Under the pieces are notes generated by a model. That model saw nothing but the letters and a program-made list of their open reading frames with translations, searched no databases and had not been told where the DNA came from. A program made the position numbers and the translations under genes. From positions 310,001 to 374,000 of the forward strand of contig CAJQUW010005278.1 of the NCBI GenBank assembly GCA_907163375.1: a stretch of 64,000 nt of DNA, read 5' to 3'. Of the stretch, positions 1-64,000 are shown in pieces (position 1 is the first letter of the stretch; each line of letters opens with the position of its first letter). The DNA comes from Prostheceraeus crozeri. Lineage: Eukaryota > Platyhelminthes > Polycladida > Euryleptidae.

Positions 1-561
1 GTAACTCTTACTTAATCTAGCAATACATGATCTCATCAGGCACGAGTGTCCATAGGTGCGCCATAGGAAAATGTCTTCCTCATGAAGCAAATTTCACTGA
101 GAAGTCACTTTGCAAAAAATATCCCTAGATTCTGGGTCATTCAGGAACCGTGCGATTGAATCCATCGATTCAATCGATTAACTGTGCCCGCTAGAGTTCT
201 ACGTTTGTGACACGAACGCGATCGTGTTTGGTGCAGTGTTGAGACCTGTCATTCGTGTTCGTGCTTCATCAATTGGAGTTGTGTTTTATTTTCGTGTTGA
301 CAAGAATTCACTGTAAAGTTTTAACTAGAGACAGTGTAATGACTTAGCCTGCTCTAGCTAAAGGCAGACTATCTAGAATACATTGCATTTCACGATGATG
401 AAGGATAAATAAACAACATCCCCTCATTGTACTTGTACAGCTACATCAGCTAAAGACCAATACATACATAAGTATTCAAGTGAAAAATTCATGTCCGAAC
501 CACGATCATCGAACGTCTCCTGTTAGCACCCTCAGTTTGGTGGTGTGCCGAATGCGTTACC
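1..561. other. no gene recognised
   Basis: No coding region or RNA gene is seen. Around 190-300 the sequence is unusually rich in CGTGT/TTCGTGT words. The same composition recurs at about 900-985, on the other side of the hAT transposase fragment, so these could be subterminal repeats of one decayed hAT element. This is an inference from motif density only. Confidence 0.4.
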
Positions 562-759
562 CACTGCCCGAATGTGAGCAGAGCAGTACACGCCACTGCT
601 GCCAACCCAACCATTTCCGCTACAAGTGATGTGCATTTCAACAGCGGGTTTGTCTTATACAATAAACGGTGCACTCTGAGTCCAGAGAAACTTGATAAGC
701 GGCTTCTCATTGCTATTAGATCCGCCACTGGTTTACAACCGTTTGACAGCAATCACTGA
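562..759 (+). pseudogene. hAT-family transposase, C-terminal dimerisation fragment
   Basis: The + frame ending at the TGA at 757-759 reads through a segment resembling the end of the hAT dimerisation domain. It has an SATS motif, an aromatic residue, a KR pair, then a TLSPEKLDKRLLIA stretch, matching the family pattern SATSER.FS...KR..LSPE..D.LLFI. Only about 60 residues are open. The upstream part of the domain appears in another frame, and no catalytic region is seen. It is therefore a dead fragment of a cut-and-paste transposon. The match is by recognised pattern only, and the exact left limit is uncertain. Confidence 0.55.
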
Positions 760-3534
760 ACTTTTAATTTAATTCTAAATAATTTAAGATTTCTTTCATC
801 TGATACAGTCTCCTCCAGTTAACTATTGTTTTTTCATGAACATATATTTCGAATGAATTGCACGTAAGATTAATTTCGTGCTATTTCTGTGCTATGCACA
901 GGCGTTTTAAATTTCGTGTTCTTGTCGTTTCGTGTCAAGGTAGTGCGGTCGTGTTTCGTGTCGTGTTAGTGTTACGGCTGAATACTTCGTATCGTGTCGA
1001 TGGCCAATTTCCGACGACTGCAGACCTCTAGTGCCCGCCTCTGCTACAAAGTAGTTCATGTAGAAGGTATACGGAAAATTGGTAAAAATGCGAGCAAGTC
1101 CACCGTTTCATCTTTTCATAGAGAAACAGAGGCTAATTGTCTTGAAAGGCTGCCTTGTCGTTATCAATCACTTGAAGTCCACCACTTGTGGTAATCTTGC
1201 CATTCATCATCGAGGCATGTACCAGAGTCCTTTTTGACTTCGATGGACGTTATTTTTCAAATCGAAGAAGGACACCCACGCTTTATTATTAGGGCCATTT
1301 GCCTTGGTGGAAGGAGTTGCTTGTCATTGAGGGATGCATTTCTGGTGGAAAAGGACCCTCTCACTCTCATTGCCGCATGATTTTTTGGTTGCTGAGCCGT
1401 CTGATAATTTCTGGAAATTCGGAAAAGCGGGGGATTAGTGAAAAACCATGCATGTCTCCCATAAGGCATCTTTGGTAAACGGGCCCATTCAGAAGTTTCC
1501 CGTGCCCCCTCGCGCGCGTTCGCATGCCTGGTGAATATATCTAAGTCGAAGCTGAGCTCTACGTGTTTTATCATTTCATTCTAAGCAGCTTACTAAATGA
1601 TCGAATAGCAAATGCAAGTTTTGATTGCTGCTGTGACAAGTGTTACGTCAACTTTGTAAGTGTATTTGTCTGCAGATATTGTAAAATACCAAAGGTCACT
1701 GATGCTATTTGTCTGAAAGTGATAAAGTGATGGAAACGTTCGACAATTATCTAATTATCTTGATGATGCATTCGCAGTGAACGCTTTAATTACATATCCC
1801 CAGAGAGTACTATGAAACGACTTGAAGTTTTATGAATGCCTTTTTCGTATGAGTTTTGTATCATAAGTTCTCATGATATTGAAGGATTTATGTGACATAT
1901 GTTCACATTTTCGTCTGTTGTAATTTGTTTTCTTCCTCATTGTTGTGAGCATGTGCATCAATGGAACATGTGATGCGTCTAAGACACATTTGATCCACTC
2001 ACGTAAATTATCAAACCGAAGCCCTTAGGTAGTTTGGATTTACTAACACTTAACAAAAATGAAAATTATCTCAAATCACTTACCGGCACGTCCGTGGTCA
2101 AGATTGCTATTTGTTATCGCTACATTCGCTCAGCAAGTGAGGAATCATGCTATCAATCTACCATGTTCAAGCGTATGTAACAGCCTGTCCAATATTAGAA
2201 ACGAGTGATTTTTTTATGTTTTTACAAAATACGTAGTCATAATGGTTCAGGATGCTACGAAGTCATGGGAAAATGGAAATCAAAGTCATGAAAAGTGTCA
2301 AAGTGGAAAGACGTTGTATGCGGAGAATACGATTATACGATAATTTTATAAATAACCAGCAATCCAAACTTTTGCCGACAAGGATTGCGAAAAATTGTAA
2401 AAAATGCGGTCTTATTTCAAGGCGTTAATTTTTATATTTTGGAAACAACCAAGTTGATAAAATGAATCATGTTTGCCAATTTCACCATTACTTCGAAGTA
2501 AAAATGATTATATGCACATGACTTTAATTGCAAAATCAAAAGTATATGTAGTCCCTTTCGCAATTATTATTTCCTTTTTACAAATTATGACTGATATAAA
2601 GGAAACGTTGTAGTGCCGACCGCGTTATGGGTGCGAATTCCAGTTCATTCTTGACTGATCTCTTCATAGCTTATAGGGAGTTCAGATACCTGACGGGTCT
2701 TCTTGGCCTTGCTGCCAAGAGATCTGGCTTGGCCAAACTTCTCTCTTTGGTTTTTCACCTCACCAAATACCTTACATCATAAGAATGTATAGCTTACCGA
2801 TGTTGTCCTTGTGTTGTCTTGTATCCAAATTTTATTTGCACCTTATTTTCTAGCTATGTTTGTTCAGATTTGGAGAGACCTTCCTTATCGCTCATTCGAT
2901 TCCGTTGGCCTGGTGCCGTCATGTAGTGCGGAGAGTAAGGGGCGAAACTTTGCTTTATGCAGCCACTTGATTCCTCCCTGATAACTCCGTACATACCACT
3001 ATAATTTAAGGTTTCATCAGCTTCATGGCTATCTTCATTTGTAATTTTTGTTAGCTTCTCGTCAGGCTTCATGCCGAGCCTCCATCTTCAGTTTATAGAA
3101 ATAACAATAGAAGTGATTATTAGTTTTGACTTGTTTTCTCCCTTCTCCTTAAAAGTCGGGTCGACTAAACCTTTTTATTAGTATTATGCATTCTAATCTG
3201 TACTAGGGTATGGATATCTATGTTTTATTAATCTCTATTTATACGCATCGGACTTCAAATAATCTAATTTTCTACCTTCACGACTTTGCATCAGGGTATT
3301 TGTTTAACACTATATTCTTCCGCTTCCTGGATTCTTCGAATTTTAGAACCGTACCGTGATTTGATTTAATTATGAACATCAGCTCTTTTGAATCTCTAGA
3401 ATCCTTACACATCTATTTGCGTTTATTAGGTGTTTCTTTTGGTGTTTTTATTTACCTACTTATCGATGTCGGAGATTGTGGAGTGGTAGTCACTCTTATT
3501 TGAATTTGCTTCAACATTTTGCGTATTTGTCAGG
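760..3534. other. intergenic, no gene recognised
   Basis: Only short open frames without recognisable domains occur on either strand. The CGTGT-rich tract at about 900-985 is the only compositional feature. A 105-residue open frame at 1257-1574 (-) has no recognisable motif and a composition typical of chance frames. Confidence 0.5.
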
Positions 3535-4215
3535 ACACGAGTTGGCAACACTGAAAGTTTCGTCGTGAACGTAGGCGTGCATCAGGGATATGTCCTTAGC
3601 CCTCTTTTGTTCGCCATTGTTATGCATCGGGTGACGAAGGGCGCCCATGTTAGTCTCCAATGAGAGTTACTCAATGCTGATGACCTAGTGCTGATGGATA
3701 CCTACCTTGATGCGCGAATTCCATCAAGTGCGGTGTGTGCAACCACTCGATCCACAAACGATGCAGTGGTGTGAATGAACTTTAAACGCATTTCATTTTA
3801 CGGAGCTGCGTCTCATTTTGTGTGTCGAAGGTGTTCGGGGACTCCGAGTGAGTTTTGATGAGGGTGGTGACCGATTCAGCTCAGTTAGGTCCTTCTGTTA
3901 CCTTGGTGATATGTAGAGTGCCGAAGGTGGATCCGACCTTGCAGTGACGTCGCGAGTAAGGTGTGGGGGGGAAAGAAGTTCCATGAACTTGCACCTTTCC
4001 TGAAAATGAAAGGTCAGGTGTATTCTGCCTGTGTTTGCAGCACGATGGTGTACGGGAGTGAGACATGGGCCGTGAAAAATGGTGAGATCATGAAGATTGA
4101 AAGAGCAGGCAATGGTGAGAAGAATGTTGGGTGTGAGACTGGCCGATAGACACAGAAGTGAAGACCTAAGAAATAAGATGAACCTAGAATGTTTTTCAAA
4201 GTCATTAAGATGCAA
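3535..4215 (+). pseudogene. non-LTR retrotransposon (LINE) reverse transcriptase fragment
   Basis: At 3535-3660 the + strand encodes VGVHQGYVLSPLLFAIVM, the typical block before the catalytic YADD box of LINE reverse transcriptases. A degraded NADDLVL follows at about 3675 in a shifted frame. At 3985-4080 the sequence encodes KGQVYSACV and MVYGSETWAVK, the block downstream of the RT palm in many invertebrate LINEs, followed after another frameshift by a DRHRSEDLRNK segment. Stops and frameshifts separate the pieces, so the copy is dead. The endonuclease and the 3' tail are not seen. Clade assignment (RTE- or Jockey-like) is not safe from these fragments. Confidence 0.8.
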
Positions 4216-7200
4216 AATCATCACACTAAATGGGTGTAGCACCATCCGACCCTCCAAACTTAATACAAAACATTCTCAATGAGCTTTGCTCTGAAGCTTT
4301 ATTGCTGATTATGTTGGAATTTCATTTATATTATGAATTTCCTATATGATAGTCATAGATTTTCCATAATCAATATGTAGGATTTTTATGAATATGAATT
4401 CTATCATTCATCAATGAACATTCCGGAATATTCGGGACTTGATTCGGGAAAATGTAGCCACCCTGAGGTGTGTCGTATGGTGAAAATGCAAATTAATGGC
4501 AGTTGCGCCTCTTCCAGTGACTTTGAACGAAGGTGATCGCAGTTCGTGAGGTTTATTGAAAGTGAAGGTCTGTCATTTTTTTCCTTAATCTTTTTTCACA
4601 CGGAAATTAGATTAAGCCTGATACGAGATTGGAAAGTAATCTTTTTACCTCTAAAACTTTCATCTTGCATAGAACAAGGGCAAATAATCTCCGGTATAGA
4701 CGACACTAAATGATCAGAAATAGCATGATTAAAGCACAAAGCAATGAAAAATTTATTTCACATGCTGCAACCAGGAAGAAAAATACACAAAAGTATTCAA
4801 AATCCATAAGACATGGTGGAAACATAGAGGAATTAGGCAGTTAAACAGCTTTTGTTATTTGCTACTACAAATTCAAGTTCGAATGGATTATTAGACTTTC
4901 AAGCCACGAAACCACAAATTATGAAACGATCAATTTCGCGGTTGACGAAACTTGGGTTTTAAACCGAAAGCATAATTTTGCTTTTGACTTCATTAGGAAA
5001 ACATGACTGTTACCCATGGAATCCGCCTGGTTTTAGTTAATAATCCGATACTGTTTTCGGAGAATTTTCATCACATTTTACTCAATTTTTCGGATTTTAA
5101 GAATGCTGCCAACTATTTTCAACTTCTTTTAAATAGTGCTTCCTCAATAACTACCCGTTTGTAATTTCAGGCTGATTGCTGGCAGATAGGCATTCATGAG
5201 TAGTCAGATAATGTCGCCAACACGCAGACTTGTAAATAGCAGTCACTGATCAAATACCGGTACATCATTTGCAATGTCACTTACAAACAGAGATACTTTT
5301 CAATCAGAATATCTGAATAGAGATTCACACCAATAAAATTTTTGAAGATGCAATTTCAAATACACTATTATAGAAATTATAGAAATTTTATAATTGGAAT
5401 ATTCGAAGAATGTATCGAAATGCATTTCGAATATGCAATCAGTTACACGATAAATTTTCACAAGTGAAGGAAATAAACGAAAGAATCAGGACAATTTTTG
5501 ACATTGTTGTCAAAACTCTTCGAGTAAGCTATTTTTTCTTGAAGGATTTCATGGATGACAAGGATAAAATATTTGATAAAATTGTTTATCTATTTAGTGA
5601 TCTGGAACATCCGAATATTAGATTCTAGGCTATCTGATTTCAAGTAGAAATATTTTAAGTCTTCACGAATTTAAGTCGACATTTTGCACGCATTCGGTAA
5701 CATTCGTGAAGGAGAACCACATGATGGATCAACCATGATAGCATATCTGCGTTCTAGTGTAGCAGCACTGCATGTTCAACACTCGTAAGTTGACGTAAAT
5801 GCGGTACACTGATGAATTCAAGTACATAGACAAACCCTTTTTTCGAAATCTTAGATTACAAATGAAAATGGGCGCGTGAATGCACAAATACGTTCTTCAT
5901 TAAGTCCGAAATACAAATAGAATTGCGATTTTTCGATAGTCTAAAATACAAATGCAAAATGCCAAATTTCAGAAGGTGCAAAATAGAAATTCGCTGGCAG
6001 ATGCTTCAAAATGAATTGTAAAACACTCCAAATGCAAAACTATTATTTCCTATCCTGGTTACAGCGACCGAAATATGGCCTTAAATTATAACAATGTATA
6101 TATCACAGAAATCCGACCTCGCTTTGTGAGACTAGAATGGACAACGTCTGTTTGTTAATGGTAATTTCAGATGGTTGGCTCGCCTCCGGTCTATATAAAT
6201 GCTCATAGAGTCGTAGATCTTAAGAAGAATGAAATTTGTGAAGTATGCAATAGTTGCCGGCTCCTGGTGTAAGGCGCCATCTTGGACGCTATTTTATCAA
6301 AATCCTTCTTGTTTGAAGAGAAATTATGACAGCTATGAATCTAAATTACTCTGACAAAGCACCGGTGCCTAATTATTGTTGGCCCCCGGAAGCCGCCATT
6401 TATTAGTTACCGTTGTCATGACATCGCATGTCCTCTACGTAGCATCCTTTCAATGTGCATGTCCGTTATAGTCCTTTAATATTATAGTAAGGGATTTCTG
6501 TAGTGGATAGGTTATGATGCTTCAATGCTGATTTGAGCTGCGTCTAAATTTATATGAAGTAAAAGATAATAAAGTGCCAATTGTTGGACACTCACTTTAG
6601 TTCATGGTATTGACCAGAAGCATTTGTATTGTACTCAATCAGTCGCTTATTTATTCATTGTAAGCGATATATACATTAAGTAATAGCAAAATATAAAATA
6701 CTTAGTACCTGTTGACATGTTGCTGTTTTACACAAGATTTGAAATGATGCTCGTCTTCAAAATACAGAAAAAAAGGAGAATATCGGGAACAGTAGAATAA
6801 GTGCTCAATTCTTAATGAATGAAGTGATTTATACTTTTGTTCAGAATGTAAGGGGTAGATGAAGTATGAACACTTTGTTGCGCAACATCTTAGAATATAT
6901 AGTCAATAGAAGGATTGATGCAATTTTCAAACTCTGACTCTCGAAGCGATGAGTGAACTTTTGTAAAATTGTTAGTGGGAAGATTTGCTTCAGATGATCG
7001 AAATTCTATTTAGGTGCTCGTCTGTTTTGTCGCCATTGTGTTCATGTACATTTGATCATCCTGTTCAGTTTGCCTTAAGGACAGGGTGTGGCAACGAAAT
7101 TTGCTATGTAGAGGATGATGAGACAAATTTGATGATTCATGACGTAATTCTCTCATCGTAAATTAAATCTGCAGTTTTCTTTATCGTTGAAGATGTTGAA

Positions 7201-10200
7201 ATATATGAAATTTGAAAATATACTTTATTAGCGTAAGTCGATAAAGAGGTTCTGCTTGATCAAAAGTTCATCTCGATACGTTTGCGCAACCAGGGCTTAA
7301 TCCACTTAAGCATTAAGACCACATTCTTAAATTACATTTATTTCGATTTCATTGAATTCTCGGTTTATGAGGATAATTTTACATCGGAATTTGAAGCTTC
7401 CATGTACGGAATGCTGACTAGCAGTTGTTCGAATATCTAAATTTGCACACAGTTTAACATTCCATTTTCCTTCGAGGGATTGGAAGTGTAAAGTCAGTAA
7501 TGTGATAAATTTGAGTTCAAGCTTGTACACTGATAGCTTAGAGCCTTAATTAAACAAAAACAGCTGAATAAAGCTTTCGGTCTTGAAGTTTGTGACAAAT
7601 AAAGATTTTATGACTACTTAACCTGATGCTCAAGTTAGTGATGAACATAAAATTCTCACTCATATTTTAACAGCAAAAAAAAGAAGAAATGCCGTCTCTT
7701 CAGATAACTACTTGTCTGATGCTTCTTATACAATGACTGAAATCACTTTGTCCTGATATAACGTGTCAAATTTGATGATTATTGTCACACGGAAACAATA
7801 TGGGAGATCATAGCAACTGCACATGTATGTACAGTCTTGAAAATCCTCTCGTCAATTGATTGTCCTTGCATATCCTGTGTATGATCTTTCCATGCATTGG
7901 ACAGTTGCTGAACAGGCATCAGAAAAATGTCCATACTAAATTGAAAAGTTGAATTCATTGACGGCCGTGTACGCAGCGTTTCGTCCTATAAAGACTCATA
8001 CATGCTGCTCAGAGAGGCCAAAACTAGTGAACAACATCTTATCATCTAAAGTGATGAACAAGCTAAATGACTGCAGTGCAAATCGTTCAGATGAGAAAGA
8101 TATTCACTGACTTGAGCAATTAAACCCGAAATTCCTTTTTAGACTTCAAAATGTTCCGGTTTTTGGACATTTTTCTTATCGTTAGTCTAGACGAATTGGC
8201 ACTCAGCAATTATCTTCGAGTTTCCGTTAATTTGATGATGACACAGCATCACACATTGCATTATTACTTAAACTTAATTTGAATTCGTTAAACTGCTATA
8301 TACACTATATAATTCGTTATAATGCAATCAGTTTAAACCAAAGTCTAGCTTTGTCTAAATAATCTGACTGATGTTCATCCATAGCAGTGATATATAGAGA
8401 TATAAAGATCTATATATCCCTGATCCAGAGGCAGTGAACTAGTAACTATTACTACGTTATAGGTTTTATATTGCATGATTGAAATAAAAAGCATTATGAC
8501 AGCGAAGAAGTATTGGATGGAACACTAATCATCGAGAGCTGATATACTGTTCAAGCTCTTTCAAACTGAATGATTTATTTTTGACCATAAATTATACTGC
8601 CAAATCGGCGGAGTGCCACAGAAATGAGCAGCCCGCTGATTTTTTATGTTTTCTGAATTCCCACAGTACACCTCACCGCATGTGGTGCGTGGCTGCGGTT
8701 GCGAAGTCGCATTCCTTCTTGCGCTTAAGGAAATAATCTACTCGGTGAAAGATTGATCAGCAAAAAATCATTATGATCATGTTCAATTTATCTGTCATGA
8801 ACCATACAATAGCGAATAATTGTCAACACCCAGAAGCCGGTCAGTCGGTCGACTGGTGTATCAAAGAGTGGTCAGTTGAGGCAAAAATTCGAATTGACAA
8901 ATCCGGACAGCTTCCAGCCCAGCGTTGGAGCACAATAAAGGGTTACTGTTGGTTGAGGCATTTGCAATTAGCAAGTTAGTGAAATTTCGACAAGCATTCA
9001 CTAAATATCACTTTAAACACAGTACTGGCAATTCGCCTAAGTTAGTGCGCCTGCAGACTGTAAAGAGCATCATTTTTTTAACTATTATTCATTTTTTTCA
9101 TTATTAGAAAAATCATTTTTTTCCATTTATGCGACCATTTATCGTCATTTTGCGTCATTTTTTTCATTTTTGTGTAGATGATGCGCTTGACAACTAAACC
9201 TGTGCCTGCAATGATGTGTTTTGCAAACACAATGTAAATAGAATAATTAAATATTGAGTTGCATCCTTTTGATTGATGTATAGTGTTTCGTCTTTCACAC
9301 GCGTAGCTACGAGTTTCGAATACTTCAAACAGGTAGACAATGATTTCAACTACACAAGGTATTTAGTGCACTCATTCTCCATAAAGGGTTTCTTTGCTGT
9401 GTACCACATGAAGCTTGTATAATGAAACGTAAAATAAAATTCTTTTCAAACAGAAAGTGTAACAAGCAACAACCTTTTCGGTATATTGGTTTTGTTTATT
9501 TATTTTTACATCAACATTGATGCAGATTGAGTGTGAGTGATTCCTGTTTTACACTGATGTCTATCTATATTTAGAGACGCAAAACAATTCCTTTCAAAGG
9601 TCAGAAACAGAAGTTTCTCCTTGCCACATTCGCTGATGATTTATTCGATCGGGATAATGTTTCGAGAGTTCACTTACTACAACCACTGCTGATGTTTTAA
9701 GATGACGACTTTCAATCTATAAATTGATTCAATTCAAGTGTTACTTATCGAACGCAGTGAAGAGCATCCGGTAATGATATTTGGAATGCATGTGTTTTGA
9801 TTCATTTATTGCACACTTCTCTTTTTCGCAAATGTTCGGAATGTTGTCGCAACTTAATCTATATTAGTATTAGAGAACTTCTAAATTGCACTACATATTA
9901 GGCTGAAATATCATCACACAATATTACTAACAGCACTATATACCATAAAATAGGAAGAATATTGGTATGGAACTAACGCAGATTTTTACAATTCCATGCA
10001 ATAAGAGATTGATGTATTGAAAGAAATCTTTACTTATTAATGTTTCAGGAAATCCAATGATGTAATTGCTACAATGAGAAAATAATTTAAACTTCAGAAT
10101 AGATTTTCACTGATTATTTCCAAAGTCGAAGGCATGACCTTTGTATGCGTAGATGTTTCTTTTTTCGTTTCTTTGATTGACATCGAAATTTTTTCAATAA

Positions 10201-10214
10201 TGAATAGCACATTG
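4216..10214. other. long intergenic or intronic stretch, no gene recognised
   Basis: Six kilobases of AT-rich sequence contain no open frame with a recognisable domain. A 72-residue frame at 5410-5628 and a 68-residue frame at 8773-8979 show no motif. T-rich CATTTTTT-type runs occur at about 9075-9175. No tRNA or rRNA gene is seen. The stretch could be intergenic or part of an intron of the Kir gene further right. Confidence 0.5.
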
Positions 10215-10328
10215 CTATACGATTCTCTGGGATATAGAGAAGGAAATTAATTGATAAATCCCAAAGGCTTTCGCCCGCGGGATTTATCAAACGATTTCAC
10301 GAGCTATCTCCTAGAGAATCGCTTAACT
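10215..10328. repeat. palindromic repeat, copy 1
   Basis: The left arm carries CGATTCTCTGGGATATAGAG and a TTGATAAATCCC block. The right arm is its imperfect reverse complement (GGGATTTATCAA, then AGCTATCTCCTAGAGAATCG). The arms are about 50 bp with a short GC-rich loop, so the unit could fold into one long hairpin. A related palindrome lies about 90 bp downstream. No coding capacity is seen. It is probably a MITE-like foldback element. Confidence 0.7.
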
Positions 10329-10418
10329 ATACTCTTTTCGTTATATAGTATACCAGTTATTTACTATGAAGTAGCACCGTAGACATTCGCGATAGAATCT
10401 ACGTAGTGGATAGAGGAT

Positions 10419-10553
10419 GGCTGTGCGATTCTCTGGGAGATAAGAGAGGGAAATTATTTGATGAATCCCGACCTCGGACTCCCGAACCTGGGCTAACGCT
10501 CTTGGCATTTATCAAATAATCTCTCTCGCTATGTCCCAGAGACTCGTATAGCC
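10419..10553. repeat. palindromic repeat, copy 2
   Basis: This second foldback unit is related to the one at 10215-10328. Its left arm has CGATTCTCTGGGAGATAAGA and ATTATTTGATGAATCCC; its right arm is the imperfect inverse, ending GTCCCAGAGACTCGTATAGCC. The loop differs from copy 1, while the outer arms are shared. This points to two insertions or a local duplication of one foldback family. Confidence 0.7.
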
Positions 10554-11116
10554 ATAATCTGTCCATTGCGTGCCTAGATATGTAAGTATCAGACAGATAC
10601 ATGTATTTAGGAGTTCATGTCATAACCATGCATGTTGCATAGTTTTTATGAAACAAAAAAATGATTTTTATTTTGCCAAACATTTATGCGAACTTGTTTT
10701 ACTTAATGGATATGAAAACAGTTCGATTCTACGATATTTGTTTTCTATAAAACTGAACATGTACTTCATGAATGATAATAAGACACGAATCTCAGGTAGG
10801 CGGAACTGCCACTGTTATTGCTATGACAGAAAATTTGTTGGATGTGACAATTTCGAATTTCTATTTATTTGTGCAAATAAATGCAGCACAAAAGTGCATC
10901 ACTTGCGACTGCTGTACAATGTACATGGTTTGCTTCTAAATGTATGATCAAGCAAAAAAATAGTGGTCTAAAATGAAGTACACAATTCAAGTTAGGAAGC
11001 TGCAGCTTTTCTTTGTGTTACTATCTCCCTTACATGACCATGCCCTCATAGGCATATTGATTACTATGCAAGCAAGCAGATTGTGATATCTGTGATTTTT
11101 TAGATGAATTGTGATA
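10554..11116. other. no gene recognised
   Basis: A 125-residue + frame at 10570-10947 is Cys- and aromatic-rich, shows no domain and no splice context, and is probably fortuitous. Nothing else is seen. Confidence 0.4.
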
Positions 11117-11316
11117 TGTGATCTCCATGGCACTGTGGTTAAGTGCTTGGCCTATCGATCATTCGATCCAGAGGTCGAGCCCTGAAAGTATTATTGGCAG
11201 TCGTCAGGAAGGTCATCCGGACTAAAAGATCACAACGCTCCAAATTAAAGTCTGACTCTGTCATCACCGTCCCAATCCCCACTAAGATAGAGTAGTGACG
11301 TTAAACCATCAATTGT
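11117..11316 (+). repeat. tRNA-derived SINE
   Basis: The block begins with a tRNA-like pol III head: an A-box-like GTGGTTAAGTGCTTGGCC and, about 35 bp later, a B-box-like AGGTCGAGCCC. The tail reads GTCGTCAGGAAGGTCATCCGG and ends in a GACGTTAAACCATCA segment, resembling common SINE/LINE 3' ends. There is no tRNA cloverleaf beyond the two boxes, so this is a retroposon rather than a functional tRNA gene. The limits are approximate and no clear target duplication was found. Confidence 0.65.
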
Positions 11317-14300
11317 GATATTTGAATTCGAAATTTCAGACAACTTGTAATGCAGACAATTTTACAGGTTGAATTTTAAAATAAAAGCTGAATTTTAATT
11401 CAAAAAGTGATTTAATAGATAACTTCGATGCAACTGACATGCAAAATAATCATCAATCCGAAAACTATAAATGGACATGAGCTGTAAATCATAATGGCTT
11501 ATCATTGCTAATAGCAGTTAATATAGTTTATTTTGATTTACGTCACTACTCCCCATTCTTGATGCTATCTTAAAACCCTCGGAATCGTTTTTGCTGAAAA
11601 TTGCATCTTTGTCGCATGTTAGTATTTTCTCTACTCCAATATTCTGCTATCATTTCATTGCTACATATTGGTCACCTTGAAAGTAGCTGCTTCACAAGAT
11701 GTCGACCGGCAGTCTTTTTACAGGCATTTGAGCAGACGTTATATTTGTGCGTCAATTCATCCTGCATTGCATGATATATTTGATCAGCTCACGCACTCGT
11801 AGTGCAACCAAATGTTATGCTCAGTTCAATGGAACACTTATTCGCTCATTATTTCGAATTCGAAGACACATTAAGTTGAGGACAAACCGATCAATCAGCT
11901 TTGAGTGACAGCCTTTTGATCGAAATCTGATTGATGATATCTCTGCGACTATTTGCCCTTTTCCATTCTGCATTCTCACGAAGTGCAAGTACTCTTCAAA
12001 GGATGGTTTGAACTTTTACCTTTCCATGTAAAAAATAGAAGCTTTTGTGCACCTTCGAATGTTTAATGTACAACATGCATGTAGAGTTATTGTTAGTTAC
12101 ATCATACATATTAGTTAACTATATACTTGAAAATCAATGCACTTGCTAAGTACATTTTACTATGATTAATTATCTTCTGTTTCTGGTTTTTTTACTGAGT
12201 AACTTGAACACGACCTTTCTTTCTTACAAGTGAACTAAGCAGAAGATAGAATTGCTCAAAAATCTGAAATCGCCTGTCCAGATTTTCTTCAGGATTTCTT
12301 CCTTTAACAAGGCATAACTAGATATAAGTTATACTAGTGTGTAGTTTTAAATCCATCACAAAGTCAATTTTAAGAACTAACTCATCGTCACAGTCACGCA
12401 ACATTAATTCAAGACGTTGTATCCAATGAGTGAACACACCACAAAATCATCAAATAGTAAGCCAATAATAATAGTCGTATGCCAGTGTGAGAATTAACCG
12501 GAAATATATCAGGATACAGTAATCTCATATTTCTTTGACAAGTTCGCGAACCTAGGTTGCGTGCTAGTCACTAGAAAATTTCTCTTCCAGTATATAATGC
12601 TTCACGTGATGTTCCTTCCTTCTCTCTTTAACTTCAACTGGGGTCTGGGTGGGGTTGGGTTTGGGTCCGAGGGCAGTAGGTACCCTTTGTGTCTGAGTTT
12701 GGACCCAATTATCATCTCTTAGCTAGATGCACGTAAAATATATACTTACAGTATAATATTCTTCTTCATAAATAGAATATACTTTTTCATGTGAATACAT
12801 TTTTTTTCAGAGAACTCACACTACAATTGATGCTATATGGAATAAACTGCTTTTACCTCAACTTCTACTGTGAAAAGGCATAAAACATAATACAACGTAG
12901 ATTTAGTCACCAACTAGCATCACCTATTTGTTGACCCTAACCTGAACAATGAAATCCATACTTCTATGCATTCCGATACCATCGCTAAGAAACTTCTCTT
13001 GTTTCTAAGAAGGAAAAATTCTGTTCATATGACCACTGGCACGCGAAGAATGGATACACAAACTTCCTGTAACTCGTAATGAGCGCAAGTGACTAGGGGA
13101 CCATTTTTTACAACAGGTCTATGCAGGATGTCAAACCAGATTCGTATCATTGGGGAAGTGAACGTAATACTAAGCTTGCTGTTGGGAAGTTTCGTGAATG
13201 TTAGGGGAGACTAGAGCGATCAGAGGAGTGAGGAGAGAGCTAGCGGTACCAGTTGAACAATACGAGTACTCAAATGTTCATCTACATGTATGGAGCTTCT
13301 GCATGTGGCAACTGAACTTCTCATGCTACATACAGGACGATGTCGCCATTTTAGTGGTGGCTGCCATTTCCTATCTGATCGAAATTCAACTTAATGTATC
13401 GATTCAAGTGGTTATATAGGATGTCGGCATGTGTGATCAATCCACCCATCATTTCCAAAAAATGTTTCAGATATTTAGAAATCAATTTCGCATCAATCTG
13501 TATTTTCTTGGTCCTTTGAGGCACCGATGCATGCGAAATCTACAGATCCTGCATGTTAAAGGACTGCAACAAACATACCGATAAAATGTGTGAAGAGAAT
13601 GACTGCATTCATCTGCTTCTTTGAATAGTTAGACTACGATGTGATAGGACTTGGGGCAATCAAGGTCAATACAATGATTTCATGTTAATTCTTTCAAATA
13701 GCTATTTGTATCAATGATCTAGTGGCCAGTCAAATGCCTGATTGAAAGAGTGATTTACAAGCGAATCGAGTGCCACTTGTTCATCAAAGTGCAACACTAT
13801 TGCAATCCATTTACTGCATGAGAGAATTGAAATAGGAAAGGTATAATTGCTGTCTGCACGGTTGACCTCCTCTTGATTTGTATTGTATATGTTTGACATT
13901 TCTGCCATATCGATAAAGTGTCAATGTAATTGTAACTGAAATTTGAGGAGCTTTGAAGTCTGACATTTTCACCTATCGGTATAAATGTCGGTAGTAACAT
14001 GATACAAATTCGTTCTAGGAGGACAGACATTCTTCACATTCAAGGCAGGCTAATTTTTCGTAGTAATTTCATCAACTTTTTTTTTGATTACTTGAAGCTT
14101 ATATTTGTTCAAATGACCAAAATAGTTTGGTTTTCTAGAATAATATTGCAGCGTCAATAAACTCCTCTGTTTTCAGTAGTTGAATTCAATAGCCTCGGTT
14201 GCTATGTCTGAATGTTGTAGGTACCCATTTACTTGAAAGCGCTGCAAGTACATTTTGTTTCATTCTTCTTCAAAATAGAGGCATTATGATTGATCTTGCG

Positions 14301-14783
14301 AATCTTGTGATTGATCTACTCGGGAATTAGTAGTGACCTCGAGAGACGATGTCATCGCCTAATATGCGATTTATCTGTTGGATAGCAATGCTCATGTCAG
14401 CGATTTCCGCATCTGTCCGAACGGCGAAAACGTCTGGCTCAAAAACTTTGTTACTGCTTCCACTGAAGAACACCATGTGCTCCACTGCATCATTCCACCG
14501 CTTCCCAAAGATCACGACGGTACATTCAACCATTTACAACTCCCTCGCGATTTCAAAATTCATTCGTTCCGTTTGCTACCGCCTTGATGAGCGGATTTGT
14601 ATCATGAGTACTATTTCTCTATCTTTTTTTCACTTTTTGCATGCTTGCCAAACCACAAATTGTTGTAGTTTGAATGATTTTCAATATGATGAAATATAAA
14701 CATTACTTACTTACTTACCGACAAAGTAGTCTCATCTAATACACTTAATTGATTTGAAGGAAGATGTATCTTAAAGCTTAGCT
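11317..14783. other. intergenic or intronic, no gene recognised
   Basis: No recognisable coding domain is seen. Open frames on both strands at 14327-14700 overlap each other and show no motif. An ACTT microsatellite lies at about 14702-14718. A G/T-rich GGGTTTGGGT tract sits near 12640. Confidence 0.45.
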
Positions 14784-15861
14784 CAGTGGTGGGCAACGCG
14801 TGGCCCGCGGGTCACCGGGCCACTTGGTGGCCCACCGGGACATATTGGGTGGCCCGCGGACATTATTTGAATCGATGATGTGAAAATGACTCACTCCGAT
14901 TTCGAGTGCTTCTAAGTGTGATGGATCTTCTTTAGAATTTGCAAAACCATTAATTAACAACTAAATGAGCAATATGATGGCACAAAAAACAAAAATTCAC
15001 ATTCAAGTTATCCAACCATGCTTCTTTCGCAATGAATATCTTCTCGTATAAACGCAAGATGGTGATCACCTGCGCGAGTTTATGCTGAGTCACATAGCAT
15101 TCGATGGCCTGCTGATCATGCTTCTCTACGTAATAAACCACGCCTCAATGAAGCTAGAAAGAGGCTATATTAATTATGCATTGACTACGAATGGAGGAAT
15201 CCAACCGCAAGATTTTTTCAGGTCAACAACATTTTCAAATACTCATACTAAATTTCATTTGTATACTACTACACTAATATATATATTTCGTATACTCTAT
15301 TGGCATTAGCAGACGACTACCATTTATGGAGCCCATGCACGGTTTTTGAAAACCGTATATGTTTGGGTGACATATGTGCACGTATGTACATGTAGCATAA
15401 TCAATAATTGTAGCAAAATCAATTTTATCATGTGCGACTTTCAGGCGGATAGTTGCACTGCACTTACCACTGTCTTTGGATGAAATAAGGTATAGTCGGT
15501 CAAATCACCAAAAAAGTCAAATTACCTCTTAATTACACAAAAGAAAAGCTTCCATGATTTGTTACAGGCCTGTTTGCTCTTCAATACTCACATGAATTGT
15601 ATAAAGTACATTATGGTTCCTTAATTAATACCCAACAGATTAGTTGCGTACAATACTGCTGTATACATTAACATGTAAAATTTTGTTATGAAATGTGACC
15701 ACTGTATATGCACGTACGGTACAGCAGCCCATATGTGCACTTCAAAGTACGGAATAAAAGAACATTAAGCCCATACTACTCCCTTTTAAAATTGGTGGCC
15801 GCGAGCCTTTTCGGGGGCCACTCATTGTGGCCCGCTATCCCAACTTGGTTGCCCACCACTG
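14784..15861. mobile_element. hAT-like transposon remnant
   Basis: The ends are inverted repeats: CAGTGGTGGGCAAC at the left and its complement GTTGCCCACCACTG at the right, each followed inward by GC-rich GTGGCCCGC-type sequence. CAGTGGTnnnCAAC is the usual start of Charlie/Tip100-like hAT elements. The flanking octamers GCTTAGCT and CCTTAGGT agree at 6 of 8 positions, as an aged 8-bp target duplication would. The 1.08-kb interior holds only short minus-strand frames (for example 14950-15141) and no complete transposase, so it is non-autonomous. Confidence 0.75.
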
Positions 15862-16140
15862 CCTTAGGTGAATGTCATTCTATATCAGATTGTATGCTAT
15901 CATTTTCTTTATTTATCTTGATTCTCTAGAACAGAAATGTTCGCTGTAATGATTCTGCCATAACAATAGTAACAGAATAATTATTTTGGAACTTTCTGAC
16001 TAACCATACCAGCAGACAACGAAGTGTTGATATTCAATAGTCAGATTTGTTCTTAGTTCTAAATTGGGAAGCTGCATGACTAACAGTATGTCAAAATAAT
16101 TGAGAACGAAGCACCAAATGTTCTTCAGGGATGTGATTTT
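15862..16140. other. no gene recognised
   Basis: A short AT-rich spacer lies between the hAT-like element and the next MITE. It ends with GTGATTTT, the left target-site duplication of that MITE. Confidence 0.5.
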
Positions 16141-16772
16141 GGTACTTACGGGTTATCTCCCCCCCCCCCCGGTTTTCAAATTTGTCAAAAATCTGCAAAA
16201 ATGAATGAATCGTCACAAAACTTTAAGCACAAGTAAGTTAGGTTATTCTCTACCCACATGCAAAAAAATGCGCAAATCGGACAAGTACTTTTGAATTAGA
16301 GACGATAACGTGAAGTGTAGCGAAGCCAGCAGCAGATCTGACTTCGCCTGTGACCTCATCGTCTGAGCAGATAGCACTAGGTCAACAAAGCCGTGTCGCG
16401 ACAACTCTTGAAGTGATAATGACCCAGACCACATCCTTTCCATTAACATGCTTTGCTTAAGAAAGGTGTGGTAGGGTAGTAGTCGTGGGAAGATTTTAAA
16501 TAGCAGTGGATGAGACGAAGAGGGAGAGAGAAAAATGCACACACGAGTAACAACAATACGTCGAACAGACGCAGTCAGATCAAGCTGCAGACTTCTCTAC
16601 ACTTCACGTGATCGTCTCTCATGCATAAAGTACTTGTCTGATCTGCTTAAAATTTTGTATGTGGGTAGATAATGTGCTTAAGTACGTTTACCTGAAGTTT
16701 GGTGACGATTGATTCATTTTTGCAGATTTTAGACAAATTTGAAAACCTTGGGGGAATTAACACATAGGTACC
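16141..16772. mobile_element. MITE with long inverted repeats and 8-bp TSD
   Basis: This 632-bp element starts GGTACTTACGGGTTATC. Its right end read in reverse complement starts GGTACCTATGTGTTAAT. The arms continue to pair for about 180 bp, sharing GGTTTTCAAATTTGTC, CTGCAAAAATGAAT, CTACCCACAT and GACAAGTACTTT. The flanks carry an exact 8-bp direct repeat GTGATTTT (16133-16140 and 16773-16780). A C-run lies just inside the left end. It encodes no transposase. An 8-bp duplication is compatible with hAT- or P-like mobilising enzymes; the superfamily is not assigned. Confidence 0.85.
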
Positions 16773-18056
16773 GTGATTTTTCCTGCACTTGAAGGAATAT
16801 CTTCGGCGCCTCCCTATTTTTCCTGAAAATCATTTTGAATTTGCAGACTTGTAAGCTTAAATTGGATAGCCCGCTCCCATGAAAAATTTTATCTGCTTCA
16901 AACTTGCCATTGGCAGTCTCTCAGACGCCTTCCTCAAGCTCCAAGGTGCCCTCCCCTGATGCTTCAAAGCGCCCTCATGAAGCTGTAAGATGCCCTCACG
17001 AAGTCCCACTGCGCCTCTACAGTTCAAGCTTCAAATGTGATTATTATTGCTAGAAAAAAATGTTATTAGTTTTTACATAACATTTGAATTTCCAAAACTA
17101 TGGACGATGCCATTGTATAAAAGATAATGATGGTATAATCCATAGACTCATATTTAACAAAAATGTGCTTATATTGGGCTTAATCCAACGATGCCTGATG
17201 AAAAGTACGAAAGTACTCAAAAATTAAAAGCGTTAGTGGGGCGTCTTAGTTTTAACAGCAACCACAGCAAAAATGGGAGATGGTGACCGTATTGAAACTC
17301 CTCCCCCGGTTCGGCTAAAGCTTAGCTCAACGCAACTAACTTCTTCTCTTCCTCGTTTCACGCCCTCATGCGGTACCCAAGGATACCGCCTCTGCTGGTT
17401 CGGGCTGTTTGTTTACGCAAGACGTTTATTCGCGGCTTACCATCCCTTTGATATCCTCCTGTCACCCGAGAGTTGCGAGTTACAGCTCTCGTCATGATGC
17501 TCAAATGTTCAATATTTCACTGTTGGTTGAAGTCTGTACACAATGGCTGATTATTTCAGAGGGCCTTATGGAACGGGTTTCTCACTCTCGTCTTACTTAT
17601 TTATTACCGCATCTTGCAATCTACGATTCTCCATGAAATAATTTTACAGGTCGGAAAATTGCAACATGGAGCGATACATTTTTTTTGCATCAATGACAAA
17701 CTGGCGAAATGAGTATTTACTTTGATTTGAATACAAATCATTCGTATGAAATTTCTTTATTTTTTCTCTCCTCTGAATCATCACCGACTCATGAATTTTT
17801 AGCACTCGTTCATAATCCGCGCCTGTGAACCTATAATTTTGTTTAAAAGCAAATGGTGGCGGCTAATACACGAGGATTAACAGTGCATTGTCAAAGTTTT
17901 AATATTTAATATTTACCGCTTGGTTACCCAAATGCGCTACCTATACGTTAACTTTCTGTATTGGCAAACACGCAATGCTGACATGTTGACCAGTTTTATT
18001 TTCGTGAATCAGATAAAGTTTTGAAACAGCATTGACACTAATTTTACTTATTTCAG
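16773..18056. other. spacer and probable intron upstream of the Kir exon
   Basis: No coding exon is recognised. A pyrimidine-rich tract ending TTATTTCAG at 18056 forms the acceptor of the following exon. No pore-loop (TIGYG) exon was found by eye, so the upstream exons may lie far to the left or outside the window. Confidence 0.5.
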
Positions 18057-18725
18057 GTTTTGCCGATGGAACAATACGATGTTGATTTCGGCTTTGATGA
18101 AGGACGTGATCGATTATTTCTCGTTTGGCCTGTGATCATCGAGCATAAGATAGATTGTGACTCTCCATTTTGGGAAATTTCGGCTTCGGATCTTCAGCGG
18201 GAGCAGTTTGAACTCATCGTTATTCTTGAAGGTATTGTTGAATCCACTGGAATGACTACTCAAGCACGAAGCTCATACTTGCCAGGAGAAATTCTGTGGG
18301 GAAATCGTTTTGAAAAACTCATTACTTATCAAAAGAACAACGGAGAATATCAACTTGACTACGAAAAGTTTCATTCTACTCGTAAGATTGACAACTTCCC
18401 TCAATGTAGTGCTAAAGATTTGGCAGAGATTGGAGAAGAGAATATTTCGGCTAAAGGTTACATCCAAGACGATGATATTTCACTCGCTTCAAAATCCTAC
18501 ACCAATACAGTCAATTCGAATGTGATGACATTCCTTCGAAGGAACGGTTCTGTGCCGTCCGCGGTGGCACAACTTAGACAACGAAGTGTTGCTTTGCCTG
18601 AGGGACAACAGACTTCCAGAATGGGATCATTTGTGGGCAGCAGGGATCAAATTTTTGGTGTCGGCTCACAAATGAGCATGCGCCAACAACAGCATCAAAA
18701 TCAGCAGTCGTTTCCTGTGGCGTGA
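18057..18725 (+). CDS. inward-rectifier potassium channel (Kir), terminal cytoplasmic-domain exon
   Basis: This single exon encodes about 222 residues after a splice acceptor TTTCAG at 18051-18056, entered in phase 0, and ends at a TGA at 18723-18725. It matches the C-terminal cytoplasmic domain of Kir2-type channels: a DVDFGFDEGRDRLFLVWPV strand, IDCDSPFWEIS, ILEGIVESTGMTTQARSSYL, a GEILWGNRF block and a CSAKDLAE motif near the end. This domain forms the cytoplasmic pore and binds phosphoinositide and, in some family members, Gβγ or ATP. The tail is Gln-rich (about 20 residues). Transmembrane helices and the selectivity filter are not in this exon. A polyadenylation signal AATAAA lies at 19412. 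It is the only clearly host gene here and looks intact. Confidence 0.93.
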   Translation, partial: VLPMEQYDVDFGFDEGRDRLFLVWPVIIEHKIDCDSPFWEISASDLQREQFELIVILEGIVESTGMTTQARSSYLPGEILWGNRFEKLITYQKNNGEYQLDYEKFHSTRKIDNFPQCSAKDLAEIGEENISAKGYIQDDDISLASKSYTNTVNSNVMTFLRRNGSVPSAVAQLRQRSVALPEGQQTSRMGSFVGSRDQIFGVGSQMSMRQQQHQNQQSFPVA

Positions 18726-20450
18726 CTGAAAAATTCGACTGCTGCAATACTTTTGGGAAACCAGCTTTGGCTTCCTATTCACTCTCCCTGTTCCATACTC
18801 TTGAGATACAATGCCCTGATAGGGGTGATGATGATTGAAACTTACTCGTCCATATTACAGATTCAAGCCTATCAGATGATCTTGCATGATATGATCCCTG
18901 TCTTCAAGATGATTCTTTTGTGCATTGTTACGTGTGAGAATCATGAATGTGCCCGAGAACATCTTTACTGTAGTCTATTTTTTTATTTCCTTTCTGTTCA
19001 ACGAAATAAGTGAGTAGAATATAGTATTACTGATTAAGAAATTGAAAGTATAATGATACAGAAATCAAAATGAGAAATTCTTGCCAAAACTGAGTGCTGT
19101 CTATTAAGTAGCACGCTGCGTAAGGAAAGTATGGCAATATTCTTCTATCGGTCTGAGATTGCTAGACACGGCTGTAATTGAACTACGCATCTTATTTGAA
19201 TAGGTAGAAATGGCTATTTGTAGGAGCACAGTTGGAGAGTCAGATTCCTTCCGCTGGATATTTATATTGTTTTATTAAAGTTTCTCTTTTATTTTCATGT
19301 AAATTTGTTCTTAGCAAACGTCTGTAAGTGCAATGGGATCCAATATAATTGAGTCTTTATGTTATACTTAATTTAGATTTTTTTGCACACGTGGCGCCAA
19401 GAAGAGGACTAAATAAAATTATTTATGAGTATAATGTAGGCCTGATTATTATTTCTTTGAGTTATGTGTTATATAAGTTCGTGATCTTTTCCGTTTTTTG
19501 AGATGGGCGCATTCCACTTTCTTATAACCAACAACGCACGATAAATCGGAATTCCAAATCTGTGGTCGCTCTTTTGAGATGCTGCTGCAGAAATGTAACG
19601 CTCAAGTAATCACAAATCATGCTCAGATTCTTTGTCCTGGCACTCGAGTTGCATGGGTGTTTGTCTGTAAGTCATTGAATCAAATAATTTGTAAATTATT
19701 GAAAATGAGGGCATTAAGATTTACGATTTGTGTAAAGAGTGTATTTCGTGTTCCAATTATTTTACAGAGCAAATTATCATGTAGGTATCAATTTTTTGAA
19801 GTACGCTCCTTGTGCCTCCTTTCGTCCATTTATGCTCCCGGTTATGGCAAAGTATCTGCGCCTTAAACTCCTAAAGGAGCAGCATTTTTTCACATTGACT
19901 GAACATTTTATCATGCAATACATACTATTTTGAAACGAAACTCTGCTGTTGATATTTTTTCTTAATTTGATGGAATACCCAGATTAGTTTTCTCATGTAC
20001 GTGACAAGGAATGGTGGGAACTAGATAGCGAAGTACTCAAGAATTTCCAAGGTAAGTGTTTATATTTTGAAACTAACTCTTCATTAGAAGGATGATTAGA
20101 ATTATTTGAGTCAGAAAAATGATGGATACCTTAAGCTTTATAGCCTAGTAAATCGAGACTCACAAAGTTCATTGAATAAGTGACAGACAGATATGGCAAC
20201 TTCAATAGATCGTTTCCCTACAAGCAGTGGGGCTCGTCTATTTAAGCAGGTGGCCACCTAGCAAATGTTGAATAAGTCTTCAAATCTAGCAATCTTGAGC
20301 TTTGTCAAAGGAATAGGCTATTCCAACAGCTGTTAATTCAATTAAGAAATCGAACCTACAGACTTAGCACTGATAGAACAATGTCTATCAAGTAAAAGCC
20401 GGCTGAGGCATGTCCTTCCATTGGCACTGATGGTTGCATTATTCTAAGTC
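18726..20450. other. 3' UTR and downstream spacer
   Basis: The first part is probably 3' untranslated sequence of the Kir gene, up to the AATAAA at 19412-19417. The rest shows only short open frames without motifs. Confidence 0.45.
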
Positions 20451-21043
20451 GTCACACCCCTGTGGGAACGAATCTTGCGAAAAACTGGCGAATGTCAGCT
20501 GCAGAATATCATGCTAAAGTTCAGTCATATTTGCGGGATATTCGCTGGCGAAGTTCGCCGGCGACAATTCGCGCTCTATATGTCACTTTTTACTTTTGAC
20601 TTTATCTCTTGTTTTCTTTAGTAATCCGCCTCTACAGTCGAGGCTCTATTCTCTCCCTCACCATCCCTCACATATGGCTAATCTAACTAAGATATAAGTG
20701 CAGACTATCATTCTTTCATAATGATAAGAATATAGAGAATCCGCATATATCATTTTTCATAACATCTCTTGACATTCAATAATTTACAACAATGACAAAT
20801 ATTTGAACAGTATCATAGTATTTACTGCGACATTTATGGAAGACAAATACTTTTTTTAGTTTAAGCCTTCGTGAATTAAAAAAAGATCTCTTTTTATCAG
20901 ATCAGACTGAGTATACAATATATTTTCATGTGAAGGTAATATACGCACATTACTACTCAACACTAATTAGTTGCTACAATATCCACGATTTCGCCGGTTG
21001 GCGAAAAATCAGCTCGCATTCGTAAACAAATATCTATCAACTA

Positions 21044-22781
21044 CGTGGTGTGATCCAAAATGTCCCGGACTAACCTACTTGCAGATAACCTGTGATAACG
21101 AATACTACTTCAGATGTAAATATAGGTCTTTAAGGCATGAGAAATATGGTCGCCGAAATTTTTCCGGTCAGTTTTCTATTTTTAAAAAATATTTTTACAT
21201 TTTAACATGAATTTCTGTATTTTCTGAATTGATCGAGATCCGATTTGTCTTATTGTTATAGTTAGATTGATTTTGATTTGTACCTTATTTGACGGATATC
21301 TTTGCCATGAATATTGCACGTCTTTTGTTAATTGCTTCATGTGTTACGATATCAATCAGTGAAGTTCATTCAGCACGCATTCATTAAGAAATCCGTGTCA
21401 ACGATGGTTCTTTGTTCTATCAGTTTTCATGATGGATGTGACAAGCGTGTCTTCAGTCGAATATCGCAGTGTGATACGATACCTCCTGATCCGCGGCTTC
21501 GCTAATGGTGACATTCTAAAGGAATTAAGCCTGGCATATGGAAGCAAAGCTCCATCGAGAACTACTGCTTATTTCTGGATAAGCGAATTTAAACGCGGAA
21601 GACAATCTGTGGAGCAAGATTTTTCAACTGTTGGTCGGCCGCAGGAGATTCCGGAAGAGAAATCGAGTCAGTGCGATGAAGTGATTACAGCACACAGAAG
21701 GATAACCATCCGTGAGTTGTCAAGAGAGTTGCGAATCAGTTATCACTCCTGTCATGACATCATCGAAAGACTTGGATATCGCAAACTGGCATCACGTTTC
21801 GTACCGAAGTTTCTGTCACCTGAAATGAAGGAGAACAGACTTCTGGCGGCACAGTCAAATTTGGATCTCCTCGAAATGCACGGAGATCAGTTTCTGAACT
21901 GCATCCTTACAGAGGATGAAACACCTTTAAGTTTGTATCTGCCTCAAAGTAAGCGAGAATCTGCAGAGTGGCGAAAATCAGGCGAGTCTGCCCCTTTGAA
22001 AATGCGATCCGGAACATCACATCGCCGGTCGTTGATGCTGACAGTCTTTTGGAACGCTTCGGGAATCCAACTGGTTGACTTTGCGGATAAAGGAGTAAGA
22101 ATCAATAGCGAATATTATTCCAATCTGTTATCTGAAGCGAGGAAGAAAATAAGAAAGCCACGAAACATTCCCCTCTACTTGCTTCATGACAATGCTCCGA
22201 TTCACACCTCGCAGGAGACAACCAATGCCTTAACGAGAAACGGATTTCAACTATTGAGCCATCCTCCTTATTCACCTGACTTGGCCCCAAGTGACTTCTA
22301 TCTGTTTAGATTCCTCAAAAAGCATCTTCGTGGACACCATTTTGAATCGCCAGTTGAACTGCGGGATGCAGTTACTGAGTTTTTTGATTCTTTGACACCG
22401 GAATTTTTTCATAAAGCTTTTTGTGAATTGAGACTTCGTTGGCAAAAAGTGACGAATGCTAACGGCTCATACATTGAAAAGTAAACTGTTTTCTGGAACA
22501 AAACATTTGTTTTTCCGTTAATTATTAGTCAGGTTATTAGTGATAGCTTAACTGTCAAGTTAATCTAAATATATTAATTCTAAATCGCTAGAATTTATAG
22601 GAAAATCTTGAAATTCAGACAAAAATGTTTGAAAATTTTGAAAAAATAGAAAACTGACCGGAAAAATTTCGGCAACCATATTTCTCATGCCTTAAAGACC
22701 TAAATTTACATCTGAAGTAGTATTCGTTATCACAGGTTATCTGCAAGTAGGTTAGTCCGGGACATTTTGGATCACACCACG
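21044..22781 (+). mobile_element. mariner-family transposon, apparently complete
   Basis: The 1738-bp element is flanked by TA dinucleotides (21042-21043 and 22782-22783), the obligate target duplication of mariner elements. The terminal inverted repeats are about 140 bp (21044-21183 and 22642-22781), start CGTGGTGTGATCCAAAATG and appear nearly identical by eye. They enclose one uninterrupted transposase frame. The long, almost identical repeats and intact gene suggest a recent insertion. Confidence 0.95.
21429..22484 (+). CDS. mariner transposase (DD34D)
   Basis: This 351-residue protein is close to the usual mariner length of about 345. The N-terminal half has helix-turn-helix character (RSVIRYLLIRGF near residue 14; a second unit around ITIRELSRELRISYHSC). 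A FVPKFLSPEMKENR segment stands where the family has its WVPHxL linker. The catalytic domain carries three acidic residues: D in LTEDET, D in LLHDNAPIH and D in LAPSDFYLF. There are 34 residues between the second and third, together with YSPDLAPSD, so it is the DD34D type. It would cut and paste the flanking 140-bp repeats in the nucleus. No frameshift or stop is seen. Confidence 0.95.
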   Translation: MMDVTSVSSVEYRSVIRYLLIRGFANGDILKELSLAYGSKAPSRTTAYFWISEFKRGRQSVEQDFSTVGRPQEIPEEKSSQCDEVITAHRRITIRELSRELRISYHSCHDIIERLGYRKLASRFVPKFLSPEMKENRLLAAQSNLDLLEMHGDQFLNCILTEDETPLSLYLPQSKRESAEWRKSGESAPLKMRSGTSHRRSLMLTVFWNASGIQLVDFADKGVRINSEYYSNLLSEARKKIRKPRNIPLYLLHDNAPIHTSQETTNALTRNGFQLLSHPPYSPDLAPSDFYLFRFLKKHLRGHHFESPVELRDAVTEFFDSLTPEFFHKAFCELRLRWQKVTNANGSYIEK

Positions 22782-22972
22782 TAATTATAGCAACTTTTTC
22801 GCCACCTGTCGTTTTTTAATTTCACACATGTTTTTGGATAAATGATGACCATTTTCACATGCGCAGATAGTTTTTACACGAAAATGAACCTTTAAAAAAA
22901 TTATCCACCAAATCGCTACCTCGCCAGATAATCTGTTGATATTAGCAAGATGCGTTCCCACAGGGACGTGAC

Positions 22973-23332
22973 AGAGAATTCTCTGATTCAACACTACATG
23001 GATGCGCGATCAAATAAGTAGTGTCGACGGAGCCCTCAAAGCGCCTCTCATTACTTACTCTTGACATCATTTTTTTCACCAGAGAGATCTTCATTCATTA
23101 TTGGATGTATGCTACCACTTACATCTCTAAAAGTTCATCAGAATTAATTTAACTTAAATGAAACGGTATACGCTATAGTTCTAAGTCAATCGAGATCTAA
23201 AAAAATTGCAAGTAAAGTTGAGCTACCTATATGTTCTAAATTCGCTTTGATGGTTTTGTCGAAGCCATGTGTAATGCTACAATAAAACAGAAAAGCACAT
23301 GCTCATTACATTTGAAATTACATGTAAACAGA
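22973..23332. other. no gene recognised
   Basis: An AT-rich spacer with no coding or RNA feature that I can support. Confidence 0.5.
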
Positions 23333-23455
23333 TCAATATTTCGTGTTGCCGCCCTTCGCAATATTGGCTTTTATGCGTTTTGGCATACTTTCAATTAGGT
23401 TTTGCAAACTGAGTTCAAGTGACGAATCACGATGCCACTGTCTTGTGACCAGTGG
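23333..23455 (-). pseudogene. Tc1-family transposase, C-terminal fragment
   Basis: The minus strand encodes LQNLIESMPKRIKA followed by a KGGNTKY end and a TGA at 23333-23335. This matches the conserved terminus of Tc1-type transposases (L..SMP.R....I..KGG.TKY). Only about 40 residues are present and the catalytic DDE region is absent. A dead fragment. Confidence 0.75.
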
Positions 23456-26400
23456 TCCTACACCTGCGTAAATCACGATGTTTCTGCGTAAATGGGGTAA
23501 AAAAAGCGTTGCGTAAAGTGAATTTTTAACGATTCTTATATACTTTTTAACGGCAGTGTACTTCTTGCCATCTTGAAATAATGGTATTGATTGTACTATT
23601 TGCCCATCTGAATAATGATACTAAGCTTTCTAGAAACTGAACTTGCTTTTATTTATTGCCATAGAGTAGGTATATTAGGTAGTGTTAACCCAGCATTTAT
23701 TAAATCCCCAATGTGTATACCCTTTCGATTTTATTAAATGAACTCAAGGGAGACACAGGTGGTATTTGTCACCAAATCTTAGATATGCAAATCTTTGCAG
23801 TTTTACAGAAATTACAACTGAGCTGACTGAACATGATAGTAATGCAGAAGGAAATGATGTTGGAGAGGTAAAAAATTGTTAAATTCGCAATTCGATGGGT
23901 TTTTCATGCTCAACCTCAAGAGTATTTTCTTAAGCGTGATCATATCACAGGCAACCTGCAACTGGTGGAGCACAATAACAGAATCAAAGACAATGATTTC
24001 AATTAACTTTGAAAGACAGAAATGGGTTCACATCACTATTCAGATTTTAGAGATGAAACATGAATTTAATGATCGAATAATAAAATCATGCCGGTGAAAA
24101 TTGAATTAAAAACTTGAAATTTCAGCCAAGAAAGCATGAATAATATCGTGACTTTTTCATGAAGATTTTCATTATAATATGGATCATGAAATTCCCTTGA
24201 TAATCAGCTTGATTTCCTCCTAGTTAGGATGCTCATTAGCAAATATTCATTCCTTTTGATACTACTTGTTTCATACTACTTGTTTAGGGGAGTCATCTCG
24301 GTAGTATATAAATTGGCAAATTTTGACCTTTTTCAAAACTGCTCAAATAATTTTTTTAGACCACGGGAACGTAATCTCCGCAAAATACTGAATCTGTACA
24401 CAGATGTACTGTACTGTACTGTACACAGATACTTTTTTGAGTCGAAACTCTACCTATGTATCCCTACTCTATGTTATTGCTTCTATTCTCAGATGCTACG
24501 TCCATCGAAGACAATAGCATAGTCGCGCGGATTCCAGGGTAGTCACAGAATTAGATTGTTTAAGCGTACCACTTTGCTAGAAGCGCAAGCTGATTCAAAA
24601 CGATGGCGCATATAGGAACCTACTATGGGCAAAAAGAAATTTTTAATACCTCGCAGAGATAGGAAAAATCGTCGTGCGTCGCCTGCGGATTGCTGTAAAT
24701 TCCTTCAAAATGCTTGGATCGCCACAATTCCTTCAGATTCGAAGAATTCAGATCATTGCGTAAAAGTTTTCTCGATAATGTTGGGCCTCCGATCATTATT
24801 TAAAAAGTTAGCAGGCGCACGAAAAAACGTTCACAAACTTCTCTGTAGAACTTGACATCGGCTGTGTCTCTTTGCTGTGTGATCCGGTTGATAAGTCATC
24901 TAAACTTTGCGCAATTTGGCGTGTTTAATGTTGAACTGGCTGCTCATTGTTCGATTGCTGTGGTATTATGTCAACAGATTGTGCCATTTTATTAACATTA
25001 CATATTCCAATGTTTCCTTTCTAGTCAAACGGAAGAAGAGACGACCTGTCTAATTCTGTGATTACAGCCAATGGAGCTTTTCATGCATGTAGCGTGTTTT
25101 AAAAGCGGATAAATTATTGCAAGAATTCTCCTGAAAATCGCGCGATTTTGAGTTTTGACCGACTAACGATCTAGAACATAGCGTCAATATGACAACATTA
25201 CTGAGTGCAGCATGTTACGGTGATCAAAATTCATTCCGAATTGGAGCTCATTTATTTGGATGAGCAGCTATGGTTTTGTTCCAGTTCAATATATAGCTGA
25301 GATTCCAGCAGACTATTTGTAATTTTCATGCATCCTCAAAAGTGTCTATCTGAGTTGTATTCAGCATGGCAAAAATTTCCCAATCCAATCACACATGCTC
25401 CCAACATTTTCTTGACGTTATCATGCGATAACTGATCAAAGCAAATCGTTTATCCAACTTTTTCATTGATAGATTGGTCGGTCGCGACCTGTTGTGGCCC
25501 TCCGGACCATGGTTCTCCATCGGCCGCCAATATAAACATGCCGCACATCGTCAAGGTAGCGGGTTTACGGTCGCCACGTACCTTCCCATTGGTCCATGTA
25601 CCACTCTACTAAGCAGAGTTTTATCATAGCTGGTGTCCAATGAATGTCAGTTTTCTTTCTGTTGCCATAATTGAGTGAATTATTAAGTGAAAATGACACC
25701 ACGATAAGTGACCTGTGCAGCAGTTTCAGCAGGTTGACTCTTTCATTAATCTTCTTTTTATTATGGCCTATAAATTTTCGATAGGGTCTAATAATATTTC
25801 GATCGGCACTGTTAGATGGCATCATTTAGTAAGTTTTGTTAAGTTGCAGTCGAAACAAGTTGTGTACATATCATTCAGCTTTCCTAATCCTGTTTTAAAC
25901 AAGGAGAGATAGTCAATTACACACAATTGCTCGTAATATGCAGCACTGTATGCATGCTTTCAAGTGCTCTAAAATGCGCTGATGACGGCGACGGTTATTA
26001 AAACTGAATGTTCGCATCGTTATAGTCAGGCTTTTTGCTCTGCTAAAACTGAGGTAAATTTGTGGAGCATATCTGCAAATAATAGGAATGTATTGAATAA
26101 AACTGGTCTGAGATATATTTATCTCGGTGTAAGCTCACGACAAATTGAACATTTATGATGAAATCATCAGGCTACTAGTCAATTCTAGACATACAGTTCG
26201 CGAACTTTTATTAGGAAGAGCTGCAATTTTCTTGAAAAATCCTTAGTAGTGAAAACTGTGCCCTACTTGCGAGGGATAGGTACATGTATAATTCAGTGTT
26301 ATGAATAGGAACCTGTATGACTTCTGTCTTACTGGATAGGTACATGTGTTTGGTAGACTGGGTTGAGTACATTGCGTTTCGGAACGTCTGTGATCGAACT

Positions 26401-27139
26401 TGTGCGACTTGGTTCTGAGTACTTGGGTACGTACCGATAGACGTCCGTTGTTTGATTTTGAATAGGTTTGCTCAATTGCGACTATTGTGACAATTATTTC
26501 AAATGTAGCACTATTTAGATGTGAAACTTTAATGTGCAGTTATGATTTAGTTGCTCCCCAATAAGAAAACCAATTGCAGAACTATGTTTAAAATGAAAAA
26601 GACAAGAGATTTACAATGTAAGTTTAATTTAAGCATTAAAAATAAAGGATGGGTACAGATCACGTCCCTCAGGCGACTCCATGATCTTTAGGAAGTCATC
26701 ACACCATTCATGAAATGTCTGATTGTTGGTGAAGTCATGCTCACACGTGTACCGGACACTTCACTGGTAGTCCACTCCGCCTTTGAAGTGCTGTCACAGT
26801 TAAAGTTTTCCATAAGGCCACTTTGCAGCCGCAACAGAGATGCATGGTCATATCCAACTGACCTCCCATAATGACTTGGCTGTCATTTTGAAAATAGAAT
26901 AAAGGTTTTGAGGACATGCTTCTTGTTACGGAACGTTGAGGATAAGTACTTAACAGTTTGGAACAATGACATCCTTTATGTAGTTATATAGTCTTTAGGG
27001 AAGTTGGGTACCTCTCTGATTGGCTGTTAGGATTTCCTTTGTTTAAAAAGTATACAAGTCCGAGGTTTGTACCAATTCTTATCAAAGGTTCTAATCCTCA
27101 CGTTCACAAGTTACAATTATTTTAAATCGAGAAGTCATT
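23456..27139. other. intergenic, no gene recognised
   Basis: No domain-bearing frame is seen. A short TGTAC microsatellite lies at about 24405-24424. At about 26637-26960 the minus strand has patchy frames with Cys/His-rich text, broken by stops, with an AATAAA-like signal downstream. It may be a decayed gene of the outer viral element but cannot be supported. The left end of the outer element should lie in or near this stretch; no boundary is visible because its partner repeat is outside the window. Confidence 0.4.
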
Positions 27140-27607
27140 ATGGATCGCAAACAGGAAGCTGCAGTTGAGAACGGTACTGCTGATCGTACTACTTCATCTC
27201 AATCGCCAATGGAACGTACCAATACACCTCCCCAATCTCCGATGGAGCGATCTACAACACCAAACGAGCCGGTGGTGTTCACCCAAGCCCCTGCATCGCC
27301 CGACTACTCGAGTGATGATAATGACGTATCAATCGAGACGATGCGGCACATGAATAAAAAGTCCATGCGAACGCCACTATATGGAAGGGTCACTGTCAAA
27401 GTGAAGAACGCGCCGAAAAAGTATCACACCAAACGGGTCTTCATGTGAATGGAGCCGAACGAGCAGAACCTCACAACCGCTCTCGAATTTTCAATCATCG
27501 ACCTTGACACACCACGTCGCTGTCCCTGTGCGCCCAAAAAGACCAGGATCCATGTGAAAGTGGACTTGAAAAAACTTGTACCCCTTCCTTACCTTGATGA
27601 CATTTAG
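27140..27607 (+). pseudogene. unknown Ser/Thr/Pro-rich gene with in-frame TGA
   Basis: An ATG at 27140 opens a 102-codon frame ending in TGA at 27446-27448. The same frame then continues open to TAG at 27605-27607, including a Cys-containing CPCAPKKTR segment and a LVPLPYLDD end. The N-terminal half contains two imperfect SPMER repeats and an acidic SSDDND patch; the middle is basic. I do not recognise the family. A TTTAAAAAG TATA-like box lies about 90 bp upstream. Continuity past the TGA suggests one gene with a nonsense mutation, or a short protein with chance readthrough. Membership of the outer element is inferred from position and style. Confidence 0.45.
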
Positions 27608-27862
27608 TGTGTTTTTTTAATCTTTTCATTTAATATTCATTTGTATATATGAACAGACTTGTTTAATCATTTCACAAATCGGTCTTCAATTAAGGTCTGA
27701 ATGGGAAAGGGGAATAACTATCTACAATTAATGATGTTCAATAACTGAATTGAAACAAAAAAATCAAATATGAAGACTTCAACTTGAAATAAATAGGAAC
27801 ATATAACTTTTAAAGAAACAGTTATGTTGTTAATTTTAAAATGCTTGTAGCAGTCCAGGATG

Positions 27863-28172
27863 ATGTCATAAATGTGTCATACACGACACCATAAGAATGA
27901 GAATGAAAATACCATTCGAATGATATAAGGTATGTACCTATTCGATGGGAAAATCCTAGTTGTATGCAACTGTAAGCAAACAGACAAATGTTAGATTTTT
28001 AAATTCACTAAGTTTTTAGCCCATTCTTTAAAGGCATGTAGCTCTCTGGTTATATGTCATACATGTGTCATACAATACACGATTAGAATCAGAATGAAAA
28101 GAGCATTCGAATGATATATTGTATGTACCCATTTGATGAAAAAATCCTAGTTGTATGCATCTGTATGCAACT
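27863..28172. repeat. two direct copies of a ~120-bp repeat
   Basis: Copies at about 27863-27983 and 28053-28172 share ATGTGTCATAC, CATTCGAATGATATA, GTATGTACC, AAAATCCTAGTTGTATGCA and similar blocks in the same order and spacing. No coding content is seen. Confidence 0.7.
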
Positions 28173-28417
28173 TGAAAAATTCCAAGATTTTTTACAAAAA
28201 TGACTAAGTTTACAAATTTTCAAAGTTAAAGTTTTACAACTAAAAATGACCATAATATACAAACCTCTACACTTGACCTTGACCTTAGACCTGACCTTCA
28301 CCTTTGACCTTCATACACTTCATCCACGGCGGGGGGGGGAAATTTTGCGCGCTTCGGGCACTCGAAAATTTATTTATCCATGGGTTCCGGGTGCCATAGA
28401 TACTCTTCTTGCTTCCC

Positions 28418-28487
28418 TAACCCTAATCTTAACCCTAACCCTAAACCTAACCCTTACCCTAACCTTAACCCTAAACCTAACCCTCAT
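28418..28487 (+). repeat. interstitial telomere-like CCCTAA array
   Basis: About eleven degenerate units of CCCTAA, with CCTTAA and CCTAAA variants, run for about 70 bp. TTAGGG is the common animal telomere repeat. Here it is short and internal, flanked by unique sequence and by another tandem repeat, so it is not a chromosome end. Confidence 0.8.
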
Positions 28488-28719
28488 CATTAAATTTGAT
28501 TATTTAAATTTTGGCGCGAAATTTGAATTTTCGAAATTTGGCGGGCAATTTGAAATTTACAATTTCTTAAACAATTCAAGCATCTGATATCTTTAAATTC
28601 ACGTCATTAAATTTGATTATTTAAATTTTGGCGCGATATTTGAATTTTCGAAATTTGGCGCGCAATTTGAAATTTACGATTTCTTAAACAATTCAAGCAT
28701 CTGGTATCTTTAAATTTAA
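28488..28719. repeat. two tandem copies of a 116-bp AT-rich repeat
   Basis: Copies start at 28488 and 28604, each beginning CATTAAATTTGATTATTTAA and containing TTTTGGCGCGA and ACAATTCAAGCATCTG. They differ at only a few positions by eye. They directly follow the CCCTAA array. Confidence 0.85.
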
Positions 28720-29652
28720 ATGATAATATGTCTTTAAATAATAGCATTTCAAGCGATATATCATTCCATCATTTTATAATATTTGGAATTGACTCCAATG
28801 CTTGTATGTAGAAATCTTTCAACACATTTGATGGCACTTCCATTTCTAAGTTTAAAAATAAACCAGCTGTTTAATTTCTTGTTTGAGTTATCAATTTTGT
28901 TTGACCGCACCAATTCCAGGATGTGATGTCACAAGGTCTTTGTTCATAGTTGCTTTGTCAATTTCATATATAAAGAAGTTGCACACATCGAATTTTCACT
29001 CATTTTCAAATAATTCAGTGTCCATACCAGACGTCGTTCTTCGTTCCTCCGTTCTCCGATTCATACTACAATTCTGAAGTGAGTTTCACTACCATGTTGT
29101 GCTACTTTATAGGATATTCGAGAGTAGAAACATTATTGAGTTCTTATAACCAAATGGCTTTAAATATAGAAGTTTGGGTTTTAGGATAGGAACACTTTAT
29201 GTTACATTATTAACCATGTTTTTTAAAAAAATTTCATCCTCAATTAAGTCATTGAGCGAGAGACATGAATATATCAGTTTAAATGTAAGTGTATTTAAAT
29301 CAACAAGATTTTCACAGTTTGTTTATAAATAAAAGATACCTAAATAAAGCCTTCATCCATTTTAAATATTCAGTCTGTCATCTGCTAACAGATGTATAAA
29401 ATTCAAGCTTCTTTAATTAAACAAATTGAGGATTGGTTGAAATTTTCGAAATTTCACTTTCATTCCATTAAATTAATTTCGAAATTAAATAATTCAAGAC
29501 AGCTACTTGCAAATTTCAACTCTTTCTATGAGCAAACCGTTTTCGAATGAAAATTAAACTTTCGACTTTCGGTTTCAATTTCAACTTCAGATTTCAATTC
29601 TTTCTAAGATTTATTCAATATCAAGGTAGTACTTCTAGAGTTTTGTTGATGA

Positions 29653-29660
29653 TATATAAA
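29653..29660 (+). promoter_or_regulatory. TATA box of the spliced outer gene
   Basis: TATATAAA lies 57 bp before the ATG at 29717, a normal distance for an RNA polymerase II promoter with a short leader. Position and motif only. Confidence 0.55.
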
Positions 29661-29716
29661 TGAGTTCTCATTTAATAAGAGATAAAATTATAATCAAATT
29701 TTTTTCCTCTATAGAG

Positions 29717-31740
29717 ATGGTCCGACAAGAGAGTCTTGCACGACAGCGCCTAATTTTTCACTTGTGTGAAACATGTCAATTACCCGTTCGACATGCTAAT
29801 AAAAGCGGCACAAGAACTGCATCTTCAAAAGTGACTGTACGTATCTATACTGCCTAACTTGCAAGTCATATAAACGGAGTAATGAAAAGGTTAATACCGA
29901 AGCCTCTAAGGCATTCATTGAAAAGCATACACCATGTGCTCAGCAAAATGGGAGGAAGGGCATCAACCTCACCTCAAAGGCTGAAAAGAGGAGGTTGGAG
30001 CGGTTATTTCAAAAGGAGAGGCCGATGGAAGGTGTCCTTTCCCAGGTTGATGAGCCTACGGCAATAAAGAAACCCGTCAAGTCCCGAGTCCCAAAGAAAG
30101 CCCCCAAGTCACGACAGTTCATCGATGACACCTTAAATGATTTTGAGGTGAGTTCTGTCAATCATACATAATACCTTCAAAGGATGGCTTCTTAAAACCG
30201 AATAAATTAATTATTGGTCCATTATGCATAAAAACATATATCGTTTAAACATTTCAGGATAATGATGAGATGCCTCCTCCTAAGAAGACCAAGGTCTTAA
30301 TTCAGAAAAAGATTGTAACTAAAAATGTGAAAATGCATTTACTCCGTTAATTATTCTACCATGTAAAAAGTATTTCAACATTGTCACAACATTTCAGAGT
30401 GAGTTGCCTCAACAGACTTGTGTCAGTTTTGAAGAGGAGAAAGCGACTGAATGCTTGAGAAATGTAAGTATTAAAGTTATTCATTAGCTCTTTATGTGAA
30501 ATTGAATATGATCTTTTCTTCAGCTGTTTACAGGTGTGAACAGTATACCCCGTTTGCCTACACCGGAGAAGAAGTGTCTTCTTAGTCCCGTAAGTGTCAT
30601 TGTTTAGTTATTTGTCAATAATATTTCTCAATGCATGAAGTATTTCCAAGAACATGTATGCTTCTCAATGAGTTGCGAACATGTTATCTCATTTTTCGCT
30701 GCAGGTTGTGCGATCGCTGTCCCTCAGGAAGCATCGAAGTTTCCTATCGACGCCAGTGACGAGTACGTCGGTGGAAGATAATGAAGAAAAGCCTTATTCG
30801 ATTCGGGAGTCTTCATCAGAGGACGATGAAACCTCGTTAGCGACTTCATCTGATGAGGAAACTTCGTCAGCGACTTCTTCCCCGACATCTTCCGATGAGG
30901 ATGTAAGTATTAATGTTGGTCAACTGCATGAGTACAGAATTTTCTATTAAAATATGTTTTGAAACTCACTTTACTACTAATGTTTTTTGTTTGTAATAGA
31001 TTGATTTATCTTTTAGAATGACTCGTTGCCCCGTAAGAGAGAGATTGGATCCGGTCAGAAGGTCACAATCCAGCCGGAGGTAAGAGAAATTCACTTTCGT
31101 ATCTCATCAATGGTAAAATGCTAAATAGATGATAAACAATTGTTTCTTTCGATTACAGGACTCCGCGATGTGTGCATCTCAGGAGGAGATGTCATTCAGC
31201 CACATCCGGGCTTCTCCGAGCTGGAGTGTGCGCCTTCCTTTATCACCGATGATGACACTGGCTCCGTTATCTCCACTGCGTCCTTCCTCTTCGATCCCAG
31301 CCGCAGCTCCTTCCTCTCCGATCCCAGCCGCAGATCCTTCCCCTCACGCTGCTGTACCCGCACCTCCAGCTGCTCTCCCTGTTCGACAGTACAATGTCGA
31401 TCTCGACGCGACAGTAGAAGAGGTACAAGACGGTGAGGTACAACTCCGTCGTTGCCAAGAGCGCCTAAAGGAGGTTGACGCCCGCGAGGTGAAGTTGAAG
31501 GAGGACAATAGAGGTTTGATTGAGTCTCTAAGAAATATTACTCAATCAAACCTCCTGTTGGCCTCCCAAGTAACCACCAGCCAACAGCATAACAAAGAAA
31601 CGCTTGTGCACCTCGACTGTTCCCAAAATGGCATCAGAAGAGTGTGCCTTACGAGGATGGACGATTTGGGTGGCTGTAGTGACAGCTGCAGTCACCTAAA
31701 ACTCTATCATAGTGGTATTGTCAAATGTGTTAAACTGTAA
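29717..31740 (+). CDS. multi-exon zinc-finger/acidic/coiled-coil protein of the outer element
   Basis: Seven exons can be placed by GT-AG signals: 29717-30147, 30258-~30325, 30398-30463, 30524-30589, 30705-30902, 31017-31079 and 31159-31740. Every junction I could fix joins in phase 0, and introns are 60-115 bp. The N-terminus has a CETC...CLTC pair suggesting a zinc finger, then a basic region. Exon 5 is acidic and Ser-rich (SSEDDE). The last exon has a Pro/Ala-rich hinge and a heptad-like coiled coil (about residues 90-130 of that exon). A one-base frameshift separates the first CxxC from the second near 29840, so the gene is damaged. The end of exon 2 is ambiguous. Architecture and position match the inner gene at 55388-56401. 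Function unknown; a DNA-binding regulator is possible. Confidence 0.6.
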
Positions 31741-31876
31741 CTTGATTACTTTGACTTCTATTTTCTTCTATTTTGAAAAAAAATAATTGTTGAAATTGTA
31801 TGTGTTTTTTCTTTACAACAGATCGGAACATATGGTATTGGCTGGTGATGACGCTGACGTCATTAGATGGTAGATG

Positions 31877-31884
31877 TATATAAG
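31877..31884 (+). promoter_or_regulatory. TATA box of the outer PolB gene
   Basis: TATATAAG lies 32 bp before the polymerase ATG at 31916, leaving room for a leader of only a few bases. Typical pol II TATA sequence. Confidence 0.65.
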
Positions 31885-31915
31885 GGCTTGCTAATTTCAA
31901 TCCTCATCAATAATC

Positions 31916-34900
31916 ATGGTTGTCTGTACCAAGTGTGGAAAAGTGTTCACTCTCATAGGCAATTTGCAACGTCATGATAAATTTTGTAAGTTAGGAAAAA
32001 CGTATGAATGTAGCAAGTGCCCATATAAGACGAATAGGATGGATAATCCTAAGAGGCATAAACTTGTATGCAATAATAACCCGAATGATAGCATAACAGA
32101 GTCAAATTCGAATAATCAAAATAGATCTACTTCTAAGTCAACAACCAGCGCTTCAACTAACATACAAAACTTTATGCAATACTGCTCTCGGTGTGGCAAA
32201 ACGTATAACTCTATAAGTAGATTTCGACAGCATATGAATGTACATAATACAAATAGTGAGATGAATATGCATAATAACTATGGAACTGTTAGTCTCAGCG
32301 AAAGCGCACTCAATGGCCATGCACGTGTATATGATATCACGCCAACAACACCTACTTTGAACATAACATCATTCTTGGAAAGCATGCGTTCCATGTTAGG
32401 GAATTTAGTGTCTGACTTACTCAGGAGCTATCAATTGCGCGGTCGTCTGATTGCACAAATTCGTTATGTCCGTTCTAATCCTCAAGAAGAAGAAACTTTT
32501 CTCGCACACTTTACCTCATCATCCTCAAACTATATTTATGACTATGATGCTTGGTTTCAGGATCATCTAAATAGTCTAATAGATCATATTGAAGCCTTCA
32601 CAATAAAGGGTAGCAATTGGATTATAGATGATGTACAAAATATAGAGTTCAATGTAATAACAAGTCCAATACTGTCAGGTGGACAATCATTTCCTCTACC
32701 AAAGAGGTTAAAAAACTCCAGAGCTGTCATTAATTTTAATTCAAATCCAAATGATTGCTTCCTATATGCAGTTTTATCAATATTGCATTATAATGAAGTA
32801 CCTTATTCAAGGAATGAAGTAAAATCATATAGTAAGTGGACATCTGAGCTAAATATGGAAGGCATTTCCACACCAGTATCAATCAAAGATATTCCAAAAT
32901 TTGAGAAAAATAATGATATTAAAATTAACATTCACTTTTATGAAAATGGACTCAAAGGTGTTCGTTACAATAGTAACTTTACTGGTAGGCAAACGGTTAA
33001 TATTTTGCTAATTCTAAACAATGGAGCAGCACACCATTGTGGAATTCCAAAGTTGTCAAGATTGTATAGGAGAACTTTAAAAAGACATAAATACTTTTGC
33101 GAAAGATGCACTCAGTCATTCACATGTAAGACAACACTAGAACGACATTTCCAGTTTTGCATTCGAAGAAAAGCACAAATAGAAAAAATGCCGACAGATC
33201 TAAAAGTACTAACAAGTAGCATGGAATATCAACTAAGTCCTCCTTTAGTATTTTATGCAGATATAGAGTGCTACATTGATAATAAGATACATAAACCTGC
33301 GGCCATTGGAGCTTATCATGTCTGGCATAATGCCCTTCAATCGAAATTTGAAAACAAGTATTACCTCCTTGAGGGAGAAAATTGCATTATTAGTTTCTTG
33401 CACCACTTAGAAACTGTAACCCAAGACTTATATGACAACCAATGTGCAATAACTAGGCAGCCAATGACACTGTCAGCGGATGAAAAAGCAAGCCATGAGA
33501 ATGCAGAATGTTGCAACAAATGTAAATCGAAATTCAGCGATGAATTCATAAAAGTTCGTGATCATGATCATATCACCGGACGATATAGGCAAACATTATG
33601 TAGGAAATGCAATCTCCGGTTAAGACTTAACAGACGGGAGCTCCCCATATTTTTCCATAATTTTAAGAATTATGATAGTCACATCGTTTGCTATAAAGCG
33701 ATTGGAAGAATGAAATCATGGAAATTAGATGTTGTAGCAGCAACTGCTGAAAAATATATAACTTTATCCGCCAGTGTCCCTGTAAGTGAATACAAAGGGA
33801 AGACAGTATACTTTAAACTAAAATTCTTAGACTCATATCAATTTCTAAGTGCATCGTTGAGTGAATTTGCCAAGGGCTTGCAAACGTATGAGCATATAGA
33901 GACATTACGGGTAGAATTTCCACAATTAAGTGATAATGTTTTATATCAGAAGGGAGTGTTTCCATATTCATACTTCAAAAACTTAAACACGTTGACGGAC
34001 GACTGTCTACCACCACAATTTGAATTCTATAATGATCTTACTCGTGAGCACTGTTCCGATAGTGAATATGAACACGCTAACAAGGCATGGATTGAATTTA
34101 ATTATAGCACATTTGGTGATTACATGCTGGCATATCTGAAGTTAGATGTTTTATTGTTTGCAGACACATTTGAAGTGTTTAGAGCATTGAGTCAACGTGA
34201 GGATGAAGTCGACCCTGTACATTTTGTCAGTCTCCCACATCTTAGCTTTACCTCAGCACTAAATTTCTCTTCCAATAATCCCCCACACTACATACAAGAT
34301 GAAAATATGTACAATCTATTTGAATGAGGAATTAGAGGGGGTATGACTTTCACCGACATTCACCGAGCGCGTGCACGCATTGAAGAATTAGGAAATAATA
34401 CACATGAAAGTCGACATTTCACCTACTTAGATGTTAATAACCTTTACGGTTCTTCACTCAGTAGGAATCCACCCCACTCAAATTTCAAATGGTTGAATGA
34501 AAGTGAATTAGATAATTTTTTAAATGAAGAAAATGTTCAAAATATAGATGATGATGGTGAAATCGGCTACATTTTTGATTTAGATTTAGAGTATCCTGCA
34601 GCCATTCATGATGACACCGCCGATTTCCCATTAGCTCCAGAAATGCAGATGATTGAAAAGAGAATGTTTTCACACTATATGAAAAGTCTATATTAAAAAG
34701 TAAGACCAAATACACTTTTTCTTCTATCAAGAAACTTCTGCTCCATCAATTTGATAGGGAAAATTATGTAGTCCACTACTCAATTTTAAAATTTTACTTG
34801 ATCATGGGCATGAGAATCAAGAAGATTCATAGTGGCATAAAATTCACACAAAAGCCTTGGTTAAAAACATACATTGATATGAACTCTCAAAAGAGGGCTC

Positions 34901-35763
34901 AATCAAGCACTGACTTCGAAAAGTCATTCTACAAATTGAAAAATAATTCTTTATATGGTTAAACAATGGAAAATGTAAGGAGAAGGAAAAAATTTAAACT
35001 AGTCAACAATGAGAAACAACTACTGAAATTGTCAAATCATCCTCTCTATGTTCAACACAAAATATTTGATGAAGATCTGATTGGTATGGAAATGCACAAA
35101 CCTTCAATAGTTTTAAATAAATTAATATATGTTGGTCAAGCAGTACTTGACTATAGTAAGTTGGAAATGTATCAATTATATTACAATGATCAAAAAGGAT
35201 GTCCACTGATAAATAGAACGCGGCTTTGTGGAGGTGATACCGACAGTTTCTTCCTATGTTTATACACATCACCATCTGTCCGTCTGGAGGATATACTTTT
35301 ATACTTCGATGAAAAGTTTGACTCTTCAAACTGTGACAGTCATCACCGACTATAATCAACTACAAACAAAGCTAGATTAGGTTGTTTTAAGGATGAGCGT
35401 GCTGGAAAGTTGCTTGAGGAAATGATCCTACTAAAACCGAAAATGTATTCAATAAAATATCTAGACTCTACGAATCATAGCATCAAACGTGCAAAAGGAA
35501 TTAAGAGAGCAGCAGTTAAAAAATTGAAACATAATAACTATAGGAGTTTCTATTATAGTGAGAATGATACAACTGAAGATATGACAATTAAAAATTCAAA
35601 AAATCACATAGTTAGCACAAAATCTTTTAGGAGGCTAGGTCTTTCACTTTGGGAGGATAAGCGCTGTTGGCTGGATAAAAATTTATCATTACCATATGGA
35701 CACTACAGCCTAGGTCTTCCCCCACCGTCGAAGAGAAGGAGATGCCTTCCTGTCACAGGTGAT
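31916..35763 (+). pseudogene. polB: outer element family B DNA polymerase (protein-primed type), broken and interrupted
   Basis: The gene starts with three zinc-finger-like units (CTKCGKVF..., ECSKCPYK..., YCSRCGKTY...). Next come a conserved NDCFLYAVLSILHY module and a further zinc finger (residues ~390-415). The 3'-5' exonuclease (YADIEC, HNFKNYDSH, YLKLDVLLFAD) encloses an endonuclease VII-like RDHDHITG zinc motif. The polymerase motifs are DVNNLYG (A), KNNSLYG (B) and GGDTDSFF (C). It is dead by TGA at 34325, a frameshift near 34690, TAA at 34960 and TAA at 35353. The inner element then entered at 35763. The two codons and stop that ended the gene remain at 58194-58202 beyond the insertion, followed by AATAAA. 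This enzyme replicates Polinton genomes from protein-primed ends. Confidence 0.93.
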
Positions 35764-36335
35764 AGTAGTAAGTAAATCTACACCACTGGACCGCGCAAGA
35801 TGGCCGCCGTCGACCGACCTCCCCCCATTGTCAGACTAGGGCGTCGGCCCTAGTCCGCCACCTGGTTGCTTCGAGTCCGACTCCCCCCTCTGGAACGACG
35901 ACGTTGCCAGAGGTTGTTCGTGGTGCGCTCTCCAGGTTGGCGTGGTGTGCCGGCCAGGTTGGAATGGTGGAATTTCGGTGCGAGACCACTCCCATCGTGT
36001 TTCTCGTCAAAAGTTGGGTTAACAAAATTTTTTCACCCCCCCCCCTCGGCAGCGATCTTCTAATTTTGGTTCTAGTGGATGGATTTTGTCTTATAGATAC
36101 TCATTTCAAAGAGGAGAAAAAACTGCTCAATGACATTTTTATTGCGAGTCAATCGGATCAGCCGTTCAAAAGTTAGAGCTGTTACAAGATTTTAGGTCAG
36201 ACCTCAGATTTGACGAAAAAATCCTAAGTGTCAGAGCCACTTAGTATGGACAAAATTTTGAAAATTTTTCCAAAGTGTCGCATTTCGACCTGGGACCTTT
36301 ACCAAAACAGTTTTCATCAAATTTCACTGACTCCC
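35764..36335 (+). repeat. left terminal inverted repeat of the inner element
   Basis: This pairs with the complement of the right end. By eye only a handful of differences occur in the first ~280 bp, where the homopolymer C-runs also differ in length. Inside, from about 36047, is one copy of a ~285-bp sub-repeat starting CGGCAGCGATCTTC. A more diverged relative (CGGCACCGATCTTCC) continues at 36340-36480. The open frames seen here (35866-36176) recur in each sub-repeat copy and have no coding support. Confidence 0.9.
35835..35854. repeat. perfect hairpin in the terminal repeat
   Basis: ACTAGGGC-GTCG-GCCCTAGT forms an 8-bp stem with a 4-base loop. It is present identically in the right terminal repeat (58097-58116). 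It could be a protein-binding or replication-related structure, but that is inference. Confidence 0.7.
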
Positions 36336-36743
36336 CCCCGGCACCGATCTTCCAATTTCGGTTCTCGTGATCGTAGAAAGTCGTGCAATAGCTCGTTTGA
36401 AAGCTAAGAGTGAGACAAATTCAGTGAAAGAAACGGCTTGTTCATATCTGTCTTCGTTTAGATGTGAGACGCCATTTAAGATTTGGGAGATTGGCGAAAA
36501 ACGAAAAAAGTTAGAATTTCCCAAGAAACAGCTCCAGCGGGCGAACGAAGGCTCGGATTGATAAACGGAGGCCAGATTTGGAATCAGCTTGATGTTATTG
36601 TCCAATGAGGATCATCATCCCATGAGAATCAAGCATTTCTATATTAGTAGCGAGCCTTCCACAGTGAGAATCATTCCATCGTTGAATCACACGAGTGACG
36701 GACGCACATTTTCTCTCTCTCTCTATTCTATTATCCAACTAAA
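36336..36743. other. TIR-adjacent region and leader of the first inner gene
   Basis: A diverged continuation of the terminal sub-repeat runs to about 36500. Then come a CCAAT-like ATTGGACAAT in reverse and a CTCTCTCT tract just before the ATG at 36744. No gene is recognised. Confidence 0.45.
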
Positions 36744-37518
36744 ATGGTAAGTCGCTATTTCCCTCCCTCTCCTCCCTTGAACGTAAACTTAATACAATCT
36801 TTTTCATTTTCACGCATCTACTCCATCTGCTGCACTAGTAGGACAAAATGGCGGTCAAACGTTACAAGGTTCGCTACGATCAGATCATCTACAACTGAGG
36901 CCAGTGGAAGAAACAACCAAGGTACATAATCCTACACCGCTACAGCGTAAATTTAAACAAGTCTTGCGTTATGATGATCATAGCGTAGTACTCCAAACGG
37001 GAATGCTCCCTTCCACGGATGTCAAGATAATGCGCAATCAGTATGGGGACTACATACTGATCCCCGTGAGTCCGTACATTCGCCGCCAACTTGATATTAT
37101 TGAGGAGTACGTGACATTAAATATGGACATTCCTACTCCTCTTGCTCAAGAGTGGAAGGCGAGAGATGACAAGGATACTCCCTATAGAAAGATTTGGGAT
37201 GGTAATCAAATTTGCCTACCGGTATCAGATTGGTTTACTTACTATAAGAAGGAGGGAGATCATTCAGCATCCATCACATGCGACGAGCTCGGAGAAGGTA
37301 CTTGGGATATCCTTTTCAAAGTGAATGGGCTATATTATCGTCGGCACAAGGATAATAAAATAGCCTCTCTCTCCATGCATATGGAATCCATCCTATATAT
37401 TCCAAAACCACCCAACGTGGATGACATAATTGATCAAATCCTTAACAGCAGTGGTACGAAGCGCAAGTCGGAGAAGAATGCTGCCTCAAAACGCAAATCA
37501 AAGAAGGAGAATTACTAG
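36744..37518 (+). CDS. TIR-proximal unknown protein, probable spliced start
   Basis: An ATG at 36744 is followed at once by GTAAGT. A pyrimidine-containing stretch ends in ...CTAGTAG at 36841, so a first exon consisting of the start codon alone is likely. The main open frame runs to TAG at 37518 and encodes about 200 residues. It has RYDDHSVVLQTG, a predicted globular centre with PVSDWFTYYKK, and a Lys/Arg-rich tail (KRKSEK, SKRKSKK) resembling a nuclear localisation signal. The frame entered from the acceptor hits a stop within 20 codons, so either the acceptor is elsewhere or an indel is present. I do not recognise the family. Position next to the TIR suggests an early regulatory gene. Confidence 0.55.
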
Positions 37519-37552
37519 TCCTTTCCTAACTCTACCCTATGACAATTCGCTT

Positions 37553-37678
37553 ATGTGCTTTGAGTGTCGTAGACGTGGTCTTATTAGATACATTTTACTT
37601 CTTCGTTGCCATCATATCATTTGTGTATTTTGTCGTGAAAAGTATCGATGTAATTCTTCCTTTTGTAATATGTTATAG
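37553..37678 (+). CDS. small RING-like zinc-finger protein 1
   Basis: A 41-residue frame begins at an ATG at 37553. Its text shows CFEC, then LRCHHIICVFC and a further Cys pair at the end. The C-x2-C ... C-x-H-x2-C-x2-C spacing is that of a compact RING. RING proteins usually act as ubiquitin ligases. The open frame extends upstream over the end of the previous gene, so the start is uncertain. A second RING gene lies 1.1 kb downstream. Confidence 0.5.
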   Translation: MCFECRRRGLIRYILLLRCHHIICVFCREKYRCNSSFCNML

Positions 37679-37730
37679 AACGTTTCCTTAGATGTGTAAA
37701 TTTCCGTTTTAGGCTTTTATCATCATTTTT

Positions 37731-38261
37731 ATGGATTGTGAGGATGAACCTGTACAGGATCTCAGTGCTATTGCTATGAACAATTGGACATATCAGATTG
37801 TTAGTGTCTATCATCAACATGCCAACTGCGATCCCAATGTTGATCAATGGGCGAGAAAACACATTCATGGACTTAATCTGAAATATTTGCAAGACTATGG
37901 CTTTTCTTGTGACAGTGCTCTTCTTATTGACTTTAAACGATGGTTAGCTGCTTTCAATGTTATACGCATCTTTTGTAATAATCCTGGTAAGGAGAGGAAA
38001 GTATTTCCCAATCTAATCATTGATGATATTTTGCTCCCGCCTTGGGATAGTAGAGTGAATCAACACTACCATGAAGTCACGAAACGTTTTAAGGATTTGT
38101 GTGTTCCTATTTTGTCTGTTCGTTGTAGTAGCTACGTTCATAACCAATGCTTCTTTCCTCCTTACCTCAACACTGCCAAAGTCCTGTATGGTTATCATAG
38201 CTCGCTGTATGATAGTTACCAGCTGTATCTATTTTATCTGTTTCAAACCATTGATTTATAA
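37731..38261 (+). CDS. unknown 176-residue protein
   Basis: A complete frame from ATG (37731) to TAA (38259-38261). It has an acidic N-terminus (MDCEDEP) and a mixed composition rich in Tyr, His and Cys, with a conserved-looking WLAAFNVIRIFCNNPG stretch, but no motif I recognise. It lies between the two RING genes in the same orientation. No counterpart is visible because the equivalent part of the outer element is beyond the window. Confidence 0.55.
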   Translation: MDCEDEPVQDLSAIAMNNWTYQIVSVYHQHANCDPNVDQWARKHIHGLNLKYLQDYGFSCDSALLIDFKRWLAAFNVIRIFCNNPGKERKVFPNLIIDDILLPPWDSRVNQHYHEVTKRFKDLCVPILSVRCSSYVHNQCFFPPYLNTAKVLYGYHSSLYDSYQLYLFYLFQTIDL

Positions 38262-38322
38262 TGCATGCTTGTTACAGTTATTCAATAAATGTTACTATGA
38301 GAAGAGTTGTTGCTTTCATGCA

Positions 38323-38645
38323 ATGGATGGGGATTCTAAAACGACTCCGGAACATTACATTTTCATAGGCAAACTTTAAAAGGAGCTGTTCAAGATTATG
38401 TGATAAATTTTCATAAAGATGAGACCGACATCGAAGCAGTGGTCGATGATGCTAGCACTCTATTTCTAGAGTTAATGAATACATTCTCTGATAGCATTGT
38501 CATGGCGCGATTAGTTGCGAAAATTAAGTTTAGTCATTTTGGAAGGGAAGAGGTGGAAAGTCGCTCTTTCCATTTTGCTTCTTATTCAATGGAAGTGGTA
38601 GATCACCACCAAGAATTTTTTAAGACATATGATAAAAATTGCTGA
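38323..38645 (+). pseudogene. small unknown gene with a frameshift
   Basis: An ATG at 38323 opens MDGDSKTTPEHYIFIGKL and then stops. A second frame, shifted by one base, continues from about 38364 through an acidic helical segment (DETDIEAVVDDA) to TGA at 38643-38645. The two frames fit as one ~105-residue product broken by one indel near 38365. No family is recognised. Confidence 0.4.
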
Positions 38646-38738
38646 ATATCTTAACGCATTTAACTATCATGGTAGCAGTCTAGTGATTGAAGCGATTTCA
38701 GATATTCACATTCAACTTTCCATAAAGAAAAATTGAAA

Positions 38739-39047
38739 ATGCAGTGGTACTTGATTGTAGCACAACTGGTTTTCGAGCTATGCTTGCTCACTCTCGAAGT
38801 ATATTCCTTCTGTACATGCGTCTATTATTTAGAAAAGGCTAGCAAATTCATATCTTCAAAAAGACTTGCTATAGACATCAGTAACGGCGAAACTATGTGT
38901 TGTGATGTATGTAAGCGAAAGGATGGAAATGAAAAGCACATCTTCAAGACATGTAGGCATGCTTTTTGTCAACGCTGTTTCATACGTAATTGCATTCAAC
39001 TTTGCAAATGTAACCACTGTGATATTGCTCATTTCGAGTGTCACTAA
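38739..39047 (+). CDS. small RING-finger protein 2 with N-terminal hydrophobic segment
   Basis: A 102-residue protein. The first ~45 residues are hydrophobic (YLIVAQLVFELCLLTLEVYSF) and could form a membrane anchor. The C-terminal half is a RING: CCDVC, eleven residues, TCRHAFCQRC, then CKCNHC. This is the C3HC4-type order expected of a ubiquitin ligase. It might modify host proteins from a membrane, but that is inference. The ATG at 38739 is preferred over the non-ATG codon six bases upstream. Confidence 0.65.
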   Translation: MQWYLIVAQLVFELCLLTLEVYSFCTCVYYLEKASKFISSKRLAIDISNGETMCCDVCKRKDGNEKHIFKTCRHAFCQRCFIRNCIQLCKCNHCDIAHFECH

Positions 39048-39067
39048 TGCCGCAATAGTTAGTACCT

Positions 39068-39075
39068 ATGCAAAT
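39068..39075 (+). promoter_or_regulatory. ATGCAAAT motif before a virion-type gene
   Basis: A perfect octamer ATGCAAAT ends 38 bases before the ATG at 39114. It is one of six ATGCAAA occurrences at similar spacing in this element. Confidence 0.5.
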
Positions 39076-39113
39076 GTGGTAAAGACAGGTTTTAGCAAAG
39101 ATTAACACGGAAA

Positions 39114-39479
39114 ATGGCGAAACGTAAAATGACGAAACGTAAAAGTCAAAAGTCTTCAAAGTTTTCTTCAGCCATTCAAGCTCTCCGACGAATGAAAGCA
39201 AATCAGCGATACAATGCTATACGACATGCTAACGATAAATTCATTTGTGAAATTATTTCTCATGTGAGAAAGTTGAGGACGAAGAAATTAGCACCAAAAC
39301 AACGAAAGTTACTTAAGCGATATGCTACAAAATTGCGTTTCATCTCCAATCCTAAAGTCACCCTTCAAAGAAAGAGGGAAACTCTAACACAAAAGGGCGG
39401 TTTCCTTTCAGCAATGCTTCCGATGTTAGCTCCTGTCCTGGGTAACCTATTGGGTAATATCTTTGGCTCTAAACGTTAA
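39114..39479 (+). CDS. small basic protein with hydrophobic Gly-rich tail (Polinton-associated)
   Basis: This 121-residue protein is very rich in Lys/Arg (MAKRKMTKRKSQK). It has a helical KLAPKQRKLLKRYATKLR segment and ends QKGGFLSAMLPMLAPVLGN plus a Gly/Phe tail. The basic-then-hydrophobic layout recurs in many animal Polinton/adintovirus-like loci next to capsid genes and fits a small DNA-binding or membrane-active virion protein. A Q-x-G-G motif precedes the hydrophobic tail and resembles the sites cut by adenain-type proteases. Function is inferred from composition and context. Confidence 0.65.
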   Translation: MAKRKMTKRKSQKSSKFSSAIQALRRMKANQRYNAIRHANDKFICEIISHVRKLRTKKLAPKQRKLLKRYATKLRFISNPKVTLQRKRETLTQKGGFLSAMLPMLAPVLGNLLGNIFGSKR

Positions 39480-39481
39480 TT

Positions 39482-39489
39482 ATGCAAAT
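39482..39489 (+). promoter_or_regulatory. ATGCAAAT motif before the ATPase gene
   Basis: A perfect octamer starts 29 bases before the ATPase ATG at 39511 and lies just after the stop of the preceding gene. Confidence 0.5.
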
Positions 39490-39510
39490 TTTGAATCTCA
39501 AAGTATTATA

Positions 39511-40128
39511 ATGGATTTCAGACTTCAATGTGATAAAGTTCTGACTGTATCAGGTCCATCCCATGCAGGTAAAACTGTTTTCACGCTGAATTTATTGGAT
39601 AAAAGAAAAGAGTTGTTTAAGGAACCTATCAATCGAGTGATTTGGTGTTATGGTATTTATCAACCGTCGCTGTTTCAGGAATTGCAAAGTCGCAACTTTA
39701 TTCGACATGAAGGAATTATTCCAGTGGATAGACTTCAGTCTAATGATGTTGTTGTATTGGATGATTTATTAAAAGAAAGTAAGAATTCCAAAGATGTTAC
39801 AGATATGTTCACTCGCGCAGCACATCATAAAAGGTGCCTTATCATCTATATCACACAAAACTTGTTTCCTGATGGAAAAGAAGCTCGTACACGAAACCTG
39901 AATACACACTGTTATGCTATTTTCAAGAATCCGCGAGATAAAAGTCAATTTGAAATTTTAGCGCGACAAGTTGCACCAAGAGGATCAAAAGCCTTAATTG
40001 AAATTTTTCAAGCAGCTACTGAAAAACCATATGGTTACTTATTCATTGACTTTACGCAAAAGTGTCCGGAAGAATTTAGATTTCGAAGTGATATTTTGAA
40101 AACTCCCATGATTATCTACAAACTATGA
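39511..40128 (+). CDS. genome-packaging ATPase (A32/FtsK-HerA type)
   Basis: This 205-residue P-loop protein has Walker A GPSHAGKT near residue 16 and Walker B NDVVVLDDLL near residue 85. These are followed by a HHKRCLIIYITQNLF strand with the sensor Gln/Asn typical of the FtsK-HerA superfamily. Such ATPases pump DNA into preformed capsids in Polintons, virophages and large DNA viruses. The length matches Polinton ATPases. The start at 39511 is chosen because it follows the octamer motif and the previous stop at 39479. The stop overlaps the next ATG by four bases (ATGA). The gene is intact. Confidence 0.9.
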   Translation: MDFRLQCDKVLTVSGPSHAGKTVFTLNLLDKRKELFKEPINRVIWCYGIYQPSLFQELQSRNFIRHEGIIPVDRLQSNDVVVLDDLLKESKNSKDVTDMFTRAAHHKRCLIIYITQNLFPDGKEARTRNLNTHCYAIFKNPRDKSQFEILARQVAPRGSKALIEIFQAATEKPYGYLFIDFTQKCPEEFRFRSDILKTPMIIYKL

Positions 40129-40811
40129 GTTCTTATTCTCGCATGATTGTTATTCCTCAGGATGAATATGTACAATTGACTGCCATGCAGCAAGTAAAGC
40201 AACCTCTTGTAAATCAAATGTATAGGAAAGAAATAGATTATCAGCAAAATGTTCACATCAAAGATCCACATCGTGATGTATTATTACAATCGGAAACTGT
40301 TGAGCAATTGAAAAACTTGAAGAATATGATGCGTGACTCTGTATCGACTGCTACTTCTTTAGCATCTCGCGCACATGCCATATCTCTTTTCAATAGTATT
40401 GAACCCCATCTCAATGTAAATGATAGAGGAGAAATCATTACAGATGAAAATAAAGTGATTGATGCTTCACGTTATGAAGACTTGATTCAGTATGCGACAC
40501 GTAGAAAGCGCCGTCAGGGCTATGTTCCACCTGGTTGGACATACTTTCTTAAACTATTGAAAAAGCATAATGTGCCAAAATTTGCTTTAAATAATGAGAC
40601 ATTGAAAGAACTTGATTCAGCAGTGGCTACTGCTCCAATGCGTCAGACGATGAAAATGCCAACAAATTGGTTTAAGACGTCACCTACATCCCCTCCCACA
40701 CTCACTAAGCAAACAAGAGGAAGAACTCGACGTAGATCTACGCCGCCACTAAAACTAGTAAAAGGAAAACGTAAAACAGCTCCTCCTAGGAAATACATGT
40801 TCTCAGACTAA
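40125..40811 (+). CDS. conserved unknown Polinton-associated protein
   Basis: This 228-residue protein overlaps the ATPase stop by four bases. The N-terminus reads MIVIPQDEYVQL. The middle is helical and rich in Asn and Glu, and YVPPGWTYFLKLLKKHNVP lies near residue 135. The last 60 residues are Lys/Arg/Pro-rich, consistent with nucleic-acid binding. I recall similar MVLIPxEEY...VPPGW proteins beside the ATPase in animal adintovirus-like loci, but no function is established for them. No damage is seen. Confidence 0.6.
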   Translation: MSSYSRMIVIPQDEYVQLTAMQQVKQPLVNQMYRKEIDYQQNVHIKDPHRDVLLQSETVEQLKNLKNMMRDSVSTATSLASRAHAISLFNSIEPHLNVNDRGEIITDENKVIDASRYEDLIQYATRRKRRQGYVPPGWTYFLKLLKKHNVPKFALNNETLKELDSAVATAPMRQTMKMPTNWFKTSPTSPPTLTKQTRGRTRRRSTPPLKLVKGKRKTAPPRKYMFSD

Positions 40812-40812
40812 T

Positions 40813-41028
40813 ATGAAGCAGTTGTGTTGCTTACCATGTAATGAGCCGCCAGAGGTGAATGTCGTTGTCACTTGCACTTGCTGCGCCAGCTCTCACAATG
40901 AAACCCCTAAGCAATGTGAACACGATCGCAAAACCGCTAAAGCTAAATGCTGTAGCTGTTGTAAATGTAGAAAGGCAAGAAAGCAAAAAGATGAGAAGGA
41001 GGAAAAAGAGTCAGTCGTCATCGACTGA
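40813..41028 (+). CDS. small Cys-rich protein overlapping the integrase start
   Basis: A 71-residue frame begins one base after the preceding stop and shows a repeated Cys pattern (CCLPC, CTCCA, CCSCCKC) ending in a charged KDEKEEKE tail. The density of CxC/CC pairs suggests metal binding. It overlaps the first codons of the integrase frame by 38 bases in another frame. Tight spacing with its neighbours supports it as a real gene. No family can be named. Confidence 0.5.
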   Translation: MKQLCCLPCNEPPEVNVVVTCTCCASSHNETPKQCEHDRKTAKAKCCSCCKCRKARKQKDEKEEKESVVID

Positions 41029-42079
41029 GCGTTTGAAGTCAATCTATTATGATGTAAAACATCCAGCAGGATTTGCATCGATCAGGAAATTGTCAAAAGC
41101 GAGTGGTCTTCCACAATCACAAGTGAAACGATGGTTAAAGGGTCAGGCTACCTATACACTCCACAAACAAGCGAAAAAGAAGTACCGCACCCGCCATTAT
41201 ATTGTTCATGACATCGATGAACAGTGGCAAGCAGATTTGTGTGATGTCGCCTCCATTTCAAAACATAACTCGGGCAATAATTTTATTTTAACCGTCATTG
41301 ATATTTTCTCGCGTTATGCGTGGGCTCAACCTTTAAAAACTAAAGAAGGGAAAGGAGTAGCAAAAGCATTCCAAACAATTTTTCGAGAAGGCCGCATTCT
41401 AAAAAGAATTCAGAGTGATCAAGGAAAAGAGTTTGAAAATCAGCATGTGAGAAGATTATTTGAGAGGCATGACATTGAGTTGTTTAGTGTAAAGAGTGCT
41501 TATAGAGCTGCACTCGTTGAACGTTTTAATCGCACATAAAAAAATCGCTTGTGGCGACATTTTACTGCCAACTTGACACAAAATTGGACAAAGGTTCTAC
41601 AAGATACACTCCATGCCTACAATCACTCTATCCATCGTTCTATTGGACTCAGACCAGTAGATGTAAATGGTGACAATTTAGATAAAGTGCGCAAATCATT
41701 CCAACGTAAACGCACTCATGTGAAAAGTGATATGAAAATTGGTGATTAAGTTCGTATCTCAAAAGTGAAAAGTGTTTTTGCTAAAGGGTACCTTCCGAAT
41801 TGGACAGAGGAGGTATTTACAGTATCAAGGATTAATCAAAAAGACTCTCCCACCACCTACAAGTTGAAAGATTACGATAATGAAGAAATTGAGGGTAGCT
41901 TTTACCGCGATGAGATTGAGGTAGACACTGAAAGTGAAACATATTTGGTAGAGAAAATCATTCGATGTAAAAAACGGCAAGGTGAAGAATGGTGTCTTGT
42001 TAAATGGACTGGTTATCCTTCAAGTATGAACTCTTGGATGTGTCGTGCCGACATCTTTCATCTAAGTGATCGACAGTGA
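40991..42079 (+). pseudogene. int: retroviral-type integrase with chromodomain, two nonsense codons
   Basis: The N-terminus is basic with a helix-turn-helix-like segment (IRKLSKASGLPQSQVKRWLK). The rve catalytic core has D in QADLCDV, D in QSDQGKEF and E in ALVERFNRT, with the DD35E arrangement. The C-terminus carries an SH3-like KVKSVFAKGYLPNWTEE region and a chromodomain (YLVEKIIRCKK...LVKWTGYP...NSW). It inserts the element and makes the 6-bp duplication. TAA at 41537-41539, just after the catalytic Glu, and TAA at 41747-41749 disable it; aligning with the outer copy shows sense codons at both places. The start at 40991 is the in-frame ATG closest to the conserved part; 40859 is an alternative. 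Confidence 0.92.
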
Positions 42080-42082
42080 TTC

Positions 42083-42090
42083 ATGCAAAG
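42083..42090 (+). promoter_or_regulatory. ATGCAAAG motif before the pVI-like gene
   Basis: ATGCAAAG ends 30 bases before the ATG at 42121. It is part of the recurrent upstream motif set. Confidence 0.45.
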
Positions 42091-42120
42091 TTGTAACTAA
42101 CAATGTTTAGGGTTTGAGCT

Positions 42121-42576
42121 ATGAATCCAACTGCCTCATTTTATTCACGACCCTCCTATGTAAGTGGTGGAGGACAAATTCACATCGGCGCTCGCCGCCA
42201 ACGTGGAGGTAGCATACTTGGTGCACTGAAATCTGTTGTAGCACCTCTCATATCCAATGTCGGAAGATCTTTAAAACGAAATGTTTTAAGTAATGCCGTT
42301 GGCTTTGCTGGTGATGTTGCTAGTGATCTTTCCAGAGGTAGAAGTTTTAAGAGCAGTTTGTTGAATCGTGGGAAGGAACGCGGTTTAAAAATATTGAAGC
42401 AGACCTTTGCTGGTGTTACTCAAGGAAAGAAATCGCCTAAACGAATGAATAAAGGAAGAAGGAAACATTGCGGAGCTGGTAAGGTGCGATCTTCAGTCAA
42501 CAGGCATTCACGCAAACGTCACAGAGGCTCTAATCATTCATCAGGCGCTAAACGACGACGCTGCCATAACTTCTAA
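42121..42576 (+). CDS. basic pVI/pX-like minor virion protein
   Basis: This 151-residue protein starts with FYSRPSYVSGGG, followed by RRQRGGSILGALKSVV, an amphipathic helical stretch, and a strongly basic tail (KRHRG, KRRRC). The QRGG-S site just before the amphipathic helix resembles the point where adenain-type proteases trim adenoviral pVI-like membrane-lytic proteins. The outer homologue at 61234-61716 has the same layout. It lies immediately before the capsid gene (two bases). Role inferred: membrane-active or DNA-condensing core protein. Confidence 0.7.
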   Translation: MNPTASFYSRPSYVSGGGQIHIGARRQRGGSILGALKSVVAPLISNVGRSLKRNVLSNAVGFAGDVASDLSRGRSFKSSLLNRGKERGLKILKQTFAGVTQGKKSPKRMNKGRRKHCGAGKVRSSVNRHSRKRHRGSNHSSGAKRRRCHNF

Positions 42577-42578
42577 TC

Positions 42579-43856
42579 ATGGAGTGTAAAACTTCCGGGT
42601 TTTGTTTGTTTAATCAACAAGCCATACAGACAGATATTTTTAGTTCAAGTATTGTAGATTATCATCCTCGAACAGCTGAGAATGCTGGTCTCATTGAATT
42701 TGTTATTCCTGATGGTAGTGATGACTACATAGATTTGAGTTATGCGATGGTTGATTTGAGGTTTAGAATTCAGCAAGCAGATGGAACTGCTATTGACGAT
42801 ACACATAAAGTTGGACTGAACAATTTACCATTGACTACATTATTTCGCGATGTTTCTCTAACGATTGGAGAGCAGCAGGTGGAAGGTGGTCAAAGCGATT
42901 ATCCCTATAAATCATATTTCAATCATGTATCACAGTTTCATCCAGCAGCACAAAAAAGTCATATGGAAGCCATGGGATGGTACAGAGATGAAGCAGGAAA
43001 ATTTGATGCTGAAACAAACAGTGGCTTTGTAAAGCGATCTGCTATGATTAAAGATAGTAAAGTATGTCAGCTATATGGTCCGCTGAATTTAGACTTTTTT
43101 AGACAGTCAAAGTTTTTACTCTGTAATACCAGCATGCGACTCAAGCTGACATTGAATAAGCCTGAATTTGCGCTGAATGCATTTGCTAAAGTTGACAATT
43201 TTAGAATTCATGTGGAAGATATTGCACTTTACATTCGTCGAGTAGTACCGAATCCAAGTGTCATTAGAGGACATGCTGAAGGTCTTAACCGCCAAAATGC
43301 CATTTACCCCGTTCAGCATACAAAGCTTCTCACCTTTACAATTCCGAAAGATCAAAAGAGTTTCATGAAAGATTGCCTCTTTCCATCGAAAGCACCGAAA
43401 CTCCTCATGGTGGCAATGGTTGAAAATGATGCATTTAATGGTAATATAAAGAAGAATCCTTTCAATTTTAAACACAATCAGTTAAGTGAAATTGCTCTAC
43501 GTGTAAATGGTGTGAGTCATCCTGGTCCTCCCTACAAACCACATTTTTCTACGGATCAATTTATGCGCAGTTATGGTGATTTTATGGATGTCTTTGGTTT
43601 GTACAATACGGATGACACCAACAGACTCACTATGAAAGAGTTTAAGAGTGGATATACTATTTATGCATTTGATTTGACTGCTGACAGCAATTTTAGTGCA
43701 CCTTATCGTCAAGCGAACGTGCCTCATAATATTCGTTTGGATTTGATGTCCAAAAGAACACTACCTGAGACGATCAATGTATTAATTTATGCAGTCTTCG
43801 ATTCAAACATTGAAATTACAAAGTATCGTGACGTGATGCTTCAGTATAATCGTTAA
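42579..43856 (+). CDS. candidate major capsid protein (F54H12.2-like family)
   Basis: This 425-residue frame is intact. It matches a family widespread in animal genomes and usually annotated F54H12.2-like. It has QTDIFSSSIVDYHP near residue 16, a DDYIDLSYAMVDLR strand, VGLNNLPLTTLFRDVSLTI, YPYKSYF, RRVVPNPSVIRGHAEGL and a NPFNFKHNQL motif around residue 297. Two similar all-beta halves are compatible with a double jelly roll. It sits between the pVI-like gene and the protease, the usual position of Polinton capsid genes. Its last base overlaps the next ATG (TAATG). Capsid identity is inferred from context and fold expectation; I have not checked a structure. Confidence 0.8.
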   Translation: MECKTSGFCLFNQQAIQTDIFSSSIVDYHPRTAENAGLIEFVIPDGSDDYIDLSYAMVDLRFRIQQADGTAIDDTHKVGLNNLPLTTLFRDVSLTIGEQQVEGGQSDYPYKSYFNHVSQFHPAAQKSHMEAMGWYRDEAGKFDAETNSGFVKRSAMIKDSKVCQLYGPLNLDFFRQSKFLLCNTSMRLKLTLNKPEFALNAFAKVDNFRIHVEDIALYIRRVVPNPSVIRGHAEGLNRQNAIYPVQHTKLLTFTIPKDQKSFMKDCLFPSKAPKLLMVAMVENDAFNGNIKKNPFNFKHNQLSEIALRVNGVSHPGPPYKPHFSTDQFMRSYGDFMDVFGLYNTDDTNRLTMKEFKSGYTIYAFDLTADSNFSAPYRQANVPHNIRLDLMSKRTLPETINVLIYAVFDSNIEITKYRDVMLQYNR

Positions 43857-44317
43857 TGAGTTGGTTGACTGCTGACGATATTAAGACTAAAGTGCAGCGT
43901 AATGCAGATGAAGCGACGTTGAAAGCTTTCGATAATGTCTATTCACTCGATGCCTTACCACCTTCAGTAAATCACTATCCTATCTTTATTGTGCTAAACA
44001 CTCATTCGCAGAATTTAGGCGGTGAGCATTGGAAAGCGATCTTTATTGCAGAAGACCGACGTGGTGAACTATTTGAATCTCTTGCTCAACCACCAAATAT
44101 ATCAACACAGTAGTGGTTGAGAAAACATACGCGTCAATATCAGCGAAATGAACGCATACTACAACATCCACTTTCATCAACGTGTGGTGCTTTTGTACTG
44201 TACTTCATCTTAAAACGTTTACATGTATCTCGATTTGTATCTGTTATTCAAAACTTTTCATGTGATCCATCCTCTAATGAAAAAATGATTTGTAGGTTCT
44301 ATCATGATTTGAAATAA
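43856..44317 (+). pseudogene. pro: adenain-like maturation cysteine protease, one nonsense codon
   Basis: About 150 codons. The catalytic His lies in GGEHWKAIFI, an acidic residue follows in ELFESLAQP, and the catalytic Cys is in LSSTCGAFVLYF, the order and spacing of the adenovirus protease family (C5/Ulp1-like). TAG at 44111-44113 interrupts the frame between His and Cys. The outer copy has a sense codon there, so this is a nonsense mutation. The enzyme would process virion precursors such as the QxGG-bearing basic proteins. The 3' end overlaps the convergent TBP-like gene by 60 bases. Confidence 0.88.
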
Positions 44318-44887
44318 AAACATAATGTTGGAAAAATTGTTTTTTATTTTACAATCCGCTGGGTACGTACACTCGATGAGATAGTCCAGGATCACATTTG
44401 CTTGTACATGAGATTTTAGTCCAGTAATGATCACTTTACTATTATGAAAGATTGCAACATGCACAGGTAACCAACAACTAATGAGAGCTGCAGGAAAAAG
44501 TTCGGGTTCATAACACAAATTGTAACTGCTGGTACGAATCTTCAAAAATGATACACTTTCACTCAATTGAGTGGAGATCACCATATTGTCCACAGTCAGA
44601 TTCGACATCACACACCTCTCCCTCTTCCATATCCGACGTAGTAGTCTTTGTAGCTCTAAGCGCATTGACTGCGCCGATGAATGAGAAAGGGCGCCGAGAA
44701 TCTGTACAGTCCCATTTGGGAAGAGTTGAAGATTCCGTGAATTGTTCATCTTCACCACTAACATTTGAGGTCGGCCCGGGTAATACTTGCTGTTTGGAAG
44801 GTGTTGGTGTAATGTTGTGAGATCGATTTTGGTGTAGAGTCTGAAGCGACGGAGAATGTTGACGATGGTGTAGCGATGGCGCTTCAT
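44258..44887 (-). CDS. TATA-binding-protein homologue (viral TBP-like)
   Basis: This 209-residue protein has two repeats of the TBP saddle. Repeat 1 has NLQLFPNGTVQILGA near residue 52. Repeat 2 has the diagnostic YEPELFPAALISCW, followed by HVAIFHNSKVIITGLKS near residue 150. Cellular TBP has YEPELFP and an (I/L)IF.SGK.V.TGAK strand in the same places. The Phe in each strand sits where the TBP phenylalanines kink the minor groove. A TATAAAA box lies 37 bp upstream. The outer element has an intact homologue in the same position (58802-59371). It is likely to act in transcription of the viral genome. The frame is intact, with a C-terminal extension beyond the saddle. Confidence 0.85.
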   Translation of the reverse strand: MKRHRYTIVNILRRFRLYTKIDLTTLHQHLPNSKYYPGRPQMLVVKMNNSRNLQLFPNGTVQILGALSHSSAQSMRLELQRLLRRIWKRERCVMSNLTVDNMVISTQLSESVSFLKIRTSSYNLCYEPELFPAALISCWLPVHVAIFHNSKVIITGLKSHVQANVILDYLIECTYPADCKIKNNFSNIMFLFQIMIEPTNHFFIRGWIT

Positions 44888-44923
44888 GATAAAAAAATGA
44901 GTAAATTGAGCGATGTACCTTCC

Positions 44924-44930
44924 TTTTATA
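44924..44930 (-). promoter_or_regulatory. TATA box of the TBP-like gene
   Basis: On the minus strand TATAAAA (in GTATAAAAGGA) lies 37 bp before the ATG at 44887, at the usual pol II distance. A related GTATAGAAG stands just after the duplicated neighbour gene at 45300. Confidence 0.6.
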
Positions 44931-44936
44931 CTTTTC

Positions 44937-45209
44937 TCAACTACCTTGATGAAATGTGAAGTTAGTATGGAGTTGGGAATGATAGAGTTGAATTCGCCGT
45001 TTGTTCACGCGTAACCATATGCGATTTCCAATACGTGAATGTCTTTTCATATAGAAGTATTTCAAATCCTTCATGATATGATGTAGAGATTGAAAATGAC
45101 GAAAAGATAAAGCAAACTCTCTTCTCACATTTCCAGTTGAATCTTTGAAATAGACGTTTCGATCATGATCCGTTTCAATACGCTGTAGGGAATCTAATTT
45201 CCAACTCAT
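44937..45209 (-). CDS. small duplicated protein upstream of TBP-like, copy 1 (possibly PC4-like)
   Basis: A 90-residue intact frame. The text WKLDSLQRIETD, NVYFKDSTGNVRREFALS, FQSLHHIMKDLKYF and GNRIWLR suggests a short beta sheet followed by a helix. This faintly recalls the PC4/Sub1 transcription cofactor fold (strands, then ISL...W..L...I). The similarity is weak and not proof. A second copy lies just upstream (45276-45587). A perfect minus-strand ATGCAAAT (45237-45244) stands 27 bp before the ATG. The outer element has a comparable frame directly before its TBP-like gene. Confidence 0.55.
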   Translation of the reverse strand: MSWKLDSLQRIETDHDRNVYFKDSTGNVRREFALSFRHFQSLHHIMKDLKYFYMKRHSRIGNRIWLRVNKRRIQLYHSQLHTNFTFHQGS

Positions 45210-45236
45210 GGTGAGTGGTAGTCATGTCTGATTAAG

Positions 45237-45244
45237 ATTTGCAT
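45237..45244 (-). promoter_or_regulatory. ATGCAAAT motif before the small duplicated gene
   Basis: A perfect octamer on the minus strand ends 27 bases before the ATG at 45209. Its orientation and spacing agree with the plus-strand copies. Confidence 0.5.
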
Positions 45245-45275
45245 GGTAGGGCGATGAACTCACGACGAATAAATG

Positions 45276-45587
45276 TCATGATGGAGCGATGTATGTATCT
45301 TCTATACTTCTCCCAATTGTATTTGCGAAATGAGAAGCAGTTGCGGAATGAGAATGGCAGATTTGAATTTCATTGTTGCGACGTTGAATCCAAACTTGAT
45401 CACCCAAGGAGATGAATCTTAATGTTTCAAAATATTCCAAATCCCTCATGATATCATTGAGGTTGACAAATTGTCGCCATGTTAATGTAATACCTCTTCA
45501 TGTATGACCATGAGAATTTTTGAAATGTACGTTTCCATCACGATCAACTCTGATATATTGTAGAGAGTCCAAAATCCAAGTGTTCAT
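45276..45587 (-). pseudogene. small duplicated protein, copy 2, with TGA
   Basis: This 103-codon frame is paralogous to 44937-45209: shared WILDSLQYIRVD, GNVHFKNSHG, NLNDIMRDLEYF and a GDQVW strand. TGA at codon 30 (45498-45500) interrupts it. The duplication also covers downstream sequence, since GAGAAGTATAGAAG and TACATCGCTC recur after both copies. The ATG at 45587 is only 35 bases from the divergent ATG at 45623, so they share one promoter region. Confidence 0.6.
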
Positions 45588-45593
45588 GATGTT

Positions 45594-45601
45594 ATGCAAA
45601 G
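45594..45601 (+). promoter_or_regulatory. ATGCAAAG motif in a divergent promoter
   Basis: ATGCAAAG ends 21 bases before the + gene at 45623. It lies within the 35-base space to the divergent minus-strand gene. Confidence 0.45.
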
Positions 45602-45622
45602 CCGCAGATCAGCAATATCAAA

Positions 45623-47022
45623 ATGTCGTTTTATCATATTTTGCTTAGCAATGCGGCCACAAAGAGATATGCTAATAATCGAGCCGCACTCTTTTCTACA
45701 CCCATTGATCATACACAACAGCTAAATGGAAAGTGGGAAGTGGGTATCACTCAACTTGTTCATAGCAACTGTGTCTATACTTTTAATCATGAAGTGATGA
45801 CTATTAATATGAGACGCACAGCTGCTTACCAATGTGAAAAGGGCTGCCGAGTATACATTCCACAGTGGCCAAAGAAAGATCTCTTATCATGTAAAAAGTT
45901 TATATATGATTTCCTGAATAAAGCGTGTAAACATATTGTCCAATTTACTCCGCACAATGATGATCACAATTATGTACATCATGTAGTTGAGAAAGATTGG
46001 ATTGTTGGTTTAAGTCCAAGTTTAAGAAATGATTTAGGTTACCTCGCTAGCGCCTTAACAAGCTATGATAATTATAACGTTAATTACCACCCAAGTGGTC
46101 ATAAACAGTTAATATATCGAGAGGAAGCTTATTATGTAGATCTTATTCCAAGAAATGAGAAGACGTTGGTGAAGAAGATTGTGATTAAGCCAAGAAAGAC
46201 AAACATTACTCCTGAAACATTATTGAAGAAATTTAATTATCTCCTTCGAGTTGATGGTGAACAAGTGGCAACATTGACTTATATCAAATCATCTAATCAT
46301 ATTGCAATAAGTAAATTAAATGATGATGATCTAGTATTAGTTTGTTCAAAAGATTTTCATCAGTTCTTACGACATCGTTCTGCAGCTGTTCATGGAAAAT
46401 TTGATATGCAACATTTGCCATGTGAAAGGTCAAATCAATTTGATACAGAATGGACCGTATCTTTATTCAGAAAGTGTGTAGAGCCTTTAGGTGGTATCTT
46501 ATATGAAACAAGAGTGTTGATGCCTCGGCATTATTACTTCAGTTAAATTGGTTGTAGATTATTTAAATGAAGTGATTAATGAGCAACATATTTCATTTTC
46601 TGTAAAAAAATGTGCTTTTGTCTCTCACTATAAGTGGAAAAGGTATTGAACTAATTATGGATAAAACTCTAATGGACATTTTGGGTTTTGATCAAAATAT
46701 CTTTAAAAGTGGTACTGTAACCAAAGCTAGCGCAGACATGTCGCTATCGCGTCGTATTAACTATTTTCAGATATATTCCAATATTGGTGAAGATGTACGT
46801 GTGGGAGATGTTGAAGCTCCATTGCTAGCAATGATACCATACCAGCCAAAAAGCTGCAGTATTTTATCTGAGCATACTTTCAAGACAGTGCATTATACAA
46901 AGCTGAAATCAAACTACATCCCACAAATTGATATTGCAATTTATGACGATGCTAGTGGGTTAATTCCTTTTCATAAAGATGCTGTGACAAGTATCACACT
47001 CCATTTCCGAATGAAGAGTTAA
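45623..47022 (+). pseudogene. putative virion protein, WEVG family, paralogue 1 (frameshifted)
   Basis: The N-terminal module has SNAATKRYANNRAALFSTPI and LNGKWEVGITQLVH, a signature of a protein found beside capsid genes in many animal adintovirus-like loci. The long middle is beta-rich. The C-terminal part carries LMDILGFDQ, VRVGDVEAPLL and an IPFHKDAVTSITLHFR end. A frameshift near 46545 separates the last ~160 codons (46549-47022), so it is broken. The second gene at 47062-48619 and the outer gene at 61854-63329 share the layout. A penton, spike or fibre role is plausible but unproven. Confidence 0.65.
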
Positions 47023-47029
47023 TGCAAAA
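47022..47029 (+). promoter_or_regulatory. ATGCAAAA motif before paralogue 2
   Basis: ATGCAAAA ends 32 bases before the preferred ATG at 47062. It overlaps the end of the preceding gene. Confidence 0.4.
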
Positions 47030-47061
47030 GTATGCTAATATATTTTTCCAATGTGAATAAT

Positions 47062-48619
47062 ATGGAAAGTGAAAATAAGGACTCGTTTCTAATCTACTTA
47101 CCCAGTAATGCTTCTATGAATAAATTTCCCAATAATAAACCATCAGACTATCGAGTAGAATTAAATCGTCCATTTCTTCTAGAAGGTGAATGGGAAGTAG
47201 GTGTTTCCAGCATTTGCTATGATAGCAATATTCAGAATGTGAATGATGTGGAAGAAATGATATTGACTCCTCGCACCCATGATGGAATAACGATGAATAA
47301 TGCATTCCAGTTCCCATACAATTTGACATCAGATGGAAAGTGGAACTATGAATGGATTCAGATAAAATCAGATTATTATGGTCCATTTGGGAATGAGAAA
47401 ATTATTAAGGCGTTCAATAGTGGTAATACTTCCATCATGAAGAATAAGGATCAGAAAGTTTGTGAGTTTACTATCTATCATTGGAGTGGGAGACAGTTCC
47501 TTTGCTTTCATTCTTTTACTAAAGGTCTTACACTGAGGTTGGATAATGAATTCTATCCACATCTTGGTTTTGGCCATGGACTACATCTAACGTCAATTGC
47601 TACTGCAAATGTTAAAAAAGTTTATTCAAATCAAATCAACAAATTTCATTATAAATTTAAAATATTTGATGAATATGTTGTAGAATGTGAAGAACGCATC
47701 ATTTTGAAAAAGCGTGGTGTTCAACCTTTATCACTTATTGAGTTAGTAAACGATGGAATGAGACTGTGGGTAAGAAGTATGGAGAGAAAATTATGGCGGA
47801 CAAAAATAAGTTGGTTATTCAGAAATATAATGACAAACTTACAGTTTATTTCTCTCCAACCTTGCGTCATTTTGTAAGACATTATACGCCTATTATTGGA
47901 AGCGGTGTGGTGTATGCTTCTCATGAATATCGCACTAATTCTGATTTAGTTAATGATGAATGGTGGGTGGACATCTATGGTGATCGCATCAAGAATATTT
48001 ACCAGTCTTATGAAGAATCTAAAGTTGCTATCAATATAATGCCGCGCCCATATCATATAGTTGAAAGCTTCATTCATGTAGTAAATCCTTATAAACAACA
48101 GAAGTTGAAGCATGTGATGAAAAGTAAATATGATGTAAAGACACACCACATTTCGTTTTTAATTGAAAATCAACGCGTTGTTCTGAAACTGGGTGATGAC
48201 ATTCAATGTCAATTGAGTAAAAATTTGAAAAAACTCTTTGGTTTTTCAATGCTACAAAATATATTTACTGGTGCGCAAACGATTGGTATAGAAACACCTA
48301 TGACACTTGATAAACATGAACAACACCTTTACATTCAAAGTGATTTGATTCTACCTATTTCTGTTGGCGAGGAAACGAATACATTTTACGTGATTTCATT
48401 CATGATAAGGATGTTTTATATGGAATAGTCGAGATGTTTCAACCTATTTTCTACCATCCTGTTATCAAACAAACTATACCCTCTATTTCTATCAAAATTA
48501 CAAATGGTCTACATGAGTGCATCCATGTCAAACATACTAAATCCCTCGTAACTTTAGTGTTTCGGAAAACAAAGCGAAGTCATTGTGATATGTTTATTGA
48601 AATAAAAATATGTGTATGA
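47062..48619 (+). pseudogene. putative virion protein, WEVG family, paralogue 2 (two frameshifts)
   Basis: The N-terminus has YLPSNASMNKFPNNKPSDYR and LLEGEWEVGVSSICY, the same module as the preceding gene but with a clearer SN-S...FP.N pattern. The second frame (47766-48428) includes LGDDIQCQLSKNLKKLFGF. The third (48434-48619) gives the C-terminal end with LVTLVFRKTKR. Frame changes near 47800 and 48390 break the gene. It is a tandem, diverged duplicate of 45623-47022. A poly-A signal AATAAA lies at its very end. Function unknown. Confidence 0.62.
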
Positions 48620-48755
48620 AAAAGTCTTTTCACAGATATAGGGGAATGGGCTGACTGTAGGCATACATTCACAAGGAAGAAACAATCTAATGCGATACAT
48701 AAAACAACCATGTATATCTACAAAAAGCAACATCAAAATACTGAGTTAAAGTTGA

Positions 48756-51700
48756 TTATGTCAATACATCTCCTGAATGTGGTAGCGTGAGTTTTATTCT
48801 TTTGGGTGGAGGTATGTTTGTGTCAGGATGTCCATGTGGAAGAGATGTGTTATGTCCTATCCAACACCTCTTATCCTCCCATGCTGAAAGCGCTCGTTTC
48901 TTAAATGTGTACGTTTTCACAGTATGAACTTGAGATTTTAAGATTGTCATATTGACAAACGTTATAGTTTTATTTTTATAGGCCTTCTTATAGGACCGAT
49001 GTTTCATTTTGTGAACAATGGATTTTGATATACCTTTAGCACGCTTAATACTATCTGCACATTCTTTTAATTTCATGGAATACATTTTAGGACGGAGGAG
49101 AATCATTTCATCTATTTCCTTTCCTGCTGTTTCATCCTTAAAACAACCAAGTTTGGCTTTATTCTGTATGGAATAGAGTGGATGAGTGGGATTGTAGTTA
49201 GATGTGTCGAAATATTTTTCTAATGACTTGCCTACTTCATTAAAATTTAAATCTTTTTGAGTGGTAATTCCTAAAAAGAAACTATCTGTATCACCACCCA
49301 GCAGGCGAACCTCTTTTACGAGAGGGCATGGTTTTAATATTTTGTAGAAGAGTTGATACATTTCAAGCTTGGAATAATCTAAAACGGCTTGCCCAATATA
49401 GATGGGTTTGCACAACTCAACTTCTGATTTTATCATTTTAACACCTACAATGTCCTCATCGATAATGTCTCTATCGATGAATATAGGTGATGAGGTCAAT
49501 TTGTGATATTTTTGATCATCAGTGACTAGTTTATAGTTTACACGTTTTCTAACATACTCCATCGTCTTTCCGAAAAGACTATTATTCTTATACTTATAAA
49601 AATCTTTTTCAAAATTATTTTGGGCGAGTAGACGTTTCTGGCTGTTACTATCAATATATGGTTTGAGGAAGGCTTTCTGTCTAAATTTGATGATGCGGTG
49701 AACTGACTTTAGAAGAGTGCCCATTTCTAAATAGAATTTTAGTATGCAGAAGTGCACGAGATAATTTTTCTTATCATATATGGTCAGTAAAAGTTTGCGG
49801 CATGGTTTGTACCTTGGCTGTCCACACTCTGTTAAGTTATTATGAAATTGTGACATGAATGGTGAAAACATATCTTCAGTCACTTCACCAGATTCAGGTG
49901 CGAGTGGGAAATCAGCAGTTTTATTTTTGATACTATTTGGATAAATCAAATCCACTTCAAAATAATATCCCCAATCACCTTCATCTGGAATCTTCAGTAT
50001 GTTTGAAGGGTTGGAGTAATACTCAAGCTCATCTTGTTTTGACCAACTAAACTCGGAATGAGGTAGTGGTTTAGACAGTGAACTGCCATATAAATTATTT
50101 TGGTCATAGTACTTTAGGTGGATATGATCATTACCTACTGTTTTAGATTTTATATGATGTTTATTTACAAATGTGAGACCACCGCATATTCCTCGCTCAA
50201 ATATGTTATACATCTCCGGGTCTTGTAAGAGATGGATGGTCTCACCAGTCATTTTAAAGGCTGATTTAAAGGACATGGCTGGTAGACTGACAAAGTGGAC
50301 AGGATCTAATTTGTCTTCTTCTAATGCCACTCGTCGAAATTCATGAAAGACATCAGCCAGCAAAATGACATCTAATTCTAAGTAAACGATCATAAGTAAA
50401 CGATCACGCCAAACGTTTCACAATCAAATTTTGTCCATGCCTCTTGAGCATGTTCATAGTCCTCTACTGGACAATCTTCACCCGTCAAATCGTTTTGGAA
50501 TTTGTCAATGGAAGGAAGGGTTGTTTCATTTAGTTTAGACATTGAGCTAAAATACGCATGGGGAAAGACTCCTTTGCGAGTGATCATGTCATCTGTTAAG
50601 TTTGGATAGTGTTTCTTCAAAGTTTGACTATGGGGAAGAAACTTGAGATTTCGAACGAGAGAAGCTAGTGACGCTGACATGAATTGAAATGAATCTAAAA
50701 ATTTTATTTCGAAGAAGACTGTCTTATTTTCTTTAGTTTTATCTACTGGTACTTTTGCTGTCATTGCCATGAATTTTTCTCCCGTTTGCGCTATTACATT
50801 AAATTGCCACGATTTCATCTGGCTCAACCCTCCTTTTATGAGCACATGACTGTCATAGCCCTTAAAGTTATGAAAAATGACGGGTAGTACACGACGTCTC
50901 AACCTAAGTGAAAAGTTACATTTAGAGCAGAGTGCGTTTCTAAATTTACCAGTGATATGATCATGATCACGCACTTTCTTAATTTTATCGTCATCAAACG
51001 TTTTATGACATTTAGGGCACGATGTGCAACTTTCAAATTTTTGTTTGTCTTCATCTGACATATGTAGTGACTTACGTTGCAATTGGGAATCATATTATTG
51101 CTGAAATTTGGCAGCTTTATTGAGATATTCTAGAAATTTTGAAATACAATCTTCACCTTGCCAAGTATGCATTTTGTTTTGCCTATTCCTAAAGTGGTCA
51201 TGCCATACTTCATAGCAGCATATGGCTGCTGGCTTGTGGATGTTATCATCAATGTAGCATTCGATGTCTGCGTAAATGACACGCAGGGGACTTAATTCGT
51301 CACCATTATCCCTATGTGAAAATATTTTATCTTTGGGCATGCGTTCCATTTGTAATTTACTTCGCTTGCACCATTCATAATGAGTTTCAAATTTATGTTT
51401 ACTCCAAAAGGAGCGGATGCAGCGGTCGCATACAAAATGTTCACCACTTTTAGAGTGTCCCAAGTGTGTATACAAGCGAGAGATTTTGGGAATACCACAG
51501 TAGTGCCATTCCTCGCTATCATCTTGTTTTACTAATAAGAGGTTGACTACACGTTCATAACAAGTTGAACGTGAATTATGGCGGGCACCCTTCAACCCCT
51601 TCTCCCACACGTGAACTACAATTTTAATCTGATTATGTTTCTCGAACGTTTCTACATCTTTGATTTTCATGTTGTCACTATCACAACCTTCAAAGTCTAG

Positions 51701-52739
51701 TTCATCCTCCCACTGTCTATAGCTATAGGTGCGATCTCGATGCGCGTTGATATCATTATAGTGGAGAATGGATAGGACGGCATATTTGAAACACTGCGAT
51801 TCACAATCGACATTGATGACAGCTTTCTTATTATACAACGTTTTTGGTAGTTTAAATGTGCCTCGAGTTGCATGACTTTCTAATAGGGAAATTTTGAATA
51901 TGGCTGAGTCCATGCCATCAAAAATGAGAGCGCTGTCGCGCTGATTGAACTTATCTACATTTGATTTTAAACATTGAATATGGAAATTTAGCCAAGACTC
52001 GCAGTCTACAACTTCGGTTGCGGAAGAGGAAGGAACATGAAACTGTATTCCCTCCATCACTTGACCCGTTTGAAAATCTATTTTAATATATTTTAGTTTG
52101 AGGTAGATGAGCGCCTTCATTCTAAAATTGTCTAAATTGTTGAAGAGCGCTTCGATAATGTTAGAATTTTGAAGGAGCCACTCAGGAAAATCTACTATTT
52201 GAGTATTGGACTCCATGCAGTAGTCGCGTACTAAATGAATATGGGGAAACGTTAATGAAGGAGATTGTAGAGGTACCGTAGGTGTAGTGATCATTTGCAT
52301 GCGTGTGTTGAAGTCTGTGCGAAGATCGCTGAAAGGAGCTATCGAAAGAAAGAGGGCACAAATCACAAGGAAAGGAGATGTCATCGTCAGAATCAACTTC
52401 ACCTCCGGAGATTGATGCCGCTTTGCGTTGACACACACGTTGTTTGATCTGTCGAAGGAGACTGTGCTTCCTTGTAAAAATATGTCCGCAGTGAGCACAT
52501 TCCCACTCGTTGCCTTGTCGCGAGAGTCATGAGCTGGAACTAACATCACCTGAAAGAGAAATCATTCTATCATCTCTGTTCAAGTCTCAGTGTATTGTTA
52601 CAACCTACCTTCACTCAACAGCTCTAAACTTTCCTCCAGAAGGGAGGGCTTTGGTGATGAAGTAGATGCCTGAAATTGAGGAAGATGCTATTAGCCACAC
52701 GTTTGAGGGAGATGAGAGAGGAAATCTTCAACTTACCAT
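48756..52739 (-). pseudogene. polB: inner element family B DNA polymerase, spliced and broken
   Basis: Exon 1 is just the ATG (52737-52739). It is followed by intron 52670-52736, exon 2 52609-52669, intron 52550-52608 and a long exon. N-terminal zinc fingers (ECAHCGHIF; FPCDLCPLSF) are in the frame predicted by the splicing. Then come a CFKYAVLSILHYND module, exonuclease YADIEC, HNFKGYDSH and YLELDVILLAD, an embedded RDHDHITGKFR zinc motif, and polymerase motifs NNLYGSSL, KNNSLFG and GGDTDSFF. Damage: TGA at 52527-52529, a frame change near 52300, TAA at 51095-51097, and a 14-bp tandem duplication near 50390-50412 that shifts the frame in Exo III. The outer copy is collinear. It is transcribed against the late genes, as usual for Polintons. 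Confidence 0.93.
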
Positions 52740-52803
52740 TTCAAGGAAATTATGTTTAAGGTTGATTTTTCAACAAGATAGAGACTTCACTCAAATAATA
52801 CGT

Positions 52804-52896
52804 CTCAAATTTGGAATTCACGAGAGAGCAGTTCACTTGTACGCCTCAAATATAGAATTCGCTAGAGAACAGTTCACTTACACGTCTCAAATAGAG
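52804..52896. repeat. 41-bp tandem repeat in the PolB leader
   Basis: Units start CTCAAAT at 52804, 52845 and 52886 with a 41-bp period and contain GAATTC...GAGA..CAGTTCACTT. They lie between the PolB start and a minus-strand TATATA at about 52913, so they would be transcribed in the 5' leader. They also lie upstream of the divergent gene at 53017. Confidence 0.75.
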
Positions 52897-53016
52897 TGAA
52901 ATGACACTTTGCATATATACTTTCATATTCATCATTCATTGGCTGTTCATTATGATTGGTTGCTTGTTTATACTTAAGAATTAGAAAACATTTCAAAGTT
53001 ATTATTCACAGTCAAC

Positions 53017-53469
53017 ATGACAAGCCCTCCGACAACGAACACTACATTGGAGTTCTCTTCTCCATGCTCATCGCCAAAGGCGCTCGTTGCACCAAACGCT
53101 CCAACGAAGGAGAAGGTAGAGAAGGTGTACCGACTCGACAACATTAGAACGTTGACATTACCAGCGGACGCCGAAGAGGAGAGTGTATGTGAGAAGGAGT
53201 GTCCCGACTTAACAGGCGTGAGGTGGAAGTATCTGCAGTACGATACTGATGATGTGATAGAGATCACCAGCACCAAATTCCTACATCAATTATGGGAATG
53301 GTACACCCCTAAATCCCAGCCACGAACTATGGCGGAGTGGGAATACATCGACAAAGTGAGGCTCGCGGTAGAAGAACGATTGAAGCAAGTGAACTGTTTT
53401 TGTGATCTGTGTGAAGTCAGACTCTGGGACGATGTTGACGATGAAGACCTTTGGAAATACATGCCATAA
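53017..53469 (+). CDS. unknown 150-residue acidic protein
   Basis: An intact frame from ATG 53017 to TAA 53469. Ser/Thr/Pro-rich start, then a Cys-containing EEESVCEKECPDLTGVRW, a Trp-rich WEWYTPKSQPRTMAEWEYI, and a CFCDLC motif before an acidic DDVDDEDLW end. CxCxxC could bind metal but no family is recognised. It is divergent from PolB, with a TTTATACTTAA box about 45 bp upstream. Its 3' end runs into a triple tandem repeat with AATAAA signals. Confidence 0.6.
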   Translation: MTSPPTTNTTLEFSSPCSSPKALVAPNAPTKEKVEKVYRLDNIRTLTLPADAEEESVCEKECPDLTGVRWKYLQYDTDDVIEITSTKFLHQLWEWYTPKSQPRTMAEWEYIDKVRLAVEERLKQVNCFCDLCEVRLWDDVDDEDLWKYMP

Positions 53470-53516
53470 TAAATTTTTATTTCGTATTATCTTTGCTTTC
53501 ATACTGACTTACTTGA

Positions 53517-54130
53517 ATGGGGCTTCAGTGGATGATTTAACCATGTATACTTTTTCATTTGGAAATAGTAGCACACTTAGTTTAACTTGCAAATCTTATA
53601 ACATTTCATATGGGTGACAATGGTAGATGAAGTAGTGTTAAATAAAATTCAGATAGCTTATACTTCTGATACAGGGATAGCAATCGACTGCGATCCATGT
53701 GTAAAGAGCTTGTTAGACTACGGATGGGGCTTAAGTGGATGATTTAACCATGTATACTTTTTCATTTGGAAATAGTAGCACGCTTAGTTTAACTTGTAAA
53801 TCTTATAACATTTCATATGGGCGATGATCGTAGATGAAATATTGTTAAATAAAATAAAGATAGCTTACATGATTCTGGGATAGCAATCGACTGCGATCCA
53901 TGTGTAAAGAGCTTGTTAGACTGCGGATGGGGCTCAAGTGGATGATTTAACCATGTATACTTTTTCATTTGGAAATAGTAGCACGCTTAGTTTAACTTGT
54001 AAATCTTATAACATTTCATATGGGCGATGATGGTAGATGAAATAGTGTTAAATAAAATGAAGATAGCTTACATGATTCTGGGATAGCAATCGACTGCGAT
54101 CCATGTGTAAAGAGCTTGTTAGACTACGGA
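53517..54130 (+). repeat. three tandem copies of a ~205-bp repeat
   Basis: Units begin ATGGGGCTT(C/A/C)A at 53517, 53724 and 53927 (periods 207 and 203). Each includes GGATGATTTAACCATG, a GTTAAATAAAAT poly-A-like signal and, near the end, GGGATAGCAATCGACTGCGA. The copies differ by a few substitutions and small indels. Part of the unit end recurs at about 54935. Tandem poly-A signals could end the gene at 53017-53469. Confidence 0.9.
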
Positions 54131-54660
54131 AGAGAGAAGTGTGTTATGTTGCGTGTGGCGCGTGAGTGTCCTCCCATTTCATTCCATTCATCAATTCGTC
54201 TCATTGATAGAGACAGGTAGAACTCATGGTTCTCATAACGTATGCAATGGAAAGTTTATAAGGCAACCTTCGACAGTTGGCTAAATGTCACCCTGGCGCG
54301 AATGCATACTACGTTGAGACAGAGGCAAACATGACGCAGAGAGGTTTAACAAGATTGACCATTGCCGAATGTCCCTTGCGGTATACATAGCTACGGGTTT
54401 CACCGCCGCCCTTTACAGGAACGCCCGTCGAAAGGAAGTATTACACCGAACTTCATTTGCAACGTTCAAGTTGACTGATAGCAGATTCAACTTAATGATA
54501 GTATTTGCCAGTCTGAAGACTGCCCAGGGCAAACCGCGAGGAGGTTCTATCATGTCTTGCCCCATGGTGGCCCTTATCAGGGCCGTTGGTTCGTTCTCGG
54601 TGACAAGTTGGCTATTGGCTTGAATGGTCAATAGGTATGACAGCTAGGTTCTCGTATACC

Positions 54661-54840
54661 CTATAGTCGTGGTGCACCTGGCACCTTTTGGATGCGGGTG
54701 GTATTTGGAGTCCACACCTCATCCGTCCAAATGATCTTCTTGATCTTCCCCTTCTTCTCACACTCCTTCTCATCCTCTTCATCCCACTCGTCGAGGATGA
54801 TGAAGTCGGGAATGGTACTAGCAGGAGATGTTGCTTCCAT
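54661..54840 (-). CDS. small acidic/basic unknown protein between the module copies
   Basis: A 59-codon frame begins at an ATG at 54838-54840 and ends TAG at 54661-54663. It has an acidic WDEEDEKECEKKGK centre and a basic KIKKIIW stretch. A TATATAAG box lies 41 bp upstream (54881-54888, minus), which supports it as a gene despite its size. No family is recognised. Confidence 0.45.
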   Translation of the reverse strand: MEATSPASTIPDFIILDEWDEEDEKECEKKGKIKKIIWTDEVWTPNTTRIQKVPGAPRL

Positions 54841-54880
54841 CGTGACTTAAAATTGAATGAGAAGCGCTACAATCTTCTGG

Positions 54881-54888
54881 CTTATATA
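54881..54888 (-). promoter_or_regulatory. TATA box of the small minus-strand gene
   Basis: TATATAAG on the minus strand, 41 bp before the ATG at 54840. It is the same octamer as in front of the coiled-coil gene and the outer PolB. Confidence 0.5.
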
Positions 54889-55387
54889 GGGTTTTCAACA
54901 ATGAATTGCTCAACAGCGAATCAGAATGCTTCAGGGATAGCAATCGACTGCATAACGTTCAAGTTGACTGATAGCAGATTCAACTTAATGATAGTATTCG
55001 CCAGTATGAAGACTGCCCAGGGCAAACCACGAGCATGTTCTATCATGTCTTGCCCCTTGGTGGCCCTTATGAGAGCCGTTGGTTCGTTCTCGGGAGTGGT
55101 GAAGGCAGGGAAAAGATCTGCAATGAAAATGATATGTATTAGAATAGGATATACTATCTTATTTGCTTTTCACTTACCAAGTTAGCCATCCTTGGGTAGT
55201 TTCGCGGGCTTCCTGACTGAAAATTTATGAAGATGCCGGTGCATACAGAGAGTGGCGTGCAGGCATTTTTTACTGGGATGGCCATTATAGCAGATGATCG
55301 ACTCATCCAGACTTTGGTTCACAAGGACTCGACCGTCCAGATGGTTATCCCGAATAGGGATGTGAAACTAAAACATTCTGTCATCAT

Positions 55388-56401
55388 TCAAACGATTCCA
55401 TTCATTCCTGATGCGCTCCAGCTTCGCAAACGACTCTCATCAGTTTGTCTACTCACACTCCTCTCCAACTCAGCATTCCTCGCTCTCAATACAGTCATCT
55501 CCTTCATCAACTCCTCATACTTCGACTCTGCCTCTCCCATTCTCCTCTCTGCAGCACTCGTCCTCTTCTCTCGCTCATCATTCTCGTCTTCCAACACTCA
55601 CACATTCTCCTTCAACTCTTTCACAATACGCCTCATACGAATTTTCTCATCCGCCACCTCCTTACATTTCACCTCCTTCATTTTCAGCTCACTCAACTCG
55701 ACCAACGTTCTCTCATTCACCTTCTTCAAACTTTCATACCGATCAAGCAACAAAGCATGTGCCGCTTGCTGCGACACATGCTTCTTCTCCATATCCTCAT
55801 ACCACCGCGCCGACTGCATACGTAACCCAGCACCCTTCACTATTGGGGAAGATGAGCTCTGCGGGGAGTCGGTAATAACAATATTCGATACCTCCGACGA
55901 AGAAGAGCTCAACTTCCTCACACGCTTTCTCACTCGTTCCCTATCCAAATCCACATCATCCTCATCATCACTCTCAAACACTCTCTTCCGCCACTTCTCA
56001 GCCTTCAAACCGGCCGCAGTATTCTCTACCTCATTCTCCACAGCATTCCCACTAGCATTCTCAACAACATTCTCACTAGCATTCTCAACAACATTCTCGG
56101 CCTCAGGTTTCTTGGCCTCTTTCTCTTTCCCCAACATTCGCTCCTTCTCAGCATTCATCAACTCCACAAATCTGAAATCGGTCACCAACCCTCCTGTACA
56201 CTCACCATGCCTCACATAGAACTCGGCCTCCTGCCCAACAACCAACAACACCCTACACTTCACGCAAACAACCCTACTCAGGATAACCATGTGGTCGGTC
56301 TTTGCCTTCTTTATGTGGTCCTTCAGACCGTATCGGCGGTTGATCCGACCGCACACACACATTTTGATGTGACATTTTTTGTTTTTGTCGTTATTGACCA
56401 T
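55388..56401 (-). pseudogene. zinc-finger/coiled-coil protein of the inner element, with TGA
   Basis: The ATG at 56401 opens a frame with CVCGRINRRYGLKDH and a VCVKC ...CTGG zinc-binding set. Repeats of ENVVENASEN type follow (about residues 100-130), then an acidic ESDDEDDVD, a Ser run and a long charged coiled coil. TGA at 55598-55600 interrupts the coiled coil, and the same frame stays open to 55388. The promoter is TATATAAG at 57031-57038. A non-coding exon ends with a GTAAGC donor at 56989, and a 560-base intron ends at ...TTACAG 56430. The order zinc finger, acidic/Ser-rich region, coiled coil matches the outer gene at 29717-31740. A regulatory DNA-binding role is possible. Confidence 0.65.
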
Positions 56402-57030
56402 TTTTGTCGTTACTGAGATTTCTCGTGAACTGTAAGATAATGAAATTAGTACAAGTTTTGAATCATGTAGTATACAGCCTAAAGCATAACACTTAGTGAG
56501 GAATGATAGATTTGAGTGTAGTGAGTGGCACTCGATCCCGTCGACAGCCCGAAGGCCTTGTACTGATCACTAGGGAAGTGAAAGATCTTCCGCGATACCC
56601 GCTATTTACAGCTTAAGACATCATTGTCACTGCCCCGAAGTGGTAACAGCAACGCCGAGTCAAAGGTAGTGATCAGTAGCTGGGATCTAACCCCTCAAAG
56701 CTGCCGTAGCTTTAGTTAAATTTCAAATCTGATAGCAGATTTGAACTCAGCATACTTGAAAACGTTAGACTACATGTTAAAACTTGGAAAGAATTGAAAA
56801 TTAAGAATTTTTTAAAAAAAATCCGCATTTTACTACTCATACTACTTTTAAAAATTTTTATCAGAAGTAAAGACATAATCAAACTCTATCACACAAACTT
56901 TGAAGTAAGAAGATAGCTTGCCTACTTCAAAAGATAGAGTTCTTTGAAACACCTGATATCGGGAGCTCAGAGCGACGACCGTCGCTTACCTCGTCTTTCG
57001 ATGAAGTGATGAGAACTTAGGTTGCAGCGC
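56402..57030 (-). other. 5' intron and leader of the coiled-coil gene
   Basis: Mostly the 560-base intron (56430-56989) of the gene above. No other feature is supported; a mirror-like GC-rich segment at 56520-56660 is the only oddity. Confidence 0.5.
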
Positions 57031-57038
57031 CTTATATA
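57031..57038 (-). promoter_or_regulatory. TATA box of the coiled-coil gene
   Basis: TATATAAG on the minus strand, about 40 bp before the splice donor at 56989. This places the leader exon between them. Confidence 0.6.
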
Positions 57039-57345
57039 GTCAGAGAAGAAAACTTAAAATGGCTCTATCTCCGAAAGTATTCACCGTAGCGACATGCGGT
57101 TTGTTGCAAACGATTCGTCTCATCATTTTCTATCATGTGACACCTAAACCATTCTTATGTGACCACGGGAAGTGGGTGGTTCAGCACATGGCCATGTACC
57201 ATGCCACAAGTGAAAAAATTCCTAAGTGTGGGAGCTCCTGTGTGGTGAAAATTTTGAAAAATTTTAAACTTGCGAATTTCAATCTGGGACCCTTAACAAA
57301 ATTTTTATCATCATTTTTCACTGACCCCCCCTCCCCCCTACCGTT

Positions 57346-58187
57346 CGGAGAAATTTGATGAAAACTGTTTTGGTAAAGGTCCCAGGTCGAAATGCGACAC
57401 TTTGGAAAAATTTTCAAAATTTTGTCCATACTAAGTGGCTCTGACACTTCGGATTTTTTCGTCAAATCTGAGGTCTGACCTAAAATCTTGTAACAGCCCT
57501 AACGTTTGAACGGCTGATCCGATTGACTCGCAACAAAAATGTCATTGAGCAGTTTTTTCTCCTCTTTCAAATGAGTATCTATAAGACAAAATCCATCCAC
57601 TAGAACCAAAATTAGAAGATCGCTGCCGACGGGGGGGGTCGGTGAAATTTGATGAAACAAAGTTTGGTCAGGGTCCCCGAAATGCGACACTTTGGAAAAA
57701 AATTTTTCCCATGCAAAGTCACTCTGACACTTAGGATTTTTTCAGGTGAGGTCCGACGTGAAATCTTGTAACAGCTCTAACTTTTGAACGGCTGATCCGA
57801 TTGACTCGCAACAAAAATGTCATTGAGCAGTTTTTTCTCCTCTTTCAAATGAGTATCTATAAGACAAAATCCATCCACTAGAACCAAAATTAGAAGATCG
57901 CTGCCGAGGGGGGGGTGAAAAATTTTGTTAACCTAACTTTTGACGAGAAACACGATGGGAGTGGTCTCGCACCGAAATTCCACCATTCCAACCTGGCCGG
58001 CACACCACGCCAACCTGGAGAGCGCACCACGAACAACCTCTGGCAACGCCGTCGTTCCAGAGGGGGGGAGTCGGACTCGAAGCAACCAGGTGGCGGACTA
58101 GGGCCGACGCCCTAGTCTGACAATGGGGGGAGATCGGTCGACGGCGGTCATCTTGCGCGGTCCAGTGGTGTAGATTTACTTACTACT
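57346..58187 (-). repeat. right terminal inverted repeat with tandem sub-repeat
   Basis: Read from 58187 inward it matches the left repeat from its first base, but it contains two copies of the ~285-bp sub-repeat (about 57632-57913 and 57346-57631) where the left has one close copy. It is therefore ~270 bp longer. Each unit ends in a C/G run that varies in length (around 57310-57330, 57632, 57905). The open frame at 57499-57690 is the repeat text also seen at the left and is not supported as a gene. Confidence 0.88.
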
Positions 58188-58557
58188 GGTGATGTAGAAT
58201 AAGTCTAAATAAAAAACAATACAATATTCCACTTGTAATAGATCTTGCGATTGCTGCATCTTCCGACATGTAGCAACACTTACTAATACATAAGTAGTCT
58301 TACTAAAATTGAAATTTCTACATCTTTCCGATATTACTAATAAATAGGTAGTCCTAATGTGAATGAATATGTGAAGAATTTGTACTCAACATCATTCCGA
58401 TATGTTGAGCTAATAAAATAACAAACTTTAGGCAAACATTAGACCTAAATTTGAAACATAGCTTTCGGAACATGCCTCATTACATTAGAACATGGAAACT
58501 TAGTGACGTTCAAAACGTTCCTAAAAGAATAACATTTCGTCATTCAATAGCAAATAG
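58188..58557 (+). other. end of outer PolB and spacer
   Basis: 58188-58193 is the right target duplication GGTGAT. The next three codons, ending at 58202, are the original tail and stop of the outer PolB gene, followed by AATAAA at 58208-58213. The remainder is AT-rich spacer with short repeats of ACTAATA type. Confidence 0.8.
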
Positions 58558-58578
58558 TGTTCGAAAACATCGTGGTGT

Positions 58579-59001
58579 TTGCCTTCACTGAAAGACTTTG
58601 CGGATCTCATTGGCAACCATAAGACTCGGATCAAGATTCCTCTCGATGACAAGATATGGATAAAGTGTGATTCATCAGTCAAACTATACGTCTGTTCACC
58701 AAAATGGGAAGATGTTGAATATCGATTTTTTCGTTTCAGTGACGTCACATGGGAAACCTTTACAAGGGAGATACTACCACAGATAACGTCATTCATTAAA
58801 GATGGAGGACATCAAACGGTTGGAAGTTGTAAATCGGATGTTAACTACAAAAGCAAAGTCAAAACTCAATCTACAAGAGATCGAGAGGAATATACCCAAC
58901 CGAAAACAATGGTTACTGATAAAACGCAAATTGAAGCCGACAACGAGCTTACATCTTGGAAGACCCTCAATGTTAACATGGAGGATTCAGAGGAAGGATA
59001 A
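58579..59001 (+). CDS. small protein before the outer TBP-like gene (degenerate)
   Basis: This open frame without a clear ATG includes LDDKIWIKCDSSVKLYVCSPKW and TWETFTREILPQITSF before running into the TBP-like gene in another frame. Position and the strand-helix pattern recall the duplicated inner genes at 44937-45587. The real end is probably near 58830. Start lost or in an unseen exon. Homology is suggestive only. Confidence 0.3.
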   Translation: MPSLKDFADLIGNHKTRIKIPLDDKIWIKCDSSVKLYVCSPKWEDVEYRFFRFSDVTWETFTREILPQITSFIKDGGHQTVGSCKSDVNYKSKVKTQSTRDREEYTQPKTMVTDKTQIEADNELTSWKTLNVNMEDSEEG

Positions 59002-59371
59002 ATCTCTCACTATCCTATTCTTTCCAAATGGAACGATCAAATGTATTGGAAGGGTCATGGAGGGTGATCTCTCATATCTACACTTTACTTTGGAACATTT
59101 ACTTGGTGATTCATTATCTGATTGGAAAGTGAAGACAATGACCGTGTTATGTGAATTGCACTATCACTATGACTTCCGCAAAGTTACATCATCACATAAT
59201 CTAACTTATGAAGTGGAGTTATTTCCAGCAGCTCAATTGACTAACTGGCATCCATATCATGTTCATGTGTTCCATAATGGAAAGATTGTGATAACCGGCA
59301 TCAAAGACATAAGTGATGTGCCTCCCATCATATGTGATTTGAAAAAATGTTTCATGAAAACGAAATTGTAG
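58802..59371 (+). CDS. TATA-binding-protein homologue of the outer element, intact
   Basis: A 189-residue protein, close to the size of the TBP saddle (~180). After an N-terminal arm the first repeat has SLTILFFPNGTIKCIG. The second has LTYEVELFPAAQLTNW and HVHVFHNGKIVITGIKD, matching the YEPELFP and IF.SGK.V.TG signatures of cellular TBP. The inner homologue shares the order, the PNG and HN turns and the PAA in place of the cellular PGL. It is one of the few outer genes without a stop or shift, although the copy is old. The convergent protease gene follows after ~110 bp. Confidence 0.87.
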   Translation: MEDIKRLEVVNRMLTTKAKSKLNLQEIERNIPNRKQWLLIKRKLKPTTSLHLGRPSMLTWRIQRKDKSLTILFFPNGTIKCIGRVMEGDLSYLHFTLEHLLGDSLSDWKVKTMTVLCELHYHYDFRKVTSSHNLTYEVELFPAAQLTNWHPYHVHVFHNGKIVITGIKDISDVPPIICDLKKCFMKTKL

Positions 59372-59478
59372 ATTTTGTATATATGTGAATAGATAATGAA
59401 ATATGAATATGTTTTTGTTTTCCTTATAAACCCTTGTTTTGGAAAAAAGAGAGCAAGTTAATGATACAACATAAAACT

Positions 59479-59943
59479 TTATTTCAAAACTGTTTCGACA
59501 TATTTAGTAAGAATTACATCATTTTTATCACAGTTTTTTGAAAATAGTTCTAAAGCACTTTAACAGTTATTTTTCAATGGTCTCTCGTTGACAAAATAGA
59601 GTACATAGCCACCGCACATTAGAGATGCATTACTTTGAAGTGGGAACGATGTCACTTTCTTAACAGTCCAGGAGAACCTGTTCATCCATAATGCGATATC
59701 ATGTAAACAAGGTTGAGTAAGAGAGTCAAAATATTCGGCCACTTTATAACGATTGATGTATACAGCAATCCAATGTTTTCCGGTAAGATAGTTGGTATCC
59801 GTATTGATGATAAGCGAACAAGGATAGAAAGGAATTGAATCAGGAAAATTATCTCTAGAAAAGACATTGAGAAATATTGTCTTGGAGTAGGGATGAGCTT
59901 TCCTCATTTTCCTCAAGATTTCTATGTTGCTTAAGTTACTCAT
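59479..59943 (-). pseudogene. pro: outer adenain-like protease, probably truncated by a stop
   Basis: His in TGKHWIAVYI, acidic in EYFDSLTQP and Cys in MCGGYVLYF form the adenain-type catalytic set. The frame stops at TAA 59560-59562 and then stays open for 26 codons to TAA 59479-59481. The inner protease is longer at this end, so the first stop is probably a nonsense mutation. The start overlaps the capsid stop by four bases, as in the inner element. Confidence 0.8.
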
Positions 59944-61223
59944 CTCTGATAGCTGACAGTCACGTCTCTCATTCTTGTTATCTCAACTTTTCTTTCATAG
60001 ATAGCATAAATGAGACAAGTAATTGTTTTCTTCAAAGGTGACTCAAATGATGCCTCCAGTCGTAGATTTCTAGGCTTTGTAACTCCTACGTTTTCATCAC
60101 CTAGATCTGCATCTGCTGTGAGGTTGTACATAATGAAGAAGTAGCCATTCTTGTACATATCCTTTGTAATTCCATTTGAATCATCTGTATTAAACATGTT
60201 GAGGGCGGTGAAAGTAGAACCATATTCACGTGCGAATTTACCATCTTTGAAATTAGGCTCATATGCTTTGCAAGATACAAATTTCCCATCCTGGTAGAGT
60301 GCTAGTTTGCTAACATTAAAGTGTTAGAAATTGAATGGATTCTTTTCAAAAGTACCAATGAATGCCTCATTTTCCACAAATGTGATATACACCGCCTTTG
60401 GCATTGCAGTGGGAAAAAGATTTGGGTAGGCATGTGAGGATGATCCCGCACCAATTGTGAAGTTTGTCAACACACTGTGATTAACTGGATATTTTACATT
60501 GTTTTTCCTCAATCCTGTCGCATGCTCGTTGATGACTGACGGGTTCATTGTTACTCGCCTTACATTGAGCACGGCATTACTTATGTTGACTTGATAGTTT
60601 GTAGCTCCAAAAGCCATTAACGCGAACTCAGGATTTGCACGAATAAGTTTTATTTGCATTTTAACCTGTGATAGCAGATATCTAGATTGACGAAGGAAAT
60701 CAAGATAGACAGGTCCTTTCTAGTATAATTCCTTTGAATCCGCTGTTAAATCCATTCGTCTTTTCAACCCCGTATTTGAGACATCAACAAATTTCCCTTG
60801 CTGATCATCATACCACCCAGAAACTTGCAAGTGTGACTGTTTAGCTTGCTTTTGAAATTGCGTCATTGTATGTATATATGCTCCATATGGACATGCTCGA
60901 TCCCCTCCTTCAATCTGTTTGTCATTCAATATTAGATACACATCTGAGAACAGACTGGCAATAAGAAGATTTGCCAATCCCACTTTATCCTTGGATGAAT
61001 CAATATTTGTACCATCAGTCTTCTTAATTTGTATACACAACTCTAAATCAATGGATTGACAGTCAATATAATCTTGAGGATTGGTAGGTATATCAAACTG
61101 AATAGGCTGTTGGTCACCATCGATATTTGTTGTGGGGACTATGTCTACAATTGTTGAGGAGATGATGTCTGTCTGGTGAGGGGAGGAATCGAAGAAACAC
61201 AAAGCCGAATTGATACTCTGCAT
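59940..61223 (-). pseudogene. outer candidate major capsid protein, two nonsense codons
   Basis: Homologous over its length to the inner 425-residue protein: HQTDIISSTIVDIVP, a DYIDCQSIDLEL strand, RRVTMNPSVINEHATGL, ENEAFIGTFEKNPFNF and a final KVEITRMRDVTVSY. TAG at 60720-60722 and TAA at 60324-60326 interrupt one otherwise uniform frame. There is no frameshift. The neighbours (pVI-like upstream, protease downstream) are as in the inner element. Confidence 0.85.
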
Positions 61224-61233
61224 CGTATTAGCT

Positions 61234-61716
61234 CTACAAATATGTTGTCTTCCTTCGTTTTGACTTGTTTCTAGTCGCTGTGGAATTTCGTTTGCGCTTT
61301 CTTGTTTTCACTCGACGTCTAGATTTAGAACGTGCTGCTCTAGTCGGCTTTTTACTTTTCCTGCGTCTTTTCTTAGTAACTCGACCTGATCCAACTTGTC
61401 TTGACTTCCTACGCTTCTTCCGAACTGTACGTCTCGTCTTTGTTAAATCATCTAATGCGTCTATGGCAGATTGCTGCGCGCGCATTTTCATAGATTCACC
61501 GATATCCTCACCTTGAAGCGCATCAGCTGCAACATTTGCACCAAAATCTAAAGCCCTGCTTCCAACACGCTTCATGATTGGTACGCCATACTTTTTGAGT
61601 GTTGGAAGAACCATACGTCTTAGTGCACCAAATATGCCTCCTCCAACTTGTCGTCTACCTCCAACAAACACAGGATAACCGCTCTGATATGATGGTCTAC
61701 TGTAAATGCCTGTCAT
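61234..61716 (-). CDS. outer basic pVI/pX-like protein, intact
   Basis: A 160-residue protein: YSRPSYQSGYPVFVGGRRQ, then QVGGGIFGALRRMV with the Q-x-G-G motif, an amphipathic helical centre (AADALQGEDIGESM) and a tail of almost continuous Lys/Arg (KKRRRKSKK). Same architecture as 42121-42576 but with a more basic tail. It precedes the capsid gene by ten bases. Confidence 0.72.
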   Translation of the reverse strand: MTGIYSRPSYQSGYPVFVGGRRQVGGGIFGALRRMVLPTLKKYGVPIMKRVGSRALDFGANVAADALQGEDIGESMKMRAQQSAIDALDDLTKTRRTVRKKRRKSRQVGSGRVTKKRRRKSKKPTRAARSKSRRRVKTRKRKRNSTATRNKSKRRKTTYL

Positions 61717-61853
61717 TATGACTATTGAATAACTATGGAAGTCACAATAGCGTAAAGCTTTACTCTCGTGACCTAATATGTAGGGTCAAAACAGTGACAC
61801 CACCACAGAACGGTACTACTTCTCCTGCGTCATCATGAATTGATATGTCAATT

Positions 61854-63329
61854 CTATTGATGTAATTTCGGCTGATACATTGTGTTAAAAAATTCTCGAT
61901 TGATTAGTTGCTTCCTTACGGATGAGAGATGAAATGTGCGCAGAAGTGGGGCCTCAATGTCGCCAACCCTTGTATATTCAATAATGTTACAATAGACGTA
62001 TAAGTTACTTATCTCACGCTCTATTGATAGGGCTGTATCGCTTATTGATGTGCCTTCATAAATAGTTGATTTTGAGAATCCCAATGTGGTCGTTAACACG
62101 CTATCCAGCTTGATAAGAGAGTTCTTCCCTACCTTTAGAATCATGCGTTTCTTATGTGGATCATAAGAAAAGTGATATTCATCTGCATCAAGGTAATCTA
62201 CACCAAACTCATTTAACTTTGTACACAATTCAGATGGCGTTTTCAAGCTTTCAATGTTCAAATTAACTCTTTCTACAAGTTCACTGGAAGTAGACAAATC
62301 ATCACCCAATATGTCTTCGCTGTATACGTGGATATCCCATGAAGCATTTGTTGATGCTTTGAGTTTAGAAGAGGACAATTGAACCTTGAATGTATCATTT
62401 AATTCTGTCAACCAAGGTGCGCTTTCAAGGCCCTTAAACATCCCAATCATTTCAGATCCGAATTCAATATTAGCAGAATCAGACTTTTCCAATGGTGTCT
62501 TTTTAGTAAAAACAATAAATTCTGCCTCCGTTTCAACAGTAAATAAAGTTACTTTCTCTTTCTTATATTCACAAGTCATTAACGTTTCTGGCACTGATCC
62601 TTGAAACTTTCTTGCAAAGTCTTCAACACTTCTAATGACCTCAAATTGATTATTTACTCGGATGCTCCTTTTTTGTAATGCACACAATGGCACAATTCTA
62701 CATTGAAAATCAGCGACTTTTCTCTCCGAATTCCACCCACGTCCATTGTACCAATACCTTGATGAGAAAGTTGTTCTGGAATACCGAAAAGTATGACTCA
62801 AATCCTTACCTAATACAAGAAGAACATGCTTCCCTTCCTTCATCAATTTTGTTGATCCCTTTATGACTGGTTTGTAGAATTTATTCAAAGTCAGCTTGAA
62901 GAGATCATTTATTCGTTCAAACATTCTACCGATTTCCTTTTCTGTATCTTGCAAGCTCATTGTGGGAACCTTAGAATCAAAAGTTGACGTTGCAAATGCC
63001 TTTTGAATTTTAATCATGTTTTAGACAGATGGTAAAGATGTTGAAAAAGGATGTAAAGTTAGATGATGAAAAGCCCATGCACCATGTAGACTATTTTGAA
63101 ATATGCGAAAGCAATCATCCTTCTCTCGCACTTCTTTATGTAATTCAAAATAGTTGTTCTTCAACAAACTGATATCGTTGTAATAAGTAATTTCAGTTAG
63201 AGCAACTTCATGGGGTCCATGCAGAGTAATTGGATTAGCGAATTCAACAGAGTACAGAGATGGTTTCTTACTTGGGAATATCTTTGGGTTGCTATTGTTT
63301 GGAAGAATGATGTTGAAGTTAGTAGACAT
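61854..63329 (-). pseudogene. outer WEVG-family putative virion protein, TAA near the N-terminus
   Basis: The first ~100 codons from the ATG at 63329 carry IILPNNSNPKIFPSKKPSLY and LHGPHEVALTEITYY, the family's N-terminal module. After TAA at 63021-63023 the same frame runs on for 387 codons. Its C-terminal part has LTTTLGFSKSTIYEG, VGDIEAPLLR and a final short tail. The inner paralogue is continuous here, so one gene with a nonsense codon is the simplest reading. Two separate genes are possible because an ATG follows at 63017. Only one copy is visible in the outer element. Confidence 0.65.
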
Positions 63330-63369
63330 GTTAAACTCATATATAGAAGAAGTCACATGCTACATTAGC

Positions 63370-64000
63370 TTAAAAGTTACGAGTGTCTCCCACCTCCACA
63401 TTTTGTAGATCCTGGTGCGTTATCCAGCTATTGAATGAATCAGGATATCCTTTCCATTTAACTAGATATTTCCTTTGATTGCCATGACCTCTCCTCCTAA
63501 TTATTTGGTCAATCATATACACCTCTTCACTTCTGTCTACTACTTGCAATTCATAACAGTAAAATTTTCCTTCAATTGGATTGCCATGGTAATCTATTAA
63601 TTTATACATGGTGGGTCTAAATTTTGTATTTACTTCATCTACAAAAACTCTTCTTCAGTCCAATTAGGTAGATACCCCTTCTCAAATGTAGACTTAACCT
63701 TTGAAATCCTAACTCTATCACCAACATTAATTTTCTTTTCATTGGAAATGTTTTTCGCTTTCTTATCATACAATCGAAGCCATACATCCATCGCATTATC
63801 TGGGGTAACATCAACTGGTTTCATCTTAATGATTCGATGGTAGCTTTCATTGTAATTCTTAACAAATTTCTGCAGCTCACCTACCCAAACATGTGTATTT
63901 TTTGCAGTGAAATAGCGCCATATTTTTTTCTTCAATGTGCGATTGAACCTTTCTACCATGGCACCTTTATAAGCACTTTTGACACTAAACAATTCCACAT
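63370..64000 (-). pseudogene. int: outer integrase C-terminal part with chromodomain, cut by window edge
   Basis: Starting at the right edge the frame has FSVKSAYKGAMVERFNRT with the catalytic Glu, then KKIWRYFTAKNT and NVGDRVRISKVKSTF. A one-base frameshift near 63645 leads to a chromodomain frame (63370-63609) with YMIDQIIRRRG...LVKWKGYPDSFNSW. The two catalytic Asp residues lie beyond base 64000. Sense codons stand where the inner copy has its two TAA stops. Confidence 0.88.

Follow-up and report, generated by a model that had tools for sequence, protein, structure and literature searches.

We analyzed a stretch of 64,000 nucleotides (the window, with position 1 as its first letter), which is very probably animal genome DNA, because it contains the C-terminal part of an inward-rectifier potassium channel (IRK_C, 4e−47). 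Two Polintons were recognized in the window, one nested in the other, and the insertion point of the inner one coincides with the end of the DNA polymerase B (PolB) frame of the outer one, where the 6-bp target duplication is clean. The inner element was delimited as follows:

35764..58187 (no strand): inner Polinton, 22,424 bp, nested in the outer one, from inverted repeats and target duplication
35758..35763 (+): left target-site duplication GGTGAT, 6 bp, from the ends read
58188..58193 (+): right target-site duplication GGTGAT, 6 bp, from the ends read

The inverted repeat arms lie within 35764–36330 and 57345–58187, with matched stretches that are 94–98% complementary. Among the traits by which Polintons/Mavericks are recognized, terminal inverted repeats with a 6-bp duplication were established in the inner element, which also encodes an rve integrase with a chromodomain (in two pieces) and a double-jelly-roll major capsid protein (MCP), a similar MCP piece being present in the outer element. 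In addition, each element carries a homologue of the TATA-binding protein (TBP), and the genes considered below are:

39463..40128 (+): inner ATPase-like gene (PHROG ATPase, 0.0019)
40859..42079 (+): inner integrase (rve, 5e−10) with chromodomain (Chromo, 3.4e−7), broken by stops
42579..43856 (+): inner MCP, double jelly-roll by predicted structure
43850..44317 (+): inner protease frame with one in-frame stop, convergent with the TBP and overlapping its 3′ end
44258..44887 (−): TBP homologue of the inner Polinton (P0001, 209 aa), by Pfam TBP match
48756..52549 (−): inner PolB, in pieces, sharing its strand with the inner TBP
31916..35775 (+): outer PolB, in pieces, sharing its strand with the outer TBP
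58802..59371 (+): TBP homologue of the outer Polinton (P0002, 189 aa), an open frame (Pfam PF00352, 47.8 bits)
59560..59982 (−): outer protease, convergent with the outer TBP and resembling the inner protease
59940..61223 (−): outer MCP, three pieces, the first similar to the inner MCP

The span of the inner integrase holds two stops, and its two open pieces were searched separately. The predicted structure of the inner MCP (pLDDT 88.3) matched double-jelly-roll capsids, with those of PBCV-1, Sputnik, an iridovirus and mavirus among the best 50 matches. Profile matches stayed below the cut-off for the inner ATPase-like gene against Pox_A32 (0.041), for the inner PolB against DNA_pol_B_2 (0.0023, without a relevant PDB match) and for the outer protease against Peptidase_C48 (0.028), while GDTDS, which we take to be a PolB motif, was seen in PolB by eye. 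Endonuclease-VII-like matches were also obtained in PolB pieces of both elements (50390–51082, 1e−6; 31916–34327, 2.3e−5), the latter piece giving weak C2H2 zinc-finger matches below the cut-off as well. Decay is partial in both elements: besides the single stop within the inner protease frame, PolB and integrase are fragmented, and the outer MCP is split in three.

Both TBP frames were present where the preliminary description had placed them, with the signatures YEPELFP and IFHNSKVIITG in P0001 and YEVELFP and VFHNGKIVITG in P0002, and the TBP homology that it had proposed was borne out by profile searches, as both proteins exceeded the gathering cut-off of the Pfam TBP family (PF00352, 22.9 bits; P0001, E 3.4e−20, 72.1 bits; P0002, E 1.3e−12). 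The best PDB match of P0002 reached 7.5e−5 (phmmer), and a comparison of the outer TBP family profile with a cellular TBP profile gave a probability of 96.7. The saddle fold was predicted for the inner copy, the only one modelled, as a two-lobed structure with low confidence around residues 121–140, and comparison of this model with known structures, like the sequence searches, gave TBP matches; for the outer copy the fold would be suggested by the profile comparison. Each protein (189–209 aa) consists of a single TBP domain. The earlier wording of two-repeat proteins holds at the profile level, where two stretches were matched in each, and in the fold of P0001, but by sequence the internal repeat is weak (53 of 1000 shuffles were as good for P0001 and 694 of 1000 for P0002, not significant), and the two-fold repeat thus rests on the profile and, in P0001 only, on the fold. 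When all six-frame pieces of the window of at least 25 aa were searched with profiles of both families and of cellular TBPs, P0001 and P0002 were the only matches at E ≤ 10. The last ~35 residues of P0001 diverge from its relatives (by eye). Taken jointly, identity and residence leave us with very little doubt that P0001 and P0002 are TBP homologues resident in Polintons.

The TBP gene lies at the same place in both elements, convergent with the protease (in the outer one the protease ends at 59560 and the TBP at 59371), as had been noticed at the outset, and in both it is found on the PolB strand, opposite to MCP, protease and integrase. The outer TBP had also been described as intact among broken neighbours; this is true with regard to the MCP, whereas the outer protease also has an open frame. 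Between the elements, the TBPs are 31% identical, to be compared with 40% for the MCP (first outer piece, over 164 positions), 38% for the protease (first inner piece, over 79 aa) and 36% for PolB (one piece, over 373 aligned positions). The TBP is best explained as a long-resident gene of an animal Polinton lineage, and its site, strand and divergence parallel those of the core genes in the two elements, as would be expected had it been passed down vertically from an ancestral element common to both.

This arrangement also bears on the possibility that the TBP frames are captured host TBP-related genes (TRF or TBPL type) with no role in the element, a reading for which it can be said that TBP is a host protein and that its origin is unsettled in a tree lacking TRF and TBPL, but which we regard as highly improbable because the TBP is conserved, its site being shared by elements with core genes 36–40% identical, its divergence being about equal to theirs, and 29 relatives forming one distant clade. 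Next to the inner TBP lies a small gene (44937–45209, −), followed by a broken tandem second copy (45276–45608, −; 37% identity over 49 residues). A PC4-like gene beside the TBP, suspected by eye, was discarded, as it gave neither a Pfam PC4 nor a PDB match and the candidates of the two elements are dissimilar.

Database searches returned 61 relatives of P0001 and 15 of P0002, with no protein id occurring in both lists and none named by source. PF00352 is carried by all 76 of them, and the Pfam TBP model matched 59 of the 59 family members scanned in the alignment (4 short ones of 63 lie outside that alignment). The tree was built from 29 of the 78 Polinton-type proteins, 4 cellular TBPs and 9 of 12 IMG/VR TBP loci (L002–L013, found by scanning viral contigs with cellular TBPs; L004, identical to L003, L007, a near-copy of L005, and the partial L012 were dropped), and it covers neither TRF, TBPL nor named giant-virus TBPs. 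All 29 Polinton-type proteins fall on one side of a branch with a support of 100/100 and a length of 2.41, while six of the nine IMG/VR TBPs group near the cellular ones, from which the Polinton clade stands apart with a far greater divergence. The root and the sister group of this clade are unsure because L005, L009 and L011 have long branches and L009 may be drawn towards it.

Judging from their sequences, the relatives are presumably Polinton-borne themselves. Scans of viral contigs with P0001, the P0001 family, the outer TBP family, the MCP or PolB recovered no relative. The MCP family (an alignment of the query with 35 of the 120 listed among 229 relatives) recovered, from genome contigs, one distant piece in a bacterial MAG (L001, 3.6 kb), in which no TBP match was found. 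This contig, labelled Ignavibacteria, holds a Polinton-like MCP piece (29%) and, by eye, protease-, ATPase- and PolB-like frames, and is probably a eukaryotic contaminant. A linkage of one TBP relative (P0009) with one MCP relative (P0137) through contigs of equal size (both 7106) was set aside as too weak, since 1 such pair was found vs. 0.14 expected among TBP contigs of at least 4 kb, and 2 vs. 0.67 among all sizes, one pair coming from different sources.

In order to see which surfaces of TBP are kept, 62 proteins of the P0001 family and 16 of the P0002 family were surveyed in yeast numbering, counting residues where a letter was present, at the 16 TBP positions listed in PMC12529657. The TFIIB residue is printed there as E184, whereas the glutamates of YEPELFP are numbered 186 and 188 here, and these were used. 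P0001 keeps 2/8 N-lobe and 6/8 C-lobe positions, and P0002 keeps 3/8 and 5/8. Across the families, F116, F207 and P191 are kept in 78/78, F190 and T215 in 77/78 and N69 in 52/52, as are the stirrup glutamates on the TFIIB side (E186 in 77/78; E188 in 75/78, with D in the other three). On the N-lobe, F99 is replaced by P (60/61), A101 by M (70/70) and V122 by Q (77/78), and T124 is lost in 78/78 (L or V). Thus three of the four intercalating phenylalanines of a canonical TATA-reading TBP are kept (F116, F190, F207), and because F99 is replaced, the proteins were assigned to the TBP family and not to the canonical TATA-reading TBPs.

The C-lobe is not untouched either, as L205 is kept in 0/78 and N159 and V161, kept in 62/62 of the P0001 family, are changed in 16/16 of the outer one. 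The change of the N-lobe also differs between the families, since L114, which is Q in 58/62 of the P0001 family, is kept in 16/16 of the P0002 family. Human E191 and R205, which we take to be TFIIA contacts, are kept in 0/60 and 3/73, respectively (where a letter is present, on the N-lobe side). As the N-lobe replacement is uniform across the family, it would speak for a changed and selected DNA face rather than for decay. With the glutamates kept, E191 and R205 lost and the N-lobe face replaced, the Polinton TBPs look able to hold TFIIB, are unlikely to make the usual TFIIA contact, and look built for reading something other than a standard TATA box.

When compared with known systems, the Polinton proteins share with cellular TBPs (human 1cdw, yeast 1ytb, Methanocaldococcus 2z8u) the core length, the two-lobed saddle, three of the four intercalating phenylalanines and the YEPELFP stirrup with its TFIIB-side glutamates, yet are only 19–23% identical to the human core (12 aligned) and differ in the N-lobe contacts (F99P, A101M, V122Q, T124L/V) and in the loss of human E191 and R205. 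The herpesvirus parallel drawn in the preliminary description holds in part. According to PMC12529657, KSHV ORF24 (UL87 family) is likewise a TBP-like fold, with altered, more polar DNA contacts, encoded by a nuclear DNA virus itself, but it has several domains and at least 752 residues, keeps 4/8 N-lobe and 2/8 C-lobe positions and lacks the TFIIB glutamates. The pattern is therefore the reverse one, the Polinton TBPs retaining more of the C-lobe together with the glutamates and ORF24 more of the N-lobe without them, and the Polinton proteins are neither large multi-domain proteins nor devoid of these glutamates, as UL87/ORF24 mimics are. With the TBPs of Nucleocytoviricota and mirusviruses (PMC10132985 and PMC4602308) they share the residence of a TBP gene in a eukaryotic DNA virus, the difference being the large genomes of the latter.

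Polintons/Mavericks and adintoviruses agree with the present elements in terminal inverted repeats, 6-bp duplication, chromodomain integrase, double-jelly-roll capsid and PolB- and protease-like genes, and differ in that TBP goes unmentioned in PMC8097293 (vertebrate Mavericks), PMC10120064 and PMC11071308; the terms TATA and TBP have 0 occurrences in the main texts of these three and of PMC8363768 and PMC9683012. Titles and the beginnings of abstracts in the Polinton, adintovirus, Maverick and virophage literature contained no report of a Polinton TBP, most subscription papers lying outside the search. In the parts available, TBP or TATA is mentioned with respect to mirusvirus-like elements (PMC10675990), mirusviruses (PMC10132985) and algal giant viruses (PMC4602308), and in PMC12220804, PMC11640650, PMC7786948 and PMC6972860 only with reference to the cell, to viruses or elements of other kinds, or as part of a primer, title or surname. 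TBPs in viruses are thus already known, the Polinton being a new kind of carrier and its TBP a new variant, and the literature negative is not proof.

The regions upstream of the element genes were scanned for promoter elements, with the following candidates:

44922..44930 (−): candidate TATA box TATAAAAGG, 43 nt before the inner TBP start codon, from the upstream scan
39068..39074 (+): ATGCAAA, candidate core element, −46 of ORF 39114
39482..39488 (+): ATGCAAA, candidate core element, −29 of the ATPase start at 39511
42083..42089 (+): ATGCAAA, candidate core element, −38 of ORF 42121 (the ORF before the MCP)
45238..45244 (−): ATGCAAA, candidate core element, −35 of ORF 45209
45594..45600 (+): ATGCAAA, candidate core element, −29 of ORF 45623
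47022..47028 (+): ATGCAAA, candidate core element, −10 of ORF 47032

By a rough estimate, a match of the TATAAAAGG type is expected by chance somewhere among the 17 upstream regions. In the TBP frame this stretch spells SIKG, which recurs at an equal distance from the start in a longer database ORF of the relative P0004; this hints either at conservation of the box or at a more upstream start of the protein. ATGCAAA on the sense strand precedes six of 21 inner ORF starts by 10–46 nt (60 nt upstream considered; starts chosen by hand, PolB pieces among them), with 0/21 on the antisense strand and 0/21 in the first 60 nt of the ORFs, and six of the nine copies between the inner repeats sit at such upstream places. 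When all starts were shifted together 2000 times, a 7-mer common to at least six starts was obtained in a fraction of 0.0005 (at 60 and 80 nt), in a test that is exploratory, the word having been noticed before testing. The same test was not significant for 6-mers (0.061 at 60 nt, 0.23 at 80 nt) or 8-mers (0.21 and 0.41), and over the window ATGCAAA is not enriched (22 seen vs. 23.5 expected). No copy precedes the 6 outer starts examined, and L001 has none; the inner MCP and protease have no copy of their own within 60 nt, the MCP having ACGCAAA at −69. Five TATA-like patterns were absent from the 120 nt before the six ATGCAAA-bearing ORFs.

ATGCAAA before the six inner ORFs (39068–47028) may accordingly be a core-promoter element, a host octamer site or a product of chance, the word matching the greater part of the octamer bound by host POU factors. 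That it is such a site or accidental, with the viral TBP acting on another sequence, is a substantial possibility, if somewhat short of an even chance: three of the six sites read ATGCAAAT in full, and the test was post hoc, not significant for 6- or 8-mers and without enrichment over the window, but the sites stand 10–46 nt ahead of start codons and are accompanied by none of the five TATA-like patterns.

The best explanation overall is that the diverged resident TBP probably acts as an element-specific promoter factor, and from the surfaces retained it is rather likely that as a promoter factor it recruits TFIIB. In the mechanism that we propose, the viral TBP would be made early, from the PolB strand, would bind a core element other than the standard TATA box, bending its DNA through the C-lobe phenylalanines and the remaining N-lobe one, and would dock host TFIIB and Pol II, by which the element's own, mainly structural, genes could be transcribed with no need for TFIID or TFIIA from the host. 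Its targets would most naturally be sought among late structural genes, and its use on late genes seems to us close to, if slightly short of, an even call. The earlier proposal, in which late promoters are governed by a TBP that the elements themselves encode, is plausible, the sole promoter evidence being the exploratory motif in one element; the presence of a much altered TBP in each element suggests that the elements, rather than the host, select the genes to be expressed from them. A more specific version is a two-step programme, in which a host-type TATA box would drive the viral TBP early and the viral TBP would read the GC-containing ATGCAAA core and hand the genes to host TFIIB and Pol II, as a separately evolved equivalent, reduced to one protein, of the late pre-initiation complex of herpesviruses; this version is put forward tentatively and is doubtful in its full extent.

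Alternatively, the protein could be a competitor that occupies host TFIIB or TATA boxes and so damps host transcription, which would agree with TFIIB-facing glutamates that are kept while the N-lobe changes. We consider this unlikely, as retention of the TATA-reading face would be expected of a damper that acts on host TATA boxes, whereas the N-lobe has fixed a new set of residues, and as a regular motif stands before several ORFs of the element (an exploratory result). It is less probable still, indeed very unlikely, that the TBP steers integration to promoters or Pol III genes via TFIIB- or BRF-like factors. TFIIIB guides the integration of some retrotransposons, the element encodes an integrase, and the TFIIB-type contact surface is kept; however, the integrase already has a chromodomain, a likely targeting module, and the single insertion seen is located inside another Polinton, at the end of PolB, and not at a host promoter.

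Large viruses and herpesviruses are known to encode TBPs, and a frequent proposal makes Polintons the stem from which many eukaryotic DNA viruses arose. A conserved TBP in Polintons of ~20 kb would show that even small elements can take charge of Pol II initiation at its first step, the uniform replacement of the DNA face would be a natural experiment in TBP specificity, and the protein would offer a handle on when and how Polinton capsid genes are expressed.

Further features were noted in the window. An N-terminal stretch 'LxGxWEVG', or a variant of it, is common to the proteins of 45623–46546 and 47032–47877 (inner) and 63021–63356 (outer), which are possibly virion proteins. A 203-nt repeat is present in three tandem copies inside the inner Polinton (53460–54072), and an open mariner-type transposase frame of 351 aa was found at 21429–22484.
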